Origin: Bifidobacterium sp. ESL0769
Lineage (GTDB): Bacteria; Actinomycetota; Actinomycetes; Actinomycetales; Bifidobacteriaceae
Assembly: GCF_029395495.1 (NCBI RefSeq)
Contig: NZ_CP113918.1
Location: 1,736,001-1,800,000 of the forward strand
Length of the DNA stretch: 64,000 nucleotides
Direction: 5' to 3'
Shown here: positions 1 to 64,000 of the stretch, one piece after another
Position numbering within the stretch: the first letter of the stretch is position 1
Layout: every line of letters starts with the position of its first letter
Made by a program: the position numbers and the translations under genes
The notes under the pieces: generated by a model
What the model was told of the DNA's origin: nothing
Databases searched by the model: none
What the model saw: only the letters and a program-made list of their open reading frames with translations

Positions 1-223
1 TGGCGAAAGCGGCGCTCTGATAGATCGGGATGCTTACCGAACCATTGTGTTCGTAAGGGTCGTAGCCGGCATGGACGGCACGGGTCTCAAAGGCCAGTTG
101 CTGCTTCTGACGCTGCCGCTTCCGGCGCTTTACAGCTTGGAAATCCGCAGTCGGCGCATCGTCAGTATGGGAATCGTTGGGCTTCGGACAGCCCGCCAAG
201 CCGGTTTCGGTGTCACTGGACAT
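1..223 (-). CDS. O-acetylhomoserine sulfhydrylase-like PLP enzyme, 5' part only
   Basis: The first 74 codons of a gene that runs off the left edge. The start is the ATG at 223, preceded by a strong GGGGGAG ribosome binding site. The first ~40 residues are a hydrophilic, Lys/Arg-rich leader; then comes FETRAVHAGYDPYEHNGS followed by IPIYQSAAFA, which is the characteristic N-terminus of the Cys/Met-metabolism PLP family (MetY, MetB, MetC). The spacing of HAGYDP and PIYQS fits O-acetylhomoserine aminocarboxypropyltransferase best, an enzyme that makes homocysteine from O-acetylhomoserine and sulfide in the cytoplasm. The catalytic lysine lies outside the window, so MetB/MetZ-type enzymes cannot be excluded. 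The basic leader of about 40 residues is longer than in most family members. Confidence 0.8.
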   Translation of the reverse strand, partial: MSSDTETGLAGCPKPNDSHTDDAPTADFQAVKRRKRQRQKQQLAFETRAVHAGYDPYEHNGSVSIPIYQSAAFA

Positions 224-239
224 AGTGCTCCCCCAATAT

Positions 240-255
240 TTTCGCTATATCGAAA
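240..255. promoter_or_regulatory. Short palindrome upstream of the MetY-like gene
   Basis: TTTCG, six bases, CGAAA lies 17-32 bases upstream of the MetY-like start, where an operator could sit. It is short and AT-rich, and only position supports a regulatory role. Confidence 0.2.
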
Positions 256-378
256 CGTATTGGGCACTAGGTTACCGTGTCGCGTCTTCGCCGCCACGCA
301 CCTTGCCATATCAAAAATCTATACAAGGTTCACGAGGCGATGAGGCACAACGAAAATGACTTACCTTGAAGGTGAAAA

Positions 379-414
379 CATATGCGCATGCGACTTGGGA
401 CGCATGCGCATATG
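379..414 (-). terminator. 14-bp perfect inverted repeat after the ABC transporter gene
   Basis: Arms 379-392 and 401-414 are perfectly complementary (CATATGCGCATGCG on the left) with an 8-base loop. The element lies 18 bases beyond the stop of the gene ending at 432. On the minus strand it is followed by TTTTCACC, a weak U-run. It is probably the terminator. The arms are made of GCATGC/ATGCGCAT units, so each arm is itself nearly palindromic. Confidence 0.6.
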
Positions 415-431
415 CATCGATTGTGTCTAGG

Positions 432-3314
432 TTATTCGGTGCGCAGCGCGGTGGCCGGGTCCTGCTTGGCGGCCTTGCGCGACGGGATAAGACCGCCGAT
501 CAAGGTGAGGACCACCGACAGGATAATCAGTATTATCGCGCCGGAAAGCGGCAGAGCAGCGTTGACACGGTCGGTGCCCATGAAGTGGTGCATCACCGCG
601 TTTCCGGGGATTATCAGCAACAGTGTCACTACGATGCCGATGACGCCGGCACATAGCCCGATGATGCCCGTCTCGGCGTTGAAGACCGTGGAAACGTTGT
701 GCTTCGAAGCCCCCATCGCGCGCAGGATGCCAATCTCCTTGGTGCGCTCAAGCACGGAGATGTAGGTGATGATGCCGATCATAATCGACGAGACGACCAG
801 CGATACCGCGACGAACGCAATCAGGACGTAGGTAATGACGTTGATGATGGTGGTCACCGAGTTCATCATCAGGCCCGCGTAGTCGGTGTAGACGATGCGG
901 TCCTTCTTTTTGGCGCCGTCGTTGTAGCGCTTGATAGCGTCCTCGATGTTGTTCTTCGCATCGAAACTGTCCGCGTAGATCTTGATGGAGCTCGGGGCGT
1001 CGCGGCCGATGACACCGAAATCGGCAAGGTTGCCGTTGTAGGTGCCAGTGGAGACGTACTGGTTGTAAATCGAGACCAGCACGTTTTCGGGAGCCGTGGC
1101 GAGGTAGTTGCTGAAAGCCTGCGCCACTTGCTGTTCACCCATGCCGGAGACCGCTTCCTGCGGGTTGCTGGCGACGGCGGCATTGCCTGCGGCGGCCGCG
1201 GCGGCGTTGCGTTGCTGGGTCACCTCGGCAGGCTGGCTGGAGCTCGCCGCACCCATGCCGCCGGGTGCCTGGGTCATGAGGCTCTTGGCCATGTTCGCCT
1301 GCTCGGAGACAGGCAGCGAGGCCACATAGGCCTTGGCGTTGGCGGCCTTGGTCGCATCGTCGGAGGGCGCAAAAGTCATGCCGTTCAAGATGTTATGGTT
1401 CGGGTCTGCCTTCTGAGCGTTGACGATTTCGCTGGATTTGGCATAGTCAATCAGCGAGTTGGTGAGCATGCGCGTATATCCGATGCCCGGTGACAACGGT
1501 GTGGTCTTGGCGTTGGCGTCGGCACGGATGACACCAACAACGTGAAGCTTCACCGCAGCCTGGGAATCCATGAGCTTGCCGACCTGGTCGGCGTCGTTAC
1601 CCACATATTTGAAGTGGCCGTCCGCACCCTTGACGTATTGGTCGGCTGCGGGCAAGAGCGTCAACGACTGATTCATCGCCTTGGAATAATCAATGCGTGA
1701 AGTGTCCGTCTTGACCTTCTCGCCGCTGTTAAGCTTGTTCATCATATCGTTATAATCGGCGCTGGGAAGCAGGCCGAGCTCGTAGACCTGGGTCAGCGGA
1801 ATCTGGTTGTTCTTGTCAAGAACCAACACGACTTGGTCGCTCGATTTCGGCCAATGCCCCTTGACCATCTGATAATTGTCGGTGATCACGGAACTGATCG
1901 GCTGCTTGTTGGCGTGCTCGCCGGGCATGATCTCCGAGAACGCGGACGGCGCCTTGTTGTTGTCGGTTTTGCCGGTGAGCTTGGAGATCTGCAGGGATTG
2001 CAGGCTGCCGAAATCGTTGGAGGAAGAATCCAGTCCGGCGAACGTGCTGGCTGCGGACTGTGTGGCCACGGAGCTTCCCCCGACTTTCACACCATCCACG
2101 TCTACGAGCGTATCTTTCGAATCGTGGGTGAACACGGAGAATTTGGGCGAATACGAATATTGGATGCCGACATCGCCCACATACTTGCGCACGTCGTTGC
2201 CGGGCTTGTCAAGATACGTCTTGAACGGGCTCAGATTGTTGCTGGTGATGCCGTTGGTCACCGACGCGGCACCCTTGACGCTGGAATCATCAGGGTAGAT
2301 ACCGTTGCGCGGCTTGGCTTTCTCCTTGGAATCAGCCGCGGCCTGGGCGGTGTCCATGATTTTGTTCATGTCGAAGGTCTGTTCGTTGATCTCGATAGGG
2401 TACGAAGTCAACGTCTCCTTCTGGATATCAGCGATATAGCGGTTCACGCCGGTCGAAACCGAAAGAATCAGCGCAATACCGATAATACCTATCGAGCCGG
2501 CGAACGAGGTCAGAATGGTGCGGGCCTTCTTGCTTTTCAGGTTGTTGAAGCTCAGCGCGACTGCGGTGGCGAATGACATCGAAGCCTTGCCCATGGTGCG
2601 ATGAACGGCAGGCTTCTCATCGGCCATTTCCTCGGGTTCGACAGGTCTTGAATCGCCGCGAATCACACCGTCCTTGAGCTCGACGATGCGGTTGGCGTAT
2701 TGATGGGCGAGGTCGGGGTTGTGGGTGACCATGACGACCAAGCGGTCTTTCGCAACTTCTTTGAGCAAGTCCATGATCTGCACGGAAGTCTCTGAATCGA
2801 GTGCACCCGTGGGCTCGTCGGCCAAGACGATGCTCGGGTTGTTGACCAGTGCGCGGGCGATGGCTACGCGCTGCATCTGGCCCCCGGAAAGCTGATTCGG
2901 TTTCTTGTTGACGTGCTCGCCCAAACCGACCTTCTGCAAGGCCTCTTCCGCACGCTTGCGGCGGTCGGCGCGCGAGACGCCGGAAATGGTCAGCGCGAGC
3001 TCGACGTTGGAAAGGATGGTCTGGTGCGGAATGAGGTTATAGCTCTGGAAGACGAATCCAACCGTGTGGTTGCGGTACGAATCCCAGTCGCGGTCCTTGT
3101 ATTTCTTGGTCGACGTGCCATTAATCACCAAATCGCCGGAATCGTAACGGTCGAGCCCACCGATGATGTTCAGCAGCGTGGTCTTGCCGGAACCGGACGG
3201 CCCCAGAATCGCGACGAACTCGTTGTCGCGCAAGGTGAGGCTCACATGGTCCAGCGCCTGCTGAACGAAATCGCCGGTCTTATACTGCTTGCTGATGTCT
3301 TTGATCTGTAGCAC
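432..3314 (-). CDS. Fused MacB-like ABC transporter, ATPase plus FtsX-type permease
   Basis: A single 960-residue protein. Residues 1-230 are an ABC ATPase with Walker A GPSGSGKT (38-45), signature LSGGQ (142-146) and Walker B with [11 protein letters not shown] (about 164-174), the LolD/MacB-type subfamily. A first membrane helix lies near 265-290. A large extracytoplasmic segment (about 290-790) follows, including an Ala/Gln/Asn-rich stretch. Three C-terminal helices with the FtsX permease pattern ([34 protein letters not shown]) end the protein. Such transporters act as mechanotransmission exporters for peptides, lipids or antibiotics; the substrate cannot be told. The start is a GTG at 3314 with AGGGA upstream. 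The gene stands alone between inverted repeats. Confidence 0.88.
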
Positions 3315-3448
3315 GAATTCCCTGCCTGCCTAATTGTCGCGTTCCCGCGTTGCCGCGTTGCCGCCACGTCACAACTTCGTCCTGCCACTTTACCCCAACG
3401 CACACCCGTGGAAGCAGACTCATACCGTCGACACATCCAGCACACCTT

Positions 3449-3562
3449 ATCAGTGAGAAAAGCACCAAAACAGGCCCAAAATAGTGCTTTTCGCACAGGT
3501 TTTGGATGTCACTGAGGAGAAAAGCACCTTTTTCGGCCGATTTTGGTGCTTTTCTCACTGAT
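3449..3562. repeat. Nested intergenic inverted repeat, four alternating copies of one motif
   Basis: Outer arms 3449-3470 and 3541-3562 are a perfect 22-bp inverted repeat around the motif GAGAAAAGCACC. Inside lie two more copies in alternating orientation (GTGCTTTTC at 3484-3492 and GAGAAAAGCACC near 3518-3529), so either the outer arms pair or two smaller hairpins form. The right arm ends 4 bases before the HxlR stop codon, so the element can terminate that gene. The alternating arrangement is more than a simple terminator and resembles dispersed intergenic repeats. Confidence 0.85.
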
Positions 3563-3566
3563 TTGG

Positions 3567-4001
3567 TTAATCGACCGGATGAAGCATGGCCTGTTGGTAG
3601 GAGGTGCCCCAGGTGCGCATGGCGTCAATGACCGTTTTTAGACTGCGACCGGTTTCGGTCAGGGAATACTCGACTCGCGGCGGCACTTCAGCGTAGACCT
3701 TGCGATTGACCAGGCCGTCGGCCTCCATCTCGCGCAGGTTCGAGGTAAGCACTTTCTGTGAGACGTTGCCGACCGAGCGGCGCAGCTCGCTGAAGCGCTT
3801 GGTGCCCTGCAGCAAGTCACGCACGATCAGCACGGTCCATTTGTTGCCGATCAGGGTCATCGTCGTTTCGACCGGACATGCCGGTAGCGACTTTGCGCCA
3901 GTGCCCTTGCTCGTCTTGTTATCGCTTGTGTTGCCATTGCGAATATTGCCGTTGCCTGTATGATCGACGCTGGAATCGTTCAATTGTTCATCAATCTTCA
4001 T
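3567..4001 (-). CDS. HxlR-family transcriptional regulator
   Basis: A 144-residue winged-helix protein. A polar, Asn/Gly/Ser-rich N-terminal tail of about 38 residues precedes CPVETTMTLIGNKWTVLIVR, the typical HxlR opening; the core then carries GTKRFSELRR, VSQKVLTSNLREME and the wing region PPRVEYSLTETG. Cys42 sits at the conserved redox-Cys position used by YodB, HypR and QorR, so thiol-based sensing of quinones, hypochlorite or disulfide stress is plausible. It is divergently placed from two NAD(P)-binding protein genes (4491, 5191), the usual arrangement for an HxlR repressor and its oxidoreductase targets. The polar tail is unusual for the family. Confidence 0.9.
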   Translation of the reverse strand: MKIDEQLNDSSVDHTGNGNIRNGNTSDNKTSKGTGAKSLPACPVETTMTLIGNKWTVLIVRDLLQGTKRFSELRRSVGNVSQKVLTSNLREMEADGLVNRKVYAEVPPRVEYSLTETGRSLKTVIDAMRTWGTSYQQAMLHPVD

Positions 4002-4490
4002 TCCGTTTATGTCGCTCCCATCTTCACGTTTTACCGTTCATTCCAGTTATCATCCAGAACGACGCCGGGCTTGCATTGGCTTACCTTGCCGATGCCCTAG
4101 TCCACCTGCGAATGAAGCATTCTGCTTCACTTCCTTGCAACATTCTGATTAGTGTATACGCAAGGTAACGTTGCGACTTCATTGCTATCTGGACAAATCA
4201 AGGATGATTTATAGTTACTTTTAGAAACTAACAGTACTTTTGGACTTTATATCCGTAAATAGCCATTACTCCAATAGCGTATCTTTGAGAATTCTTGAAA
4301 TACATTTTCATTGGAAACTCGCAAAAGTTACTCTTAAGTGCCTATACCTCCCCAATGTAACTACCAACTTTCAACGCCGTTCTCCGCTACAGTAACAATT
4401 ACAGCAACTGCTGAGATTCTAGATTTTGGAATCAAGACACAGCGCAAGATAAGTACCCAGCCACATAAACCACACAGAAAAGAGCACATC
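4002..4490. other. Divergent intergenic region between the HxlR gene and oxidoreductase genes
   Basis: About 490 bases without a convincing gene, clearly more AT-rich from 4140 onward. It must hold both divergent promoters. Imperfect dyads that could bind the HxlR protein are GCAAGGTAACGTTGC (4160-4174) and the stretch around 4215-4235 with GTTA and TAAC half-sites. None is strong enough to call as an operator. An open frame continues upstream of 4491 in the same phase but has no ribosome binding site or family similarity. Confidence 0.5.
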
Positions 4491-5105
4491 ATGACAAGCA
4501 TTACCGTTTTCGGATCAGGACATATCGGGGCAGCCGTAGCAGGTATCGGCGTAGCGGCGGGAGCCGACGTACAGGTCGTTGACCGTGACAAAGCCAAGGC
4601 CGCAGCCATTCCGGGCGTCACCGCTTCGCAGTGGAGCGAGGAAATCACCGGCGACATCGTCATCCTTGCACTGCCCTACCCAGCCGAAGCCAGTGTCGTC
4701 AAAGAATACGGCAAACAGCTCGCCGGCAAGATAGTCGTGGATCCGAGCAATCCCGTCGATTTCAGCACCATGGACCTGGCGCTGCCGCAAGGCGTGCATT
4801 CGGCAGCCGAAGAACTGGCTTCCAAGCTGCCGAATTCCAAGGTCATCAAAGCGTTCAACACCGATTTTGCCGCAACCCTCGCCAGCGGAACCAACGACGG
4901 CGCGCCGACCACAGTGATGGCGGCTTCCGACAACGAGGATGCGAAGAAGGTGCTGCAAGCCGTCATCGAAGGTGCAGACTTGCGCTTCGTGGACGCCGGC
5001 CCGCTCAAGCGTGCCTCCTACATGGAGGGTTTCGGTGCGCTGCAGATGGTCTTGGCCATGAACGGCGGCACGCAGTGGACCAGTGGTTTCAAGGTCGTCA
5101 AGTAA
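4491..5105 (+). CDS. NADPH-dependent F420-reductase-like NAD(P)-binding protein
   Basis: 204 residues from the ATG at 4491, just after AAAAGAG. It opens with MTSITVFGSGHIGAAVAG, a Rossmann GxGxxG dinucleotide-binding motif, followed by VDRD at the end of strand 2; it continues with DIVILALPYPA and KIVVDPSNP, and KVIKAFNTDFA, the pattern of the Fno/NADP-oxidoreductase coenzyme-F420-dependent family (COG2085). Bifidobacteria are not known to use F420, so the protein is probably an NAD(P)H-dependent reductase of unknown substrate. It is about 85 bases upstream of a second NAD(P)-binding protein and divergent from an HxlR regulator, suggesting a small stress-induced reductase operon. The start was chosen because similarity begins exactly there. 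Confidence 0.82.
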   Translation: MTSITVFGSGHIGAAVAGIGVAAGADVQVVDRDKAKAAAIPGVTASQWSEEITGDIVILALPYPAEASVVKEYGKQLAGKIVVDPSNPVDFSTMDLALPQGVHSAAEELASKLPNSKVIKAFNTDFAATLASGTNDGAPTTVMAASDNEDAKKVLQAVIEGADLRFVDAGPLKRASYMEGFGALQMVLAMNGGTQWTSGFKVVK

Positions 5106-5190
5106 ACTAGCCCAGCCCACGGCTGCAAGCAAATGCAGCAACAATCAAACCATCAAACAGCAAGTAATCGAAACAGAAAGATCAATATCT

Positions 5191-5820
5191 ATGAGCAAGA
5201 AAATCGCAGTGGTCGCAGCCAACGGCAAGTCGGGACGACTGATCGTCGAAGAGGCCGTCAACCGTGGCATGGATGTTACCGCCATCGTGCGAGGCGAAAA
5301 CAAGACCAAAGCGCAGCATGCCATTATCAAGGATCTTTACGACCTTACCGCCGCCGACCTCACCGGTTTCGACGCCGTGGTGGACGCGTTCGGCATCTTC
5401 GACCCTGCCAAGCTTGACGAGCACAGCACTTCGTTGAAGCACTTGGCCGATGCCCTGTCCGGAAGCGACACCCGATTGCTCGTGGTCGGCGGCGCTGGCA
5501 GCCTCTACACCGACAAGGCGCATACCAAGCAGCTTTCCGACTCGTTCCCCGACAATATCAAGGGCGTGCCGCTGGCGATGGGCAAGGCACTCGACGCCCT
5601 GCGCAAGCGGGACGACGTGCATTGGACCTACGTAAGCCCTGCCGGCGATTTCCAAGCCGACGGCCCGCGCACCGGCAAGTACGTCTTGGCCGGCGAGGAA
5701 TACACCACCGATAAAGACGGCAAAAGTGCCATCAGCTACGCGGATTACGCAGTGGCGATGGTCGACGAAATCGATGCGGACAAACCGCACGACCACCAGC
5801 GCATTTCCGTGCGCTGGTAA
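5191..5820 (+). CDS. NmrA/SDR-type NAD(P)H-binding protein
   Basis: 209 residues from the ATG at 5191 with GAAAGA upstream. The N-terminus MSKKIAVVAANGKSGRLIVEEA has the GxxGxxG-like loop of atypical extended SDRs (NmrA/YhfK group). It is followed by VTAIVRGENK, the DAVVDAFG segment, LLVVGGAGSLY, and TYVSPAGDF, all typical of the NAD(P)H-binding SDR a5 group; no classical YxxxK pair is visible. Such proteins act as NAD(P)H-dependent reductases or redox sensors. It lies downstream of 4491-5105 on the same strand and is probably co-transcribed and under the HxlR regulator. Confidence 0.82.
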   Translation: MSKKIAVVAANGKSGRLIVEEAVNRGMDVTAIVRGENKTKAQHAIIKDLYDLTAADLTGFDAVVDAFGIFDPAKLDEHSTSLKHLADALSGSDTRLLVVGGAGSLYTDKAHTKQLSDSFPDNIKGVPLAMGKALDALRKRDDVHWTYVSPAGDFQADGPRTGKYVLAGEEYTTDKDGKSAISYADYAVAMVDEIDADKPHDHQRISVRW

Positions 5821-5971
5821 CCTATAGCCAACCCGGCATTCAGGCCTAAAACTGGCAACTATCGAGACTGGTCGAGCTTAATACTCCATTGTTAATACCG
5901 ACTTTTGAGGTTATGCGCCAGCAGCCATCGAAACTAGCCGTATGCCGGCAATCTCGTTGATACCAATTATT

Positions 5972-6004
5972 CAGACCATCTGCGGCTTAGCCTCAGGTGG
6001 TCTG
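5972..6004. terminator. Hairpin between convergent genes, overlaps the acyltransferase stop
   Basis: CAGACCA (5972-5978) pairs with TGGTCTG (5998-6004), with further partial pairing inside. It lies where the 5191-5820 gene and the acyltransferase converge and overlaps the acyltransferase stop codon. There is no U-run in either direction. Confidence 0.4.
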
Positions 6005-7063
6005 TTCATTAAGCGTGGCCGTCTTCTTGTTTTTGCGTAACGTAGGGAAGAATACGGAATTGATTGCAGGAACGTAATAAAGCGCCACTGCAATTACGGC
6101 AATCAGCACACATTTGACGGCAAAGATAAAGAACGGCTCAAGCTGATAGCCGACGATGGGCTGGGTCTTGCCCATGATGGTGACCCATGGCAATACATCA
6201 TTCTCCAGCAGATGGGCACAGAAAATCGCCAAGGTGTATCGCCCAATGAATGCCAATGCCTTGCCGATAGAAGCCGCCCAGCGGTCAATCGCTATGGAAA
6301 TACCGACGATACAAGCAGTGCCGCCAACAGAGCCAATGATTGAAAGTGCCGGGGTATCGCCAAAGGCATTGGTAGCCAAGCCAAATGAACTGAATTTCCA
6401 CATGGCCACGCCCCACGGAATCGCCGCCACAATCCACAAGTAAGGCCTGCGACACAGCAGATCCATCACATCAAAACGCTTTGCCAAACAACCAAGATAA
6501 ACAAACAACGCCGAGGTCAAACCCGCTTGAACGCTCAGCGGCAACCAAATATAACGTGATGAAAAATAACCAAAAGCAAAGAAACTGATAATCCACAAAG
6601 GTGTGGCGGGCAAACGATAGGCAATGTGGACCAGCAAATGGGCCCAAAACAGCGCAAGAAGGAACCAAATGGCACCAATGCTTCTGGACATGGGGATCAG
6701 CGCGTTACTGGTATCGGCACCGGAACCGTACAATGCCGCGACAAACCAAGTGCCCGTGACGTGAGCCGCATCGTGGCGCAAGGCCAGGGCGAGCAAAGCG
6801 TGAAGGGCCACCACGGCTGCGGCGGTCAGCACATAGGTGAGCAGCAGTTCGCGGGATTCCTTGCGCCAGGCGAACGGGTGGTCGGGATGCATGAAATAGC
6901 CTGACAACACGAAGAACAGCGGCATGTGGAACGAAAAACAGAACACATAGATTAGCCGAGCCGCCTCGCTCATCGGAACGACCATCAGCACGCTGTGGCC
7001 GAGGACCACGCAAATCATCGCGATACCTTTGGCGATGTCGAAATATCGTATCCTCGCGGTCAT
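5993..7063 (-). CDS. Membrane acyltransferase, acyltransferase-3 family
   Basis: 356 residues, about ten predicted membrane helices. The N-terminus RYFDIAKGIAMICVVLGHS places the conserved His at residue 23, the putative catalytic residue of the acyltransferase-3 (OatA/NodX/WecH-like) family; HMPLFFVLSGYF follows as usual. No SGNH domain is attached. Members O-acetylate cell-surface glycans using cytoplasmic acyl-CoA. The start at 7063 has CGGGAG at a good distance. No glycan genes adjoin it, so the acceptor cannot be named. Confidence 0.86.
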   Translation of the reverse strand: MTARIRYFDIAKGIAMICVVLGHSVLMVVPMSEAARLIYVFCFSFHMPLFFVLSGYFMHPDHPFAWRKESRELLLTYVLTAAAVVALHALLALALRHDAAHVTGTWFVAALYGSGADTSNALIPMSRSIGAIWFLLALFWAHLLVHIAYRLPATPLWIISFFAFGYFSSRYIWLPLSVQAGLTSALFVYLGCLAKRFDVMDLLCRRPYLWIVAAIPWGVAMWKFSSFGLATNAFGDTPALSIIGSVGGTACIVGISIAIDRWAASIGKALAFIGRYTLAIFCAHLLENDVLPWVTIMGKTQPIVGYQLEPFFIFAVKCVLIAVIAVALYYVPAINSVFFPTLRKNKKTATLNEQTT

Positions 7064-7321
7064 AGCCGAAATCTCCCGGGTCGTGATGAATCAGAACAAC
7101 AACCGTCCAAGTATATCGCCACGTCTTGCGTCGCCTCGATGCCGAAAATAGAGGCTGTAGCTTTTCTTTCCCATAAGACCCTATGCCAACTGTGCCGGAG
7201 CTGCCGAATTGTCGGCTGAGGTGTTGGCTGAAGTGACCGGCGCAACAACTACCCTTTGCCGGCCACTTCTCGAAACGGAACAACGTTTGTCCAATGAAGC
7301 ACATAGCGTCGTGGTTGTAAG

Positions 7322-7418
7322 TGCAGGGGAACCTGCGGACCGGCTTCGGCGGGCGCGCAAGTTGAGACGAGCACAACGCTCGACCCTTGGAACCTGTTGG
7401 TTAATACCATCGTAGGGA
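7322..7418 (+). promoter_or_regulatory. TPP riboswitch (THI element)
   Basis: The thiamine-pyrophosphate aptamer is clear: AGGGGAAC at its 5' side, the pyrimidine-binding GTTGAGAC (7361-7368), then ACCCTTGGAACCTG and TTAATACCATCGTAGGGA on the 3' side, ending at 7418. It sits directly ahead of thiM. The closing 3' strand GTAGGGAGA is also the ribosome binding site, 8-15 bases before the ATG at 7428, so TPP binding should bury the Shine-Dalgarno and block translation. The remaining 7064-7321 is the divergent promoter region with the acyltransferase; I see nothing else in it. Confidence 0.94.
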
Positions 7419-7427
7419 GACGCGAAT

Positions 7428-8357
7428 ATGGTCAATGACGCATACTCATCAGCAAATAATAACCTCAACAATCTGAACGATTTGGCAACGGATGATCCGC
7501 TGCGTGAAAGCATCCGCGAGGCCGCACAGACCGTACGGGACACGACGCCTCTGGCCCAGTCCTTCACCAATTTCGTCACCATCAACCTCGTGGCCAACGC
7601 ACAGTTGGCGGCGGGCGGCGCGGCAGCCATGAGCTTCCTGCCCGACGACATCGCCGACGGCGAGGTGGCCAGTGGCGCCAGTTACATCAACGTCGGCACG
7701 CTGCTGCCGTTCTACGAGGACGCGCTCGAGGAAATCGCCAGGCACTTCCACGCCGACCACCACCGCTGGGTACTTGACCCGGTGGCCGCGGGGCTCGGCA
7801 CGACGCGCACCGATATCCTGAAGTCGTTCAAGGCGGCGCCGCCGACCATCATTCGCGGCAATGCTTCCGAAATCATCAAACTGCGGGAAATGTGGGAGCT
7901 GCCGCTGAACGAGGACGAGAAGGATTCCGGAAAATCCAAGAAATCCAGCGGACCCGTCGGCGTGGAATCGGCCGATGACGTCGAAGCTGCGGAAGAATCC
8001 GCACGAGTTTTGGCGAAGTTCATCGCCAAGGGCGACGCGAAAGGCCAGGGCGCAGTAGCCGTTTCTGGCGAAACTGACCTCGTCACCGACGGCGAGCACA
8101 CCTATCGTCTGCCCGGTGGCAGCGCAATGATGACGAAAATCACCGGAGCCGGCTGCTCGCTGGGCGGTGTAGTCGCAACGTATCTGGCCGTCGCCGACCC
8201 CCTGACCGCCGCCATCGCCGCGAGTGCGCTCTACAACCGTGCCAGCGAAACCGGCGAGACCAACTCGCACGGCCCGGGTTCCTTCCAAGTCGCGTTCCTT
8301 GACGGGCTTTGGTCGACCACTCCCGAGCAGATCGCCGCCTCGCCGATTCTGGCCTGA
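7428..8357 (+). CDS. thiM: Hydroxyethylthiazole kinase
   Basis: 309 residues. It phosphorylates 4-methyl-5-(2-hydroxyethyl)thiazole, the salvage route to the thiazole half of thiamine. SFTNFVTINLVANAQLAAGG near residue 46, followed by AAAMSF and SYINVGTL, is the ThiM substrate-binding region; HRWVLDPVAAG and IIRGNASEI follow, and ITGAGCSLGG near 237-246 is the anion-hole loop with its conserved Cys. The protein carries an N-terminal tail and a Lys/Ser/Asp-rich insertion near 165-185, making it longer than the usual 260-270 residues. It is first in the thi operon, immediately after the TPP riboswitch. Confidence 0.95.
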   Translation: MVNDAYSSANNNLNNLNDLATDDPLRESIREAAQTVRDTTPLAQSFTNFVTINLVANAQLAAGGAAAMSFLPDDIADGEVASGASYINVGTLLPFYEDALEEIARHFHADHHRWVLDPVAAGLGTTRTDILKSFKAAPPTIIRGNASEIIKLREMWELPLNEDEKDSGKSKKSSGPVGVESADDVEAAEESARVLAKFIAKGDAKGQGAVAVSGETDLVTDGEHTYRLPGGSAMMTKITGAGCSLGGVVATYLAVADPLTAAIAASALYNRASETGETNSHGPGSFQVAFLDGLWSTTPEQIAASPILA

Positions 8358-8455
8358 GCATCCCGTTTTGGCGCAATCTGACATCATGATGCGCTTGCGC
8401 TAATCACACATTTTTATAGACGTAAATATTTATTATTTGCAGAATCGAGTCCATC

Positions 8456-9196
8456 TTGACTACAACCAATTCGACACCATTCCCGTCCATGCGCGACCGC
8501 TTTGACCTGAGCTCATATATCGTGCTCGGCCCGGCGGATACCAAATCACGGCCCGTCCCCGACATCGTGCGGCAGGCGCTGACCGGTGGCATCACCTTCG
8601 TCCAGATTCGCGTCAAGCCGGGCGACGCCAGGAACATCACCGAAATCGCACGGCAAACCGCCGACGTCATCGCTCAGGCCGGTGCGTCCGACTCCGTTCC
8701 GCTGGTTATCGACGACCGTGCGGACGTGGCCTGGCAGTGCCGGGACATGGGCATCAAGGTCGACGGGGTGCATATCGGGCAAGATGACATGAACCCAGTA
8801 GAGGCGCGCAAACTGCTCGGATCGGACGCCATTATCGGATTGAGCTGCAAAGTGCTTGATGAAGTGAAGGCCGCCAACGCCCTACCTGAGGGCACCATCG
8901 ACTACATCGGCGCCGGCCCGCTGCACCCCAGCACCACCAAGCCCGATTGCATCGTCATCGGCGCGGATCACAAGCGTCACACGCAGGACACCAAATCCAT
9001 CAACGCGCTGTGCCGTGAATCCCACTACCCCATCGTCGTGGGCGGCGGCGTAAAGCTCGAAGATCTGCCGGATCTGGCACAGACCGAGGCCGCCGGCTGG
9101 TTCGTGGTCTCCGCCATCGCCGGTGCCGACGACCCGCAGGCCACCACCAAGGCCATGGTGGATTCCTGGAACGACGCACGCGCGAAGCGTGGGTGA
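8456..9196 (+). CDS. thiE: Thiamine-phosphate synthase
   Basis: Joins HMP-pyrophosphate and thiazole phosphate to thiamine phosphate. The ThiE barrel motifs are present: FVQIRVKPG, VPLVIDDRADVA, GVHIGQDDM, IIGLSCK, DYIGAGPLHPSTTKPD and VVGGGVKLEDL. The longest reading begins with a TTG at 8456 after GAGT; an in-frame ATG at 8489 would remove 11 residues but has no ribosome binding site, so the start is uncertain. It follows thiM by 98 bases and its stop overlaps the thiD start (GTGA), indicating translational coupling. Confidence 0.94.
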   Translation: MTTTNSTPFPSMRDRFDLSSYIVLGPADTKSRPVPDIVRQALTGGITFVQIRVKPGDARNITEIARQTADVIAQAGASDSVPLVIDDRADVAWQCRDMGIKVDGVHIGQDDMNPVEARKLLGSDAIIGLSCKVLDEVKAANALPEGTIDYIGAGPLHPSTTKPDCIVIGADHKRHTQDTKSINALCRESHYPIVVGGGVKLEDLPDLAQTEAAGWFVVSAIAGADDPQATTKAMVDSWNDARAKRG

Positions 9197-10071
9197 CGAT
9201 GTCGCATAATCCATCTGTCGATGAACTGCCGGTTATGCCGACTACAGGCGTTCACCCGTATCGCTTGCCGGCGGTACTGTCCATCGCAGGCAGCGACTCG
9301 TCCGGCGGAGCTGGCATCCAAGCCGACCTCAAAACGTTCATGGCTTGCGGGGTTTACGGAATGAGTGCCATTACCTCGTTGACCGCTCAGAACACGACTG
9401 GTGTACGAGCCTCTGCTGCCACTTCTCCGGACATGCTGGCTGCGCAGATTGACGCTGTTTTCGAGGATATTCGGCCCGATGCCGTAAAAATCGGCATGGT
9501 ACCTAATGCCGAACTCATCGAAGTCATTGCGGATCGGCTTAAGTATTTTCGCGCCACCAATATCGTGGTCGACCCAGTGATGATTGCTTCCAGCGGTGAC
9601 CGGCTGAGTAGCAAAAGTTCGGTTGATGCGCTGTGCACGAAGCTACTTCCACTGGTCACCTTGGTGACGCCGAATATCCCCGAAGCCGAAATACTGAGCG
9701 AGACTACGAGCGGAACCATTCACGACGAGGCAAGCATCATCGAAGCAGCACAACGCATCACGGAACATTGCGGAGGTTGCGCAGTACTTGTCAAAGGCGG
9801 ACATGGGCACAACGGTGCCAACGACTTGTTATTAGACAACAAGCAAATCACTTGGTTCCGTCACGAACGCATCACCAACCCCAATACCCACGGTACGGGC
9901 TGTACGCTTTCCAGTGCCATCGCGTCTGGGCTCGCCAAGGGCGAATCGTTGGCTGAAGCCGTGCAAAGCGGTAAAGATTATCTCACCGGTTGTATCGCCG
10001 CCGGTCTCGACCTCGGCGCCGGTTCGGGGCCGATGGACCATGCTTGGCAATGGCGCAACAGTAAAAATTAG
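9193..10071 (+). CDS. thiD: Hydroxymethylpyrimidine (phosphate) kinase
   Basis: 292 residues; phosphorylates HMP and HMP-P for thiamine synthesis. Ribokinase-fold ThiD motifs are canonical: LSIAGSDSSGGAGIQADLKT at about 30-49, VKIGMV, VVDPVM, VTPNIPEAE, and the C-terminal GTGCTLSSAIASG anion hole. The start drawn is the GTG at 9193, which overlaps the thiE stop by four bases; an ATG at 9199 is an alternative. A second, diverged ThiD domain is encoded immediately downstream, so this copy is probably the one that does the classical two-step kinase reaction. Confidence 0.95.
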   Translation: MTMSHNPSVDELPVMPTTGVHPYRLPAVLSIAGSDSSGGAGIQADLKTFMACGVYGMSAITSLTAQNTTGVRASAATSPDMLAAQIDAVFEDIRPDAVKIGMVPNAELIEVIADRLKYFRATNIVVDPVMIASSGDRLSSKSSVDALCTKLLPLVTLVTPNIPEAEILSETTSGTIHDEASIIEAAQRITEHCGGCAVLVKGGHGHNGANDLLLDNKQITWFRHERITNPNTHGTGCTLSSAIASGLAKGESLAEAVQSGKDYLTGCIAAGLDLGAGSGPMDHAWQWRNSKN

Positions 10072-10088
10072 ACACAGGAAATTCAATA

Positions 10089-11942
10089 ATGAACGGCACT
10101 ACTAATTCTGTTAACTTCAATGAAATTTCGGACAATTCAGATAAAAGCGATATGGAAAATACGACAACAGCCTTAAACGACAATCCAAGCACAACGGAAA
10201 ATAAAAATACCGCAGAGACTCTAAACAATGAATCTGAACAGGCCATCGCCGAATTGTTCAAGATGCAGCAACGCTATGACAACGACCTCGATAAAACCAA
10301 GCCATCCCGCCTGCGCGTGCTCTCGATCGAAGGTTCCGACCCCATCGGCGGAGCAGGCACGATGGCGGATATGAAAGCGTTCACCGCGCAGGGCGTCTTC
10401 GGTTATGCGGCGATGACTAGCGTACTGGCACAGAACACGCAAGGTGTCACCGACATCGTCAACGTCGAACCGTCGTTTTTGCTCGCTCAGCTCAAGGCCG
10501 TAAGCGACGATGCCGAAATCGACTCCATGAAAATCGGTATGCTCGGTACCCCGGAATTGGTGGATACCGTGCGAGAATGGCTGTTGGAACTGCTGAATAC
10601 TTACGAAACCAATGGCAAACGCAAGCCGACCGTGGTGCTCGATCCGGTGATGTATGCCAAGTCCGGCGACCGTCTGCTCACCGCCGAGGCCGAGCAAGCG
10701 TTGACCACACTGATTCCGCTGGCCGATATCATCACTCCCAACGCGATGGAACTGGCCGCGCTCGACGCGATGGGCAATGAATCAGAATTAGACAGCGATA
10801 TTTCAACCATTAGAAATATTGAAAACAAACCATTAAACGGCCCTACTTCGTCAGATAGCTCGACTAGCACTGGTTACACCGTTCCGCAAACTCCACGTTC
10901 CTACGAGGAGATGGAACGGTTGGCAAAATCGGTCGCAGCTCATTTTAATGTCGCCGTGTATGCGAAAGGCGGTGCGCTGGCACTGAACGGCAATGAAGAA
11001 TGCACTGATATTCTTGCGGTGCCGACTTCAGCAGGTGATGGGGAACCGTTAAGCACCCACATCAAAGGTGCTGCGATTCCAACCCAAAACGTGCACGGAA
11101 CCGGCGACACCCTCTCCAGCACGCTCGCGGCCTTGCGTCCACAGTGCAACGACTGGGTCGAAACCACGAAACGTGCCAAAGCATGGATGACCAGAGCCAT
11201 TGCCGCAGCAGACAGTTTGCATGTTGGTCACGGCCACGGGCCTGTCGATTTCACTTGGCAGCACTCCCCGACCGGGCTGAGTTTTATCGAGGATTATTGG
11301 CGTCGTACCGCCGGAATCCGCGAGCGCATTGCCAAGATGCCCTTCATCGAACGTATGCTTGACGGAACGCTGCCGCTCGACGATTTCTCGTTCTACCTAC
11401 ATCAGGATGACCTTTATCTCACCGACTACACTTCGCTGCTGGCGCTGGCGAGCAGCCGAGCCACCGACCCACACGAACGTGCGTTCTTCGCCGACGCCGC
11501 CTCGTACGGACTCGAGGAGGGACTGACGTTCCATAAGCAGTGGTACCGGGAACACGGCTTCAGCGTCGAGCGCGCGCCGATGAGCGAGACGACCGCCGCT
11601 TATCTTGGCCATGAGCACTGCTTCACCGACACCGGTTCGTACGCCGCGCTGGTTGCCGTGGTCATGCCGTGCTACTGGGTTTATTCTGTCATCGGGCAGG
11701 AAATGGAACGGCAGGTCCGCGAACGCCGACTTGACCTCGACCACCATCCTTACGGCTTGTGGATCCGCATGTACGCCGATCCCGGCTTTGCCTCACGCAC
11801 GCTCGAGGAGCTGCATATCTGTGACAAGCTCGCAGCCGCCGGAACCATGAGCGCCTACGACTGTATGATGGACGCCGCCCTAGGCTCCACCGAGCACGAA
11901 TACCGCTTCTTCAACCAGGCCCTGACTAGACATCACAAATAG
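10089..11942 (+). CDS. ThiD-like kinase fused to TenA (aminopyrimidine aminohydrolase)
   Basis: 617 residues. Residues 1-75 are a low-complexity Asn/Ser/Asp/Glu-rich tail. Residues 76-390 are a ThiD-type kinase (LSIEGSDPIGGAGTMADMK, MKIGMLG, VVLDPVMYA, DIITPNAMELAA) with a Ser/Thr-rich insertion near 235-275. Residues 395-617 are TenA: WRRTAGIRERIAKMPFIERM, LHQDDLYLTDY, Cys528 in VMPCYWVYSVIGQ (the position of the TenA catalytic cysteine), and WIRMYADPGF. TenA recycles base-degraded thiamine to HMP, which a ThiD kinase can then phosphorylate. Compared with the neighbour, this kinase domain has GTMADMK for GIQADLK and GTGDTLSS for GTGCTLSS, so its substrate may differ. Confidence 0.92.
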   Translation: MNGTTNSVNFNEISDNSDKSDMENTTTALNDNPSTTENKNTAETLNNESEQAIAELFKMQQRYDNDLDKTKPSRLRVLSIEGSDPIGGAGTMADMKAFTAQGVFGYAAMTSVLAQNTQGVTDIVNVEPSFLLAQLKAVSDDAEIDSMKIGMLGTPELVDTVREWLLELLNTYETNGKRKPTVVLDPVMYAKSGDRLLTAEAEQALTTLIPLADIITPNAMELAALDAMGNESELDSDISTIRNIENKPLNGPTSSDSSTSTGYTVPQTPRSYEEMERLAKSVAAHFNVAVYAKGGALALNGNEECTDILAVPTSAGDGEPLSTHIKGAAIPTQNVHGTGDTLSSTLAALRPQCNDWVETTKRAKAWMTRAIAAADSLHVGHGHGPVDFTWQHSPTGLSFIEDYWRRTAGIRERIAKMPFIERMLDGTLPLDDFSFYLHQDDLYLTDYTSLLALASSRATDPHERAFFADAASYGLEEGLTFHKQWYREHGFSVERAPMSETTAAYLGHEHCFTDTGSYAALVAVVMPCYWVYSVIGQEMERQVRERRLDLDHHPYGLWIRMYADPGFASRTLEELHICDKLAAAGTMSAYDCMMDAALGSTEHEYRFFNQALTRHHK

Positions 11943-11958
11943 GCAATTACTACAAAAA

Positions 11959-11991
11959 ACCTGCCAGCAGCAATACCGGCAGGTCTTTTCT
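11959..11991 (+). terminator. Rho-independent terminator of the thi operon
   Basis: ACCTGCC (11959-11965) pairs with GGCAGGT (11978-11984), followed by CTTTTCTTG. It starts 17 bases after the thiD-tenA stop. Confidence 0.85.
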
Positions 11992-12022
11992 TGTACTCTT
12001 ATATCTGCCTATAACCGCATAA

Positions 12023-15000
12023 TCAGTCCACGGACTTGAGGGCCTCGAGCATATCAAGATGCTTCAGCTTGGTGTTGACGAACCAACCCAGCGCGGCCGT
12101 GATGAAACCGACCACGACCAGCGGCACCACGAAGGCGAGCCAGGTGACCGACGGGTCGAACATGACGTCGTCGGGCGGGACGGCGGTGATGATGTAGCGG
12201 TGTAGCCATGCGCCGAAGCCGTAGCCGACGACGATGCCGAGCAACGAAAGCAAAATCGTTTCGCGGTAGATATACATCGTGGTCTCTCCGTTGTAGAAGC
12301 CCAGCACCTTGATGGTCGAGAGCTCGCGGACACGCTCGGAGACGTTGAGATTGGTGAGGTTGTAGAGGATAACCACGCCGAGCATGGTCGCCACGATGAT
12401 GAGCACCCACATGATCTGGTTCAAGGCCTTGACCACCACATCAATCTGGTGCATGAGCGTCGTGTTCTGCACCACGCCCTCGATGCCGCCCAGTCGCATG
12501 AATGAGGCTGCCTGCCGCTTGGTGTTGGCCATGCTGCCGTCCTTCAACGTGACCATATAAGCGTTGGTCTGGTAGCGTTGCCCGAAAACCGAACGATACG
12601 CCGACGGACTCATCACCATGAAGTGGCCGAGATACATCTCGCAGATGCCGGTGACCTTGACACGGTAGGTCTTGCCGGCGCCATTCTGGAAGTCGATGGT
12701 GTCGCCCTTCTTGGCGTGTACGAGGTTTGCGAAACGCTCGGAGATCACCGCCCCATTCGGCTCCAGCGAAAGAGGATGATGGCCTTGACGCGTGTCAAGC
12801 TTGATGTAATCATCGAAGCTTGAAGTATCGCGTGGCACGAGCATGGTGACGGACTGCTTGTCGCCGTTGTGCCCGGCAACCTTGGTTATCGATTCGTAAT
12901 GAACCGGCATCGAGCGCTTGATATCGGATTTCTCAAGCCGCTTGCCGATGGCCTTATTCTGGGAATCGGTGACGTGAGCGTTTTCCGCCGCAATGAGATT
13001 GTAATGCATCACGTCGCCGAACTGGTGCTGGTTGATGGCCGAAATCGAACCCTGCACCGCAAAGCCCGCGGTCAACAGCGCTACCGAACCGCAGACGCCG
13101 AAAATGGTCATGAACATACGCTGCTTGTAGCGGAAAATGTTGCGGGCGGTCACTTTGTGAGTGAAGTTCAGATGATTCCAGATGAAAGGTATACGTTCCA
13201 GCAGAATCTTGGAACCAGCGCTCGGCGGCTTGGGCAGCATCAGCGCGGCCGGACGTTCCTTGAGCTCGCGTGCGGCGCTCCACACGGCCGGCACGACGGC
13301 GCTTACCATGGCCAGCACGAAAGCCAGCAGCGTGACTTGCCAGTGGAATCCGAGATGGATCACCGGCACGTTAAAGCCGACTTTATAAGCGTTATAGACG
13401 ATCATCGGCAGTAGCGTATGGCCCGCGAAAATGCCGATAACCGCGCCCAGAATCGAAGCGGCGAAGCCATAAACCACGAATTTCTTCATCACGTCGCGGT
13501 CGGAATAGCCCAGCCCCTTGAGCGTGCCGGCGTTGATGCGCTCCTCGTCGACGAAACGGGTCATCGTGGTGAACGTGACCAGCGCGGCAACCAAGTACAT
13601 GAAGTACGGGAAGATGCGCGAAAGCGAATCGACGATCACGGAAATCGAATCGTAGATCTTGTAGCCGTCAGAGCCAGGCGTTTCGCGCTTGGAATCCACC
13701 GAATAGACCGGATCTTCGAGGGCATTAAGCATCGCGGTGGCGTTGTTGAGCTTGCGCTCGGCATCCTTGATTTTCTTTTGTGCACCGGGCTCTGCCTGAT
13801 CGAACTGCGCCTTGTTGGTGTTGTATTCGTTGGTTTTATCGGTCAATTGGGTTTGAGCAGCATTAATCTGAGCCTGCGCCTGCTGCTGGTTGGCAGCAAG
13901 TTGTTGTTGCGATTGTTGGACATGGGCTTTGGCCTGTGCAAGCTGGGCTGCGGCCTGGTCAAGCGACGTCTTGGCGGCGGCCAACTGCTGTTGCTTCTGG
14001 GCAAGCTGGGCATTGCTGGCATTTACCTGGGCGCGTTGGGCGTTGAGCTGCGCCTGAGCAGCTTGAATCTGCGCGATTCCGAGATTATAGGTATTGACAA
14101 CGAAAGCGTCGCGTCCGGCTTTGGCTTCTGCTGACTTTTGCGCGATAACTTGAGTCTGAACCTGAAGTTGCTGCAATTGAGTATTGAGCTGGGCAAGTTG
14201 AGCTTGCAGAGCGTCGTGAGCGGGTCCGGAAAGTGATGGAAGCTGAGCGTTGCCAGCATTAATCTGCCCCTGCACAGCGTCAATCCCCTGCTGATTGGCC
14301 GTTTGTGCCGCTTCGACCTGCGCCACCGCATCATCGGCCTGTTTCTTGCCTGCCTCAAGTTTGCCCGAGTTGGTGTCAATCTGCGATTGCACGGCATTGA
14401 GCTGCGCGTATGCGTTGCTGATCTGCTGAGCCGCCGCACCGACTTGCGCGGCTCCGGTATCATACTGTTGCTTGTTGGTGTTGTAAGTGTTCTGCCCGTT
14501 CGCAATCTTGGTTTGCGCCGCGGCAATCTGCTGTTGCGCCGAAGCGACCTGCGTGGCCAATTGCTGTCGGGAGGCAGCCAACTGCTGGCTGCCGCTGTCA
14601 AGTTGCGACTTGCCGTCGGTCAATTGTTGCCGTGCGCTGGAGAGCTGCTGCTTGGCATCATTGACCTGCTGCTGCCCAGAGTCGATCTGCGGCTTGACCT
14701 GCTTTTCGATGCTTTGCCGCCGCGCTTTGGGCCGTCCAGCCAAGATTTTATCGAGCGCCTTCTTGTGCACTTGCAACGCGTCATTATATTTCGATGAATA
14801 ATGGTCGTGCATATGGTCAAGGTCGGTATAAGTAAGCCTTGCAATCATATAATCATCGGATTTGAACGCACTTGGCGTCACCACCGCATACCCATCCAGC
14901 GAGCCGGAACCGGAAGTCGAAGGCCCCATATTCACCGAACTCAGGATTTCAGTGGAATCGACGAAACCGACGACCTTGAAGTTGTCGCGACGCAACACCT

Positions 15001-15607
15001 TACGTCCCAGAGCGTCCGGCTTTTCGGTAAGCCGCAGCGTCGAGCCAATCGGATATTTGCCCTTGTGCGATGAATCGATAACCGTTTCACGCGAAGTTTT
15101 CGGCATCCGACCTGCCACGAGATGATAGGTCGAAATATCTTCCGGCGCAGAGAGCACGCGAACGCTTTCATCACTATTTCGTATTACAACATCCTTGAGA
15201 TATCCGTATTCGATGCGTGAGGCTCCCGGCGCCTTATCAATCTGCTGCCGGTCGGCCTTGTCGAGCCCATAACTCGAGATGACGCTCAAATCGGCCAAAT
15301 GGTGCTCGGCAAAGTAGGCGTTGCCTGTGTCTCGCATATCTGGCCCGGAGACGGTGAGCCCCACCAGCGCGAAGGAACCTAGCGCCACGAGGCAGACGAT
15401 AGAGAAGAACCGACCTTTCGATTTCGAGAACGCCTGCCGAATATCGCGCCACAGCATCCGTTTCGAAGTGTGGCCTTGCGATGGCTCCGAATCTTTCCCA
15501 TCGACGTTTGAAGTAGCCGCGCCCGGTGTGATAGGAGGAATCCGAACGGTGTCTTCCTGCCGAAAATCCGGGCCTATTGTATCGTCACTTGCCATGCCTA
15601 TCACCAT
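12023..15607 (-). CDS. FtsX-family ABC permease with long Gln/Ala coiled coil
   Basis: About 1194 residues. An N-terminal helix near residues 60-85 (FSIVCLVALGSFALVGLTVS) is followed by a MacB-like extracytoplasmic domain (to about 295). Next comes a roughly 330-residue Gln/Ala/Asn-rich region (about 300-630) full of QQQL, AQAQLNAQ and QINAAQTQL heptad-like units. Two FtsX modules then follow, with four or more helices each set (YLVAALVTFTTMTRF, GAVIGIFAGHTLLPM, and the C-terminal VLIIVATMLGVVILYN, GYGFGAWLHRYI). The coiled coil is predicted to project outside the cell. The start codon ATG at 15607 overlaps the ATPase stop by 7 bases; an in-frame ATG at 15595 is an alternative. It forms a transporter with 15601-16302; the substrate is unknown. 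Confidence 0.85.
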   Translation of the reverse strand: MVIGMASDDTIGPDFRQEDTVRIPPITPGAATSNVDGKDSEPSQGHTSKRMLWRDIRQAFSKSKGRFFSIVCLVALGSFALVGLTVSGPDMRDTGNAYFAEHHLADLSVISSYGLDKADRQQIDKAPGASRIEYGYLKDVVIRNSDESVRVLSAPEDISTYHLVAGRMPKTSRETVIDSSHKGKYPIGSTLRLTEKPDALGRKVLRRDNFKVVGFVDSTEILSSVNMGPSTSGSGSLDGYAVVTPSAFKSDDYMIARLTYTDLDHMHDHYSSKYNDALQVHKKALDKILAGRPKARRQSIEKQVKPQIDSGQQQVNDAKQQLSSARQQLTDGKSQLDSGSQQLAASRQQLATQVASAQQQIAAAQTKIANGQNTYNTNKQQYDTGAAQVGAAAQQISNAYAQLNAVQSQIDTNSGKLEAGKKQADDAVAQVEAAQTANQQGIDAVQGQINAGNAQLPSLSGPAHDALQAQLAQLNTQLQQLQVQTQVIAQKSAEAKAGRDAFVVNTYNLGIAQIQAAQAQLNAQRAQVNASNAQLAQKQQQLAAAKTSLDQAAAQLAQAKAHVQQSQQQLAANQQQAQAQINAAQTQLTDKTNEYNTNKAQFDQAEPGAQKKIKDAERKLNNATAMLNALEDPVYSVDSKRETPGSDGYKIYDSISVIVDSLSRIFPYFMYLVAALVTFTTMTRFVDEERINAGTLKGLGYSDRDVMKKFVVYGFAASILGAVIGIFAGHTLLPMIVYNAYKVGFNVPVIHLGFHWQVTLLAFVLAMVSAVVPAVWSAARELKERPAALMLPKPPSAGSKILLERIPFIWNHLNFTHKVTARNIFRYKQRMFMTIFGVCGSVALLTAGFAVQGSISAINQHQFGDVMHYNLIAAENAHVTDSQNKAIGKRLEKSDIKRSMPVHYESITKVAGHNGDKQSVTMLVPRDTSSFDDYIKLDTRQGHHPLSLEPNGAVISERFANLVHAKKGDTIDFQNGAGKTYRVKVTGICEMYLGHFMVMSPSAYRSVFGQRYQTNAYMVTLKDGSMANTKRQAASFMRLGGIEGVVQNTTLMHQIDVVVKALNQIMWVLIIVATMLGVVILYNLTNLNVSERVRELSTIKVLGFYNGETTMYIYRETILLSLLGIVVGYGFGAWLHRYIITAVPPDDVMFDPSVTWLAFVVPLVVVGFITAALGWFVNTKLKHLDMLEALKSVD

Positions 15608-16302
15608 TCGATATCGCTGATATCGGCTGGCGTCGCGTGCTCTTCAATGCCCTGTACTCGGGCGTCGCGCATGTGGATAACGCGGTCGGCAATCGGCGCG
15701 ATGGCGGCGTTGTGGGTGACGATGATGACGGTGGAGCCAAACTTGCGCGACTGATCCTGCAGAATGCGCAGCACCTGTTTGCCAGTGTGATAGTCGAGTG
15801 CGCCGGTCGGTTCGTCACACAGCAGAATCTTCGGCTTCTTGGCCACGGCACGGGCGATGGCAACGCGCTGCTGTTCGCCGCCGGAAAGCTGGGCCGGGAA
15901 ATTGTCGAGCCTGTTTTGAAGCCCGACGTCAATCAGCGTCTGCGTCGGGTCGGCGGCGTGCGGCACGATTTCGGCGGAAAGCTCCACGTTCTCGCGCGCG
16001 GTCAGGTTGGAGACGAGATTGTAGAACTGGAAAACGAAGCCGACGTCGTAACGACGGTAGGTTGTCAACTGCCGGGCGTTATATTGCGCAATATCATTGC
16101 CATCGATAATCACCTGGCCTGCGTCGCAGGTATCCATCCCGCCCAGGATGTTCAGCAATGTCGATTTGCCCGCGCCTGAAGCGCCGAGAATGACCACGAG
16201 CTCGCCTTGGTTAATGGAAAATGTCACGTCGCGATTCGCATAAATGGTGGTATCACCGGTTTTGTATTGCTTTGTTTCGCCCCGCACATCGATATATGCC
16301 AT
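15601..16302 (-). CDS. ABC transporter ATPase, LolD/MacB type
   Basis: 233 residues from the ATG at 16302, chosen because GGGAGG lies 8 bases upstream; an upstream GTG at 16335 has no such site. Motifs: [11 protein letters not shown]alker [18 protein letters not shown]-loop region, [14 protein letters not shown] signature, [11 protein letters not shown]alker B, and VTHN H-loop. This is the ATPase for the FtsX permease encoded directly downstream with an overlapping start, so the two are translated together. The pair resembles peptide/antibiotic exporters of the MacB superfamily. Confidence 0.92.
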
Positions 16303-16421
16303 CGCACGACCTCCCGTAGCCCAAGCCTTACGCACGGCAAACCCGCGCTCACCCCATGATATTAATGTCGTGCGAAATTATGCGCGGCGAAAGAAAAGAC
16401 TAAGCTACTAGAGTATATTGT

Positions 16422-18650
16422 CTAGTTTTTAAATTGCAGCCCGCTTTCGACGTGAGCGAAGTCCGGAACTTTGTTCCACTTGACGGCGTAGCCGGCGCCG
16501 TGAGCACAGAAAACGGAATCAGGAGTGTTCTCGAGGTCGGTTTCAGGGTCGTAGGCGGTTTGCTTGATGATTTCGTCGGCGTAGTGGCAAGGCTTATAGC
16601 CAGCAAAAACACAGGTCAGTGAGCCGCGACCGTGGGTATAGGCATTGACATCCATCGAATAGTCGCGCATTTCGGAGACCGGCGCACTGCCCTCCAACTC
16701 GGCGTAGTCACCGTCGGATTTTGGAGCGTCGAACGTGCCGCTCATCCGTTGGATATCGGCCATCGCGCGGCCCAACATGTCCTGCGGGACTTCCAAGCGG
16801 AAGCTGTACCACGGCTCCAAAAGCCGACACTCACCTTTTGCCTTGAGTTCCATCAGACCTTGCCGTACCGCACGATACGTGGCCTCGCGAAAATCGCCGC
16901 CTTCCGTATGCTTTTCGTGGCCGCGGCCGGCGACAAGGGAAATCTTCATATCTGTTATCGGCGAACCCAGGAGCACACCAAGATGTTCCTTCTCGCGCAG
17001 ATGGGTCAGAATCGCGCGTTGCCAATTGCGGTCGAGATCGTCGAGGCTGCAACGCGACTCGAAACGCATGCCACTGCCCGGCTCGCCCGGTTCCATCAGC
17101 AGATGAACTTCCGCATAGTGACGCAACGGCTCGAAATGGCCGATACCTTCGATCGGGGCCGTAATGGTCTCGCGGTAAAGAATGCCGCCAGGGCCAAAAT
17201 GAACGTCGATGCCGAAGCGGTCGTGCATCATCTGCGTGATGATTTCGACCTGCACCGCACCCATCAGCTGCACATGGATTTCACCGAGCCTCGCTACCCA
17301 GCGCACGTGCAACGCCGGGTCTTCGTCCTCGAGCGTTCGCAGCGCCACCAGAATCTTGTGCAATTCCGGCGTGACTTCGGCAGACTTGGCCTGTTGCTCG
17401 CCTGTCGACGAATCACTCTCCTGCGTTTCATCAACATTATGTTGTTGATTGTCACCAGTATTAGCTTTACCGGGCAATACGGTATAAGTGAGCACTGGTT
17501 GCAATACAGATTCGCCTGCATCGGGCTCAACTCCCAAGCCTTCACCCGGGAAGGTTTGCGTCAATCCAGTCACCGCACAGACGGAACCGGCCCCAACCTC
17601 GTCGGCCAACTCGAACTTTGCCCCGGAATACCGCCGAATCTGGTCGACTTTTTCCTGCCAGATTGCAGTATCGGATTCAGCCAAGTCATTGCTGTCTTCC
17701 GAGCTGTCACCTTCGGATTTAGGGGTATGGCCACCGCTTCGATCGACACTTTCGGATTTTTGGGAATTACTATCACGCTCGTTCGTAAGCGTTGCTTTGA
17801 CTTTAAGCGAGCCGCCAGTAACTTTGAGCCAAGTGAGACGATTGCCCTGCTCGTCGTGCGAAATCTTGTAGACGCGAGCGCCGAGATCGCTGGGATAATC
17901 CTTCTGTTTCGTAAACCGTTCCAGCCCGGCAAGGAATTCATCAATGCCTTCAAGCTTCAGCGCCGAACCAGAGTAGCAAGGAAACATCTCACGCGCGGTG
18001 ACCATCGAACGCAAGGTGTCATCAGAAATCCTGCCTGAGTCCAAAAGCTCGTCCATCGCGATGCCGCGATCATCGAGCAACGCGACTTCTTCCTGCTCGC
18101 CCGGCTCAGTGTCCCCTTCAAAATCAACACAACCTTCAGAAAACCTCTGTTGCATCTGCCTAATAAGCCCAGCCTTGTCAGCTCCGACCGCGTCCATTTT
18201 ATTAATGAAGACAAACGTCGGCACGTTGTAGCGGGCGAGCAGCCGCCAGAGCGTTTCGGTGTAACCCTGCAGCCCACCGTTGGCATCCACCACGAGAATT
18301 GCGTAATCTAGTACCCGCAGCGTCCGCTCCATCTCCGCCGAAAAATCGACGTGGCCAGGGGTGTCAAGCAACGTGAACTCGAAATCGCCTTGACTCGCAC
18401 TGGTTTTTGAACTCTTGCTTTCTTTTGCAGAAGTACCGCCTACATTGTCTCCGCGAACATCAAGAATCGCTTGCTTCGAGAAAATGGTGATTCCACGCCG
18501 CTTCTCCATGGCATCCGTATCAAGAAACGCATCACCGTGATCCACACGCCCGAGCTTGCGAATCTCGCCGGCGCGATAGAGCATCGCCTCGCACAACGTG
18601 GTCTTCCCCGCATCCACATGCGCCGCAATCCCCACCACCGCTCGTCTCAT
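16422..18650 (-). CDS. TetM-like EF-G-family translation GTPase
   Basis: 742 residues from the ATG at 18650, which follows AGGAG by five bases. The GTPase motifs are present: AHVDAGKTT (G1, about 10-18), RRGIT (G2), DTPGHVDFSAEM (G3) and INKMDA (G4). EF-G-like domains II-V follow, including VHFGPGGILYRETI. The G-domain order and lack of an EF-G G' domain match ribosomal protection proteins (TetM/TetW/TetO) and their chromosomal relatives. It differs from acquired Tet proteins by three polar Ser/Asp/Gln-rich insertions (about 66-88, 284-324, 396-426) and a diverged C-terminus. It is therefore more likely a resident ribosome-acting GTPase; a tetracycline phenotype should not be assumed. Confidence 0.8.
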   Translation of the reverse strand: MRRAVVGIAAHVDAGKTTLCEAMLYRAGEIRKLGRVDHGDAFLDTDAMEKRRGITIFSKQAILDVRGDNVGGTSAKESKSSKTSASQGDFEFTLLDTPGHVDFSAEMERTLRVLDYAILVVDANGGLQGYTETLWRLLARYNVPTFVFINKMDAVGADKAGLIRQMQQRFSEGCVDFEGDTEPGEQEEVALLDDRGIAMDELLDSGRISDDTLRSMVTAREMFPCYSGSALKLEGIDEFLAGLERFTKQKDYPSDLGARVYKISHDEQGNRLTWLKVTGGSLKVKATLTNERDSNSQKSESVDRSGGHTPKSEGDSSEDSNDLAESDTAIWQEKVDQIRRYSGAKFELADEVGAGSVCAVTGLTQTFPGEGLGVEPDAGESVLQPVLTYTVLPGKANTGDNQQHNVDETQESDSSTGEQQAKSAEVTPELHKILVALRTLEDEDPALHVRWVARLGEIHVQLMGAVQVEIITQMMHDRFGIDVHFGPGGILYRETITAPIEGIGHFEPLRHYAEVHLLMEPGEPGSGMRFESRCSLDDLDRNWQRAILTHLREKEHLGVLLGSPITDMKISLVAGRGHEKHTEGGDFREATYRAVRQGLMELKAKGECRLLEPWYSFRLEVPQDMLGRAMADIQRMSGTFDAPKSDGDYAELEGSAPVSEMRDYSMDVNAYTHGRGSLTCVFAGYKPCHYADEIIKQTAYDPETDLENTPDSVFCAHGAGYAVKWNKVPDFAHVESGLQFKN

Positions 18651-19345
18651 TGCCACTCCTCAAAAACGTATCGGTCATCCATTCCCAATTAATCATAAAA
18701 CAAGCCTTACATGCACAATCAAATCCCGTTTATACGAAAATGGCAGTCCTCGAAAACCAACGAGTATTACAAGCAAACAAAGTTATTCGTTAATCAAGGA
18801 AAACCAACGGGCGGAGGCAAAACGGGCATGGTGAAGGGAGCCAAAAGAATTTGGGAAGAAAGAACAAGCGACGCCGCTTCACCACACAACCTGCGGATTT
18901 CCAGTCCTCCAGTAAAACCGGACACCCGTTACAAACAGCGAAAGATAAGAGACAAGGCCTTCATCGAATCACTGATTACAGTGTACACGCTTTTATCGTC
19001 TTTTGCGACACTTCAACAAAGTTTCGTCTCGAAATATGAAAATTTATTATATCGTAATGAGAAATATTATTTTAAGTTATGTCTCTAAAGATAGACCGGA
19101 CAATCGAGAATTTGGCAGCCCTCGCGCGAATTCATCGGGCAGCAAAACTTCGCGGGCTCAAAGGCTTCGGCAGATATGACGGCGGCCGTAATCCTCCGCT
19201 TTAAGACAATCGCGTCCCCACCTTCAACTCGCTTTCAAACTTTTACCATCATCACATCATTTCCCATAATTTTATAAACGCATTACATCGCGGTATTCCC
19301 GCAACCACACGCAAGAGAGATGCTATCGTAAACACAAGAAGGTAA
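18651..19345. other. 695-base intergenic region, AT-rich in part
   Basis: Lies between the start of the TetM-like gene (leftward) and the 1240-residue protein gene (rightward), so it holds both promoters. The stretch 19030-19090 is very AT-rich. A 125-codon open frame at 18711-19088 has no family similarity, an odd composition and no ribosome binding site, and I do not call it. Two short GC-rich blocks (19110-19200) look like gene-like sequence but hold no frame. I see no RNA gene or terminator. Confidence 0.5.
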
Positions 19346-22300
19346 ATGCCCAAATTCCCCGCAACAGCTACACCGAAGAAGCCCATGACCACCACAAACC
19401 CCAGTAATCCGACTGCCGACAACGACGATGGCAGCGTCAAAAACAGCGACGCCGGCAGCAACGTAAATGACACAAACCACGAGAACCCCGAAACCCACGA
19501 AAACGAACTCGACGCGAGAATGGACAGACTTTTCGAACTGCTCAAGCCCTTCATGGACCATTACAGCTGGCGCACGCTGATGGACGAATACGGCGGAGAC
19601 ACCGTCTTCGACACGGAAGACAAACGGATGGAGGCAGACCTGGCCTTCCGCGTCACGAAAATAGATCCCGAACCCGACATGCCGCAAGCGAAGCGCATCA
19701 TCTGCATTTCGCCCGAACCCGCATTGAAAATGATCTGCATCGTCCCCAAGCTCAACGGCTTCCGGATCCACACCCTCGTCACCAAGGCAACCAAAAAGCA
19801 GAAACCCCGAGAATCCAAGGTAACCCCTTCTGCTGATTTAGATTCTCCTTGCGTATTCAAGCACGAATATCGGCACTACGACATCAAAGGCGAAGCGGGA
19901 ATGGTCGTTCTTTATCTGGCGCTGAATTTCCGACCATTCCTTACGCACCACGCCCTCTCCCCCAACGACGTTACGTTCGCCAGCCTTCACGACGATGGCT
20001 TCACCGTCTATTTCAAAGACGGCCAGGGCATCGCGTCAATCAAGCTCAACCAATCGGAAAGTATTTATTATTATCTACGTTTCTTCTCCGACCCACGTAC
20101 GGCCCAGACGTCGCTGGATGAGGCGCGAAAGCTCGACGAAATTGACGTCAACCCGAAACAGATGCTCGCATACTCACCCGGGCGCTCGGATAGGGATTCC
20201 TTCTCATTTTGCCCACCGAACCGTGGGCAGATATACATGTACGGACGCATTCACGAAGATCCATGGAAACACATCAAAGAGGGATTTACCTACGAAATCG
20301 ACTATGTAAACGAGGACGGGACCTCCGAATACATCAGCAGTCCGGAACCCTACAAATGGAGCGTCTGGCAGAAAGACGACATCCCTGCAAGGACCACGTA
20401 CACCGATGCAGTCAGGGCATTCACGACTCTTTCCATGCTGATGCGATCCGTCTACGAGCTTGCCGACCAACTGGGAATCAAGCACGACGCGAACCTCGAG
20501 GACGTCGTGGTGAGATATGCCAGAAGCTGTTCGCATGGGATGGACCACATGTGGAACGTCATCGACCATGCCGTGACCCGCCGGCGTGACATGGCAACCC
20601 TTTCGGCGCTTCTCGACGAGCGAGGCTTTGAACAGACCGAGCTTCCGCTGGGCTACGCACCGGCCGATCGTGCCGATTACCCTCATTGGCCCGACCAAAT
20701 CAAAAGCTGCGGGGGTATTCTGATCACCGCGAAAGACAAGACGTATCCGTTCCATTTTTATCTTGAGCAGGTGTCCGACGATGCCACCGATATCTACCAT
20801 TGCCATCTGTTGCGTAACGAAGGAAATGTCGATCTCGGCAGTGTCAATGTGCATGGGATCGAGGCGGCCAGACTGTATCTGGCCACTTACCTTGGCCGCG
20901 CGAACCCCGGAAAACCGACGGACGACCCATACGGAGAACCTGACCACAAAACGCTCACGCACAAGATCGAGCTCTATTGCAAACGCAACGAAGGCAACTA
21001 CAATGACCTCGCCAACGCTCCGGAATTCCTCACGTCGTTGGTGAAACCCCAGTATTACTCGTTGGGTAAGGACGTGGATGGCAAGGTCTGCCTCACTTAC
21101 AGACAGAGCGCAAAATATAGCGATTACCACCTGCACTTCGCCTGCACCGAGGGAGAATGCTACAACAACCAAGACTACCCGCTTGGATGGGACCCGGACA
21201 ACTCTTCAAAAGAGCACTATCTCCTTGCATTCACCTTGTGGGCGTGGCGTCTGCAAAATCTCTATGAACTGGCGGCACGAATCGGCATCGACATCCGGAA
21301 ATTCAGCTGCGCGGACGTTCATGAAATATTGGCCAATCCAGGCATTGCCGACCTTGGCAAGGATTCCGGCAATGATGAGTTAGGCAATGAATCCGAAGAT
21401 GACAAATCCTACGACAAAGACGACTGTGACAAATCTGATACCGACAAAGCCGAAAACAGCGAATCCGATAATATCAAACCCGATGCGAATGTCATTGCCG
21501 ATGCTTTCAACGGCACTAGGGTTGACGTCGAAGCCGTCCAAAACGTCAGTAACCTTGATGAAGAAATCAACGAAAACGTTGACAAAACCAGCAGCAAGAC
21601 CCAGCATGACATGGATTGGCTTTTTGACAACCTCCGATATCTGCTTGCCGGAAGCGGTTGGTGGTTCATTCCCGATTCCATCGTCCCGGGCACGCCTGCA
21701 AACGACAAAACGGAAACCGTAAAGAAGAATAGTGTCCCGACCGGAGATCCCGTCAGCGATGCAATCACGGAATTGACACAGGAAACGGCCGGAATCCAGC
21801 GCATCCTTTGTTTTTCTCCGGGCCGTAAACCGTTCATCATCACCATCGCTGCGCCCAGAACCGGCAACGGACACGTCACATTGTCGTATTCGCTGCCGTG
21901 CAAGCGGGTGACATGGTCGTTCGAAGAACCTTCCGATCAAAGAGCCGAGGCCATCCTGCGCTTCAGCTCCATCGACAAGGCGCTGCTCTTCATTCTCGTC
22001 GAACTCGACCCGCTGATATTCGTCAACGGTTTGGATAGCAAGACCATTTCGGCTGTTGTCAAAGACCAGGAAGGGTACCAAATCATATTATGCGACGGAA
22101 GCTGGTTCGACCCCATGCCGGTTCAAAAGCCGGAAAGCCTTTACCTATACCTGCTACTCGCCTCGGATCCTTCCACTGCCGACAGTGCTCGGCAGGCAGC
22201 GCTACACATCGACGACTTCCCCTCGAACCCGCAAGCGGCCATCGATTTTCTGCAATACAATGTCAGCCCTCGATACTTCTCATTGAACGACCCCAAGCCC

Positions 22301-23068
22301 GGGGCGGTTTCGCTGGTTGAGAGACATACGGCCACTCCCGCAACCATGGCAAGCGACACGGACCATTCCGCAGTCACTTGCGTATCTGGAACCACGTCCA
22401 GTGACACAGGAGATGCCAGCAACTCTGATAACGCAACAGATGCCGGCCAAAGCGACACAGCAATCTACGACCTCGTCTACTGTCCGCTTCATTCGCAAGC
22501 CCGCAACGAAGATCCCGGGTATCTAACGCTGCTCAAAGGCACCAACCGGCCCAAAGCCATATGCAGAATGGCATTGTTCGCATACAGACTGCAGCAAGTG
22601 CACCGGGCCGCAGAAGCACTTGACATCGCATGCGACTCAGATGACACGTTCATCGACGAACAAGACCGCCAAATCGTTAGCAAGGCCAACGATGTCATCA
22701 ATCTCATCAGTCGTTGGATGAAAATCGAGGAGCAACGCGGAGAACCGCTCGCCCGGCTCAACGGGGTGCATGGGAAGCACAAGTGGACGACGTACCTTGA
22801 ATACGCTAACGGTGTCCACGGCGACACCGAGTTCTCTTATATGAACACAGACGGCTTGATAGATCCCCGCTGTTTGGACATCTCCTATTCCAAAGAGTGG
22901 CCGTCGGCCCGTTACGGTTTCGCCTTTTTCGCCGATCCGGACGACCCCGAAGGCATCCTCTGCAGGATCCGTAGGCAAGAAACCGATAGAGGATTCTCAG
23001 GGACCGAGAAGGACGTGCATACCGTGGATGAGGTGGCTGCCTATCTTGAGGAGAAAATAGAACGCTGA
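19346..23068 (+). CDS. Large repeat-built protein of unknown function
   Basis: 1240 residues, no family recognised, no signal peptide or membrane helix, so probably cytoplasmic. A Thr/Asn/Asp-rich tail (1-50) leads into unit A (about 56-380: MDRLFELLKPF, KRIICISPEP, SIYYYLRFFSDPRTAQTSLD, SVYELADQLGIK), unit B (about 384-530: DHMWNVID ... IEAARLYLATYLG) and unit C (about 535-650: KPQYYSLGKDVDG ... WRLQNLYELAARIGID). An Asp/Lys/Ser/Glu-rich linker (about 672-748) follows. A second, diverged copy of A starts at about 754 (MDWLFDNLRYLL, QRILCFSPGRKP, SLYLYLLLASDPSTADSARQ, SPRYFSLNDPKPG, YRLQQVHRAAEALDIA). A second B (about 1108-1240) ends the protein at DEVAAYLEEKIER. The start at 19346 follows AAGAAGG closely; an ATG at 19385 is possible. 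It is a single gene closed by a strong hairpin. Confidence 0.85.
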   Translation: MPKFPATATPKKPMTTTNPSNPTADNDDGSVKNSDAGSNVNDTNHENPETHENELDARMDRLFELLKPFMDHYSWRTLMDEYGGDTVFDTEDKRMEADLAFRVTKIDPEPDMPQAKRIICISPEPALKMICIVPKLNGFRIHTLVTKATKKQKPRESKVTPSADLDSPCVFKHEYRHYDIKGEAGMVVLYLALNFRPFLTHHALSPNDVTFASLHDDGFTVYFKDGQGIASIKLNQSESIYYYLRFFSDPRTAQTSLDEARKLDEIDVNPKQMLAYSPGRSDRDSFSFCPPNRGQIYMYGRIHEDPWKHIKEGFTYEIDYVNEDGTSEYISSPEPYKWSVWQKDDIPARTTYTDAVRAFTTLSMLMRSVYELADQLGIKHDANLEDVVVRYARSCSHGMDHMWNVIDHAVTRRRDMATLSALLDERGFEQTELPLGYAPADRADYPHWPDQIKSCGGILITAKDKTYPFHFYLEQVSDDATDIYHCHLLRNEGNVDLGSVNVHGIEAARLYLATYLGRANPGKPTDDPYGEPDHKTLTHKIELYCKRNEGNYNDLANAPEFLTSLVKPQYYSLGKDVDGKVCLTYRQSAKYSDYHLHFACTEGECYNNQDYPLGWDPDNSSKEHYLLAFTLWAWRLQNLYELAARIGIDIRKFSCADVHEILANPGIADLGKDSGNDELGNESEDDKSYDKDDCDKSDTDKAENSESDNIKPDANVIADAFNGTRVDVEAVQNVSNLDEEINENVDKTSSKTQHDMDWLFDNLRYLLAGSGWWFIPDSIVPGTPANDKTETVKKNSVPTGDPVSDAITELTQETAGIQRILCFSPGRKPFIITIAAPRTGNGHVTLSYSLPCKRVTWSFEEPSDQRAEAILRFSSIDKALLFILVELDPLIFVNGLDSKTISAVVKDQEGYQIILCDGSWFDPMPVQKPESLYLYLLLASDPSTADSARQAALHIDDFPSNPQAAIDFLQYNVSPRYFSLNDPKPGAVSLVERHTATPATMASDTDHSAVTCVSGTTSSDTGDASNSDNATDAGQSDTAIYDLVYCPLHSQARNEDPGYLTLLKGTNRPKAICRMALFAYRLQQVHRAAEALDIACDSDDTFIDEQDRQIVSKANDVINLISRWMKIEEQRGEPLARLNGVHGKHKWTTYLEYANGVHGDTEFSYMNTDGLIDPRCLDISYSKEWPSARYGFAFFADPDDPEGILCRIRRQETDRGFSGTEKDVHTVDEVAAYLEEKIER

Positions 23069-23106
23069 TATCCGTCGTAACCTAGATGGTTCGCAGTAAA
23101 ATACAG

Positions 23107-23142
23107 AAAGCGGTGCATAAAGCTGAATTTATGCACCGCTTT
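23107..23142. terminator. Bidirectional hairpin between convergent genes
   Basis: A perfect 15-bp stem (AAAGCGGTGCATAAA, 23107-23121, with 23128-23142) and a 6-base loop, flanked by A- and T-rich ends. It serves the 1240-residue gene on the plus strand and the haem operon on the minus strand. Confidence 0.9.
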
Positions 23143-23155
23143 TGCCATGTCGTTC

Positions 23156-24067
23156 TCAAACCCCGAGCACCGCATCCTCAAGCGCGGCGATGAGCAACGG
23201 ATCCGTGTTCGGCAACGGGAGGCGAATGAGCTTGGCACCCAAGCCCTCGACGGTCTTTTTGAAGCCGACATCCACACCGAAGAGCACCTCGAGATTGTCG
23301 GCGATGAAGCTCAGCGAGCCCGAAACGATGGTCTTGATGCCTTGGTTTTCGACCAGGTCCTTGGCCACGTCATTGATATCGGGCAGGACCCATTCCTCCG
23401 GTGTGCTGCCGCCGTTCTGCCAGGCGATGACATACTTGCTTTCGTCAAGCCCGGCGGCCTTCGCCACCGCTTTGGCGACTTCGACGGCCTGCTCGGTATA
23501 TGGGTCACCGCTTTTGACCACGCGCGTCTGCAGGCTATGCGAACTCAGGATGACTTTCGTGTCCGGGCGGTCGATGACCTCCTGCTCATCCTTGAGCCTG
23601 TCGGCCCAATATTCGATGAGATTACGGTCAAGCCACCAGCCGCGAACCGCACGGTAGGAGACTTGCGGATACTGCGCAAGCCGGGTTTCGGCGCGGTTGT
23701 GGTAGTCACCGCTGGCATAAGAACGCTCCGGAAACAGCGGCAGACCGACGATCTGTGTATAGCCGTCGGCCACAATCTGGTCGATGGTCCCGAAAATCGT
23801 GGGTTCTGCATATTTGAAAGCAAGATAGACCTTATATTCGCCGGGATGGTCCTGGTCAAGCTTTTGCTGCAAATCCTCGGCCTGCTCGCCGGTGATGCGG
23901 CCGAGCGGCGAAGTGCCGCCGATGATCTCGTAATGCTTCTTTACCGACTGGTACATTTCCTCGCTGGGTTTGCCGCCGTGGATGCCGGTATAGAAATCGC
24001 GAACTTCCTCAATGGTATCGGGAGCGCCGAGACCCATGAGCAACACTGCTGTTTTCTGTTCTGCCAT
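23156..24067 (-). CDS. Ferrochelatase paralogue 1, diverged
   Basis: 303 residues from the ATG at 24067 (AAGG nine bases upstream). It has the ferrochelatase fold signature across its length: GGTSPLGRIT, VYLAFKYAEPTI, SSHSLQTR with the catalytic His177, AWQNGG and SFIADNLEVL with Glu260. It departs from the canonical enzyme at several points: GLGAP instead of AYGTP (Leu13 where the axial Tyr sits), LFPERS instead of LAPQYS, and GVDVGFK where the downstream acidic metal-site residues normally lie. It is the last gene of a five-gene minus-strand operon. It may be a chelatase for another metal or porphyrin, or a partner of the canonical copy. Confidence 0.88.
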   Translation of the reverse strand: MAEQKTAVLLMGLGAPDTIEEVRDFYTGIHGGKPSEEMYQSVKKHYEIIGGTSPLGRITGEQAEDLQQKLDQDHPGEYKVYLAFKYAEPTIFGTIDQIVADGYTQIVGLPLFPERSYASGDYHNRAETRLAQYPQVSYRAVRGWWLDRNLIEYWADRLKDEQEVIDRPDTKVILSSHSLQTRVVKSGDPYTEQAVEVAKAVAKAAGLDESKYVIAWQNGGSTPEEWVLPDINDVAKDLVENQGIKTIVSGSLSFIADNLEVLFGVDVGFKKTVEGLGAKLIRLPLPNTDPLLIAALEDAVLGV

Positions 24068-24129
24068 GATTGTCAACCTTTTGTTGGGTTCAACGTTTAT
24101 TACTACAAATTATTAAATTACGATAGTTG

Positions 24130-25095
24130 TTATCGAGCGCAAGGTGCGGCAACCTTCGCCCCAGCTCGAATCTCGCCTTCATATACCAAGTCTTCCAACG
24201 CCTCAACCAGCAACGGATCGTCGTTCGGCATGCGCAGCCTAATCAGCGTGCCGCCGAGCTTTTCGACGTTGGCCTTGAGCTCGATATCGATGTCGTAGAG
24301 CACCTCGACGTTGTCGGCAATGAAACTCAGCGGGGCCACGACGAACGTGTCCGCCTCGCCTTTGCTCATAAAATCACGCACAGCGACTTCAATGTCCGGC
24401 GCCAGCCATTTGTCGGCCGAAGGACCGCCGCACTGCCAAGCCACCGACCACTTTCCGTCTTCAAGTCCGGCACGTTCGGCAACCGCCTTGGCGTTGTTGA
24501 CCGCCTCGTCGCGATAGGGGTCGCCACCTTCGATGACGGTGTTCTTGACGCTGTGCGAAACAAGCAAAACTCTGGTATTCGGCTTGGCGACGGTTTCACG
24601 AACTTCCGCAAGCCTGTCGGCCCAGAAGCGAACCAGATGCTCGTCGGACCACCAGCCGCGCACTGCAGTGTAGACCATATGCGGATGCTTGGCGAATTGG
24701 GCCTCGGCACGGCGATGGTAGCCCTCGTTAGTCGAAGTGGAATATTGCGGCGCGAGCGCAATGCCACGCACATCGGTAATCCCGTCGGCGGCGATCTGGT
24801 CAGCCACGTCCTCGATGAAGGGCTTGATATATTTGAAGCCGGTGTAGACCTTGTAGCGGCCCGGAAAATCGCGATCAAGCCTGCACTGCAACGCTTCGGC
24901 CTGATCGTCGGTGACGTGGGCCAACGGCGAGATGCCGCCCATGTTTAGCGCGTCATAATGCGATTTCACACCTTCGTATACCTGCTCGCTCGGCTTGTGC
25001 CCGCCGAACATGCAAGTGCAGAAGTCCATGATGTCGCTGGATTGATATGGCGTGCCGAAACCCATCAGCAGCACCGCCGTGACTTGTTGGCCCAT
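24130..25095 (-). CDS. Ferrochelatase paralogue 2, Cys-rich and diverged
   Basis: 321 residues, ATG at 25095 with AAAGGA upstream. Ferrochelatase motifs: GFGTPYQSSD near the N-terminus (Phe13 replaces the axial Tyr), GGISPLAHVT, ALAPQYSTST, VSHSVKN with His181, AWQCGG and SFIADNVEVLYDIDIELK with Glu264, which keeps the acidic metal site. Several cysteines are unique to this copy (FCTCMF near 25-29, Cys71, Cys222, and one three residues from the C-terminus); actinobacterial CpfC proteins often carry a [2Fe-2S] cluster, but this set does not match a pattern I can name. It lies 43 bases after paralogue 3 and 62 before paralogue 1. Confidence 0.9.
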   Translation of the reverse strand: MGQQVTAVLLMGFGTPYQSSDIMDFCTCMFGGHKPSEQVYEGVKSHYDALNMGGISPLAHVTDDQAEALQCRLDRDFPGRYKVYTGFKYIKPFIEDVADQIAADGITDVRGIALAPQYSTSTNEGYHRRAEAQFAKHPHMVYTAVRGWWSDEHLVRFWADRLAEVRETVAKPNTRVLLVSHSVKNTVIEGGDPYRDEAVNNAKAVAERAGLEDGKWSVAWQCGGPSADKWLAPDIEVAVRDFMSKGEADTFVVAPLSFIADNVEVLYDIDIELKANVEKLGGTLIRLRMPNDDPLLVEALEDLVYEGEIRAGAKVAAPCAR

Positions 25096-25138
25096 CGTTG
25101 TTCCTTTGTGTTGGTTTGCTTATCTGACTATGCTGCCG

Positions 25139-26086
25139 TCATTCGGCGCTCAAAACAGCGTCTTCGAGCGCGGCTTCAAGCAGTGGATCGGCGTTCGGCA
25201 TCTGCAGGCGACGAAGCTTGCCGCCCACGGATTCGATTTCGCCTTTGAGCTCGATGTCGACGTCGTCGAGAATCTCGAGATTGTCGACAATGAAGCCGAG
25301 AGAACCCGAGACGATGGTCGAAATCCCACCGTTTTGAATGAGATCCTTTGCAGTTTCCTTGAAGTCGGGCCCGATCCACGGCTCACCGGTGCGCCCGGCG
25401 CTCTGCCAGGCGATGGTGTATTGGTCGCTACGTAAGCCGGCGGCCTTGGCCACGGTCTTGGCGTTGTTGGTCACCTCGTCAAGGTACGGGTCGCCGCCGT
25501 TGATGATGCGCATCGGCAGGCTGTGGGCACTGAAAATGACCTTGGTGTCAGCACGGTCGGTGAGGTCTTTCATCGCAATCAGCTGGTCGGCCCAGAACTT
25601 GATGAGGTTCTCATCCTTCCACCAGCTGCGGATGGGATGATAGGCGATTTCAGGATGCTTTTTCAGGGCTTCCTGTGCGCGCTCGTGATAGTTTTCCACA
25701 GAATAGACCGAATATTGTGGGGCCAGCGGAAGACCGTAGATATCGGTGATGCCGGCGTCAGCGAATTCGTCGATAGTCTGGGCGATATAGGGCTCGATGT
25801 ATTTGAAGCCCTTGCGCACCACATATTCGCCCAGATGGTCGTGGTCGAGCGCGGCCTGCAGGCCGGCGACCTGGTCGTCGGTGATCTCGGCGAGCGGAGA
25901 GGTGCCGCCGATGGCCTCGTAACGGCCGGCCAGTTCGTCATACAACTTCTGCGGCGGCTTCACGCCATGCCGGATGTTGGTGTAATAGCCCATCAGGTCC
26001 TCGGTTTTGTACGGAGTGCCGTAGGCCATCAGGAGCACCGCCTTCTTCGGGGCGGAGGTTGCGTTGTCGGAATTTTCACTTGTCAT
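25139..26086 (-). CDS. cpfC: Coproporphyrin ferrochelatase, canonical copy
   Basis: 315 residues. Inserts Fe2+ into coproporphyrin III in the coproporphyrin-dependent haem pathway. It aligns well with the Bacillus subtilis enzyme: AYGTPYKTEDLMGYYTNIRHG with Tyr22 at the axial-ligand position, GGTSPLAEITDDQ, LAPQYSVYS, SAHSLP with catalytic His188, AWQSAGRTGEPWIGPDF and GFIVDNLEIL with Glu271. Because of ChdC upstream, the product should be coproheme. The start overlaps the end of the MFS gene by 11 bases and has AAAGGA upstream, so it is translationally coupled. Of the three paralogues this is the only one with all expected residues. Confidence 0.94.
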   Translation of the reverse strand: MTSENSDNATSAPKKAVLLMAYGTPYKTEDLMGYYTNIRHGVKPPQKLYDELAGRYEAIGGTSPLAEITDDQVAGLQAALDHDHLGEYVVRKGFKYIEPYIAQTIDEFADAGITDIYGLPLAPQYSVYSVENYHERAQEALKKHPEIAYHPIRSWWKDENLIKFWADQLIAMKDLTDRADTKVIFSAHSLPMRIINGGDPYLDEVTNNAKTVAKAAGLRSDQYTIAWQSAGRTGEPWIGPDFKETAKDLIQNGGISTIVSGSLGFIVDNLEILDDVDIELKGEIESVGGKLRRLQMPNADPLLEAALEDAVLSAE

Positions 26087-27524
26087 TATCGATGTTTCCT
26101 TTGTTGAAGGGGATGAATAGGGTCAGCACGATGCACACCACCGCGATGAGCAGCGCGACGAGGAACATGGCGCGGAACGAAGTCAGCGTCGGATTGCCGT
26201 GTACACTGCCGATGAGCTGGGCGGAGGCGAAGATGAGCGGGGCGATGGTCATGCCGATCTTCTTGCACGCCGAGACGCCGCCGATGGCCTGCATACGCTG
26301 GTCCGGCGCGGCCAAGCGTCCGGCGATGACCTGCAGCGGCGAGGACATGAACGCGCCTAGGCCGAAGCCGAACAGGGTCGAAAGCACGAAGAACGCCGGA
26401 AGGCTGTGTGCCGTCAGAAGGATGCCGATGACGGAAATGCCGTTGATGGCACTCGAGACGATCAAGGCCTTCTTGTTTCCGAGTTTGTCGACGAAAATGC
26501 CACCGACGTACGAACCGATCAAACTGCCCAAACCAGTGCCCATCATGGTCATGCCGGAAAGCGCCTTGGAAAGGTGAAATACCACAAAGACATAGGTGGG
26601 AATGTAGACGAACAGAGAGAAGAGGCTGCCGCCGACCATCGCAAGTACCAGCGTCAGGACGTAGGAACGGTTGTGGAACAGGCTGATCGGCAGGAACGGC
26701 ATCGTGGATTTGTCAAGCTTCTTTTCGGAGTAGAGGAACAGCAGGAACGCGACCACAGCGATGACGAAGAGCACGAGAACCATGATCCAGTACTGCTTGA
26801 AATGCTGGCATAAGGTGATGCCGAGCATCAGCGTCAAAAGAGCCACGGAGAAGGAGCACAGGCCGGCCAGATCGGTTTTGGTGCTCGTAGCCGCAAGCTG
26901 GTTGTCCATGACGAACCACGCCATCACGAAGAGGATGAGCAGGACAGGAAGCATGCCGTAATAGAACACGCGCCAGTTCTTAGCCATGCCGATGGCCATA
27001 CCTGCAAGCGCCGGACCCGCGACGGCGGAAAGTCCGGCGACCACGCCGACGAAGGAGACCCTGCGGCCCTGATGATTCTTGCGGGCGGCCTGCATAAGCT
27101 CGTTCATCGCAAGCACCATGATGCCGCTGTCGCCGATGGCCTGGATAAAACGGCCGGCGAGCATCAGCGGATACATCGGGGCGATGGCGGTGATCAGGCA
27201 GCCGACGAACCAAAAGCCAAGCTCCCAGAGGAAGACCTTCTTGGTGCCGCGGGTGTCGGAAAGGTTCGCCATGATCGGCGTGCCGACCACGAGGCCCAGC
27301 GTGTAGATGCCGGCGACCCACGAGGAGCTCAGCGTCGTAAGGCCGAAGGTCTTGACGATTGAGGAAAGCAGGGTGCCCGCCGAACCGCTGTCAAGCTGGG
27401 TGACGAAGACGACCAGTGCGTAGAACCAGATCGGCGGTTTGCGCACGGCACGGCCGACGGTTTTCGCGGCGTCGGCGGCTTTAGTAGCGGCTTCGGTCGC
27501 AGTTTTGGATACAGCGTCACTCAT
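26076..27524 (-). CDS. MFS transporter in the haem operon, DHA2-like
   Basis: 482 residues from the ATG at 27524, with GGAGG ten bases upstream. About 14 membrane helices in the DHA2/drug-exporter style; motif A-like region NLSDTRGTKK after helix 2 and SYVGGIFVDKLGNKK after a later helix. The N-terminal tail is Ala/Lys/Thr-rich. It overlaps chdC by eight bases (ATGAGTGA) and the canonical ferrochelatase by eleven. That context makes porphyrin or haem the natural candidate substrate: uptake of coproporphyrin made by other bacteria, or export of surplus porphyrin or haem. Sequence alone does not tell the direction. Confidence 0.85.
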   Translation of the reverse strand: MSDAVSKTATEAATKAADAAKTVGRAVRKPPIWFYALVVFVTQLDSGSAGTLLSSIVKTFGLTTLSSSWVAGIYTLGLVVGTPIMANLSDTRGTKKVFLWELGFWFVGCLITAIAPMYPLMLAGRFIQAIGDSGIMVLAMNELMQAARKNHQGRRVSFVGVVAGLSAVAGPALAGMAIGMAKNWRVFYYGMLPVLLILFVMAWFVMDNQLAATSTKTDLAGLCSFSVALLTLMLGITLCQHFKQYWIMVLVLFVIAVVAFLLFLYSEKKLDKSTMPFLPISLFHNRSYVLTLVLAMVGGSLFSLFVYIPTYVFVVFHLSKALSGMTMMGTGLGSLIGSYVGGIFVDKLGNKKALIVSSAINGISVIGILLTAHSLPAFFVLSTLFGFGLGAFMSSPLQVIAGRLAAPDQRMQAIGGVSACKKIGMTIAPLIFASAQLIGSVHGNPTLTSFRAMFLVALLIAVVCIVLTLFIPFNKGNIDNDK

Positions 27525-28431
27525 GATGATGGGCCTCCGGATTTGATGCGGATGCGGCTGATTGTTCCGACGCGGTTGGATGTTGCGGCATAGCTGGTTG
27601 GGAAGGAACCGGCTTATCGGCTCCGGCGGGAATGATCTCGCCTTCCAGCGTGTGGCGGGCACCTGGCTTCGGGCGGCTCACTTCCCAGCCATCGAGGAAG
27701 AAATGGTCCAGGTCTTCAACGGGAAGATACGTACCTGATACGAAATAAGGGAAATCACCATAAATGGAGCTCGCTTCGGCGTAACGCATCGCTTCGATGA
27801 TCTTTTTGAAGACCAACGGATCGTCGGCCAGGAGCAGGACTCCCCACTCGTGATCGTCAAGGCCCATCGCGCCGGTGATGAACGGCAGCACACGGCCGCC
27901 GAACGAACGGCCGATTTTGCCATGGTCCTTCATATAGGCCTGGCGCTGCTCGAAGGGAAGCGTATACCAGTTGGCACCCGGGTTGCGGGTTTTGGACATC
28001 GGATAGAAGCAGACATATGGCTTCTTCGGCAGCTTCGGCTTGACCGCGCGGTTGACATAGGCCCAGCCGCGATCGCTTTTCGGCTTGCCGGAATAGGTTC
28101 CCGCCTCGCCGACCGAAACGAACGAACCGGCCCTGGTGAGGTACGCTGACAACGGCAGCTTCGCCAAGCGGTTCTCGATTTCGTTAAGCTCGTCCAGTGT
28201 CTCGCGATACAGAATCAGACCGAGGTCGCCTTTGGTGCCGCTGACGTCGAAGAGGTACCAGCTGCCTTTGCCGGCTTCCTCGTTGGCTTCGAATTCAGCA
28301 AGCATCTGCTTGAACTGGCTGACCTCGTTACGTTGCGCCTCAGGGTTCTGCTTTTGGAACGACGGCCAATCCATCTTCCACCACAGGTCCAGGCAGTACC
28401 AGCCATCCAATGTTGCTACTGGTTCTTGCAT
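27517..28431 (-). CDS. chdC: Coproheme decarboxylase (HemQ)
   Basis: 304 residues from the ATG at 28431, preceded by AAGGAGAG. It converts coproheme to haem b with H2O2 by two oxidative decarboxylations. Motifs: DLGLILYRETLDELNEIEN, YPMSKTRNPGANWYTLPFEQ with the catalytic-type Tyr143, RQAYMKDHGKIGRSF with the proximal haem ligand His170, and FITGAMGLDDHEWGV. The motif spelling follows the Firmicutes-type ChdC rather than the shorter actinobacterial type as I remember it. Residues about 255-304 are an extra Pro/Ala/Ser-rich tail ending HHHE. First gene of the operon. Confidence 0.93.
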   Translation of the reverse strand: MQEPVATLDGWYCLDLWWKMDWPSFQKQNPEAQRNEVSQFKQMLAEFEANEEAGKGSWYLFDVSGTKGDLGLILYRETLDELNEIENRLAKLPLSAYLTRAGSFVSVGEAGTYSGKPKSDRGWAYVNRAVKPKLPKKPYVCFYPMSKTRNPGANWYTLPFEQRQAYMKDHGKIGRSFGGRVLPFITGAMGLDDHEWGVLLLADDPLVFKKIIEAMRYAEASSIYGDFPYFVSGTYLPVEDLDHFFLDGWEVSRPKPGARHTLEGEIIPAGADKPVPSQPAMPQHPTASEQSAASASNPEAHHHE

Positions 28432-28966
28432 ATCCTCATCTCTCCTTTTGCTTGTATGCGGATATGCCCCGCCGGCTCGCGGCACGGCGCTGTTGCACGT
28501 CATTGTCGACAAGACCGGCCAGATACATCCGACAGGTTACGTCAAACCTTCCATGTCGTTCCGGCAATCACATCAACGTCACTGCTTTATCACCAATGCG
28601 ATTATCGATACCTACGCGAGAAACCCAAGCGATTACAGCAAAAATGGCTGTTTTCTGCTAGATATCTTCAAATAATTATCAACGCAGGACGATTAACAAA
28701 AACCTGTTATAATAACTATTAGAAGGTTTGACTTCTCAAGTCACAAGAATTATGGTACACGTTCCTAACAGCTTTTGAGACGTTTCGTTAATATTTAGTC
28801 TCAAAACAAGTTATTCCGCGGATTTCCCGGCGTGTCGCACTATAACGAGCGACATCGCGTCGCAATCGAGGAGTTACAAAATAAAACCGCAAGCACTAAT
28901 GAAAAAGGCCATGACCATCCTTGCTTGGACGGTCACAGCCTTGAATTTTCGAAGAGTATTTCGGCG
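28432..28966. other. Intergenic region between the haem operon and copA
   Basis: About 535 bases. It contains the promoter of the minus-strand haem operon near 28440-28700 and the copA terminator at its right end. The middle (28600-28800) is AT-rich. Open frames through it on the plus strand are composition artefacts with no ribosome binding site. No operator stands out. Confidence 0.5.
28905..28942 (-). terminator. Rho-independent terminator of copA
   Basis: On the minus strand AAGGCTGTGACCGTCC pairs, with two mismatches, to GGATGGTCATGGCCTT across a 6-base loop, and is followed by a TTT run. It lies 25 bases after the copA stop. Confidence 0.85.
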
Positions 28967-29140
28967 TCACGCCGCGTACTTGGCGGGGTCGGCGGCGAAG
29001 GACTTGGCACAGTTGTCGCTGCAGAAGTAGTAGGTCTTGCCGTTATAGTCTTGGCTGCCGGCGGCGGTCTTCGGGTCGATCATCATGCCGCAGACCGGGT
29101 CCTTGACGGTGCTGGCGCTGCCGTTCATGTTCATATCCAT
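28967..29140 (-). CDS. Possible internal start giving a free 57-residue YHS protein
   Basis: Within copA, GAAGGA lies 7 bases before an in-frame ATG at 29140. From there translation would give [20 protein letters not shown] and the whole YHS domain (Cys17, Cys40 and Cys44 as possible ligands) to the shared stop. The site is as good as that of most genes here and lies exactly at the domain boundary, so a stand-alone copper chaperone-like product is possible. It could equally be the scar of a former separate yhs gene fused to copA by loss of a stop. Needs protein evidence; the confidence is for production of the short form. Confidence 0.35.
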
Positions 29141-31627
29141 AGTGGTTCCTTCTTTCGCTTTCGCGGGTTGGTTGTTGTTGTGCGGCGCATCTTCAGACGC
29201 GTCAACAGGTTTTTGCTCGGGTTTCTTTTCCGGGACTTCAGTATCTTTTGAAGCACCCTTGAGCTCGACGTGACGTTCACGCAGTTTGAAGGTGAAGTGG
29301 CGCGGCTTGACGGTGGCCGGATTGAAGGAGCGCAGACGGTTCGCGTTCAAGACCACGGAAAGCGAAGAGAACGCCATCGCGGCGCCAGCGATCATCGGGT
29401 TCAACATGATATGCCAAATCGGGTAGAGGATGCCGGCGGCGATCGGAATACCGATGCCGTTGTAGCCGAAGGCGAAGCCGAGGTTCTGCTTGATGTTGCG
29501 CATGGCGGCTCGCGACAGGTCGATGGCCGTAACCAAGCCGGTGAGGCTACCCGAGACCAGCGTAATGTCGGAGGACTCGATAGCCACGTCGGTGCCGGTG
29601 CCGATAGCAAAGCCAACATCTGCAGCCGCGAGCGCCGGAGCGTCATTGATGCCGTCGCCGACCATCCCGACCATGTGGCCCTCGTTCTGCAACCGCACGA
29701 TTTCTTCGGCCTTTCGTTCCGGACGAACGCCCGCGATGACGCGATCCACGCCCACCTCGTTGGCCATGGCAGTGGCGGTCGTCTTGTTGTCGCCAGTGAG
29801 CATGACCACCTGCAGGCCGCGTTCGCGCAGTGCTGCGATGGCCTTGGCCGAGTCCGGCTTGACGGTATCCGCTACAGCCAACACGGCGACCAACTTGCCA
29901 TCGACGGCTGCCAGAATCGGCGTTTTGCCTTTTTGAGCGTAATCGGCAAACAACTTTTCGATATGGCTGAATTGCGAATGGACCTCATGCCCGGAGCTGG
30001 CTTCATCCGAATCAGACGCTTCCGTCTTTTTACCGTTTACGGCTACAGAAAAACTTTCGTTGCCACCATTTGCAGGCGACGACATAGAAGTGCTAATATT
30101 GCGACTTTTCATCAAATCAGCATTGCCGACGATGACATCGTGACCGCAGACTTTCGCCACTACCCCACTGCCGGGCACGGCTTCGAATGAATCCGCCTCG
30201 GGCACAGACAGCTTGCGCTGCTCGGTACCTTTGACGATGGCCTGTGCGAGTGGATGCTCGGAAACCTGTTCGGCCCCGGCGATGAAGGAGAGCAGATCAT
30301 CGCGGCGCGACTGCATATAGCTTGCGTCGCGCTCGGTCGACTTATCGCGCCCATTCATCTCGTCACCTTCAGCGCCATCGTCATACCCATCGAACTTGTC
30401 ATTTCCAGCTTCGCTCGCAGCATCATCCACCCAACCGATATCGGTGAGCTCGGGCTTGCCACGAGTGATGGTACCGGTTTTGTCGAGCACGACGGTATCG
30501 ACGTCACGCGCGGTCTGCAACGCCTCCGCGGAACGAATGAGCACGCCGTATCGCGCGGCTTTGCCGGTAGAAATCGTCACGGAAAGCGGGGTGGCGATGC
30601 CCAAAGCACAAGGGCAGGCAATGACCAGCACGGCCACAGCCGACACAAGGCCATACAAACCTTGCGGTGCGGGACCAAACACCCACCAGATAACGAACGT
30701 CCAGATGGCGATAAGAATGACGCCTGGCACGAAGTAACCGGAAATCTTATCAGCAAGTTTTTGAATCGGTGCCTTAGAGGTCTGGGCGGTACGCACGAGC
30801 TTGATGATTTGCGCGAGCACGGTGTCACGTCCGACTTTGGTGGCACGATATCGCAAGGTTCCGTTGCCGTTGATGGTCGCGCCGGTTACGTTGTCGCCTT
30901 CGCCTTTGGCAACCGGGATGGATTCGCCAGTGATCATCGATTCGTCGATGGACGTCTGGCCAGAAATCACCTTGCCGTCGACCGGCAGCTGCTCCCCAGG
31001 CTTGATGACAACGATATCGCCGACCTCAACCTGGTCGGCATTGATGTCGAGCTCCTTACCATTGCGCACAACATGGGCAGATTTCGGCGTCAAATTAATC
31101 AGCGCACGAATGGATTCACCGGTACCCAACCGTGCGTGGGCCTCGAGCAGCTGACCCAGCAACATCAAGGTAATAATCGTGCCGACAGATTCGTAATACG
31201 GGTCGCGAGCGCTCGACGGCAGAATACCGGGCATCACGGTGACCACAACGCTATACGTATAGGACGCGGCGGTTCCCAGCGCTACCAACGAGTTCATTTC
31301 GGGGGCACGGTGTGCGAGCGCCAGCCAGCCGGTGCGGTGAATCGGCCATCCGGAATAAAACATGACCGGCGTGATGAACACGAACTCGACCCACGGATTG
31401 GTGAAGAAATCAATGACGCCCATCGGCACGAACGCCTTGAGCCACATATGAAACATGGCGAAAACGAACACCGGAATCGTCAGCACCGCGGCGACAATAA
31501 GCCGGCGGTCGAGCGCCTTGATCTCGGCTTTGCGCACCGCATCCGGATCATCTTCCTGGCCTTGCGCCTGGCTTGCGACAGGTTGCCTCGCCGCCTGCTT
31601 GCTGACTTGACTCATTGACTGCCCCAT
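28967..31627 (-). CDS. copA: Copper-exporting P1B-type ATPase with C-terminal YHS domain
   Basis: 886 residues; pumps Cu+ out of the cell. There is no N-terminal HMA domain. Motifs: TGESIPV (actuator loop), CPCALG in the sixth helix (near 339, the Cu+ site), DKTGT (near 380, phosphorylation), SEHPLAQAI (HP nucleotide motif), [11 protein letters not shown] polar, charged insertion ([14 protein letters not shown] and nearby, about 405-440) lies in the P/N region. A YHS domain closes the protein ([26 protein letters not shown]), probably a metal-binding part. The domain is normally separate or N-terminal. The gene follows the cupredoxin gene by 90 bases, under the CsoR operator. An in-frame ATG at 31615 is an alternative start. 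Confidence 0.95.
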
Positions 31628-31717
31628 TTCACATCCACGTTATCTTTTATCGCTATTGCTCATTCGTTTGCATTTACCGTTATCGCTGTCAATTACGTAA
31701 TTTGACCAGCTGCAAAA

Positions 31718-32167
31718 TCAGCCTTTGCTTTTTGCGCCTTTCGGCAACACGTGCACCATGCCGTGCAGCATGTTCATACCGCAGGCGTAGGGCAAATCGC
31801 CGGGCTTGGTGGGAGTGAATTCGACGTCGGTAGTTTTGAACGGCGGCAACGTCTGATCGATGCCGAGGTCACTGAAAACGACGTGCGACGAGCATTCGCC
31901 ATCCTCCTGCCGATCAAATTGCAAGCGCACTGGAGAGCCGGCCTCCACGTCGATTTCGGCAGGCGTATAGCCGCCTTTGACCACGATATGCGCGGTCTGC
32001 AACGCGCCTTCGCGGCTCGCCTGAGCCGCTTTGCGAGGTGCGAAAAAGTACCAGACAATGACGACGCTCACTACCAGCGCCACCAGAATCACTGCAATGT
32101 TGCCAACCATATCGCCCCACATTCCGCCGCCGGAATCATCTCCGACAACTTCGACGTATTCATTCAC
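31718..32167 (-). CDS. Membrane-anchored cupredoxin-domain copper protein
   Basis: 149 residues. An acidic, Gly-rich N-terminus is followed by one membrane helix (about 22-42) and then a cupredoxin domain: VKGGYTPAEIDVEAGSPVRL, SSHVVF with His95, and YACGMNMLHG with Cys129, Met131/133 and His135 as copper ligands. It matches the small plastocyanin-like proteins found next to CopA in Gram-positive bacteria. The basic residues (APRKAAQASR) follow the helix and the acidic ones precede it, so by the positive-inside rule the copper domain would face the cytoplasm and could hand Cu+ to CopA. The start is a GTG at 32167; no in-frame ATG occurs until residue 16. Confidence 0.88.
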   Translation of the reverse strand: MNEYVEVVGDDSGGGMWGDMVGNIAVILVALVVSVVIVWYFFAPRKAAQASREGALQTAHIVVKGGYTPAEIDVEAGSPVRLQFDRQEDGECSSHVVFSDLGIDQTLPPFKTTDVEFTPTKPGDLPYACGMNMLHGMVHVLPKGAKSKG

Positions 32168-32184
32168 TGTAACTGAAACCTACC

Positions 32185-32201
32185 ATACCCCCCTAGGGTA
32201 T
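32185..32201. promoter_or_regulatory. CsoR-type operator in the divergent copper promoter
   Basis: ATACCCCCCTAGGGTAT (32185-32201) has the G/C-tract dyad with AT flanks seen in CsoR operators. It abuts a TATAAT at 32201-32206 that could be the csoR -10 box, and lies 18 bases before the cupredoxin start. CsoR bound here would block both directions, released by Cu+. Confidence 0.75.
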
Positions 32202-32277
32202 ATAATGTCAATATATTCAGCTCAGCATCGTAATGCATAATACACGAAAAAAATGTGGAAACAGGCGGAAAGGAACA

Positions 32278-32751
32278 ATGATGGAAAGCGCTGTACAGAG
32301 CGAAAACAATCATCCAGACAAAGTGGCAGACAAAGCCAAAAAACACGAATCCGAACCGGCAACTGCCAAAACTACTCCGGCAGACAAACCCGGTGAAACC
32401 TGCTGCGCTCATTGCAATGAGGAATCGTTCGATTGCGCTCAAACTTCCGAAATTTCCGAACAATGCGCCAACGTCGGTTATGTCCACGACAAGAAAAAAT
32501 TGGTCACCCGTCTACGTCGCATCGAAGGCCAGGTGCGGGCGATTACCGCGATGGTCGAAAACGACACCTATTGCATCGATATTTTAACCCAAATTGCCGC
32601 GTCTAACAGCGCCCTGAAATCCGTGGCATTGTTGCTTCTCGACGATCATCTCGAAAGCTGCGTCGCCACGGCTGCAGCCAAGGGTGGACCGGTCGCCGAC
32701 CAGAAGATGGACGAGGCCATCGCCGCCATCACACGGTTAGTGAAGTCATAG
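32278..32751 (+). CDS. csoR: Copper-sensing repressor CsoR with extra Cys-rich N-terminus
   Basis: 157 residues from the ATG at 32278, after AAAGGA. The CsoR/RcnR core lies at about 69-157: KKKLVTRLRRIEGQVRAI, YCIDILTQIAASNSAL with Cys99, and DDHLESC with His124 and Cys128, giving the C-H-C copper fingerprint. An N-terminal extension of about 68 residues is Lys/Glu-rich and then carries five Cys and a His (TCCAHCNEESFDC, EQC), which is unusual and could be a second metal site. Divergent from cupredoxin-copA; predicted to repress both and itself. Confidence 0.93.
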   Translation: MMESAVQSENNHPDKVADKAKKHESEPATAKTTPADKPGETCCAHCNEESFDCAQTSEISEQCANVGYVHDKKKLVTRLRRIEGQVRAITAMVENDTYCIDILTQIAASNSALKSVALLLLDDHLESCVATAAAKGGPVADQKMDEAIAAITRLVKS

Positions 32752-32768
32752 TTTCAGCAAAATAAAAA

Positions 32769-32805
32769 TGTCCTGGTTCCTCCATCAGGTAAAGGAACCA
32801 GGACA
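32769..32805. terminator. Bidirectional terminator, csoR and the nucleoside operon
   Basis: A perfect 13-bp stem TGTCCTGGTTCCT (32769-32781) with 32793-32805 and an 11-base loop. On the minus strand it is followed by TTTTTATTTT, a strong U-run, so it mainly ends the MFS gene (stop at 32892). Confidence 0.88.
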
Positions 32806-32891
32806 CGTTGTTAGGTAAGCCCGCCAGCGTCTGCCGGCAGACTATGCGACTTCGCCGAGACGAAGCCTACACTCACGCAGCAGCGAAACGC

Positions 32892-34334
32892 TCACTTCTT
32901 GCTGTCTGCGCGGGAATGGCTGTAGATCATCTTCATCGAGCAGACAAAGATGATGAGCGCCACGAAGATGACGATGCCGCCGATGAGGAACACATTGGCA
33001 TACGAAGACGCAGCGCCCGCAGGGGTTCCGGCGATGCTGCCGCCGCTCATGGAGGTCTTCGCCATCATCTGGCCGAAGAGCGCCACGCCGATGGAGCCGG
33101 TAATGGCCTGAATCAGATCGTTGAAGCCCAACGCACGTCCGGATTCCTCGGGTTCCACAGTCAACGTCGCGGTATCGACGATCGGCTGGTAGAAGAAGGA
33201 GGTACCGAAGTAGTAAAGGCACGGTGCCACGGCGAGCGCCCAGATCTTGCCGGCCGGAATCAGGAACGCGATGGCGATCAAGCCGGTGCCCATGCAGGCG
33301 AGAGCCAGGATGATCGAGGCTTTGCGGCCGATGCGCTGGATGATCGGGCCTGCGGCGAAGCCCATGATGGCGGCGAGGATGATCGACCAGACCAGCAGGT
33401 TGGACACCTTGGAGGAATCGATGCCGTAGACGTTGAGGCCGATGTTGTTGACGCCGGCGTTCAGGGTGTAGCTGAAGAAGTAGCCGACGAAGATGACGGT
33501 CATGGTCACGGCGAATGCCGGGTTGGTGAGCATCTTGGGGGTGATGAACGGGCTCTTGGCCTTGTTGATGTAGATGACGAAAGCCACGAGCGTGAGGATG
33601 CAGGCGATGCCCCAGCCCCAGTTCATATCGGTGAAGAACATGGTCACCGCACCCGCGAAGAGGCCGATGAGCGTGAAGCCGACACCGTCGATGTGGGCAC
33701 CCTTGGCATGCTGGTCAGGAAGGTTCTTGGCCAGGGCGGGCAGGAAGAAGACCGCGATGATGCCGATGCCGAAGAGCCAACGCCAATCAATCAGGGTCAT
33801 GTAGCCAGCGAGGAAGACGCCGAGAGCGGCGGCGATACGGAAGACGGCGACGAAAACGCCGTACCACAGCACGCGCTTGCGCTTTTCGACATACTTGGAA
33901 ACGAGCACCAGGAAGATGGAACCGGAGACCTGCCAGCCGATGGACTGAAGCACGCGGGCCGCGATGACGATCCAGATGCTGAAGGTGCCGAAGCAACCCA
34001 ACACCGAGCCCAGAATGAAGACGATGGTGCCGAGACAGACCATCTTTTTCAGCGAAACGAAGTCACCCAAGGAACCGTAGATGACGCTCACGATACCCAG
34101 CACGATGCCCGGGATCGAAGTGATCAACGGTGCCAGACCCGGCTGCCCCAGCTGCTTGCCGATATTGACATAGACCATGCCGAACGCCTGCTGCTGCAGC
34201 ACGCCCAGCGTGAACAGGGCGAGAATCACCGGAATGGCGACCTTGGCCATCTTGTTCATTTTCTCGAACTCCGGGGTCCCTTCCTCAGGAACCGGTATCC
34301 CGTTGCTCTGCTCCTTGACTGCTGTATCAGTCAT
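32892..34334 (-). CDS. MFS transporter in the nucleoside operon
   Basis: 480 residues, 12-14 membrane helices, DHA2-like. N-terminus is polar (to about 30). YGSLGDFVSLKKM resembles motif A after helix 2, and GPIIQRIGRKASI the later equivalent; ARVLQSIGWQ resembles motif C-like helix 4 patterns. A transporter of this type at the end of an operon with nucleoside hydrolase, ribokinase and an ECF importer is most simply a nucleobase or nucleoside transporter, possibly exporting bases freed by the hydrolase. Start at 34334 with AAGGAAA upstream. Confidence 0.82.
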   Translation of the reverse strand: MTDTAVKEQSNGIPVPEEGTPEFEKMNKMAKVAIPVILALFTLGVLQQQAFGMVYVNIGKQLGQPGLAPLITSIPGIVLGIVSVIYGSLGDFVSLKKMVCLGTIVFILGSVLGCFGTFSIWIVIAARVLQSIGWQVSGSIFLVLVSKYVEKRKRVLWYGVFVAVFRIAAALGVFLAGYMTLIDWRWLFGIGIIAVFFLPALAKNLPDQHAKGAHIDGVGFTLIGLFAGAVTMFFTDMNWGWGIACILTLVAFVIYINKAKSPFITPKMLTNPAFAVTMTVIFVGYFFSYTLNAGVNNIGLNVYGIDSSKVSNLLVWSIILAAIMGFAAGPIIQRIGRKASIILALACMGTGLIAIAFLIPAGKIWALAVAPCLYYFGTSFFYQPIVDTATLTVEPEESGRALGFNDLIQAITGSIGVALFGQMMAKTSMSGGSIAGTPAGAASSYANVFLIGGIVIFVALIIFVCSMKMIYSHSRADSKK

Positions 34335-34367
34335 GTACTTTCCTTTCCCTTCGAAAAGTATTTTTGT

Positions 34368-35303
34368 TTATTGTTGTTCGCGCTCAACGGATGCGATCCG
34401 CTCAACGAAACGTTTACGGAACCGTTCGACGTCCACGTCCACACAAACGGTGACGTTGCGGTTGTTGTTGATGATGCCGTCGTAGTCGACCACGGTGGCA
34501 CCGAGGGTCAGGGGGCTGGAAATCTCGACGTCGACGAACGCCTCGCGCATGGTGAACATATCAGGCTCGATCATGGCCAGCGCGGCGGAGGGATCGTACA
34601 TCTTGATGCCGTTTTCGATGTGGCCGCCGTCGTAGGAACGGAAGAGCGCGCCGATCATGACGCCGACCTCGCCGGTGGATTCCATACGTTCCAGATCGTC
34701 GACGACAAGGTGCGCCTTGCGTCCGATGTCAAGCCCCACCATGGTGATGGGCAGGCCGGAACGGAAGACCATCTTGGCGGCTTCCGGGTCAACGGAGATG
34801 TTGAATTCGCCGTAGACGCCGATGTTGCCTCGGCTGGTCGAGCCGCCCATCATCACGATGCGTTCGACGTGCTCCTTGACTTCCGGGAACGTGGCGAATA
34901 GCAGGGCGATGTTGGTCAGCGGGCCCAACGTGAGCAGGGTGACCGGCTCTTCGCTTTCCATCAACACGCGACGCTCTTCCAAGACCGCATTGTTCACGGT
35001 CAAAAGCGAGGTGTCCGGCTCGGGGAAATCGAACATGCCCATGCCGCCCTTGCCGTGCGCTTCGGTGGCGAACTGGTTGTCTCGCATCAGAGGCGCCACA
35101 GCACCCTTGGCGACGGGAATCCTACGACCGAGGAAGGTCAGCAGTTTCAACGCGTTGTTGGTGGTGTGCCCGATGCCCACATTGCCCGAAACCGAAGCGA
35201 TGAGCTTGATATCGACGCTGGGCTCGTCCACCAGAAGAGTGATGGCGGCGGCGTCGTCGATGCCCGGGTCAGTATCGATGATCAATGGTTTTCTGGTATT
35301 CAT
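34368..35303 (-). CDS. Nucleoside hydrolase (IUNH/Rih family)
   Basis: 311 residues; cleaves ribonucleosides to base and ribose in the cytoplasm. IIDTDPGIDDAAAI at 8-21 is the Ca2+/ribose-binding signature; LTLGPLTNIAL, VMMGGSTSRGN and GEFNISVDPEAA are also typical. At the C-terminal active-site position, where many members have His-Asp-Pro, it reads KMYDPSAAL, a Tyr in place of His, which usually affects base specificity; the assignment is by eye. GGAGG precedes the ATG. It lies 3 bases after ribokinase in the same operon, so freed ribose can be phosphorylated directly. Confidence 0.93.
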   Translation of the reverse strand: MNTRKPLIIDTDPGIDDAAAITLLVDEPSVDIKLIASVSGNVGIGHTTNNALKLLTFLGRRIPVAKGAVAPLMRDNQFATEAHGKGGMGMFDFPEPDTSLLTVNNAVLEERRVLMESEEPVTLLTLGPLTNIALLFATFPEVKEHVERIVMMGGSTSRGNIGVYGEFNISVDPEAAKMVFRSGLPITMVGLDIGRKAHLVVDDLERMESTGEVGVMIGALFRSYDGGHIENGIKMYDPSAALAMIEPDMFTMREAFVDVEISSPLTLGATVVDYDGIINNNRNVTVCVDVDVERFRKRFVERIASVEREQQ

Positions 35304-35306
35304 GTG

Positions 35307-36227
35307 TTATTCCTCCGTTGAAATAATCGGTGAAGCTTGGAAAATGTCGACCTCGCCGGCCGACGGTATTGAGGGGGCCGCACCCTGACGAGAAACCGCA
35401 ATCGCCGCGGCTCGCGAGGCCCGATCAAGGCTTGTGGCGATGTCCTCGCCGGCCACCAGATTGGCCAGGACATAACCGGTGAAGGTATCGCCCGCTGCGG
35501 TGGTGTCGACCACGGGAACGCGATAGGCACGCTGGCGCACACGTTGGGTTCCCCTCGCGTAACCCGATCCCCAGGATCCTGAGGTGAGGATGGTGGCGGC
35601 ACCCGGGAACTTCTCGCACATCGCGTCCAGCAAGGTTTCCGGCGTACCGGTCTTGCCGGTGATCGCCTCCGCTTCCCCGCCGTTGAGGATAAAGCAATCG
35701 ATCAGGCTCAGATCGACCTGATCCAACAACTCATCGGCCGGCGAAGGATTCATGGCAACTTTCATACCGCGCCGATGCGCCTGCTCAACGATATAGCCCA
35801 GCAGATTGGTCTCGTTCTGTACCAAAAGCCAGTCGCCTTTGTCGAATTTCGAGAGTACTTCGTCGACGAATTCCTCGGTGAAGGTACGGTTGGCGCCGCT
35901 GTAGAGCACGATGCAGTTGTCGCCATCCTGGTTGCGCTGGATGATCGCGTTGCCGGTGCGCTCCTTCTCGGTGGTTCTCATTTTGGTCGTATCCACTCCG
36001 GCCTCGGCGAGCAGGTCGTACAGAAACACACCGTCCTTGCCGACCAGGCCGGCATGGCTGATTGACGCACCGGCTTTGCCCGCGGCTATGGACTGGTTAA
36101 GCCCCTTGCCGCCCGGATACTGGTTCAGTCCGCTTGAAGTGATCGTCTGTCCTTTGGTGACGAAATCGACGACATCATAGACAAAATCGATGTTCAATGA
36201 ACCGAAATTCAGAATTTTCATTGACAT
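35307..36227 (-). CDS. rbsK: Ribokinase (PfkB family)
   Basis: 306 residues; phosphorylates ribose to ribose 5-phosphate. LNFGSLNIDFVYDV and QYPGGKGLNQSIAAGKAGA (PfkB signature 1), ANRTF, ILNGGEAEAITG, VVDTTAAGDTFTGYVL (signature 2 with catalytic Asp in AAGD). The sugar-binding N-terminal residues (N, D and GGKG) are kept. Start at 36227 after AAGGGGA; a second ATG two codons later is possible. Placed between the ECF ATPases and nucleoside hydrolase, it completes the route from imported nucleoside to pentose phosphate. Confidence 0.92.
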   Translation of the reverse strand: MSMKILNFGSLNIDFVYDVVDFVTKGQTITSSGLNQYPGGKGLNQSIAAGKAGASISHAGLVGKDGVFLYDLLAEAGVDTTKMRTTEKERTGNAIIQRNQDGDNCIVLYSGANRTFTEEFVDEVLSKFDKGDWLLVQNETNLLGYIVEQAHRRGMKVAMNPSPADELLDQVDLSLIDCFILNGGEAEAITGKTGTPETLLDAMCEKFPGAATILTSGSWGSGYARGTQRVRQRAYRVPVVDTTAAGDTFTGYVLANLVAGEDIATSLDRASRAAAIAVSRQGAAPSIPSAGEVDIFQASPIISTEE

Positions 36228-36314
36228 TCATTCCCCTTGTTTTTCTGTTGGGTCATGGTCGATTACCGCCATGGCCGACTATTTCATGTTGATATTGTTG
36301 ATTTCCAATCGTTT

Positions 36315-37139
36315 TCAAGACCTGTATCCCGAACCCGAACGTGCACCCTCAATCGCATCTACGAATTGCGGAACCTTGAAGACGGTCTCCTTAAGCCCGG
36401 CCCCTTGCGCCACTCTGGTGATTGGAGGCGGCGTGACATAGGACTTACGTAATACGTCAATCTGCGAGAACACCTCTTGCGGCGTGCCGTCGACGAGCAC
36501 CTTCCCCTGGCACATCACCACGACACGGTCGAAGTTGGCGACCACGAATTTCATATCGTGGCTGATGGCGATGCACAGCTTGCCTTCGCACTTCAGCTCG
36601 GCGATCAGGTCATGCAGCCGCGCGTCCCCCGCGTAGTCTTGCCCGCAGGTCGGTTCGTCGAAGACCACCGCGTCCGGGTCCATCATCACGACCGCCCCGA
36701 TGCCGCAGAATTTCTTCTCCGTCGGACTCAGATCGGCAGGATGAACGTCCAGCTTGTCTTGCAAACCGGTCAATGCCGCGACTTCGTCGATGCGCCGCTC
36801 GATGGTCGCTTCATCCATGCCGATGTTTCTCGGACCGAACGCGAACTCCTCGCGCACGGTTTCCAGAAACAGCTGATCGTCGGGATTCTGAAAGACGTAG
36901 CCTACCCGCTTGGCCCATTGTGCGGTTGTCCGTTCCGAGATTTCGGTTCCGTCGATTTTGAGTGTTCCTTCTGTCGGACGCAATATCCCGTTGAGTTGCT
37001 TGGCCAGTGTCGTCTTGCCGGCGCCGTTCTGCCCGATGATCGCCACGGACTGATTGCCTGTAAAGCTCAGGTTGATGTGCTCGAGCGCCTGGCGACCGGC
37101 CTGATAGCTGTAGCCCACATCGTTCAATTCGATTTTCAT
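36315..37139 (-). CDS. ecfA2: ECF transporter ATPase, degenerate signature
   Basis: 274 residues. Walker A GQNGAGKTTLAKQLNGIL, Q-loop FQNPDDQLFL, VREEFAFGPRN (ECF ATPase feature), Walker B DAVVFDEPTCGQD, and ISHD. The ABC signature reads LSPTEKKFCG instead of LSGGxxxR, so half of the composite ATP site is altered. It overlaps ecfA1 by four bases (ATGA). It forms an importer with ecfA1 and the fused S-T protein. A C-terminal extension of about 50 residues follows the ATPase core. Confidence 0.9.
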   Translation of the reverse strand: MKIELNDVGYSYQAGRQALEHINLSFTGNQSVAIIGQNGAGKTTLAKQLNGILRPTEGTLKIDGTEISERTTAQWAKRVGYVFQNPDDQLFLETVREEFAFGPRNIGMDEATIERRIDEVAALTGLQDKLDVHPADLSPTEKKFCGIGAVVMMDPDAVVFDEPTCGQDYAGDARLHDLIAELKCEGKLCIAISHDMKFVVANFDRVVVMCQGKVLVDGTPQEVFSQIDVLRKSYVTPPPITRVAQGAGLKETVFKVPQFVDAIEGARSGSGYRS

Positions 37140-37987
37140 GATTGCAGCACCTCCTTGGTCATCGCCACGCTTTCGTCGTAGGTCATCGCCAGTTTCCCGT
37201 CACCAAGCCCACGTCGATCAAGACCTTTTGAAAGCTTGACGTAGTCGGGAGCATCGATGCCGTAACGATTGATATCGGAAGCGGAGAATACTTCCCTCGG
37301 GCTTCCGGTGAGCTTGACCTGGCCGTGGTCCATCACTACGACGGTATCGGCGTACTGCGCGACGCGTTCCATGTCGTGGTCGACCATGATGACGGTGACC
37401 CCGGAAGCGTTGAGCTGCTTGACAATGTCGAAAATCTCTGAGGCGCCGAGCGGGTCGAGCTGCGTGGTGCACTCATCGAGCACGAGGATGTTGGGCTCGA
37501 GAATGAACGTGGAGCCGAACGCAACGCGCTGCACCTGCCCGCCGGAAAGTTCCAGCGGGTCGCGGTCGAGCAAGTCTTCGATATGCATCAGCTGCGCGAC
37601 CAATTTGACCCGACGACGCATTTCCTCACGCGGGACGCCCCGGTTGCCCAACCCGTAGGCGAGTTCCTCGGCAACGGTCCCGGAGGCGTAGGTCAGCTGG
37701 TTGAAGGGATTCTGGAAGACCAAGCCGATATAGTTCGACAAATCGGCCACGCTGGCTTCGGCAGTATCCGCGCCATTGATGCGAACGCTGCCCTCACTAT
37801 GCCCAGTGAAATAGTGCGGAATAAGCCCAACCAGCGCGTTGCACAGCGTGGTCTTGCCCGCGCCGTTGGCTCCGACGACGCAGAGGAACTCCCCCTCGCG
37901 CACGGTGAAACTTACGTCCTTGACCGCCGGGATTTTGGCGTCCTGATAGGTGAATGAAAAATGCTCGACTTCGACGACGTTGTTCAT
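37136..37987 (-). CDS. ecfA1: ECF transporter ATPase, canonical signature
   Basis: 283 residues from the ATG at 37987 with GGGGAGG eight bases upstream. Walker A GANGAGKTTLCNALVG, FQNPFNQLTYASGTVAEELAYG, LSGGQVQRVAFGSTF signature, Walker B NILVLDECTTQLDPLG (Cys where Pro is usual), and VDHD. The C-terminal ECF region follows. Overlaps the S-T gene by four bases. With its partner's degenerate signature, the two ATP sites of the importer are probably unequal. Confidence 0.91.
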   Translation of the reverse strand: MNNVVEVEHFSFTYQDAKIPAVKDVSFTVREGEFLCVVGANGAGKTTLCNALVGLIPHYFTGHSEGSVRINGADTAEASVADLSNYIGLVFQNPFNQLTYASGTVAEELAYGLGNRGVPREEMRRRVKLVAQLMHIEDLLDRDPLELSGGQVQRVAFGSTFILEPNILVLDECTTQLDPLGASEIFDIVKQLNASGVTVIMVDHDMERVAQYADTVVVMDHGQVKLTGSPREVFSASDINRYGIDAPDYVKLSKGLDRRGLGDGKLAMTYDESVAMTKEVLQS

Positions 37988-39546
37988 CGCACACCTCCCC
38001 ACGGATAGGTCACCGAAAGCGTTCCGGTATGATCGAGAATCGAAAGGACAAGGATTATCACGAATACGGTAAGCAGCGACCACAGCGCCACGGCGTCCTT
38101 GAAAGTCCATGAAACCTTGACATAGTTGGTGCGTCGCACGCCCTTGACACCAAAACCTCGGGTTTCCAGCGTCATGCCGCGTTCCTGGGCGTCGGTCAGC
38201 GACGACATGACCACCGGTCCCATCAGCGGCAGGAACGCCTTGAAGCGTGAAATCAAGCCGCCGCCCGTAGCCAGCCCACGCGCGCTTTGCGCCTGACGGA
38301 TCACGGTCGTCTTGCGCTGCATCTGCGGCACCACATTCAGCGAGGCGAAAATCAGGTAGCCGACTTTGCTCGGGCAGCCTATCTGCGTCAACGCCGAGAC
38401 CAGCGAGCCGATATAGGTCGTTTTGTTGGCGATATAGAAACTGCCGAGGAAGACCAGCACGGTCGCGACGATCTTCGCGGCATAAAGCACACCCTGCAAG
38501 CCGAGCTGGGCGAAACCGAAATCGCCGATGACGGTGGTGTTCTTGGGACTATAGAAACCTTGGATGAACATCAGCATCACGGCCATTGGAACGCCGAACC
38601 CGAACATCAGTTTGGAGAACGGCTTAAGGCAACCGACGCGCCACGCAAGCACGAACAGAACCACGACAAGGGCCAGTCCAAGCGTGAAATCAGGCCAAAG
38701 AAGCGCGGCGAGACCAAGCACGAAGACACCAAGGAATTTGACAAGAGGATTGGCCTTGCCCATCGCTCCCGGTGTGTCGTGGACAGCGTCGGCCCGGCGC
38801 AGACGCTCGTCCATTTCGGCATCGCTTGGCAGAGCGCTGGTATTGTCATCCCTGCTCTTCCGCACATCGGCAAGAATGGATTCGAGATCGTAGCTGCGGG
38901 CCGCCACGTCCGCCTTGATCGGTTTGAAACTGGTGGTCTTGATATTGCCCGAAGCATACTGGCTCATGAAGCGGCGCGGGATTTTACGCACCACGATGCT
39001 GACGATGACCAGCGTGATGCCCTTGTCGATCAAATTCTCCAGCATCGATGAGGAAAAGACCGAGATGAGGATATTCTTCCACGCCACAGTGAGCGCCGCG
39101 GTGAGCAGGGAGGTGCCGTTGACGCCTGTAGCCCCTCCGTAGACGAACACGGTAATCGCGGAGGCGGTGACAGTATTGACCGCAGAGCACGCCAGCCAGA
39201 TCAAGAGGATGCCCCACAGTTTCTTGAGCAATCCCGCCTTGACCATATAGCCGATCACCAAGCCACACAAGACACTGGAAAGCGCATACGGCAAGTAGAC
39301 CGGGTTGGCCACAATGGCCAAAAAGACGTTGGTCAACAGCCCGCAGAGCGCCGCGACCCAGGGTCCGCTCAGGCAGGCGATGACCATGGTGCCGATCATG
39401 TCCATGAACAACGGCAATTTCAGCGTGGAGCACAAGGTTCCGCCGATAAGGTTGATTCCGACTGCAATAGGAATCAGCACAAGAGATTTCGTAGAGAATT
39501 GGGAAGTAATACTATGCAGCAACTTAGACCATAATGTTACTTTCAT
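37984..39546 (-). CDS. ECF importer S and T components fused
   Basis: 520 residues from the ATG at 39546, after AAGGGTGG. Residues 1 to about 200 are an S component with six helices (MDMIGTMVIACLSGPWVAAL, GVNGTSLLTAAL). A hydrophilic linker (about 200-275) follows. Residues 275-520 are a T component, EcfT, with the two ATPase-coupling segments, AQSARGLATGG and ERGMTLETRGFG. The combination binds and imports one small substrate with the two ATPases. With ribokinase and nucleoside hydrolase in the same operon, a nucleoside or pyrimidine-ribose compound is the most likely substrate. The S-T fusion is uncommon. Confidence 0.86.
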   Translation of the reverse strand: MKVTLWSKLLHSITSQFSTKSLVLIPIAVGINLIGGTLCSTLKLPLFMDMIGTMVIACLSGPWVAALCGLLTNVFLAIVANPVYLPYALSSVLCGLVIGYMVKAGLLKKLWGILLIWLACSAVNTVTASAITVFVYGGATGVNGTSLLTAALTVAWKNILISVFSSSMLENLIDKGITLVIVSIVVRKIPRRFMSQYASGNIKTTSFKPIKADVAARSYDLESILADVRKSRDDNTSALPSDAEMDERLRRADAVHDTPGAMGKANPLVKFLGVFVLGLAALLWPDFTLGLALVVVLFVLAWRVGCLKPFSKLMFGFGVPMAVMLMFIQGFYSPKNTTVIGDFGFAQLGLQGVLYAAKIVATVLVFLGSFYIANKTTYIGSLVSALTQIGCPSKVGYLIFASLNVVPQMQRKTTVIRQAQSARGLATGGGLISRFKAFLPLMGPVVMSSLTDAQERGMTLETRGFGVKGVRRTNYVKVSWTFKDAVALWSLLTVFVIILVLSILDHTGTLSVTYPWGGVR

Positions 39547-39942
39547 GCCACCCTTACCAATCTTTCGTGACCGGCACAGCATCATTGCCTGCAGCTATAC
39601 CTGTGAGAAACGATTTACTTAAATACTTTCCTGTTTAAAGCCAATAATTCCCATAACTTGTGCCAAATTAGACACCCCAATTTTTATTGACCGGTATACG
39701 GCCAGAGCTCGATAGTAAACTAATGGCTAGATAAAAGCAAGCTGTCTAATTTTTATCACTTAAAGCTAATTTTTGTGATTAAATCCATATCTTCTGATAA
39801 AAAACGGGCAATAAAAACTAGACAACTAAAAATCACCATGTGTTTAATTCGACAAACGTCTACAATGCAAAATGCCCGCCACAGTCTTTCGACTATGACG
39901 GGCATCAGAACCCTGAGGGAACTCCCATTGCTATCCGGCGCT
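39547..39942. other. Promoter region of the nucleoside/ECF operon
   Basis: About 395 AT-rich bases. TTAGACA (39668-39674), TGTCTAA (39743-39749) and CTAGACA (39818-39824) recur at exactly 75-base steps, the middle one inverted, upstream of the operon. They could be half-sites of a regulator that loops DNA, or chance. A terminator for the adjacent ABC gene lies at 39872-39905. No gene is visible. Confidence 0.45.
39872..39905 (-). terminator. Terminator of the heterodimeric ABC exporter
   Basis: ATGCCCGCCACAGTC (39872-39886) pairs with 39891-39905 with two mismatches and a 4-base loop. On the minus strand it is followed by TTTGC, 38 bases after the stop at 39943. Confidence 0.75.
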
Positions 39943-42042
39943 TTACTCCAGTTCGAGCTTGCCGGTGTAGAGCTGGTAGTACTCGCCGTGCTGGGCGATG
40001 AGTTCGTCGTGCGTACCGCGCTCGATGATGCGGCCGTGGTCGAGCACCATGATGATGTCGGAGTTGCGTACGGTGGAAAGTCTGTGGGCGATGACGAAGA
40101 CGGTGCGGCCGTTCATCAGCGCGTCCATTCCCTGTTCCACGACCTCCTCGGTGCGGGTATCGATGGAGCTGGTGGCTTCGTCCAGAATCATGGCCGGCGG
40201 ATCGGCCACGGCGGCGCGCGCGATGGAGATCAGCTGGCGCTGGCCTTGCGAAAGTCCTGAACCGTCGCCTTGCAGCACGGTGTTGTAGCCCTGCGGCAGC
40301 ATGCGGATGAAGCCGTCGGCGTTGGTGCGCTTGGCGGCGTCGATGCATTCCTCATCGGTGGCATCGAGCTTGCCGTAGCGGATGTTGTCGAGCACCGTGC
40401 CGGTGAAGAGGTTGACGTCCTGCAGCACAATGCCGAGCGAACGACGCAGATCGGCCTTCTTGATGTTGTTGACATCGATGCCGTCGTAGAGAATCTGACC
40501 TTCCTGCACGTCGTAGAACCGGTTGATCAGGTTGGTGATGGTGGTCTTGCCTGCACCGGTGGCACCGACCAAAGCCATCTTCTGCCCCGGCTTGGCGAAC
40601 CAGGTAATGTCGTGCAGAACGGTTTTGTCAGGATTATAGCCGAACGAGACGTTGGTGAATCGCACGTCGCCGCGCAGTAGCGTCAGGCGGCCGTCGGGCG
40701 AGGTGATTGCTTTTTCGTGCGCCTTCAGGGCCACTTCACGGGCCGAACCCTTGAGTTTCCTGGCAGCTTCGAGCGAACGCGTGCCATCGTCATCCGCGGC
40801 ACGCTTCCACGCCCAGTGACCGGTCTCGCGGTCGGTTTCCGTCATGGTTCGGCCATCGGAGGCAAGCTCGACGCTGACCAAACGCACGGTACCATTGTCG
40901 GATTCCACTGGCTCATCAATCAGGTTGAAGATACGCGCCGCACCGGCCAACGACATCATAATCATGTTGATCTGCGAGGAAATCTGGCTAATTGGGTTAA
41001 TCAAAGCCTTGGAAAGCGTCAGGAATGAAACAATCATGCCCAACGTCAGCGTACCGGACCCGGAAAAGCCGAAGTTGAACCAGCCGTTGATGCCCGCGAT
41101 GCCACCAACAATGGCCAGCAGCACGTAGAGCACGTTGCCCATGTTGCCAATGACCGGCATGGTGATGTTCGCGTAGATGTTCGCTTTGGAAGATGCTTCG
41201 AAGAGCTCCTCATTCTTCTTGTCGAAACGGGCCTGCGTGGCGTCCTCGTGGTTGAAGACCTTAATGACCTTCTGCCCGTTGACGGATTCCTCGACGAACG
41301 CGTTGACGTCGCCGATGTTTTCCTGCTGACGCATGAAGTAGCGCCCGGAACGGCTGACAATCACCCGCACCAAAAGCATCATCAGCACGATGAACACGAT
41401 GGTAAAGATAGTGAACGGCACGGAAAGCCAAAGCATCGCGAACAGCGCGGCTACTACCGACGCCCCGGAAATCAAGAGCTGCGGCATAGCCTGAGAGACC
41501 ATCTGACGCAGGGTGTCGGTGTCGTTGGTGTAGCGGCTCATCATGTCGCCGTGCTCGTGGGTGTCGAAATAGCGGATCGGCAGTTTCTGCTGGTGCTCGA
41601 ACATCTCGTCACGCACCGTCTTCAGGACGCCCTGCTCGATGCCAACGACCATATAGTTCCATACGAATGAGGCGACCATACCCAGCGCATAAATCGAGCC
41701 GACGATGATAGTCATGTGAATCAACGGACCCCAGTCGGGTGTCTGCGCATGGATGAAGGGCATGATGCAGTTGTCGATCAACGGCTGCAAGACGAACGAG
41801 GGCAGGGACTGGGTGCAAGCGCAGATCAAGATGCCAATGATGACAACAACGCACTGCCAGCGATAGTGGAAGATATAGCCGAGCAACCGCTTGGTGGTGC
41901 CTTTCGGCGCTTTCTGCACCGCAGGCATACCGGGCTTACCGGGCTTGTTCTTCTTCATCGCGCCCTTGGCTTGGTTCGTGTCATTTTGAGCAGTTACGTC
42001 CTGCTCGTTGCTGTTCTTCGTAGTCATCGTTGCTTCACTCAT
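39943..42042 (-). CDS. ABC exporter half-transporter, canonical ATPase site
   Basis: 699 residues from the ATG at 42042, after AAGGGGG; it overlaps the stop of the partner by ATGAGTGA. A polar tail of about 40 residues leads to six helices (about 55-360) and an ABC domain: GATGAGKTT Walker A, LSQGQRQLISIARA signature, MILDEATSSIDT Walker B with Glu, and IAHRL H-loop. This is a type-IV exporter with an inserted segment between the transmembrane and ATPase domains. With the overlapping partner it should form a heterodimer like TM287/288 or MdlAB, exporting drugs, lipids or peptides. Confidence 0.92.
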   Translation of the reverse strand: MSEATMTTKNSNEQDVTAQNDTNQAKGAMKKNKPGKPGMPAVQKAPKGTTKRLLGYIFHYRWQCVVVIIGILICACTQSLPSFVLQPLIDNCIMPFIHAQTPDWGPLIHMTIIVGSIYALGMVASFVWNYMVVGIEQGVLKTVRDEMFEHQQKLPIRYFDTHEHGDMMSRYTNDTDTLRQMVSQAMPQLLISGASVVAALFAMLWLSVPFTIFTIVFIVLMMLLVRVIVSRSGRYFMRQQENIGDVNAFVEESVNGQKVIKVFNHEDATQARFDKKNEELFEASSKANIYANITMPVIGNMGNVLYVLLAIVGGIAGINGWFNFGFSGSGTLTLGMIVSFLTLSKALINPISQISSQINMIMMSLAGAARIFNLIDEPVESDNGTVRLVSVELASDGRTMTETDRETGHWAWKRAADDDGTRSLEAARKLKGSAREVALKAHEKAITSPDGRLTLLRGDVRFTNVSFGYNPDKTVLHDITWFAKPGQKMALVGATGAGKTTITNLINRFYDVQEGQILYDGIDVNNIKKADLRRSLGIVLQDVNLFTGTVLDNIRYGKLDATDEECIDAAKRTNADGFIRMLPQGYNTVLQGDGSGLSQGQRQLISIARAAVADPPAMILDEATSSIDTRTEEVVEQGMDALMNGRTVFVIAHRLSTVRNSDIIMVLDHGRIIERGTHDELIAQHGEYYQLYTGKLELE

Positions 42043-43867
42043 CGTCATCATCCCCCTTGCCCTGGTTCTTCGTCTGGGATTCGTAAATCGAACGGTATTC
42101 CTCGCAGGTCTTCAAGAGCTCGTCGTGCGTACCGTGGTCGAGGATACGGCCTTCTTCCATCACGATGATTTCGTCGGATTCCTGCACCGAAGCGAGGCGC
42201 TGGGCGATGATGATCTTCGTCGTGTCCGGAATCTCGGTTGAGAAGGCGTTGCGAATCAGCTTGTCTGTCTTGGTGTCGACGGCGCTGGTGGAATCGTCAA
42301 GAATCAAAATCTTCGGCTTCTTCAACAGTGCTCGGGCGATGCATAGACGCTGCCTCTGCCCACCGGAAACGTTGGAACCGCCTTCTTCGATATACGTGTC
42401 GTAACCCTTGGGAAACTCACGAATGAACCCATCGGCCTGGGCGAGCTTGCAGACACGCACCACATCCTCGTCACTTGCCTCCGGATTGCCCCAACGAATG
42501 TTCTCGGCGATGGTGCCGGTGAAGAGGACGTTCTTCTGCAGCACCATGGCGACTGCGTCGCGTAGAGCCACCAAATCGTAATCACGTACGTCGTGTCCGC
42601 CGACCTCAAGCGAGCCGGACGAGACGTCGTAAAGCCGCGGGATAAGCTGGACCAAGCTAGATTTGGACGAACCGGTGCCGCCGACGATGCCGACGGTCTT
42701 GCCGGCCTTGATATCGAGGTTGATATCTTCGAGTACCGGTCGCTCGGAACCTTCGGAGTAGCGGAACGTGACGTCGTTGAATTTGATGGAACCATTCGGC
42801 ACTTGCATAATCGGGTGGCTGTTGTCGCGCACCGTGCTCACTTCGTTCAGCACCTGGCAGATACGTTCGGCATCGGCGCGGGAGATGACGACCATGACCA
42901 CGATCATCGAGACCATGTTCAGCGACATCAATATCTGCATGGCGTAGGTGACCAGCGCGGTCAGGTCGCCGGTGGTCAGACCCAGCACAGGATTGTTATG
43001 CGAGGCGACGATCTGCTTGGTGCCCATCCACGAGATGACAAGCATCGCGCCGTAGATGCAGGTGTTCAAAATCGGCCAGTTGAAGGCCATGACGTGCTCG
43101 GCCTTGCAATAAAGTTTGAAGATGCGCTCGGAAACGCGGCCGAACTTGCGGTCCTCGTGCTCCTCGCGGTCGTAGGACTTGACCACACGGATGCCCTGCA
43201 GGTTCTCGTCAACGATGTTGTTCAGGTGGTCATAAGTATGGAAAACTTTTTCGAAAATCGGATGGACCGAAAGCGCAAGCCCCGTCAAAGCCAGCCCGAG
43301 AATCGGGATAATGACCAAAAACACCATCGAAATCGAATGGCTGATCCTGAAGGAGAAAATCCAAGCGACGATGACCATCATCGGCGCGCGCACAGCCACG
43401 CGGATGATCATCTGGAAGGCGAACTGGATGTTGGTGACGTCGGTGGTCAGGCGGGTGATGATCGAACCGGTGGAGAAACGGTCGATGTTGGTGAAGCTGA
43501 AGGACTGGACCTTCTCGAAAAGATCGTGGCGCAGGTTCTTGGCGAAACCGGACGAGCCAATGGCCGCGTAACGCCCGGACATGAACCCGGCAAAGAGCGA
43601 GACGACGGCGCAACCCAGAAGAATAATGCCGAATTTCCAAATCGCCGGCATGGAGCCGCCGGAGACGCCTTGGTCGATCAGCTGGGCCATGATGGTGGGA
43701 ATCACGATTTCGAGAACGCTTTCGACCATCACGAAAGCCGGAGCCAACAGGCTTTCGCGCTTGTATTCGCGCAGGCTGTGCAGCAACGTGCGTATCAGGT
43801 GTTTGGGGTGTTCCTGATCCGTTCCCATCACCTGCGTGTTCTGGGGAGCATCAAGTTCCTTGCTCAT
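42035..43867 (-). CDS. ABC exporter half-transporter, degenerate ATPase site
   Basis: 610 residues from the ATG at 43867, with AGAGGGA upstream. Six helices (about 45-330) and an ABC domain. Walker A reads GGTGSSKSS and Walker B ILILDDSTSAVDT, with Asp where the catalytic Glu should be; the H-loop position reads IAQRL (Gln for His). The signature VSGGQRQRLCIARA is intact. These are the hallmarks of the non-hydrolysing half of heterodimeric exporters, so only the partner's site is expected to turn over ATP. The Asp/Glu-rich C-terminus encodes the partner's ribosome binding site. Confidence 0.92.
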   Translation of the reverse strand: MSKELDAPQNTQVMGTDQEHPKHLIRTLLHSLREYKRESLLAPAFVMVESVLEIVIPTIMAQLIDQGVSGGSMPAIWKFGIILLGCAVVSLFAGFMSGRYAAIGSSGFAKNLRHDLFEKVQSFSFTNIDRFSTGSIITRLTTDVTNIQFAFQMIIRVAVRAPMMVIVAWIFSFRISHSISMVFLVIIPILGLALTGLALSVHPIFEKVFHTYDHLNNIVDENLQGIRVVKSYDREEHEDRKFGRVSERIFKLYCKAEHVMAFNWPILNTCIYGAMLVISWMGTKQIVASHNNPVLGLTTGDLTALVTYAMQILMSLNMVSMIVVMVVISRADAERICQVLNEVSTVRDNSHPIMQVPNGSIKFNDVTFRYSEGSERPVLEDINLDIKAGKTVGIVGGTGSSKSSLVQLIPRLYDVSSGSLEVGGHDVRDYDLVALRDAVAMVLQKNVLFTGTIAENIRWGNPEASDEDVVRVCKLAQADGFIREFPKGYDTYIEEGGSNVSGGQRQRLCIARALLKKPKILILDDSTSAVDTKTDKLIRNAFSTEIPDTTKIIIAQRLASVQESDEIIVMEEGRILDHGTHDELLKTCEEYRSIYESQTKNQGKGDDDDE

Positions 43868-44282
43868 CCATCCCTCTTTCTTTTCTTGCTTTGACGTGAA
43901 CCGTCGCTTCTCCCCCATGACTTTCGTCCCGCTCATGCCGATACGACGTGTAATGCGAAGTGCGTACCCGGCCAGAAGCGAGGGACTACTGAAGCCGGCA
44001 GACTATATAACGCTATTACAAACCGGCTACAATCTTGACCGTCGAAACGCGCGTCAAACAAGCCATAGTTCACCATTACCGGATTTTCGATACGATTGAT
44101 ATTTTTAAGCTCTTAGAATATTTCCGATACTCACCGACACCACGTTTTATTGATTTTGCCGTGAAGCGAATGGCCGTATGCAGGAATTCCCAGAAAAACT
44201 TTATTCCGTCAAAGTTAGTCTGATATAATACTTACCGACCGGACGGTAACTCCGTTGTTACCATGAAATCAAGGAGGAATGC
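43868..44282. other. Divergent region between the ABC exporter and MFS gene 1
   Basis: About 415 bases, AT-rich in its right half. It carries the exporter's promoter on the minus strand and the MFS promoter and operator (44224-44262) on the plus strand. No gene is convincing; open frames at 43836-44223 lack ribosome binding sites and similarity. Confidence 0.5.
44224..44262 (+). promoter_or_regulatory. Promoter with overlapping dyad operators upstream of MFS gene 1
   Basis: TATAAT at 44224-44229 looks like a -10 box. Just downstream, 44232-44249 reads TTACCGACCGGACGGTAA, an 18-bp near-perfect palindrome. It shares its right part with a second dyad, GGTAAC (44245-44250) and GTTACC (44257-44262), so three half-sites lie side by side over the expected transcription start. 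A TetR protein binding here would block transcription; the TetR gene two positions downstream (45745) is the likely regulator. Confidence 0.6.
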
Positions 44283-45563
44283 ATGGCTGCAGAAACAAAA
44301 ACAGAAATATTTGTGACACCACCGAATCTGGCACCCGACACCCAAAAACCATTGGAGCATAAGATTCGCTTCGCCACAGGCTTCGCGCTGGTCTCAATCC
44401 TGTGGGCCATCCCCTTCTCCATGGGCTCAGGCGTGCTGCTGCCCCAGGTCTTCTCCGGTATCAAGGGCATTTCCGCTGAGGGCGCGCTCGGCACAATGAA
44501 TGCCGTCAGCTCGATCTTCGCGCTGATTTCCAACATCGTCTTCGGCACCTTCTCTGATGTCTCCAAGTTCAAAATCGGCAAACGTACACCGTGGATTGTC
44601 GCCGGCGGCGTCATCGGCGCTGCAGGCTACTTCCTGACTGCCCATTCGACTTCCTTGGTCTGGATGGTCATCGGTTGGTGCATCGTTCAGGTCGGCATCA
44701 ACTGCCTGATCGCCCCCGCTGTCGCAGTGCTATCCGACCGCATCCCCGAGGATGTTCGCGGCACCTTCTCCGCCCTCTACGGCGCCGGCCAGATCGTCGG
44801 CATGCAGGCCGGCAACTTCATCGGCAGCTTCTTCCTGACGAAGCTCAACACCGGTTTGACCATCGGCACTTGCGTCTTCCTCTTCTCCGGCATCATCACC
44901 GTATTGATCTGGCCACGTGAGAAGTCCGCAGAGAACAACACCAAGGCCACTTCGGTCGGCGAAATCCTCCGCTCCTTCATCCCGCCGACCAAGAACTGCC
45001 GCGACTTCTATCTCGCCCTGTTCGGCCGTCTCGCTTTCGTCATCGGCACGTTCATGATCTCCGGCTACCAGCTTCTGATTCTCGAGCGCTACATCCATCT
45101 TCCTGTCAAAGCAGCCGGCACCGCCATGCAGGTCATGTCGATTATCACTCTGGTTGCCACCATTCTCGCTTCCGTGGTTTCCGGACCGCTTTCCGACTAT
45201 CTGCACCGTCGCAAGTTCATCGTGGCCATCGCCTGCGTCATCATCGCGCTGGGTATGCTCGTGGCGTGGCTCATGCCTACTACCACTGGCATCTACATCT
45301 ATGCGACGCTCGCCGGTCTCGGCAACGGCTGCTACATGTCTGTCGACCAGGCACTGAACGTCGACGTCCTGCCCAATCCGCAGGAAGCCGGCAAGGACCT
45401 CGGCATCCTGAATCTCGCCAACACCATCGGCCAGGCTCTCGCACCCGCCTTCACCACCATGTTCATCGGCATCTGTGGCGGCTACAAGGGCGTCTTCCCC
45501 GTCGCCATCGTCTTCCTGCTCGTCGGCACCATCTTCATCATGATGATCCGCAAGGTTAAGTAA
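44283..45563 (+). CDS. MFS transporter 1, linked to a glycosidase cluster
   Basis: 426 residues with AAGGAGG as ribosome binding site. Twelve helices. Motif A-like VFGTFSDVSKFKIGKRTP after helix 2; DYLHRRKF after the later repeat helix. The segment VDVLPNPQEAGKDLGILNLA is shared almost word for word with the paralogue at 54263-55591, so both belong to one family; its style matches sugar or glycoside transporters near glycosidase genes. A hairpin terminator follows, then the TetR gene. Confidence 0.86.
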   Translation: MAAETKTEIFVTPPNLAPDTQKPLEHKIRFATGFALVSILWAIPFSMGSGVLLPQVFSGIKGISAEGALGTMNAVSSIFALISNIVFGTFSDVSKFKIGKRTPWIVAGGVIGAAGYFLTAHSTSLVWMVIGWCIVQVGINCLIAPAVAVLSDRIPEDVRGTFSALYGAGQIVGMQAGNFIGSFFLTKLNTGLTIGTCVFLFSGIITVLIWPREKSAENNTKATSVGEILRSFIPPTKNCRDFYLALFGRLAFVIGTFMISGYQLLILERYIHLPVKAAGTAMQVMSIITLVATILASVVSGPLSDYLHRRKFIVAIACVIIALGMLVAWLMPTTTGIYIYATLAGLGNGCYMSVDQALNVDVLPNPQEAGKDLGILNLANTIGQALAPAFTTMFIGICGGYKGVFPVAIVFLLVGTIFIMMIRKVK

Positions 45564-45580
45564 GACAAACCTGATAACTG

Positions 45581-45627
45581 ACAGCGATGCCGTGTCCTCA
45601 AGTTCCGTTAGGGCATGGCATCGCTGT
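45581..45627 (+). terminator. Hairpin after MFS gene 1
   Basis: ACAGCGATGCC (45581-45591) pairs with GGCATCGCTGT (45617-45627), with more partial pairing inside the loop, 18 bases after the MFS stop. No U-run; it may separate MFS from TetR expression. Confidence 0.65.
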
Positions 45628-45744
45628 ATATAGACCAGAAATATCACTTGATTACACGTTATACAACACCATTTTGCATTCAGTCTAGCTGATAAGGAAT
45701 AATAATAATTTGTCGTATATATAAAAGAGGCCTTTTTCATTCTG

Positions 45745-46344
45745 TTGCATCTTTCCCATGCAAAAAAACGTGACACCAACGTCGATAGCCGCACCGCCAT
45801 ACTCAACGCCGCTGTCGTTTCATTTGGAGAACGTGGGTATTACGGTACTTCACTGCAGAAAATCGCCAACACTGTTGGAATGACCAAGGCCGGGGTTCTT
45901 CATCACGTGGGCAACAAAGAGGGATTGCTAGATATCGTACTCGATGAAATATACGACCCAGGCACCGAAACCATCATGGATAATTTCAGAATGACCAACC
46001 GGCCCAATGTCGCACGTATGTGGCGTGAAGTGGTGGCCATCAACGCCAAACGCCCCGAACAGGTACATATGTTCTCAACATTGGACGCCGAGGCGATCGA
46101 CCCCAAACACCCGGCTCACGAATACTTCAGAAAGCGCGACCAGAACCTGCTCGAGGAAATGTTGCAGATTCCTTGGTATGTACCCGAAAGCACGAATATA
46201 GGAGCCCTGCTTGAGGCTGGTTTCAGCATGATGGACGGCATCCAGCTGCGGTGGCTGCGTGCGCCCGAACGCGACTTGAACGAAATGTGGGCCGAATGCG
46301 AAGTCGAACTCATGCCGATGCCACTGTGGGAAGGGTACCGGTAA
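45745..46344 (+). CDS. TetR-family regulator 1
   Basis: About 199 residues. HTH: SRTAILNAAVVSFGERGYYG, SLQKIANTVGMTKAGVLHHVGNKEGLL. The ligand domain ends MMDGIQLRWLRAPERDL, almost the same as in TetR 2 at 55979. The only in-frame start is TTG at 45745 (weak ribosome binding site, AGAGG 13 bases away). An ATG at 45758 would encode a natural N-terminus (M-Q-K-K-R-D-T) if the run of seven A at 45762-45768 had eight; as read, it is out of frame. So the start is uncertain. Likely controls MFS 1 and perhaps the glycosidases. Confidence 0.85.
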   Translation: MHLSHAKKRDTNVDSRTAILNAAVVSFGERGYYGTSLQKIANTVGMTKAGVLHHVGNKEGLLDIVLDEIYDPGTETIMDNFRMTNRPNVARMWREVVAINAKRPEQVHMFSTLDAEAIDPKHPAHEYFRKRDQNLLEEMLQIPWYVPESTNIGALLEAGFSMMDGIQLRWLRAPERDLNEMWAECEVELMPMPLWEGYR

Positions 46345-46352
46345 ACCGGCCG

Positions 46353-46390
46353 GGCTCACATTTTTCAAACGCTCGAAAAAAATGTGAGCC
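46353..46390. terminator. Bidirectional terminator between TetR 1 and gshA
   Basis: GGCTCACATTTTT (46353-46365) pairs perfectly with 46378-46390, with a 12-base loop. It ends directly at the gshA stop and carries T/A runs on both sides. Confidence 0.85.
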
Positions 46391-47665
46391 TCACCTCTGA
46401 AACACATCGGGATGAACCGGGTCACCGGGGATGTCGGCCCGGGTATTTTCGAGACCCAATGCATGCTGCCATTCGTCCATGGGCTTACCGAACGGCTTGG
46501 CATCCATGCCACGCGCCTGCAAATCGTCCTTGGCCAGCTCGACGTCGACAATCGAAAGACCTTCGACGAACGACTTCCAACGGGCGAAATTGGCATCGTC
46601 GTAAAAGACGTTTTTGACGGTTTGCGTCAGCAATTCAGCGCGCTCGATGGGCAGTGAATCCCAATGCCGTAGCTCCACGAAATTCTTCAGGCGCACGTCA
46701 TTGAAATGGGTCGAAAGAATGTGGCTGACCTCGTAGGCATTAAGCTCACGGTCCGGGTAGATATCGGCAGCGTTGCGCTTGAAGGCCACGAATTCCTGCT
46801 CGTCCTCGCTCAAGCCTGCCGCTTCCGGGGTGTGGGTCAGATCGGCGAACATCATCGGCGTGGCCAACACGTCGCGGGCATAATCTTCCCAGCCGAACCG
46901 CGGGTCAAAAAGACCCGGCGTGATGCCGGTTCGTTGCGGATCGGCCTTGTCCCAGATACGCTGACGCAGAAGTGGGAACGGGTTTACCGCACCCTCGAAA
47001 TACGGTGAATTGCGGAAGAACATAGAGATAATCGGCCCGAGTGCGGAGCCGATACGCATTTTGGCAACGGCATCCGCCTCGTCGCTGCAGTCGATACTCA
47101 CCTGGGTCGAAGCCGAGCAGCGCATCATGCAAGGTCCATAGGCGCCAACATGGCCGAGATAATCGTTCATCGCCGCGTAGCGACGCTTGGGGTTGATCTT
47201 GATATCGGCAAAACTGGTGACCGGCTGGTAGCCATAATTGATCAGACGAAATCCAAGGTCGTCGAGAATCGGATTGATTTCGCCGCGGAACTTGCCATAA
47301 ATATCGAGCAACTCCTGCGGCGTATGCAATACACCGATGGAAGTTTCGAACTGCCCTCCCGGTTCTAGCGAAAGGCTGATACCGGGACGCGCAAGCCCCA
47401 GTAGATGACCATCTTCAACGAACTCCTTGTCGGCGTCATAATAAGGACGAAGCCGCTCCAGCAACACTTCGATGCCGTTCGTTTCGGCGTAACTGACCGC
47501 CCGGTCGCTGCCGTTGCGCACAGGAAGGTGCTCAATCTCGACCCCGTAGCCATCGTCGCGCTCAGGCTTGGCGCCGGATTCGAAGAAGCGCAGCAGACTG
47601 TCCACATGTTTGCCGTTCACCTTCGCGCCGACGTGCGCGTAACTCACCCATGGAGTAGTATTCAT
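46391..47665 (-). CDS. gshA: Glutamate-cysteine ligase (GCS2-like)
   Basis: 424 residues. Joins glutamate and cysteine to gamma-glutamylcysteine. Motifs of the GCS2 family: VEIEHLPVRNGSDRAVSY (nucleotide/metal site near 42-59), LSLEPGGQFETS, MMRCSASTQVSIDCSDEADAV (about 190-210), PIISMFFRNSPYFEG, PMMFADLTH. The ligase is of the plant/proteobacterial and EgtA-related type. No glutathione synthetase lies in this window, so either gamma-glutamylcysteine itself is the product or the partner is elsewhere. The gene stands alone and in the opposite direction to TetR 1. The ATG has only a weak ribosome binding site. Confidence 0.85.
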   Translation of the reverse strand: MNTTPWVSYAHVGAKVNGKHVDSLLRFFESGAKPERDDGYGVEIEHLPVRNGSDRAVSYAETNGIEVLLERLRPYYDADKEFVEDGHLLGLARPGISLSLEPGGQFETSIGVLHTPQELLDIYGKFRGEINPILDDLGFRLINYGYQPVTSFADIKINPKRRYAAMNDYLGHVGAYGPCMMRCSASTQVSIDCSDEADAVAKMRIGSALGPIISMFFRNSPYFEGAVNPFPLLRQRIWDKADPQRTGITPGLFDPRFGWEDYARDVLATPMMFADLTHTPEAAGLSEDEQEFVAFKRNAADIYPDRELNAYEVSHILSTHFNDVRLKNFVELRHWDSLPIERAELLTQTVKNVFYDDANFARWKSFVEGLSIVDVELAKDDLQARGMDAKPFGKPMDEWQHALGLENTRADIPGDPVHPDVFQR

Positions 47666-47774
47666 ACTTTATATCGTATTCTCTTACATCCGGTTTATCG
47701 AGTAATTACGCGGGTTGCGCATTACTCTGCTTGAACCATGCACATAGAGAACACCGGACAGCGCATCAAAGAAA

Positions 47775-47819
47775 AATGTGTGTGAATCCGCCAGCATCCA
47801 CTAGAGATTCACACACATT
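47775..47819 (-). terminator. Terminator of the GH3 gene
   Basis: A perfect 14-bp stem, AATGTGTGTGAATC (47775-47788) with 47806-47819, followed on the minus strand by TTTC, 24 bases beyond the stop at 47843. Confidence 0.85.
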
Positions 47820-47842
47820 CCCGAACTTACCGTTACGAATGA

Positions 47843-50329
47843 TCACTCAACCATAAACGTGGTGCGCTTCAGGTCGCGGCGACGGGAAGAATGACCGACC
47901 AGCAGCTCGAACTCGCCAGGCTCGACGATGCGGTTGGCATCTGCATCGACGATGGAGCAGACCGAAACGGGGATATCGAACGTGACCGACTTGGTCTCCC
48001 CCGGCTTCAGGTCGACCCGGCGGAAGGTCTTCAACTCACGATCCGTCCAGCTCACCGACGTCACCAAATCGCCGACATAGGCCTGTACCACTTCGGTGCC
48101 GACGCGCTTGCCGGTGTTGGTCACGTCTATCGAAACATGCAACGTATCATCTACGGCGAACGTCGTATCGCCGCCTTCGATCTGCGGATCACCGTAAGCG
48201 AAGGTGGTATAACTCAAGCCCTCGCCGAAGGCGAAGGCCGGGTCCTGCGTGAGGTCGGCATAGCGCCAGCCGTGCTGTCCACGAATCTGGTTGTAGTAGA
48301 CCGGCAGCTGGCCGGCATCACGCGGAAAAGTAATCGGCAAACGGCCACTCGGGGCAGTAATACCCATGATAATTTCGGCGATGGCACGGCCACCTTCCAT
48401 GCCCGGACTCGGCGCCCAGAGCAAAGCATCGGCGTTCAAAGCGCTATCTGGAAGCACCTGAGGCTTCGAGCTCATCAAGACGACGACGAACGGCTTGCTT
48501 TGCTCTTTAGCCACGTCGGCGAGCGCATCAAGCAGCGCCACCTGTCCACCCTGCAGCTTGAGCGTTGCAGTCGAACGGCCTTCACCGATCAGCGGAATGA
48601 CATCACCTACGACAGCGACCACGGCATCGGCAGTCTTGGCAACGGCAACGGCTTCGTCAAGCTGCCCCTGATTGAACGGCGCGGACTGGGCGACCTTCGG
48701 ACGCGGCTGATTGTCCGGGAATACCGGGCCGGCAGGATCGTCGACGAGCTCCACCACTTCGGCACCCTTGGCATAGGTGACTTCAAAACCGTCATCCTTG
48801 CCAATGGCACGCAGGCCGTCGACCACAGTCGTGATCATGTCGCGTGGCTGGCCTTCCGGCATCCAGGAAACCTGACCGGAATTGCCGGCCCAGTCACCCA
48901 ACTGAGTCTGGGCATCATCGGCGAGCGGACCGACAACAGCGATACGGTGGATGGCTTTGCCATCGAGCGGCAGCACTGCCTTGTCTGCCTTCGAAAGGTC
49001 ATTGCCGCCATCATTGACTTGTTCAGTACTTACGATGTCTTCAGTCCCGGCGTTGCCGCCGTTTGCATCGTTGACACCTACCGTCTTCTGTGAGCTGGCC
49101 TCTGAAGCATCACTATCGGCATCATCGCAAGAACCATCGGCATTCTTTCTCATGTCGACGCAGCCCCAAGAGCGCGAACCATTACGCAACAGCACAATCG
49201 ATTCACGGGTCAGTTCAAGATTGGTCTGGCGGTGCGCCTCACTGCCGATAACGGCATCGATCCGCTTCTGGTCGGGCAGACGCGGGTCCTCGAAAAGCCC
49301 CAGCCGGAACTTCACCGCAAGAATCCTGGATACGGCCTCGTCAATCTCACTTTCCTCGAGAAGACCGGACTTGACCGCTTCTAGCGCCCCGTCATAGAAC
49401 TGCTCGGTGGTCATCACCAGATCATTGCCTGCCTTGACCGCATCGGCCGAGGCATGGACGAAGTCTGGCTTGATCTTCTGTTCCCAGACGGAGCGGCCGA
49501 CGTTGTCCCAATCGGTAACCAGCATGCCTTTGTAGCCCCAGTCGCCGCGAAGCTTCTGGTTCAGCAGCCAGTGGTTGTAGGTCACAGGCACGCCTTCTAT
49601 GGACTCGTAGCCAAGCATGAACGAGCCAACCCCTTCGCGAGCTACCCGCTCGAAAGGCGGCAGGAACCACGAAGTCAGCTTGCGGTGCGAAAGATCGGCC
49701 TCACTGGCGTCGCGTCCGCCCTGCGTTTCAGAATATCCCGCGAAATGCTTGGCACAAGCCAGGATGGCATCTTTCGCCAGTGGCTCGCCTGCCTTGGCAC
49801 CGCCCTGATAGCCCCGCACCATGGCGGAACCGAATTCACCAATCAGTGTCGGATCCTCACCGAAGGTCTCACCCACACGCCCCCAGCGGGTATCGCGTGC
49901 GATGCAGAGCACCGGTGAGAACGTCCAGTGCACACCAGTAGTAGAGACTTCCTCAGCCGTGGCACGAGCAGCCTTTTCAACCTTTGCCGGGTCCCAGGAG
50001 GAGGCCATGCCCAGCTCTTCCGGATAAATAGTGGCACCGGGCCAGAACGAATAACCGTGAATGCAATCGTCGCCGATGACCAGCGGAATGCCCAACCTGG
50101 TCTGCGTGCGCACCATCTCGACCGCTTTTGGCAAATCCTCAGGGCGTGTATGTAAGATCGAGCCGACGTGCCTTTCGACGACGAGATGTTCCAAATCGCC
50201 TCCACGGGCATCGAGCTGAAGCATCTGCCCGACCTTTTCCTCAAGCGTCATACGACCCAACAAATCGGCGACACGCTCGTTGTCACTTAAATTTGGGTTT
50301 TGATACGGTAGTTGTTCATTTGTATTCAT
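47843..50329 (-). CDS. GH3 beta-glucosidase-like enzyme
   Basis: 828 residues from the ATG at 50329, nine bases after AAGGAT. GH3 N-domain: MTLEEKVGQMLQL, VIGDDCIHGYSFWPGATIYP, DTRWGRVGETFGEDP, AKHFAGYSETQGGRDA; the nucleophile is Asp273 in MLVTDWDNVGR. The C-domain holds the usual AVVGPLADDAQTQLGDWAG, after an Asp/Ser/Asn-rich linker of about 60 residues (near 390-450), and a fibronectin-III-like tail closes it. No signal peptide, so an intracellular exo-enzyme for short beta-glucosides. Paired on the same strand with GH42 and GH30. Confidence 0.93.
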   Translation of the reverse strand: MNTNEQLPYQNPNLSDNERVADLLGRMTLEEKVGQMLQLDARGGDLEHLVVERHVGSILHTRPEDLPKAVEMVRTQTRLGIPLVIGDDCIHGYSFWPGATIYPEELGMASSWDPAKVEKAARATAEEVSTTGVHWTFSPVLCIARDTRWGRVGETFGEDPTLIGEFGSAMVRGYQGGAKAGEPLAKDAILACAKHFAGYSETQGGRDASEADLSHRKLTSWFLPPFERVAREGVGSFMLGYESIEGVPVTYNHWLLNQKLRGDWGYKGMLVTDWDNVGRSVWEQKIKPDFVHASADAVKAGNDLVMTTEQFYDGALEAVKSGLLEESEIDEAVSRILAVKFRLGLFEDPRLPDQKRIDAVIGSEAHRQTNLELTRESIVLLRNGSRSWGCVDMRKNADGSCDDADSDASEASSQKTVGVNDANGGNAGTEDIVSTEQVNDGGNDLSKADKAVLPLDGKAIHRIAVVGPLADDAQTQLGDWAGNSGQVSWMPEGQPRDMITTVVDGLRAIGKDDGFEVTYAKGAEVVELVDDPAGPVFPDNQPRPKVAQSAPFNQGQLDEAVAVAKTADAVVAVVGDVIPLIGEGRSTATLKLQGGQVALLDALADVAKEQSKPFVVVLMSSKPQVLPDSALNADALLWAPSPGMEGGRAIAEIIMGITAPSGRLPITFPRDAGQLPVYYNQIRGQHGWRYADLTQDPAFAFGEGLSYTTFAYGDPQIEGGDTTFAVDDTLHVSIDVTNTGKRVGTEVVQAYVGDLVTSVSWTDRELKTFRRVDLKPGETKSVTFDIPVSVCSIVDADANRIVEPGEFELLVGHSSRRRDLKRTTFMVE

Positions 50330-50446
50330 GACTATCATCCTTGAATTTTTGATTTATTATAACGAACTTATATTGCCTTACGATTCACAATCCGATGTTG
50401 AACGATACATCGAATAAACACCCGCATGCCAATACTCGTCTAAGCA

Positions 50447-52621
50447 TCAGTCCTCATCTCCTTCAGCGACAACAACGACGAGATTCCAAGGGCCAATCGT
50501 CAGCCCGGTTCCGCTTCTAATCCGTTCTCCCGACGCCGGACCAGACGCGGGATCTTCGGCAGCCGAGCCGTCGGATGCGACCTTGACGCCGCCCACGATG
50601 ACCTTGCCGGATATCGGAAAAGCGAAGGACACAGGGGCAGGCGAGTAATTCAGAAAATAAACAATACGCTTCCCAAGCCGGTCGAACCCAGACCGCACCG
50701 TCACCTGACCGGCCAAATCGGCACCCAGCACTTTGACACCCGCCACCTTAACGGCTTCGGCGAGTACCGTGCGAGTCGTGTCGGCATCGAGAACGGTACC
50801 GACCCACTGCGCCCAACCAGAACCGAAAGCATGGCGAGTAATCGCCACGTACGCCCTCCACACTGGATGTTGATAACGGGCCAGCACTTGCGTATCATCG
50901 TCATTCGGCTTGAGCAATTCAATCAACGCCTTGGCCCGCGTTTCAACTCCTGTCCCGGTGGAAGCCGACATGGAGATATCGCTAACCTTCCCCGCTGACA
51001 CAACACCGACATTGTTCGGCCGCGTGAACTGGTTGTAGCTCATCCCGAACACGTCGGTCAGTCCGTGCGGAGCCCGGTCATGCCAAACGGTGACATCGTC
51101 GTTGGCGACAAACGAACGCAGCGACGAAAGCAAATGCCCGCCTGCCTTGACATAATCCCGCAAGGTGTCGATGGTGTTTTGCGAAGCACAATAGAGCGCC
51201 GGGGTCACCACGAGCTTGTACTGGCTCAGCTTTTCGGTGTCAACGTCGGTAGGCACGAAATCGACTTCGACGTTCAGCTCGAACAACGCATCAAAATACA
51301 TTCGGACAATGTCGTTATAGCGAAGCCCGCCATCCGCCGGGAACCCGGTTTCCAGCGTGAACCAGTCCAGTGCCGTCAGTGCTTCGTTGGAGACCATGAT
51401 GGCGACCTGATTGCGTTTCTTCAAGTGTTTGAGATGCCTCTGCACCTCGGGCCGGGCAATTTCCCGCCCGAAAACACCGGCCTCCTCATACGTTGGGTTC
51501 GGCTCGAGATCATGGCTCAGCAAGCCCTTCCAGTAAGTCTCGAAGGAATTGTGGATGGAATGCCAATGCCAGTACATCACGCTGTCCGCACCGCTGGCCA
51601 GATGACTGTAGGCTTGCAGCCGCAGCTGACCAGGATAGGGCAACCAGCCATGCTGGCCCTGCGCTTCGGTTTCCAGTACCAGATAGTTCTGACCGCCCTT
51701 TATCGAGCGGGCCATGTCGCCGCCAAACGCGATTTCCTTGCCGGTCAGCTCGTCCTCGGTGGGATGATAGATATCCACACCGGCGATATCCAGCGCCTTG
51801 GCCGCCTTGAAATGATCGACCGCAGGCTGCACGCCGAAGGAATAACCACGCCATTCGTAGTCGAAATTATGGGTGACGAACTGGTCGTCCCTGGCGTATT
51901 CGCGCACGATGTCGGCCTGCCAAGCCAGATATTGAGCCACCTGCGAGCGCCGGAACTTGTCGAACTCGGCACGCAGCGACTCGTTGATCGCGTCGGTGAC
52001 GTCAGGAAAATCCTCCCAGGCATTGATACAATTCGACCAATAATCTAAGCCGAAGGTGGCATTGAGCTCATCCAGATTGTCATGGAAACGCTCGCGAAGA
52101 TATTTTACGAACAACGCCTGCATATCGGCAGAAACGCAATCATAGTATTTCGTCTCATTGTCGACTTGATAGCCGATGACCGCAGGATTTTGGGCGACAT
52201 GGGCGATCAGCTTTCTGATGACCCGCTCGGCATAGTAACAGTACGTAGGGTTGACGATATCCATGATCTGCCGTGCGCCGTATTTGCCGGGGCCATTGGG
52301 GGTGACAGCGAGGACGTCGGGATGCATGCGCACCAGCCAGGTCGGCACCGCGTAGGTCGGCGTTCCGACGATGACCGAAATGCCGTGGCGCTGCGCCGCA
52401 TCGAGGACGCGATCGATATGCGAGAAATCGAAGATACCGGGCTGCGGCTCGCACGTGCTCCACGTCGATTCGGCGATACGGATGGTATTGATGCCAATAT
52501 GCCGCATCATCTCCATGTCCGTTTCGACGCGGTCAAGGCTGCGCGGCATGTATTCGTCGTAATATGCCGCCCCGAAAAGAATCCTGTCCGGCAGCTTCGC
52601 CGTCCGGTTCGCTTCACTCAT
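50447..52621 (-). CDS. GH42 beta-galactosidase-like enzyme
   Basis: 724 residues. Opens with FGAAYYDEYMP, IRIAESTWSTCEPQPGIFDFS, and holds GYQVDNETKYY with the acid/base Glu156 and YLVLETEAQGQ with the probable nucleophile Glu317; VMYWHWHSIHNSFETYWKG follows, as in bifidobacterial GH42. A flavodoxin-like trimerisation domain and a beta C-terminal domain complete the enzyme. No signal peptide; it should act inside the cell on galacto-oligosaccharides brought in by the MFS transporter. The exact linkage preference (beta-1,4, 1,6 or 1,3) is not readable. A short dyad CGATGT-N8-ACATCG lies 36-55 bases beyond its stop. Confidence 0.92.
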   Translation of the reverse strand: MSEANRTAKLPDRILFGAAYYDEYMPRSLDRVETDMEMMRHIGINTIRIAESTWSTCEPQPGIFDFSHIDRVLDAAQRHGISVIVGTPTYAVPTWLVRMHPDVLAVTPNGPGKYGARQIMDIVNPTYCYYAERVIRKLIAHVAQNPAVIGYQVDNETKYYDCVSADMQALFVKYLRERFHDNLDELNATFGLDYWSNCINAWEDFPDVTDAINESLRAEFDKFRRSQVAQYLAWQADIVREYARDDQFVTHNFDYEWRGYSFGVQPAVDHFKAAKALDIAGVDIYHPTEDELTGKEIAFGGDMARSIKGGQNYLVLETEAQGQHGWLPYPGQLRLQAYSHLASGADSVMYWHWHSIHNSFETYWKGLLSHDLEPNPTYEEAGVFGREIARPEVQRHLKHLKKRNQVAIMVSNEALTALDWFTLETGFPADGGLRYNDIVRMYFDALFELNVEVDFVPTDVDTEKLSQYKLVVTPALYCASQNTIDTLRDYVKAGGHLLSSLRSFVANDDVTVWHDRAPHGLTDVFGMSYNQFTRPNNVGVVSAGKVSDISMSASTGTGVETRAKALIELLKPNDDDTQVLARYQHPVWRAYVAITRHAFGSGWAQWVGTVLDADTTRTVLAEAVKVAGVKVLGADLAGQVTVRSGFDRLGKRIVYFLNYSPAPVSFAFPISGKVIVGGVKVASDGSAAEDPASGPASGERIRSGTGLTIGPWNLVVVVAEGDED

Positions 52622-52761
52622 AGTTATTCATCCTTGTCTTACGTGTCATCTTCATTGAATACACAAAAATACTAAAATGCAGACATGGCCGCCGTCGACG
52701 ACAAGCGACGACCACACCCGCAAAATTTGTCAGCGGTTATCGCAATCCGCTAATGCAACCT

Positions 52762-54132
52762 TCAGTCGATGACGAAGGTGTTGAACGAACGTGGGGCGAG
52801 GTTCGCCTTCACCGTATGCGTTGCGTCGTCCGGGTCTTCAAAGCTGAAGTCCAACGGACGTTCGAGTGCGTTCTGCACCACCACGACGATGGAGCCGTCG
52901 GGGTTGCGGAAGGCGATGCCCATCGAGTTGAAGCGCCCGGTCGTGCCGAGCCGCACGGCACCCGGCTTCACGTACTTCGAGAAGTGGCGCATGACGTACC
53001 ACTCCGGGTTGCGTGTGAGCTTGCCGGACTTGGAATCGACGGTATAGAGCGAGTTCTGTTGCCAGCCCCACGTACTCAGGATCTCGGTCAGCACCATGTT
53101 CCAATAGACATAAGCGGTGGCCCCGTTGCGGAAGTAATGGTTCATCAGGTGGAAGACATATTCCGCGTAGGCCCAGGAGTTGTCGCCGGCGCCGCACTCA
53201 GACTCGGTCTGCTCGAGCTCGAGTTCCGGCCACGATTCGTGGGTGCGGGCGATGGCGTTCTGCCCGGCCCACTGGTAGCCGATGCCCTTGATGTAGCCGC
53301 ACGCCTTCTCGTCGAAGAGAATGTCATCGATGAAGCGGTTGTAGTTGTTGAGCTTCATCCCGTAGCCGCCGGTCCACGACATGTCCTCCGGGCCGTTCAT
53401 CGTCCCGAGGAAAATGTCGGTGTCGATGCCCTCGTGTTCGAAGGCCGGGCCGAGATAGTCACGGATGAAGATCTTGAGGTCGTGGCTCGACCAAAGGCAG
53501 CTCGGGAATTTCTGGTCGGCGAAGACCTCGTTCTGCACGTGCAGCTGGGTGACTTTGATGCCACGCTTGGCGTATTCCTGGATATAACGCACGAAATACT
53601 TGGCGTAGGCGGTGAGATTTTCCGGGGTCATCACGATGCGGCCGAAATTGTAGGCCTTCGGGAACTTCATCCACGTCGGCGGGCTCCACGGGCTCGAGAA
53701 AAGCTGCATATCCGGCTGGTACTTCTGCGCACGCTGGATATAAGGAACCAGCGTTTTGTCATCGTGCTCGACGCTGAAATGGCTCATGTCGTAGTCGCCG
53801 TCGGTTTCGTCGTAGCTGTACCACTCTTCGGCGAAATCGTTGGCACCGATCGGAGCGCGGTTGAAACGGAAGTTCATTTCGTCTTGGCCGAACAGCTCGT
53901 GGAACACCGTTTCGGCAGTTTCCTCGTCCGTATATTTGGTGAGCGCCTGCCAGCCGAGCTCATTGAAACACCCACCAAAGCCGCGGATTTTCTGGAATGT
54001 CTCACCGGTCAGTTTCAGCCCGCCGGTATCGCTGTTGTTGCCAGCTACGTGAACAGCACCGTTTTGTGGCAACGCCAACGTCGTCTCCACCAATTTCGCA
54101 TCAGGAGTCGATGCAATCCATACTGCAGTCAT
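52762..54132 (-). CDS. GH30 glycosidase
   Basis: 456 residues from the ATG at 54132 (a GTG one codon upstream is possible). GH30 motifs: IRGFGGCFNELGWQAL, FNRAPIGANDFA, LFSSPWSPPTWMK, LHVQNEVFADQKFPSCLW with acid/base Glu202, and EQTESECGAGDN with probable nucleophile Glu310; a beta-sandwich domain follows (SIVVVVQNALERP). The pattern is that of the glucosylceramidase-like subfamilies rather than xylanases. No signal peptide, so intracellular. It shares strand and locus with GH42 and GH3, so the set likely handles glycosides with beta-glucosyl and beta-galactosyl or xylosyl ends. Confidence 0.9.
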   Translation of the reverse strand: MTAVWIASTPDAKLVETTLALPQNGAVHVAGNNSDTGGLKLTGETFQKIRGFGGCFNELGWQALTKYTDEETAETVFHELFGQDEMNFRFNRAPIGANDFAEEWYSYDETDGDYDMSHFSVEHDDKTLVPYIQRAQKYQPDMQLFSSPWSPPTWMKFPKAYNFGRIVMTPENLTAYAKYFVRYIQEYAKRGIKVTQLHVQNEVFADQKFPSCLWSSHDLKIFIRDYLGPAFEHEGIDTDIFLGTMNGPEDMSWTGGYGMKLNNYNRFIDDILFDEKACGYIKGIGYQWAGQNAIARTHESWPELELEQTESECGAGDNSWAYAEYVFHLMNHYFRNGATAYVYWNMVLTEILSTWGWQQNSLYTVDSKSGKLTRNPEWYVMRHFSKYVKPGAVRLGTTGRFNSMGIAFRNPDGSIVVVVQNALERPLDFSFEDPDDATHTVKANLAPRSFNTFVID

Positions 54133-54179
54133 CACTCCGCCCTTCTTAAAATCTTTCTATCATATTTTGTGATTCCGCA

Positions 54180-54215
54180 CGGGTTGCGGAACAATGTCCG
54201 CTGTTCCACAACCCG
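54180..54215. terminator. Hairpin between MFS gene 2 and the GH30 gene
   Basis: CGGGTTGCGGAACA (54180-54193) pairs, with one mismatch, with 54202-54215; 8-base loop. No U-run. It may end or attenuate MFS 2 transcription before GH30. Confidence 0.55.
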
Positions 54216-54262
54216 ACGAAAGCCAGCGATACAGAACCTCATTCAAGGCAAGTCCGTAAGAT

Positions 54263-55591
54263 TTACTTGACGCCCTTGATCCACATGATGAAGACGCAGC
54301 CGATCAACGCGAGCGCGATGGCTACCGGGAACGCCAACGAATAGCCGACGGAGACCACGATGCGTGCCATGATCAGCGGGCCGCACATCTGGCCCAGAGT
54401 GGTGGCAAGGTTCAGGATGCCGAGATCCTTGCCAGCCTCGTTTTTGTTCGGCAGAACGTCGACGAGCAATGCCTGGTCAACGGAGGAATAGACGCCGAAG
54501 CCCAAACCGGCGATGGCTGCGTAAAGATACATACCCATCGAAGACGGGAAGATCCAAGGCATCGCGATGCCAATGGCGAAGCACACGGAGGCGACGACGA
54601 CCGGGACCTTACGACGCCCGATGAAGTCGGAGAACGGGCCGGCGACGATGGAGCCAAGCAGTGAGACGACCATGGTAATCACAGAAATCACCGAAATGGT
54701 GTTCGCGGCCTGCTTGACGGACTGGCCAATGTAATTCTCGACGATATACATCTGGTAGACGCCAATCATCTGGTAACTGATGAGCATGCACAGACGACCG
54801 ACGAAAGCCTTGTAGAAATCGTGGCCCGTGGAGAACTTCGGCGGACGGAACGACAGTACGATGTCCTTGAAGCCTTTCTTGGCCGGCGGCAGATAATCCG
54901 CGGATTCCTCCCGCGGAATCAGGATAACGGCAACCACGCCGCCAAGGAACATCAGGACGCCAGCAACGGCGAAGCCCGGTAGCAGATTAGTGACGAACCT
55001 TGCGCCAATCAGGGAGCCGATCGGCGAACCGATGGTTGAACCGGCACCGAAGAATGCGGACATGGTGCCGCGCACACCCGAAGGAATACGATCGGAAATA
55101 GTGGCCGTCACAGGGGCAATCATGCAGTTCAGACCAACCATGCACAGGCAGTAGTAGACGGTAAGGAGAATGGCATTGTTGGTGGTGCCCGTCAGGAAGA
55201 GCATCACCCCGCCAAGCACGCCGCCAAAGAGAATATATGGGGTACGGCGACCGAAACGCGAACGTGAGCGGTCCGAGAAAGTGCCGAAAACGAGGTTGGC
55301 AACCAACGACGCCACAGCGGTGCAGGCGTTGACATTGCCTATGAGCACATCCGGGCGTACGCCGATAACCTGTTTGTAATGTTCCGGGAGCAGCACGATG
55401 GAGACGATGCCAAGACCTGTCATCCAGAATAAGCCGAACATGAAGAACCCTGCGCCGAAACGGACAAGCTTTTTCTTGGGGACCTTTTGACCCGTCTCAG
55501 GGCTCAGATCCGGATCTTTTTCCGCTGCCTCTATCGCAGCATTGTGCTCGGCAAGGCGCTCGGCTTTGCTGGCGACTATGGAATCACTCAT
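54263..55591 (-). CDS. MFS transporter 2, paralogue of transporter 1
   Basis: 442 residues, twelve helices after a polar tail of about 40. Motif A-like LVFGTFSDRSRSRFGRRTP and PFSDFIGRRKV; VDVLPNKNEAGKDLGILNLA matches MFS 1 nearly exactly. Immediately upstream of GH30, GH42 and GH3 on the same strand, it is the most likely importer of their substrate. A Glu in the first domain replaces MFS 1's hydrophobic residues at several points (MDWLF-like differences are not seen), so the two may carry different glycosides. ATG at 55591 with AAGTGG upstream. Confidence 0.86.
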   Translation of the reverse strand: MSDSIVASKAERLAEHNAAIEAAEKDPDLSPETGQKVPKKKLVRFGAGFFMFGLFWMTGLGIVSIVLLPEHYKQVIGVRPDVLIGNVNACTAVASLVANLVFGTFSDRSRSRFGRRTPYILFGGVLGGVMLFLTGTTNNAILLTVYYCLCMVGLNCMIAPVTATISDRIPSGVRGTMSAFFGAGSTIGSPIGSLIGARFVTNLLPGFAVAGVLMFLGGVVAVILIPREESADYLPPAKKGFKDIVLSFRPPKFSTGHDFYKAFVGRLCMLISYQMIGVYQMYIVENYIGQSVKQAANTISVISVITMVVSLLGSIVAGPFSDFIGRRKVPVVVASVCFAIGIAMPWIFPSSMGMYLYAAIAGLGFGVYSSVDQALLVDVLPNKNEAGKDLGILNLATTLGQMCGPLIMARIVVSVGYSLAFPVAIALALIGCVFIMWIKGVK

Positions 55592-55978
55592 TGATCCACT
55601 TCTTTCATTATCAACAATGATGTATCCAACGATAGCGTCTTTGAACTTATCTACTACCTATTAGATAAATGCGATAATAATAAGTTTGTCATTTTTTGTC
55701 AAATCAGATAATTAATAATTTCCATTGTCGTTTTCATCGGTTTCCACCTTTTTAGCCGTTTCTTCCTTCAATAACGGCAATTTCGTGTTAATTCTCGTTA
55801 TAAATAATTATTTTTGTCATTTATGACGAAATTAGAAAACCGATAAATAACTTATAAATACTAGATAAATTGATTTAGAATCATGAAACATTACTTCGAA
55901 TATATATTTTTCCCGTATTGCCGAATGAGAACTCTTATGCTTGGCATTATTTCCATAACGCATCGTAGCAATACCATT
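55592..55978. other. AT-rich control region between TetR 2 and MFS 2
   Basis: About 390 strongly AT-rich bases. Carries the MFS 2 promoter. TTATCTA (55647-55653) and TAGATAA (55662-55668) form an 8-base-spaced inverted repeat, and TAGATAAA recurs at 55862. GTCAT-TT-ATGAC is another dyad near 55816-55827. No gene. Confidence 0.5.
55647..55668. promoter_or_regulatory. Candidate TetR 2 operator upstream of MFS 2
   Basis: TTATCTA-N8-TAGATAA, 56 bases upstream of the MFS 2 start. Its sequence does not resemble the MFS 1 operator (TTACCG type), although the regulators are paralogues, so the assignment is tentative. Confidence 0.35.
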
Positions 55979-56611
55979 TCAGCGATAATGTCGCCATACC
56001 TCATCCGGAAAAATAATTTTTTCGAAACCCAGCCATTCATCGTAGAGATCGATCGGCGGATCGCGCAGCCAACGGAGCTGAATGCCGTCCATAACCTCGG
56101 TACACTGTCTGACCACCGGCCGCATTTTGTCGGTCCACGGACGAAATTCTGGAGGCAAAGCCCAATCGAATTTCGAATAATATCCCCATACCGAATCAGA
56201 ACGTTCGTCGAAATACCGGTGAAGCGGGTGGGAGGGATTGAACGATTCCGTTTCCAAGACCATATAGAGCTGGACCATCATCTTTCTACCCGCATTATGC
56301 CGCACCAGAAATCGCAGATACGCAGGGAAAAACGGGCCTTGCGGATCGCTGCCCGGCAATCCGGACTTCAGAAAATCATCCGGCGTTCCCGTCGTGTCAT
56401 AGATATCCGTGATCAACGGCGAGAGCAGGCCATCCTTGCTACCAACGTAATGCAAAAGTCCCGGCTGGCTCATGCCGACTTCATCCGCCACGTCCTTGAG
56501 CGAGATGCCGTTGAACCCCTTCGTGCTGATCAGCTTGGCAGCTGCCTGCGTGATCTCCTTCTTGCGTTCCTCTGGAGACTTGCGGATTCGGCGCTGCTTG
56601 GCTTTTGACAT
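55979..56611 (-). CDS. TetR-family regulator 2, paralogue of regulator 1
   Basis: 210 residues, ATG at 56611. A basic tail (RRIRKSPEERKKEI) leads into an HTH with SLKDVADEVGMSQPGLLHYVGSKDGLL. The ligand domain ends VMDGIQLRWLRDPPIDLYDEW, nearly the same as TetR 1's C-terminus, so the ligand may be similar. It is upstream of MFS 2 and the three glycosidases on the same strand, and is the probable regulator of that set, responding to a glycoside or its aglycone. Confidence 0.92.
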   Translation of the reverse strand: MSKAKQRRIRKSPEERKKEITQAAAKLISTKGFNGISLKDVADEVGMSQPGLLHYVGSKDGLLSPLITDIYDTTGTPDDFLKSGLPGSDPQGPFFPAYLRFLVRHNAGRKMMVQLYMVLETESFNPSHPLHRYFDERSDSVWGYYSKFDWALPPEFRPWTDKMRPVVRQCTEVMDGIQLRWLRDPPIDLYDEWLGFEKIIFPDEVWRHYR

Positions 56612-56729
56612 GGTTTCCAGTATAGGAGAAGCGCACGTCAGGCATACAAATTAAGCCTGCAAAAGCTGCAATGCTATCAACCATCTAGAATGAAGATATC
56701 TTAATCGTTGACAATCAAAGGAGCACTTT

Positions 56730-57857
56730 ATGACCACGGATAATCGCAGCACGCTGTTTTCGCCGCTGACCCTGCCCACCTCGGACGGAACGGGACTCAC
56801 GTTGCGCAACCGCACCATCCTCTCCCCCATGTGCCAGTATGCCGTCGAGAAAATGGACGGCGTAGCCACCGACTGGCATCTGCAGCATTATGGTGCCATT
56901 GCCGCCGGCGGGTTCGGGTTGCTGACCATCGAGTCGACCGGGGTCAATCCTGTCGGACGGATTTCGCCACTTGACCTCGGAATATATAGCGACGAACAGG
57001 AAGCAGCTCATCGACACTTGGTCTCCTTCATTCACTCGCAGGGCGCGGCTGCGGCCGTGCAGCTCAACCACGCAGGCGGCCGGGCTTCAGGTGAGCCTTG
57101 GCTTCCCGGAGTCCATGGCGGTTCCGCGTCTCTCGAAGACGGTGGATGGCAGACGGTCGGTATGACCGACGAATCCATTGCCAAAGGCTACCGGCCGACC
57201 ACGAAACTGGATAAGGCCGGAATCGCGCAGATCGTCTCGGACTTCGCCTCCGCCGCCCGACGGGCCGACGCCGCCGGCTACGATGCCATCCAGATTCATG
57301 CCGCCCACGGATATCTGCTCCATCAGGCGCTTTCACCGCTGACCAATACTAGAACCGACGAATACGGCGGCAGTCTCGAAAACCGTTCGCGCCTGATCTG
57401 TGAGGTCGTTGACGCCATTCGTGCCGTGTGGCCGAAGTCGAAACCGCTCGGCATCCGTATTTCCGCCACCGACTGGGTTCAAGGCGGGCTTGACATCGAG
57501 ACCACCGCACCACTGATGCGCGAACTGGTCAAGCACCACGGCATCACCTGGGTCGACGTCTCCTCCGGCGGACTGGTCAACACTCCGCTGCAGCCTTCCG
57601 GCCCGGGTTTCCACGCCGTCCTCGGCGCACAGATGAAGCAGGCATTGGCCGACACCGATGCCGTCGTGAGCGTGGTCGGCGGCATTTCCTGCCCAGAGCA
57701 AGCCGAGACGATGTTGCGCACTCACCAGGTCGATGCAGTCTCGATCGGCCGCGCCGCCATGCGCAACCCGCACTGGCCTGCGATGGCCGCCGCACGTCTC
57801 GGCGTTCCGCGTCAGGACATTCCTGCCGCACCGCAATATTGGCGAGCTGAGTGGTAA
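56730..57857 (+). CDS. Old Yellow Enzyme family flavin oxidoreductase, YqjM/NamA-like
   Basis: 375 residues with AAAGGAG before the ATG. FMN-dependent, NADPH-using ene-reductase. YqjM-type residues: Cys35 in ILSPMCQYAV, LQLNHAGGRA-like VQLNHAGGRAS, IHAAHGYLLHQ with the substrate-binding His pair, TRTDEYGGSLENR, and the FMN loop VGGISCPEQAE and VSIGRAAMRNPHW. It reduces activated C=C bonds and may detoxify electrophiles. It is divergent from TetR 2 across 118 bases and convergent with the activase gene. Confidence 0.94.
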   Translation: MTTDNRSTLFSPLTLPTSDGTGLTLRNRTILSPMCQYAVEKMDGVATDWHLQHYGAIAAGGFGLLTIESTGVNPVGRISPLDLGIYSDEQEAAHRHLVSFIHSQGAAAAVQLNHAGGRASGEPWLPGVHGGSASLEDGGWQTVGMTDESIAKGYRPTTKLDKAGIAQIVSDFASAARRADAAGYDAIQIHAAHGYLLHQALSPLTNTRTDEYGGSLENRSRLICEVVDAIRAVWPKSKPLGIRISATDWVQGGLDIETTAPLMRELVKHHGITWVDVSSGGLVNTPLQPSGPGFHAVLGAQMKQALADTDAVVSVVGGISCPEQAETMLRTHQVDAVSIGRAAMRNPHWPAMAAARLGVPRQDIPAAPQYWRAEW

Positions 57858-57925
57858 ATAAGATAGTGGGCTAAACACGACGCCTTCCCCACTCTTAGCG
57901 TCGCATTTAATGTAAATCAGTAAGA

Positions 57926-57979
57926 TAATGGGCTAAATGTGACGCTAAGGTGCTCTAGAGCGTCACATTTAGCCCATTA
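57926..57979. terminator. 21-bp perfect inverted repeat between OYE and the activase gene
   Basis: TAATGGGCTAAATGTGACGCT (57926-57946, read to 20) pairs perfectly with 57959-57979 around a 12-base loop. A degenerate earlier copy of the same unit lies at 57866-57915 (TGGGCTAAAC, TAGCGTCGCATTTAA). It is 18 bases beyond the activase stop and serves both converging genes. Like the element at 3449, it combines a long perfect stem with a decayed second copy. Confidence 0.85.
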
Positions 57980-57997
57980 AGCCATTCGAACAGTGAC

Positions 57998-60900
57998 TCA
58001 GTCGGCCTTGGCCAGCTTCTGGTCGGCCTTCTTGGCGGCGGCGATCATCAGCTTGATGCGGTTGAGTTGGTTGGCGGCCGAAGCACCTGGGTCATAATCA
58101 ATCGAAACGATGTTGGCCTCGGGGTGCAAGCGACGAATCTTGCCAAACATGCCGCGTCCGGTGACGTGGTTGGGCAGGCAGGCGAACGGCTGAGCGCACA
58201 CGACGTTCGGGCAGCCGGACTTGATGAGCTCCAAGATCTCCCCGGTCAGCAGCCAGCCCTCGCCAGCCTGCACGCCGATTGATGTGACGGTGGAGGCGAG
58301 CTTGACGAGTTCGGGCATCGGGGTGTCCTGGCTGAACTTGCCATGTGACAAATCGATAGCGCGGCGCACCGGGTTCAGAATCCGATCGAGCCCCCAGCGC
58401 ATCACAGCGTAGGCCTTCTTGTTGCCGCCCATACCGGTGTTCTTTTCGTTCCAGTCGGTGATATAAGGACGGGTGGTCATGAATTCCATGATGCCAGGCA
58501 CCACGGCTTCGCAACCCTGTTCCTCGATCTGGTCGACCAGGTGGTTGTTGGCATCCGGGTGGTACTTCACCAGAATCTCGCCGACCACGCCGACGCGCGG
58601 CTTGCGCGGAATGTTGCGCAGCGGCAGGGCGTCGAAGCTCTTGACAATCTCGTTCAAAAGCGTCTGATACGGCAGATAGCCCTTGCCAATCTTGGCTTTG
58701 GCGGTCGCGGAATGGCCGTGGTGCTCGATCGTCTCGCGCACGATCTTATCCCACATCTCGTAAAGCTGGTTGGCACTGCCCTTCACTTTTTCGTAAGGAC
58801 GAACACGATAATGGCATTTCATCAGCAGATCGCCGATGACGAGCGCCTTCACCGCGCGCCACAGCAGCGTCGGAGTCGCGGTGAAACCGGGGTTGTCCTC
58901 GATTCCTTGTGTGGAAAGCGCGATGACAGGCACCTGAGGATAGCCCGCGTCAACCAGCGCCTTGCGGATCAGGCCGTAATAGTTGGTCGCACGGCACATG
59001 CCGCCGGTCTGGGTGATAGCCAAGCAAACCTTGTTCGGGTCGTACTTGCCCTTGATGATCGAATCGACTAGCTGCCCCACGACCATGATGGCCGGGTAGC
59101 AGGCATCGTTGTTGACATACTTAAGGCCGGTCTCCACATCCTGCTGGTCGGCCATCTTGAGCACGTCGAACTTGTAGCCGCCGGAACGGATGACGGACTC
59201 GACCAGGCTCATATGCACCGGGCTCATCTGCGGGGCGACGATGGTGTAGTCGCGGCGCATGTCCTTTTGGAAACGAACCTTGTGGGCGTAAGCGGAAAGT
59301 GTGCCCTTGCTGCGTTTCTTGGTTTTACCTGCAGCGGACTTACTTGCGGACTTCTTGCCATCCTTTGAGATGACATTGGCTCGGTCAGTTTTCGCACTGC
59401 CTGTCGCTACAGTCTCGCCGTTGGCGCGGCGCGACGCTTCCTTCATCGACTCGGTAAGCTTCGGATTCGCCTTCATCACGCTGTCGAGCAACACCTGACG
59501 GCCTGGGGTCGGGGCCTCGGAACCAGTCTTGCGGAACTCGCCCTGCTTGTCGGCAGGAACCTCAACGTTATCGGAGTCTTCAGCAGAATTAGCTGAATCA
59601 GCGGCAGCAGAGTCAATATTCTGCTTGGCATTCTGCGCCTGATTTTCGGCAGCATCGACAGCAGCCTGAGCGGCAGCGAGCTGTGCCTTGGCCTCTTCGA
59701 GCTTGCTTTCGGCGTCCTTGAGCTCAGCCTTGCGCTTGGCAGCGGCCTCTTCGCGAGCTTTCGCTTCAGCGGCCTTCTTGGCTGCTTCCTCAGCAGTAGT
59801 CTGTGCAGATTCCATGGCATCTTCTTCGTTTGCGGTCTCGGAGATGTTTGCAACATCGTCGGCAGCTGACTTTGCTTCAAGTTCAGCCTTATCCGCAGCT
59901 TTCTTAAGCTTCGCCTTATTGTTCTCGCGCTCTTCGATGGCCGCCTTGAGCGAGCGCAGACGAATCTTCGCCGCACCAAGGTTGCTGACCTCGTCGATCT
60001 TGAGCAACGTGTAGACATCGGCCTTGTCCGCAAGGATTTCGCTGACCTGGTCGGTGGTGATGGCGTCGATGCCGCAGCCGAAGGAATTGAGCTGCACGAG
60101 CTCGAGCCCCGGATAGGACGCGACGAAATTCGCCGCCACGTAAAGCCTGGAATGGTAGGCCCACTGATTGGCCACACGCAGCGGCATATTGATAACCTTG
60201 CGGTCGCCGACCTCGCGGAACCCGCCTTCGTCTTTGGTGCGCGGATCCTTCTCATCCTTGCTCAGGTATTCGCTCAGGTGCAGCTTCTCGCCCGGTTGCA
60301 GCTCGCAGATGGAGTCCTCGGAAAGCACCGCCATCCCCAGCGAGCAGATAGTCTCGGGGATGCCGTGGTTGATTTCCGGGTCGATATGGTAAGGACGGCC
60401 GGCAAGCACGATACCACGGCAGTTGTGTTCCTTCATATAGGCGAGTGCGCGCAGACCTTCCTGCTGCACGTCATGCTTGAAGATCTTGTCTTCGGCGTAA
60501 GCGGCCTTGACGGCTTTCTCGGCCTCTTCGCGCGTGACGTTGGTCCACGCAAACTCTTCAACGATGCGGTCGACCATCAGCTCGTGGTCAGCAAGGTTGA
60601 AGTACGGCCGCATATAACGGATACCCGGTTCTCGCAGCTCGGCCATGTTGGCTTCGATCACCACCGGGTAGTTGGCAACGATCGGGCAGTTGTAATGGTT
60701 GTCGGTATCGCCCTCGACCAGGTTCTCCTCGTACGAAACGCACGGATAGAAAATGGTCTTGACACCGCGGTCGAGCAGCCACTTGATATGCCCGTGCACC
60801 ATCTTCGCCGGGTAGCAGATGTTCTCGGAAGCGATGGACTCGATGCCGGTCTGGAAAAGCTCGTGGCTGGATCGGCCGGAAAGCCGGACCTTGAAACCAA

Positions 60901-63091
60901 GGTTGGTAAGCAACGTGAACCAGAACGGATAGTTCTCGTACATATTGAGCGCCCGCGGGATGCCGATTTCGCCGCGGTAAGCCTTTTTATCGGTCAGGCG
61001 ACGATAGGCGAAGACACGCTTGTACTTGTAATCGTAAAGATTCGGACGGTCGCTGCGTTCGGCCTTGGCGTCGGCGCCGCGTTCACAGCGGTTACCGGTG
61101 ACATAGCGCGAACCGTCCTGGAAGGTCGTGATGGTGAGCTTGCAACGGTTCTGGCAACGCTTGCACACGTCGCGCTCGGAGGTCATCGACAGATGATCGA
61201 GTTCATCACCTTGTACGATGGCCGACTTGGTATGTTCCGCAGTCTCGTCGGTATCGTGGGCATCCTCATAGTGCATACGCGCGGTCAGCGCCGCACCAAA
61301 CGCACCCATAAGGCCTGCGATATTCGGCCTGGTGACCTCTTTGCCGGTCAACAGCTCGAAGGCGCGCAGCACGGCGTCGTTGAGGAATGTGCCGCCCTGC
61401 ACTTCGATGGTGTCGCCGAGCTGGCCAGCGTCACGCAGCTTGATGACCTTATAAAGGGCATTGCGCACCACAGAATAGCACAGGCCGGCCGCGATATTTT
61501 CGACGCTCGCGCCTTCCTTCTGCGCCTGCTTGACCGACGAGTTCATGAACACAGTGCAGCGCGAGCCCAGGTCGACCGGGTGGTCGGAATTGAGCGCGGC
61601 CTGCGTGAATTCCTCAATGGTCAAACCCATGGAATAGGCGAAGGTCTGCAGGAACGAGCCACAGCCGGACGAGCACGCCTCGTTGACGGAAATCGAGTCG
61701 ATAACACCGTCGGCGATGGCCAGGTACTTCATATCCTGCCCGCCGATGTCGATGACGGCGGTGACGCCGGGGCTCACCATTTCGGCGCCGCGATAATGCG
61801 CCATGGTCTCCACCACGCCCTCATCCAAGTGCAGACCGGTGGTGATCAGCCCTTCGCCGTAACCGGTGGCGCAACTACGCGCAATCCATGCCTCGGCAGG
61901 CAACGCCTTTTCAATCTTGCGTACAATTTCAACGGCCGCATCAAGTGGGCTGCCGTCGTTGGTGCCATACGACGACCAAACAATCTCGCGGTCGTCGTTG
62001 ATCAGCGTCGCCTTGATGGTGGTCGAGCCGGCGTCGATGCCCAAGAAATGCGGGCCCTTCGCACCTTCAAGCGTACCGACCTTGACCTGTTCCTTGCCGT
62101 GACGTTCGTTGAACTTACGACGGTCCTCTTCAGTCGGGAAAAGCGGCGGCATCGTGGCGGTGTCGACCGGCTTGTTCTTCAAAGCTTCAAGGTCGTCGAT
62201 GATCTCCTGGCAACTGTGAGGCTCGAAATGCTGACCACTATCGAGCTCGTTGTCGTCACCGCACATCAGCGCGGCACCGTATGCCACATAAAGGTGGGCG
62301 TTCTCGGGGACGATGAACTTGTCGACCTTGCCTTCCAACGCACGGGCGAAGGCTTCGCGCAGCTCGGAAAGGAAGAAGAGCGGCCCGCCGAGGAACACGA
62401 CATTGCCATGAATCGGACGGCCGGAGGCGAGACCTGCGATGGTCTGTGTAGCCACGGCGGAGAAAATGGAGGCGGCCAGATCGGGCTTGTCGGCGCCGTC
62501 GTTAATCAGCGGCTGCAAATCGGACTTGGCAAACACGCCGCAACGCGAGGCGATCGGGTAAAGCAGCTTGTAATTCTTGGCCATATCGTTCAAGCCGGAC
62601 GCATCGGTGTCCAGCAAAGTGGCCATCTGATCGATGAACGCGCCGGTGCCGCCTGCGCAGGAACCGTTCATACGCTGCTCGGGAGTCGGCTTCAGATAGG
62701 TAATCTTGGCATCTTCGCCGCCGAGTTCGATAATCACGTCGGCTTCGGGATAGACCTGGTCGATGGCTTTGGTCTCGGCGATGACCTCCTGGACGAACGG
62801 AACGTCCATATCGTCGGCCAAGCCCAAGCCGCCGGAACCGGTGATGGCGAGATTGATCGGCTGGGAGCCGCGTCCCTCTTGCTCAAGCTGCTTCTTGATG
62901 TCACGCAGCAGGCCTGCCACCGTGGCGCGAACATTGGCATTGTGCCGCCGATAATCCGAGAAGAGCACATCCTTCAAGTCGTTGCTTTTGTCCAGCACGA
63001 CGGCCTTGACCGTAGTTGAACCGATATCGAGCCCGACCTGCAGGGGCGTAACTTCATGCTCCGTTGTCTTGGTTTTCATCACGTCAGCCAT
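57998..63091 (-). CDS. Giant BadF/HgdC-type activase fused to a 2-hydroxyacyl-CoA-dehydratase-like domain
   Basis: 1697 residues from the ATG at 63091 (AAGGATTC upstream). Two ASKHA-fold activase domains: 15-290 (GLDIGSTTVKAVVLD, IELGGEDAKITYL, NGSCAGGTGAFIDQM, SRCGVFAKSD) and about 345-620 (GIDAGSTTIKATLIND, DIGGQDMKYLAI, NEACSSGCGSFLQ, GSRCTVFMNSSVKQA). Each keeps the Cys pair for the [4Fe-4S] cluster at an activase interface. A Cys-rich piece (CKRCQNRC, about 643-670) and a region with similarity to the dehydratase/DUF2229 family (about 690-1040, then 1264-1697) follow, with a 130-residue Ala/Glu/Lys coiled coil (about 1045-1180) between the two halves. Such radical enzymes use ATP to drive electrons. 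The substrate is unknown; the gene is next to nrdG. Confidence 0.85.
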   Translation of the reverse strand: MADVMKTKTTEHEVTPLQVGLDIGSTTVKAVVLDKSNDLKDVLFSDYRRHNANVRATVAGLLRDIKKQLEQEGRGSQPINLAITGSGGLGLADDMDVPFVQEVIAETKAIDQVYPEADVIIELGGEDAKITYLKPTPEQRMNGSCAGGTGAFIDQMATLLDTDASGLNDMAKNYKLLYPIASRCGVFAKSDLQPLINDGADKPDLAASIFSAVATQTIAGLASGRPIHGNVVFLGGPLFFLSELREAFARALEGKVDKFIVPENAHLYVAYGAALMCGDDNELDSGQHFEPHSCQEIIDDLEALKNKPVDTATMPPLFPTEEDRRKFNERHGKEQVKVGTLEGAKGPHFLGIDAGSTTIKATLINDDREIVWSSYGTNDGSPLDAAVEIVRKIEKALPAEAWIARSCATGYGEGLITTGLHLDEGVVETMAHYRGAEMVSPGVTAVIDIGGQDMKYLAIADGVIDSISVNEACSSGCGSFLQTFAYSMGLTIEEFTQAALNSDHPVDLGSRCTVFMNSSVKQAQKEGASVENIAAGLCYSVVRNALYKVIKLRDAGQLGDTIEVQGGTFLNDAVLRAFELLTGKEVTRPNIAGLMGAFGAALTARMHYEDAHDTDETAEHTKSAIVQGDELDHLSMTSERDVCKRCQNRCKLTITTFQDGSRYVTGNRCERGADAKAERSDRPNLYDYKYKRVFAYRRLTDKKAYRGEIGIPRALNMYENYPFWFTLLTNLGFKVRLSGRSSHELFQTGIESIASENICYPAKMVHGHIKWLLDRGVKTIFYPCVSYEENLVEGDTDNHYNCPIVANYPVVIEANMAELREPGIRYMRPYFNLADHELMVDRIVEEFAWTNVTREEAEKAVKAAYAEDKIFKHDVQQEGLRALAYMKEHNCRGIVLAGRPYHIDPEINHGIPETICSLGMAVLSEDSICELQPGEKLHLSEYLSKDEKDPRTKDEGGFREVGDRKVINMPLRVANQWAYHSRLYVAANFVASYPGLELVQLNSFGCGIDAITTDQVSEILADKADVYTLLKIDEVSNLGAAKIRLRSLKAAIEERENNKAKLKKAADKAELEAKSAADDVANISETANEEDAMESAQTTAEEAAKKAAEAKAREEAAAKRKAELKDAESKLEEAKAQLAAAQAAVDAAENQAQNAKQNIDSAAADSANSAEDSDNVEVPADKQGEFRKTGSEAPTPGRQVLLDSVMKANPKLTESMKEASRRANGETVATGSAKTDRANVISKDGKKSASKSAAGKTKKRSKGTLSAYAHKVRFQKDMRRDYTIVAPQMSPVHMSLVESVIRSGGYKFDVLKMADQQDVETGLKYVNNDACYPAIMVVGQLVDSIIKGKYDPNKVCLAITQTGGMCRATNYYGLIRKALVDAGYPQVPVIALSTQGIEDNPGFTATPTLLWRAVKALVIGDLLMKCHYRVRPYEKVKGSANQLYEMWDKIVRETIEHHGHSATAKAKIGKGYLPYQTLLNEIVKSFDALPLRNIPRKPRVGVVGEILVKYHPDANNHLVDQIEEQGCEAVVPGIMEFMTTRPYITDWNEKNTGMGGNKKAYAVMRWGLDRILNPVRRAIDLSHGKFSQDTPMPELVKLASTVTSIGVQAGEGWLLTGEILELIKSGCPNVVCAQPFACLPNHVTGRGMFGKIRRLHPEANIVSIDYDPGASAANQLNRIKLMIAAAKKADQKLAKAD

Positions 63092-63304
63092 GCCTGAATC
63101 CTTACCATTCCTCGTAATCTCCCGGCGTTTTGCGTAATCTGGCGCCTAAAACGCTGTGAGCTTACACACATACTATTTAGTCAGATTAGTCGTTGGACTT
63201 CCCAGTAACCGGACCCTTCGCAATGATTCAGCTTACAGAGGCAAGTATTGTGACCTACATCTCTTGACAAACGAAATGATTCATGCAAGTCACCGTTGTC
63301 GCAA

Positions 63305-64000
63305 TTAACTGGCAGCGCCTTCGCCGGCGGAGCGGTCTTTGCCGTAGACCTCGGGGATGAAGCGGTGCTGGTCATGGAGTTTGGGCCAGATCACGGGTGC
63401 GGATGTACCGGTTTCTTCGTGCGCACGCAACGAGGCGGGCACATCGAGAATGCGCTGGTTGCTGGATCCTCGGAATTGCAGCAGAGAATCGTGATGGTCC
63501 TTCATATAGCGTCCATCCACGAGTATGTCAACATAATGCAACAGCTCGAGTTTGTCGGCGCTTTCGCCGGGACGCATCAGTTCTTCCCATGTATAACCGG
63601 TCCAACACCAGATGTCCTTATCATGGCCGAATTCCTTGCGGATACGCTTGGAAAGTTTCAGCAGTACACCGGTATTGAGCAAGGGTTCGCCCCCAAGAAA
63701 TGTAATACCTTGGACGACGTTTTGCGAAAGATCCCTAATGATCTTGTCCTCAAGGCCTTGCGTATAGGGATGACCGGCCTGGAAGTCCCAGATGGATTCG
63801 TTGAAACATTCGACGCAGTGGAACGGGCAACCCGCAACGTAGATGGAGCATCGGATGCCTTCGCCATCGGTCATCACCAGCGGCTTGTAGTCGGCAATCA
63901 TGTCGTGGCTGAGCTTGCCGCTGGTCCATTGGCCCGCCTTGGGATTGTTGGCATACTTCGTTGGAATCCAGGGCCCGCGGTTTTGCTCGTCCGCCGCGAA
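63305..64000 (-). CDS. nrdG: Anaerobic ribonucleotide reductase activase NrdG, 5' part cut off
   Basis: 231 codons visible; the frame stays open to the right edge, so the start is outside. The edge segment reads GPWIPTKYANNPKAGQWTSG, then MIADYKPLVMTDGEGIRCSI. Radical-SAM motif CPFHCVEC (CxxxCxxC) binds [4Fe-4S]; TFLGGEPL is the GGE SAM site. It makes the glycyl radical on NrdD in the cytoplasm under anaerobic conditions. Ends VYGKDRSAGEGAAS. Cys-free spacing and extended N-terminus match bifidobacterial NrdG as I remember it. Confidence 0.95.
   Translation of the reverse strand, partial: FAADEQNRGPWIPTKYANNPKAGQWTSGKLSHDMIADYKPLVMTDGEGIRCSIYVAGCPFHCVECFNESIWDFQAGHPYTQGLEDKIIRDLSQNVVQGITFLGGEPLLNTGVLLKLSKRIRKEFGHDKDIWCWTGYTWEELMRPGESADKLELLHYVDILVDGRYMKDHHDSLLQFRGSSNQRILDVPASLRAHEETGTSAPVIWPKLHDQHRFIPEVYGKDRSAGEGAAS

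What the first reader, a model, noticed from the sequence alone, without database searches (positions are those of the whole stretch)
23156..28431. Haem-finishing operon with three tandem ferrochelatase paralogues in a bifidobacterium
ChdC, an MFS transporter and three ferrochelatases form one overlapping operon. Only the 25139 copy keeps the expected Tyr (22), His (188) and Glu (271). The other two keep the catalytic His and Glu but lose the Tyr (Phe13 and Leu13) and alter the metal-site residues; the 24130 copy gains several Cys. I am not aware of haem synthesis as a normal bifidobacterial trait, and no upstream tetrapyrrole gene (hemA to hemY) is in the window. Hypothesis: the cell imports coproporphyrin made by neighbours and finishes it to haem, with the two diverged chelatases having taken other jobs (other metals, other porphyrins, or a haem-delivery role).
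Basis: partly seen in the sequence, partly recalled or inferred. Interest (0 to 1): 0.82.

Follow-up and report, generated by a model that had tools for sequence, protein, structure and literature searches.

The report
Bifidobacterial haem-finishing operon, three chelatases
A bifidobacterium whose nearest relatives probably live in bees carries an operon that looks able to finish haem from a precursor it cannot make itself, and two of its three iron-inserting enzymes have changed active sites yet are preserved by selection, so they probably do a different job that still has to be tested.

Summary
Minus-strand genes ChdC, an MFS transporter and three ferrochelatase-family proteins (C, B, A) form one cluster, 28431-23156. 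No GlutR, ALAD, UroD or (over cut-off) CgoX was found in the genome, but cydA and a catalase were, so salvage (outside coproporphyrin III to coproheme to haem b) is the best reading of ChdC plus copy C. This part is not new in kind: a 2012 paper predicted the last haem steps in Bifidobacterium asteroides. I find ChdC-MFS-HemH with one chelatase in a second genus of the family, and MFS-hemH (with hemQ in Lactococcus) on lactic-acid-bacterial plasmids; the bifidobacterial copies group with those of lactobacilli.

What looks new is the pair A and B, present in 4 of 112 genus genomes and joined as one clade. They keep the catalytic His and Glu but lost both arginines that hold propionates 6 and 7, and changed other near-invariant pocket residues. 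Their dN/dS (0.04-0.15) says maintained, not decaying. What A and B do (another metal, metal removal, or hand-over) is inference and needs assay.

The parts
27517..28431 (-). ChdC (HemQ), H2O2-dependent coproheme decarboxylase, Firmicute type, 304 aa from ATG 28431
   Evidence: PF06778 167.1 bits; NF008913 254.4 over cut-off 253; Tyr144 and Lys148 of the Geobacillus enzyme kept; start read
26076..27524 (-). MFS transporter, candidate porphyrin transporter, direction unknown; 482 aa from ATG 27524
   Evidence: PF07690; 47% identical to the MFS that overlaps hemH on lactobacillus plasmids, 31% to the one between hemQ and hemH on a Lactococcus plasmid
25139..26086 (-). copy C: coproporphyrin-type ferrochelatase with the known substrate residues
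   Evidence: PF00762 239.3 bits, TIGR00109 207.1 over cut-off 124.6; Tyr13, Thr15, Arg30, Arg46, Tyr47, Ser54, Tyr125, His183, Glu264 (B. subtilis numbering) kept
24130..25095 (-). copy B: diverged paralogue (Phe13, Phe30, His46, Cys26, Cys222 in B. subtilis numbering)
23156..24067 (-). copy A: diverged paralogue (Leu13, Ala15, no Arg30, His46, Asn222, Gly268), 303 aa from ATG 24067
   Evidence: its structure job had not finished
23107..23142 (-). terminator-like hairpin just after copy A, likely end of the transcript
   Evidence: 15-pair stem followed by CTGTATTTTA; consensus match only
28905..28942 (-). terminator-like hairpin after the upstream copper-ATPase gene, before the operon
   Evidence: 16-pair stem with T tail; consensus match only

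Best explanation
This is a haem-finishing (salvage) operon with two extra, repurposed chelatases. Shown by sequence: the genome has genes for the last two steps of the coproporphyrin-dependent pathway and none of the four other steps that I tested. Inferred: coproporphyrin III made by neighbours enters the cell, perhaps through the MFS protein; copy C inserts Fe(II) to give coproheme; ChdC decarboxylates it with H2O2 to haem b; haem b fills cytochrome bd and catalase. B and A most likely descend from one duplicate of C or of a close relative of C, and were then maintained. They keep the catalytic His183/Glu264 pair and most ligands of propionates 2 and 4 (both Tyr47, Ser54, Tyr125; Thr15 in B only), but lost the arginines that hold propionates 6 and 7 and the proximal Tyr13. 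My leading guess is that they act on the same class of porphyrin with another metal preference or a looser grip, for example taking Zn or Cu out of scavenged metallo-coproporphyrin so that C can insert iron. The last example is a guess (about 0.15, see the novel case).
For: Absent: GlutR and ALAD in the own genome; UroD in 0 of 9 genomes; CgoX over cut-off in 0 of 14. Present: cydA, catalase. ChdC and HemH matches fall in the same 9 of 112 genus genomes; all 8 with an intact operon have cydA and catalase. The related MFS lies next to HemH in these 8, in 8 of 8 intact loci among 9 fetched from a second genus and, by adjacent matches, on 11 lactobacillus plasmids. Tree: A+B 100/99; A+B+C 96/85; A with C and B with C rejected, p-AU 0.012 and 0.001. 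dN/dS: A 0.036-0.120, B 0.057-0.146, C 0.028-0.211. Arg30 and Arg46 are in 50 of 50 references; 0 of 222 other listed homologues lack both. The equivalent Listeria residues bind p7 and p6 (PMC7340540 and PMC9794026, passages). B. subtilis Y13M speeds Co insertion and abolishes Cu use (PMC11988928, passage citing earlier work).
Against: No uptake of coproporphyrin is shown, and the MFS scores best with an efflux family (EmrB-like, 125.3 bits, under its cut-off of 230.2). Six of the 14 catalase-positive and 16 of the 25 cydA-positive genus genomes lack the operon, so haem can probably be had another way. On the lactobacillus plasmids ChdC is partial, interrupted or not matched, so MFS-HemH occurs without an intact ChdC beside it. 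In Listeria CpfC the R29L change alone had no significant effect in solution (PMC9794026, passage). Taken singly, Arg46 is replaced in 26 of 114 and Arg30 in 11 of 114 far homologues. With A left out, the placing of B next to C is unresolved. I know of no assay for A or B.
Confidence: 0.6

Rival explanations
1. On A and B only: they are ordinary extra ferrochelatases; three copies simply raise Fe insertion or cover different iron or oxygen conditions, as proposed for paired HemH in Bacillus thuringiensis.
For: Catalytic His and Glu kept in all eight A and B sequences; paired HemH with condition-dependent roles are reported in B. thuringiensis (PMC11988928, abstract and passages) and Shewanella (PMC6664582, search listing).
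Against: A and B lack together two arginines that none of 222 other listed homologues lacks together, and depart from Ser222 (222 of 222) and, for A, Asp268 (222 of 222). Their stems are long (0.60 and 0.70 against 0.19 for C).
Confidence: 0.2
2. On A and B only: they are non-catalytic porphyrin or coproheme carriers that pass substrate to C or product to ChdC, or regulatory partners of C.
For: Most p2 and p4 ligands are kept while p6 and p7 ligands are lost, which could favour release; the genes are co-directional in one unit.
Against: His183 and Glu264 are kept in 8 of 8 A and B sequences, unexpected in a pure carrier. No interaction data.
Confidence: 0.15
3. The operon protects against porphyrins or frees iron from haem: MFS exports porphyrin and A or B run the chelatase backwards, as was speculated for enterococcal HemH and reported for Porphyromonas gingivalis IhtB.
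For: MFS scores best with an efflux family, under its cut-off. The reverse reaction is proposed for HemH where upstream genes are missing (PMC11282960, passage).
Against: ChdC is open and co-directional in 8 of 8 intact genus loci, which is hard to explain unless haem is made; all 8 genomes have cydA and catalase.
Confidence: 0.15
4. A and B are decaying duplicates with no function.
For: They are missing in four close relatives (G082, G084, G088, G090), and ChdC and HemH are broken in G082.
Against: Open without inner stops in 4 of 4 genomes that carry them, dN/dS 0.036-0.146; B is predicted to fold confidently.
Confidence: 0.04

Closest known systems
Coproporphyrin-dependent (CPD) haem pathway, terminal steps CpfC (HemH) and ChdC (HemQ)
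   Same: Copy C and ChdC match the Firmicute-type enzymes and keep their known active-site residues.
   Different: GlutR, ALAD, UroD and CgoX were not found; two more chelatases with altered pockets follow.
Haem genes of Bifidobacterium asteroides PRL2011 (PMC3447821, passages)
   Same: Predicted last haem steps, cydABCD and catalase in a bee bifidobacterium.
   Different: The passages I saw (12 of 24 places) mention no three-copy hemH, no MFS link and no import of coproporphyrin.
hemQ-MFS-hemH of a Lactococcus lactis plasmid (pAH1-1) and MFS-hemH of Lactobacillaceae plasmids
   Same: Same gene order in pAH1-1; related MFS and HemH (about 47% and 61% identity to lactobacillus copies).
   Different: One hemH in each of the four annotated regions I read (the Loigolactobacillus record has a second matching place that I did not look at); ChdC partial, interrupted or not matched on the lactobacillus plasmids.
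Paired ferrochelatases HemH1/HemH2 of Bacillus thuringiensis and Shewanella
   Same: Duplicate ferrochelatases in one genome with divided roles (PMC11988928, abstract and passages; PMC6664582, search listing).
   Different: Those genomes make haem from scratch (recalled); here three genes are adjacent and two lost substrate residues.

Membership tests
Coproporphyrin ferrochelatase (CpfC), copy C | Ferrochelatase family profile | tested here: met
   PF00762 239.3 bits over 27; TIGR00109 207.1 over 124.6
Coproporphyrin ferrochelatase (CpfC), copy C | Distal His/Glu, proximal Tyr and ligands of all four propionates | tested here: met
   His183, Glu264, Tyr13, Thr15, Arg30, Arg46, Tyr47, Ser54, Tyr125 kept; ligands from PMC7340540 and PMC9794026 passages
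Coproporphyrin ferrochelatase (CpfC), copy C | Fe(II) insertion into coproporphyrin III | not testable with these tools
   needs enzyme assay
Coproporphyrin ferrochelatase (CpfC), copies A and B | Ferrochelatase family profile and fold | tested here: met
Coproporphyrin ferrochelatase (CpfC), copies A and B | Arg30 and Arg46, ligands of propionates 7 and 6 | tested here: not met
   Arg absent at both places in 8 of 8, so I do not file A and B as CpfC, only as ferrochelatase-family paralogues
Coproporphyrin ferrochelatase (CpfC), copies A and B | Catalytic His183 and Glu264 | tested here: met
   8 of 8
Coproheme decarboxylase (ChdC/HemQ) | Family profile and catalytic Tyr | tested here: met
   PF06778, NF008913 254.4 over 253, Tyr144 and Lys148 equivalents (their catalytic role is recalled)
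Complete coproporphyrin-dependent haem pathway | GlutR, ALAD, UroD and CgoX present | tested here: not met
   no GlutR, ALAD, UroD; CgoX model 34.1 bits over positions 2-73 against cut-off 97.85. GSAM, HMBS and UroS were not searched; the genome is 96.7% complete
Porphyrin importer (MFS) | Transport of porphyrin into the cell | not testable with these tools
   only gene linkage to HemH is shown

The most novel reading that the evidence does not exclude
A and B are porphyrin metal-exchange enzymes: they strip a wrong metal such as Zn or Cu from metallo-coproporphyrins found in the gut and hand the freed ring to C, so that a bacterium unable to make porphyrins can live on whatever metalloporphyrin its neighbours leave. 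That would be a dedicated demetallation step inside a haem salvage operon.
Probability: 0.15. Interest if true: 0.85.

Novelty: new variant of a known kind. Interest (0 to 1): 0.55.

Why it matters
If C and ChdC work on imported coproporphyrin, these bacteria depend on others for most of haem synthesis, which gives a defined exchanged molecule to test in their host's gut. A and B are natural ferrochelatase variants kept by selection, with changes at residues that structural work ties to propionate binding and metal choice; they could show how a chelatase acquires a new task. The recurring MFS-HemH pair gives a concrete candidate for a porphyrin transporter.

Tried and rejected
Decay of A and B: rejected by dN/dS and open frames. 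A complete haem pathway elsewhere: four marker families failed. Separate origin of A and B: A with C and B with C rejected as clades, though with A left out the position of B is unresolved, so an AB gene from an unsampled donor near lactobacilli is not excluded. Affinity of B to Nitrospira, suggested by the loci (29-34% identity for the full-length matches), was dropped as an effect of which peptide patterns were scanned. Neighbour-gene trees disagree with one another, so I could not tell loss of A and B in G084, G088 and G090 from gain by exchange. Tyr13 loss as the key sign was dropped. The structure of A was requested but not finished. Promoter scan: 3 sites against a mean of 2.5 in shuffles.

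Rows left out: of the 238 proteins, I left out P0001-P0011 and the A or B copies P0022, P0121-P0123 and P0238, which leaves 222. In one search the 50 references are my choice from the 120 listed plus B. subtilis and the C copies. In one search the C copy of G002 was left out. Locus L065 (cydA region of the own genome) was fetched and not read.

Literature: 10 searches. 'Three ferrochelatases' has no occurrence in the 20 listed of 34 papers; I did not see the other 14. No title on a triple hemH in Bifidobacterium showed in the listings; most subscription papers are not held.
Full report
What is there. Five minus-strand genes run from 28431 to 23156: ChdC, an MFS transporter and three ferrochelatase-family genes that I call C (25139-26086), B (24130-25095) and A (23156-24067). 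ChdC and MFS overlap by 8 nt and MFS and C by 11 nt; C-B and B-A are gaps of 43 and 62 nt. Terminator-like hairpins stand after A and between the upstream copper-ATPase gene and the operon. The window is part of a single 2.50-Mb contig, 96.7% complete.

Whole-genome context. The genome has exactly these three PF00762 matches. GlutR, ALAD and UroD (0 of 9 operon-related genomes) are absent. The CgoX model reaches no cut-off in 14 genomes, five of which have neither ChdC nor HemH; its weak hits lie within the first 73 positions. Each of these searches found its family in control genomes (over cut-off in 10, 11, 8 and 4 of 14). GSAM, HMBS, UroS and HemW were not searched. A cytochrome bd gene and a catalase are present, so the cell has uses for haem.

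Distribution. Among 112 genomes of the genus, HemH and ChdC match in the same 9. Eight have the intact ChdC-MFS-HemH set; the ninth, G082, has a stop inside ChdC and a HemH fragment and is the only one of the nine without catalase. All nine have cydA, as do 16 others; catalase is in 14, six of them without the operon. Four genomes have three chelatases: G000, G083, G085 and G091; G084, G088, G090 and G002 have one. By equal contig length G083 is ESL0728, G085 ESL0690, G091 ESL0784, G084 ESL0704, G090 ESL0732 and G002 B. aemilianum. That such ESL strains come from bees is inferred from other ESL numbers in PMC10128065 (passages) and recall; no call names the organism of the window or its source. 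Of the eight relatives' loci fetched, the copper ATPase and cupredoxin genes are upstream in 6 and the EF-G-like gene of 16422-18656 is nearby in 7, so within this clade the operon keeps its place. In the whole family (189 genomes), ChdC also occurs in 14 genomes of a second genus. I fetched nine of these 14: eight carry ChdC-MFS-HemH with one chelatase and one is broken. That genus is probably the B. asteroides group, but no call names it. A sample of 396 genomes of the phylum had 194 with HemH; only G000 had three matches and nine others had two.

Origin. In a 59-row tree the bifidobacterial chelatases sit next to Lactobacillaceae copies inside the Firmicute type (the 93-row tree agrees). 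A and B are one clade (100/99), joined to the C copies of the same clade at 96/85; A+C and B+C are rejected (p-AU 0.012 and 0.001). Support weakens when one is dropped: A alone with C 90/76, B alone unresolved. A search of about 5.8 billion proteins with A gave 10 hits, nine named Bifidobacterium and one without a name (such a search only reaches relatives that share short words).

Mobile relatives. In 72,556 plasmid records, C matches 11 Lactobacillaceae plasmids at 60-61% identity, and the same 11 records hold the related MFS just upstream. In the three regions I read, MFS and hemH overlap by 4 nt. Eleven Lactococcus records match both hemH and hemQ; the one I read, pAH1-1, has hemQ-MFS-hemH in the order seen here. 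On the lactobacillus plasmids ChdC is a partial match (95 residues) in 9, not matched in one (Loigolactobacillus) and, in L. reuteri pLr03, a full-length match whose open frame is only 216 aa with no listed gene (that gene table is incomplete).

The diverged copies (B. subtilis numbering, 50 references that I picked). His183 and Glu264 are kept in 8 of 8 A and B. Arg30 and Arg46 are in 50 of 50 references; B has Phe and His, and A lacks the first Arg (it is one residue shorter there) and has His at the second. Nine residues are shared by A and B and found in no reference, including Phe25, Val43, His46, Ser182 and Ser257. Of 69 conserved columns A departs at 19, B at 19 and both at 10. In 222 other listed homologues none lacks both arginines and Ser222 is invariant, but single losses occur: Arg46 in 26 and Arg30 in 11 of 114 far ones. 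Both copies keep Tyr47, Ser54 and Tyr125; B keeps Thr15 and A has Ala. In Listeria CpfC the matching residues bind propionates 4 and 2, and the lost arginines bind 6 and 7 (PMC7340540, PMC9794026, passages); there R45L weakened the whole hydrogen-bond network, while R29L had no significant effect in solution. Tyr13 varies in nature, but Y13M in B. subtilis changes metal choice (PMC11988928, passage). Because propionates 6 and 7 are also in protoporphyrin IX while 2 and 4 are not (PMC9794026, passage), the pattern does not suggest a switch to protoporphyrin IX; this is inference.

Reading. Haem salvage from outside coproporphyrin III through C and ChdC fits best; transport is inferred only. A and B were repurposed and kept; for what is open. 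I rank altered metal use or metal removal first, then extra dosage, then a carrier role or protection. The rivals on A and B are compatible with salvage by C and ChdC, so the odds do not add up to one.

Known before. Bottacini and others (PMC3447821, passages) predicted enzymes for the last three haem steps and cydABCD in B. asteroides and tried haemin and protoporphyrin. PMC9004370 (passages) suggests that a missing haem-synthase annotation may explain why three other bee strains did not take up oxygen, and that bifidobacterial HemN may be HemW. PMC4449606 (passages) found cydABCD shared among bee bifidobacteria. Coproporphyrins as growth factors for a Leucobacter appear in a title cited by PMC6104308 (passages). 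New here, as far as my searches go: the three-copy operon, the paired loss of arginines under selection and the MFS-HemH link.

Noticed in passing
window 19346-23068 (+): A 1240-aa open frame with no Pfam match; of the eight fetched relatives' loci only that of G085 carries it beside the operon.
   Followed up: partly
window 28967-32751: Copper P-type ATPase with a C-terminal YHS domain, a cupredoxin-like protein and a metal-sensing repressor lie just upstream of the operon; the first two are also upstream in 6 of 8 fetched relatives' loci.
   Followed up: partly
window 35307-39585 (-): ECF-type transporter (fused S and T parts, two ATPases) with a PfkB kinase; an ECF haem transporter is known in group A Streptococcus (a reference title), but the substrate here is unknown.
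   Followed up: no
L064 (G082): Broken operon: stop inside ChdC and HemH reduced to about 69 codons, with catalase missing but cydA kept.
   Followed up: partly
L099 (G537, second genus): Another broken operon: ChdC and HemH in pieces and no MFS match.
   Followed up: no
G086:C1:869517-870655: Catalase match split over two frames in a genome without the operon, possibly a recent break.
   Followed up: no
L101 (Enterococcus faecalis plasmid): hemH and hemQ matches on two E. faecalis plasmids at nearly the same identities as on Lactococcus plasmids, suggesting exchange of the module.
   Followed up: no
window 46391-47665 (-): Glutamate-cysteine ligase family 2 protein.
   Followed up: no
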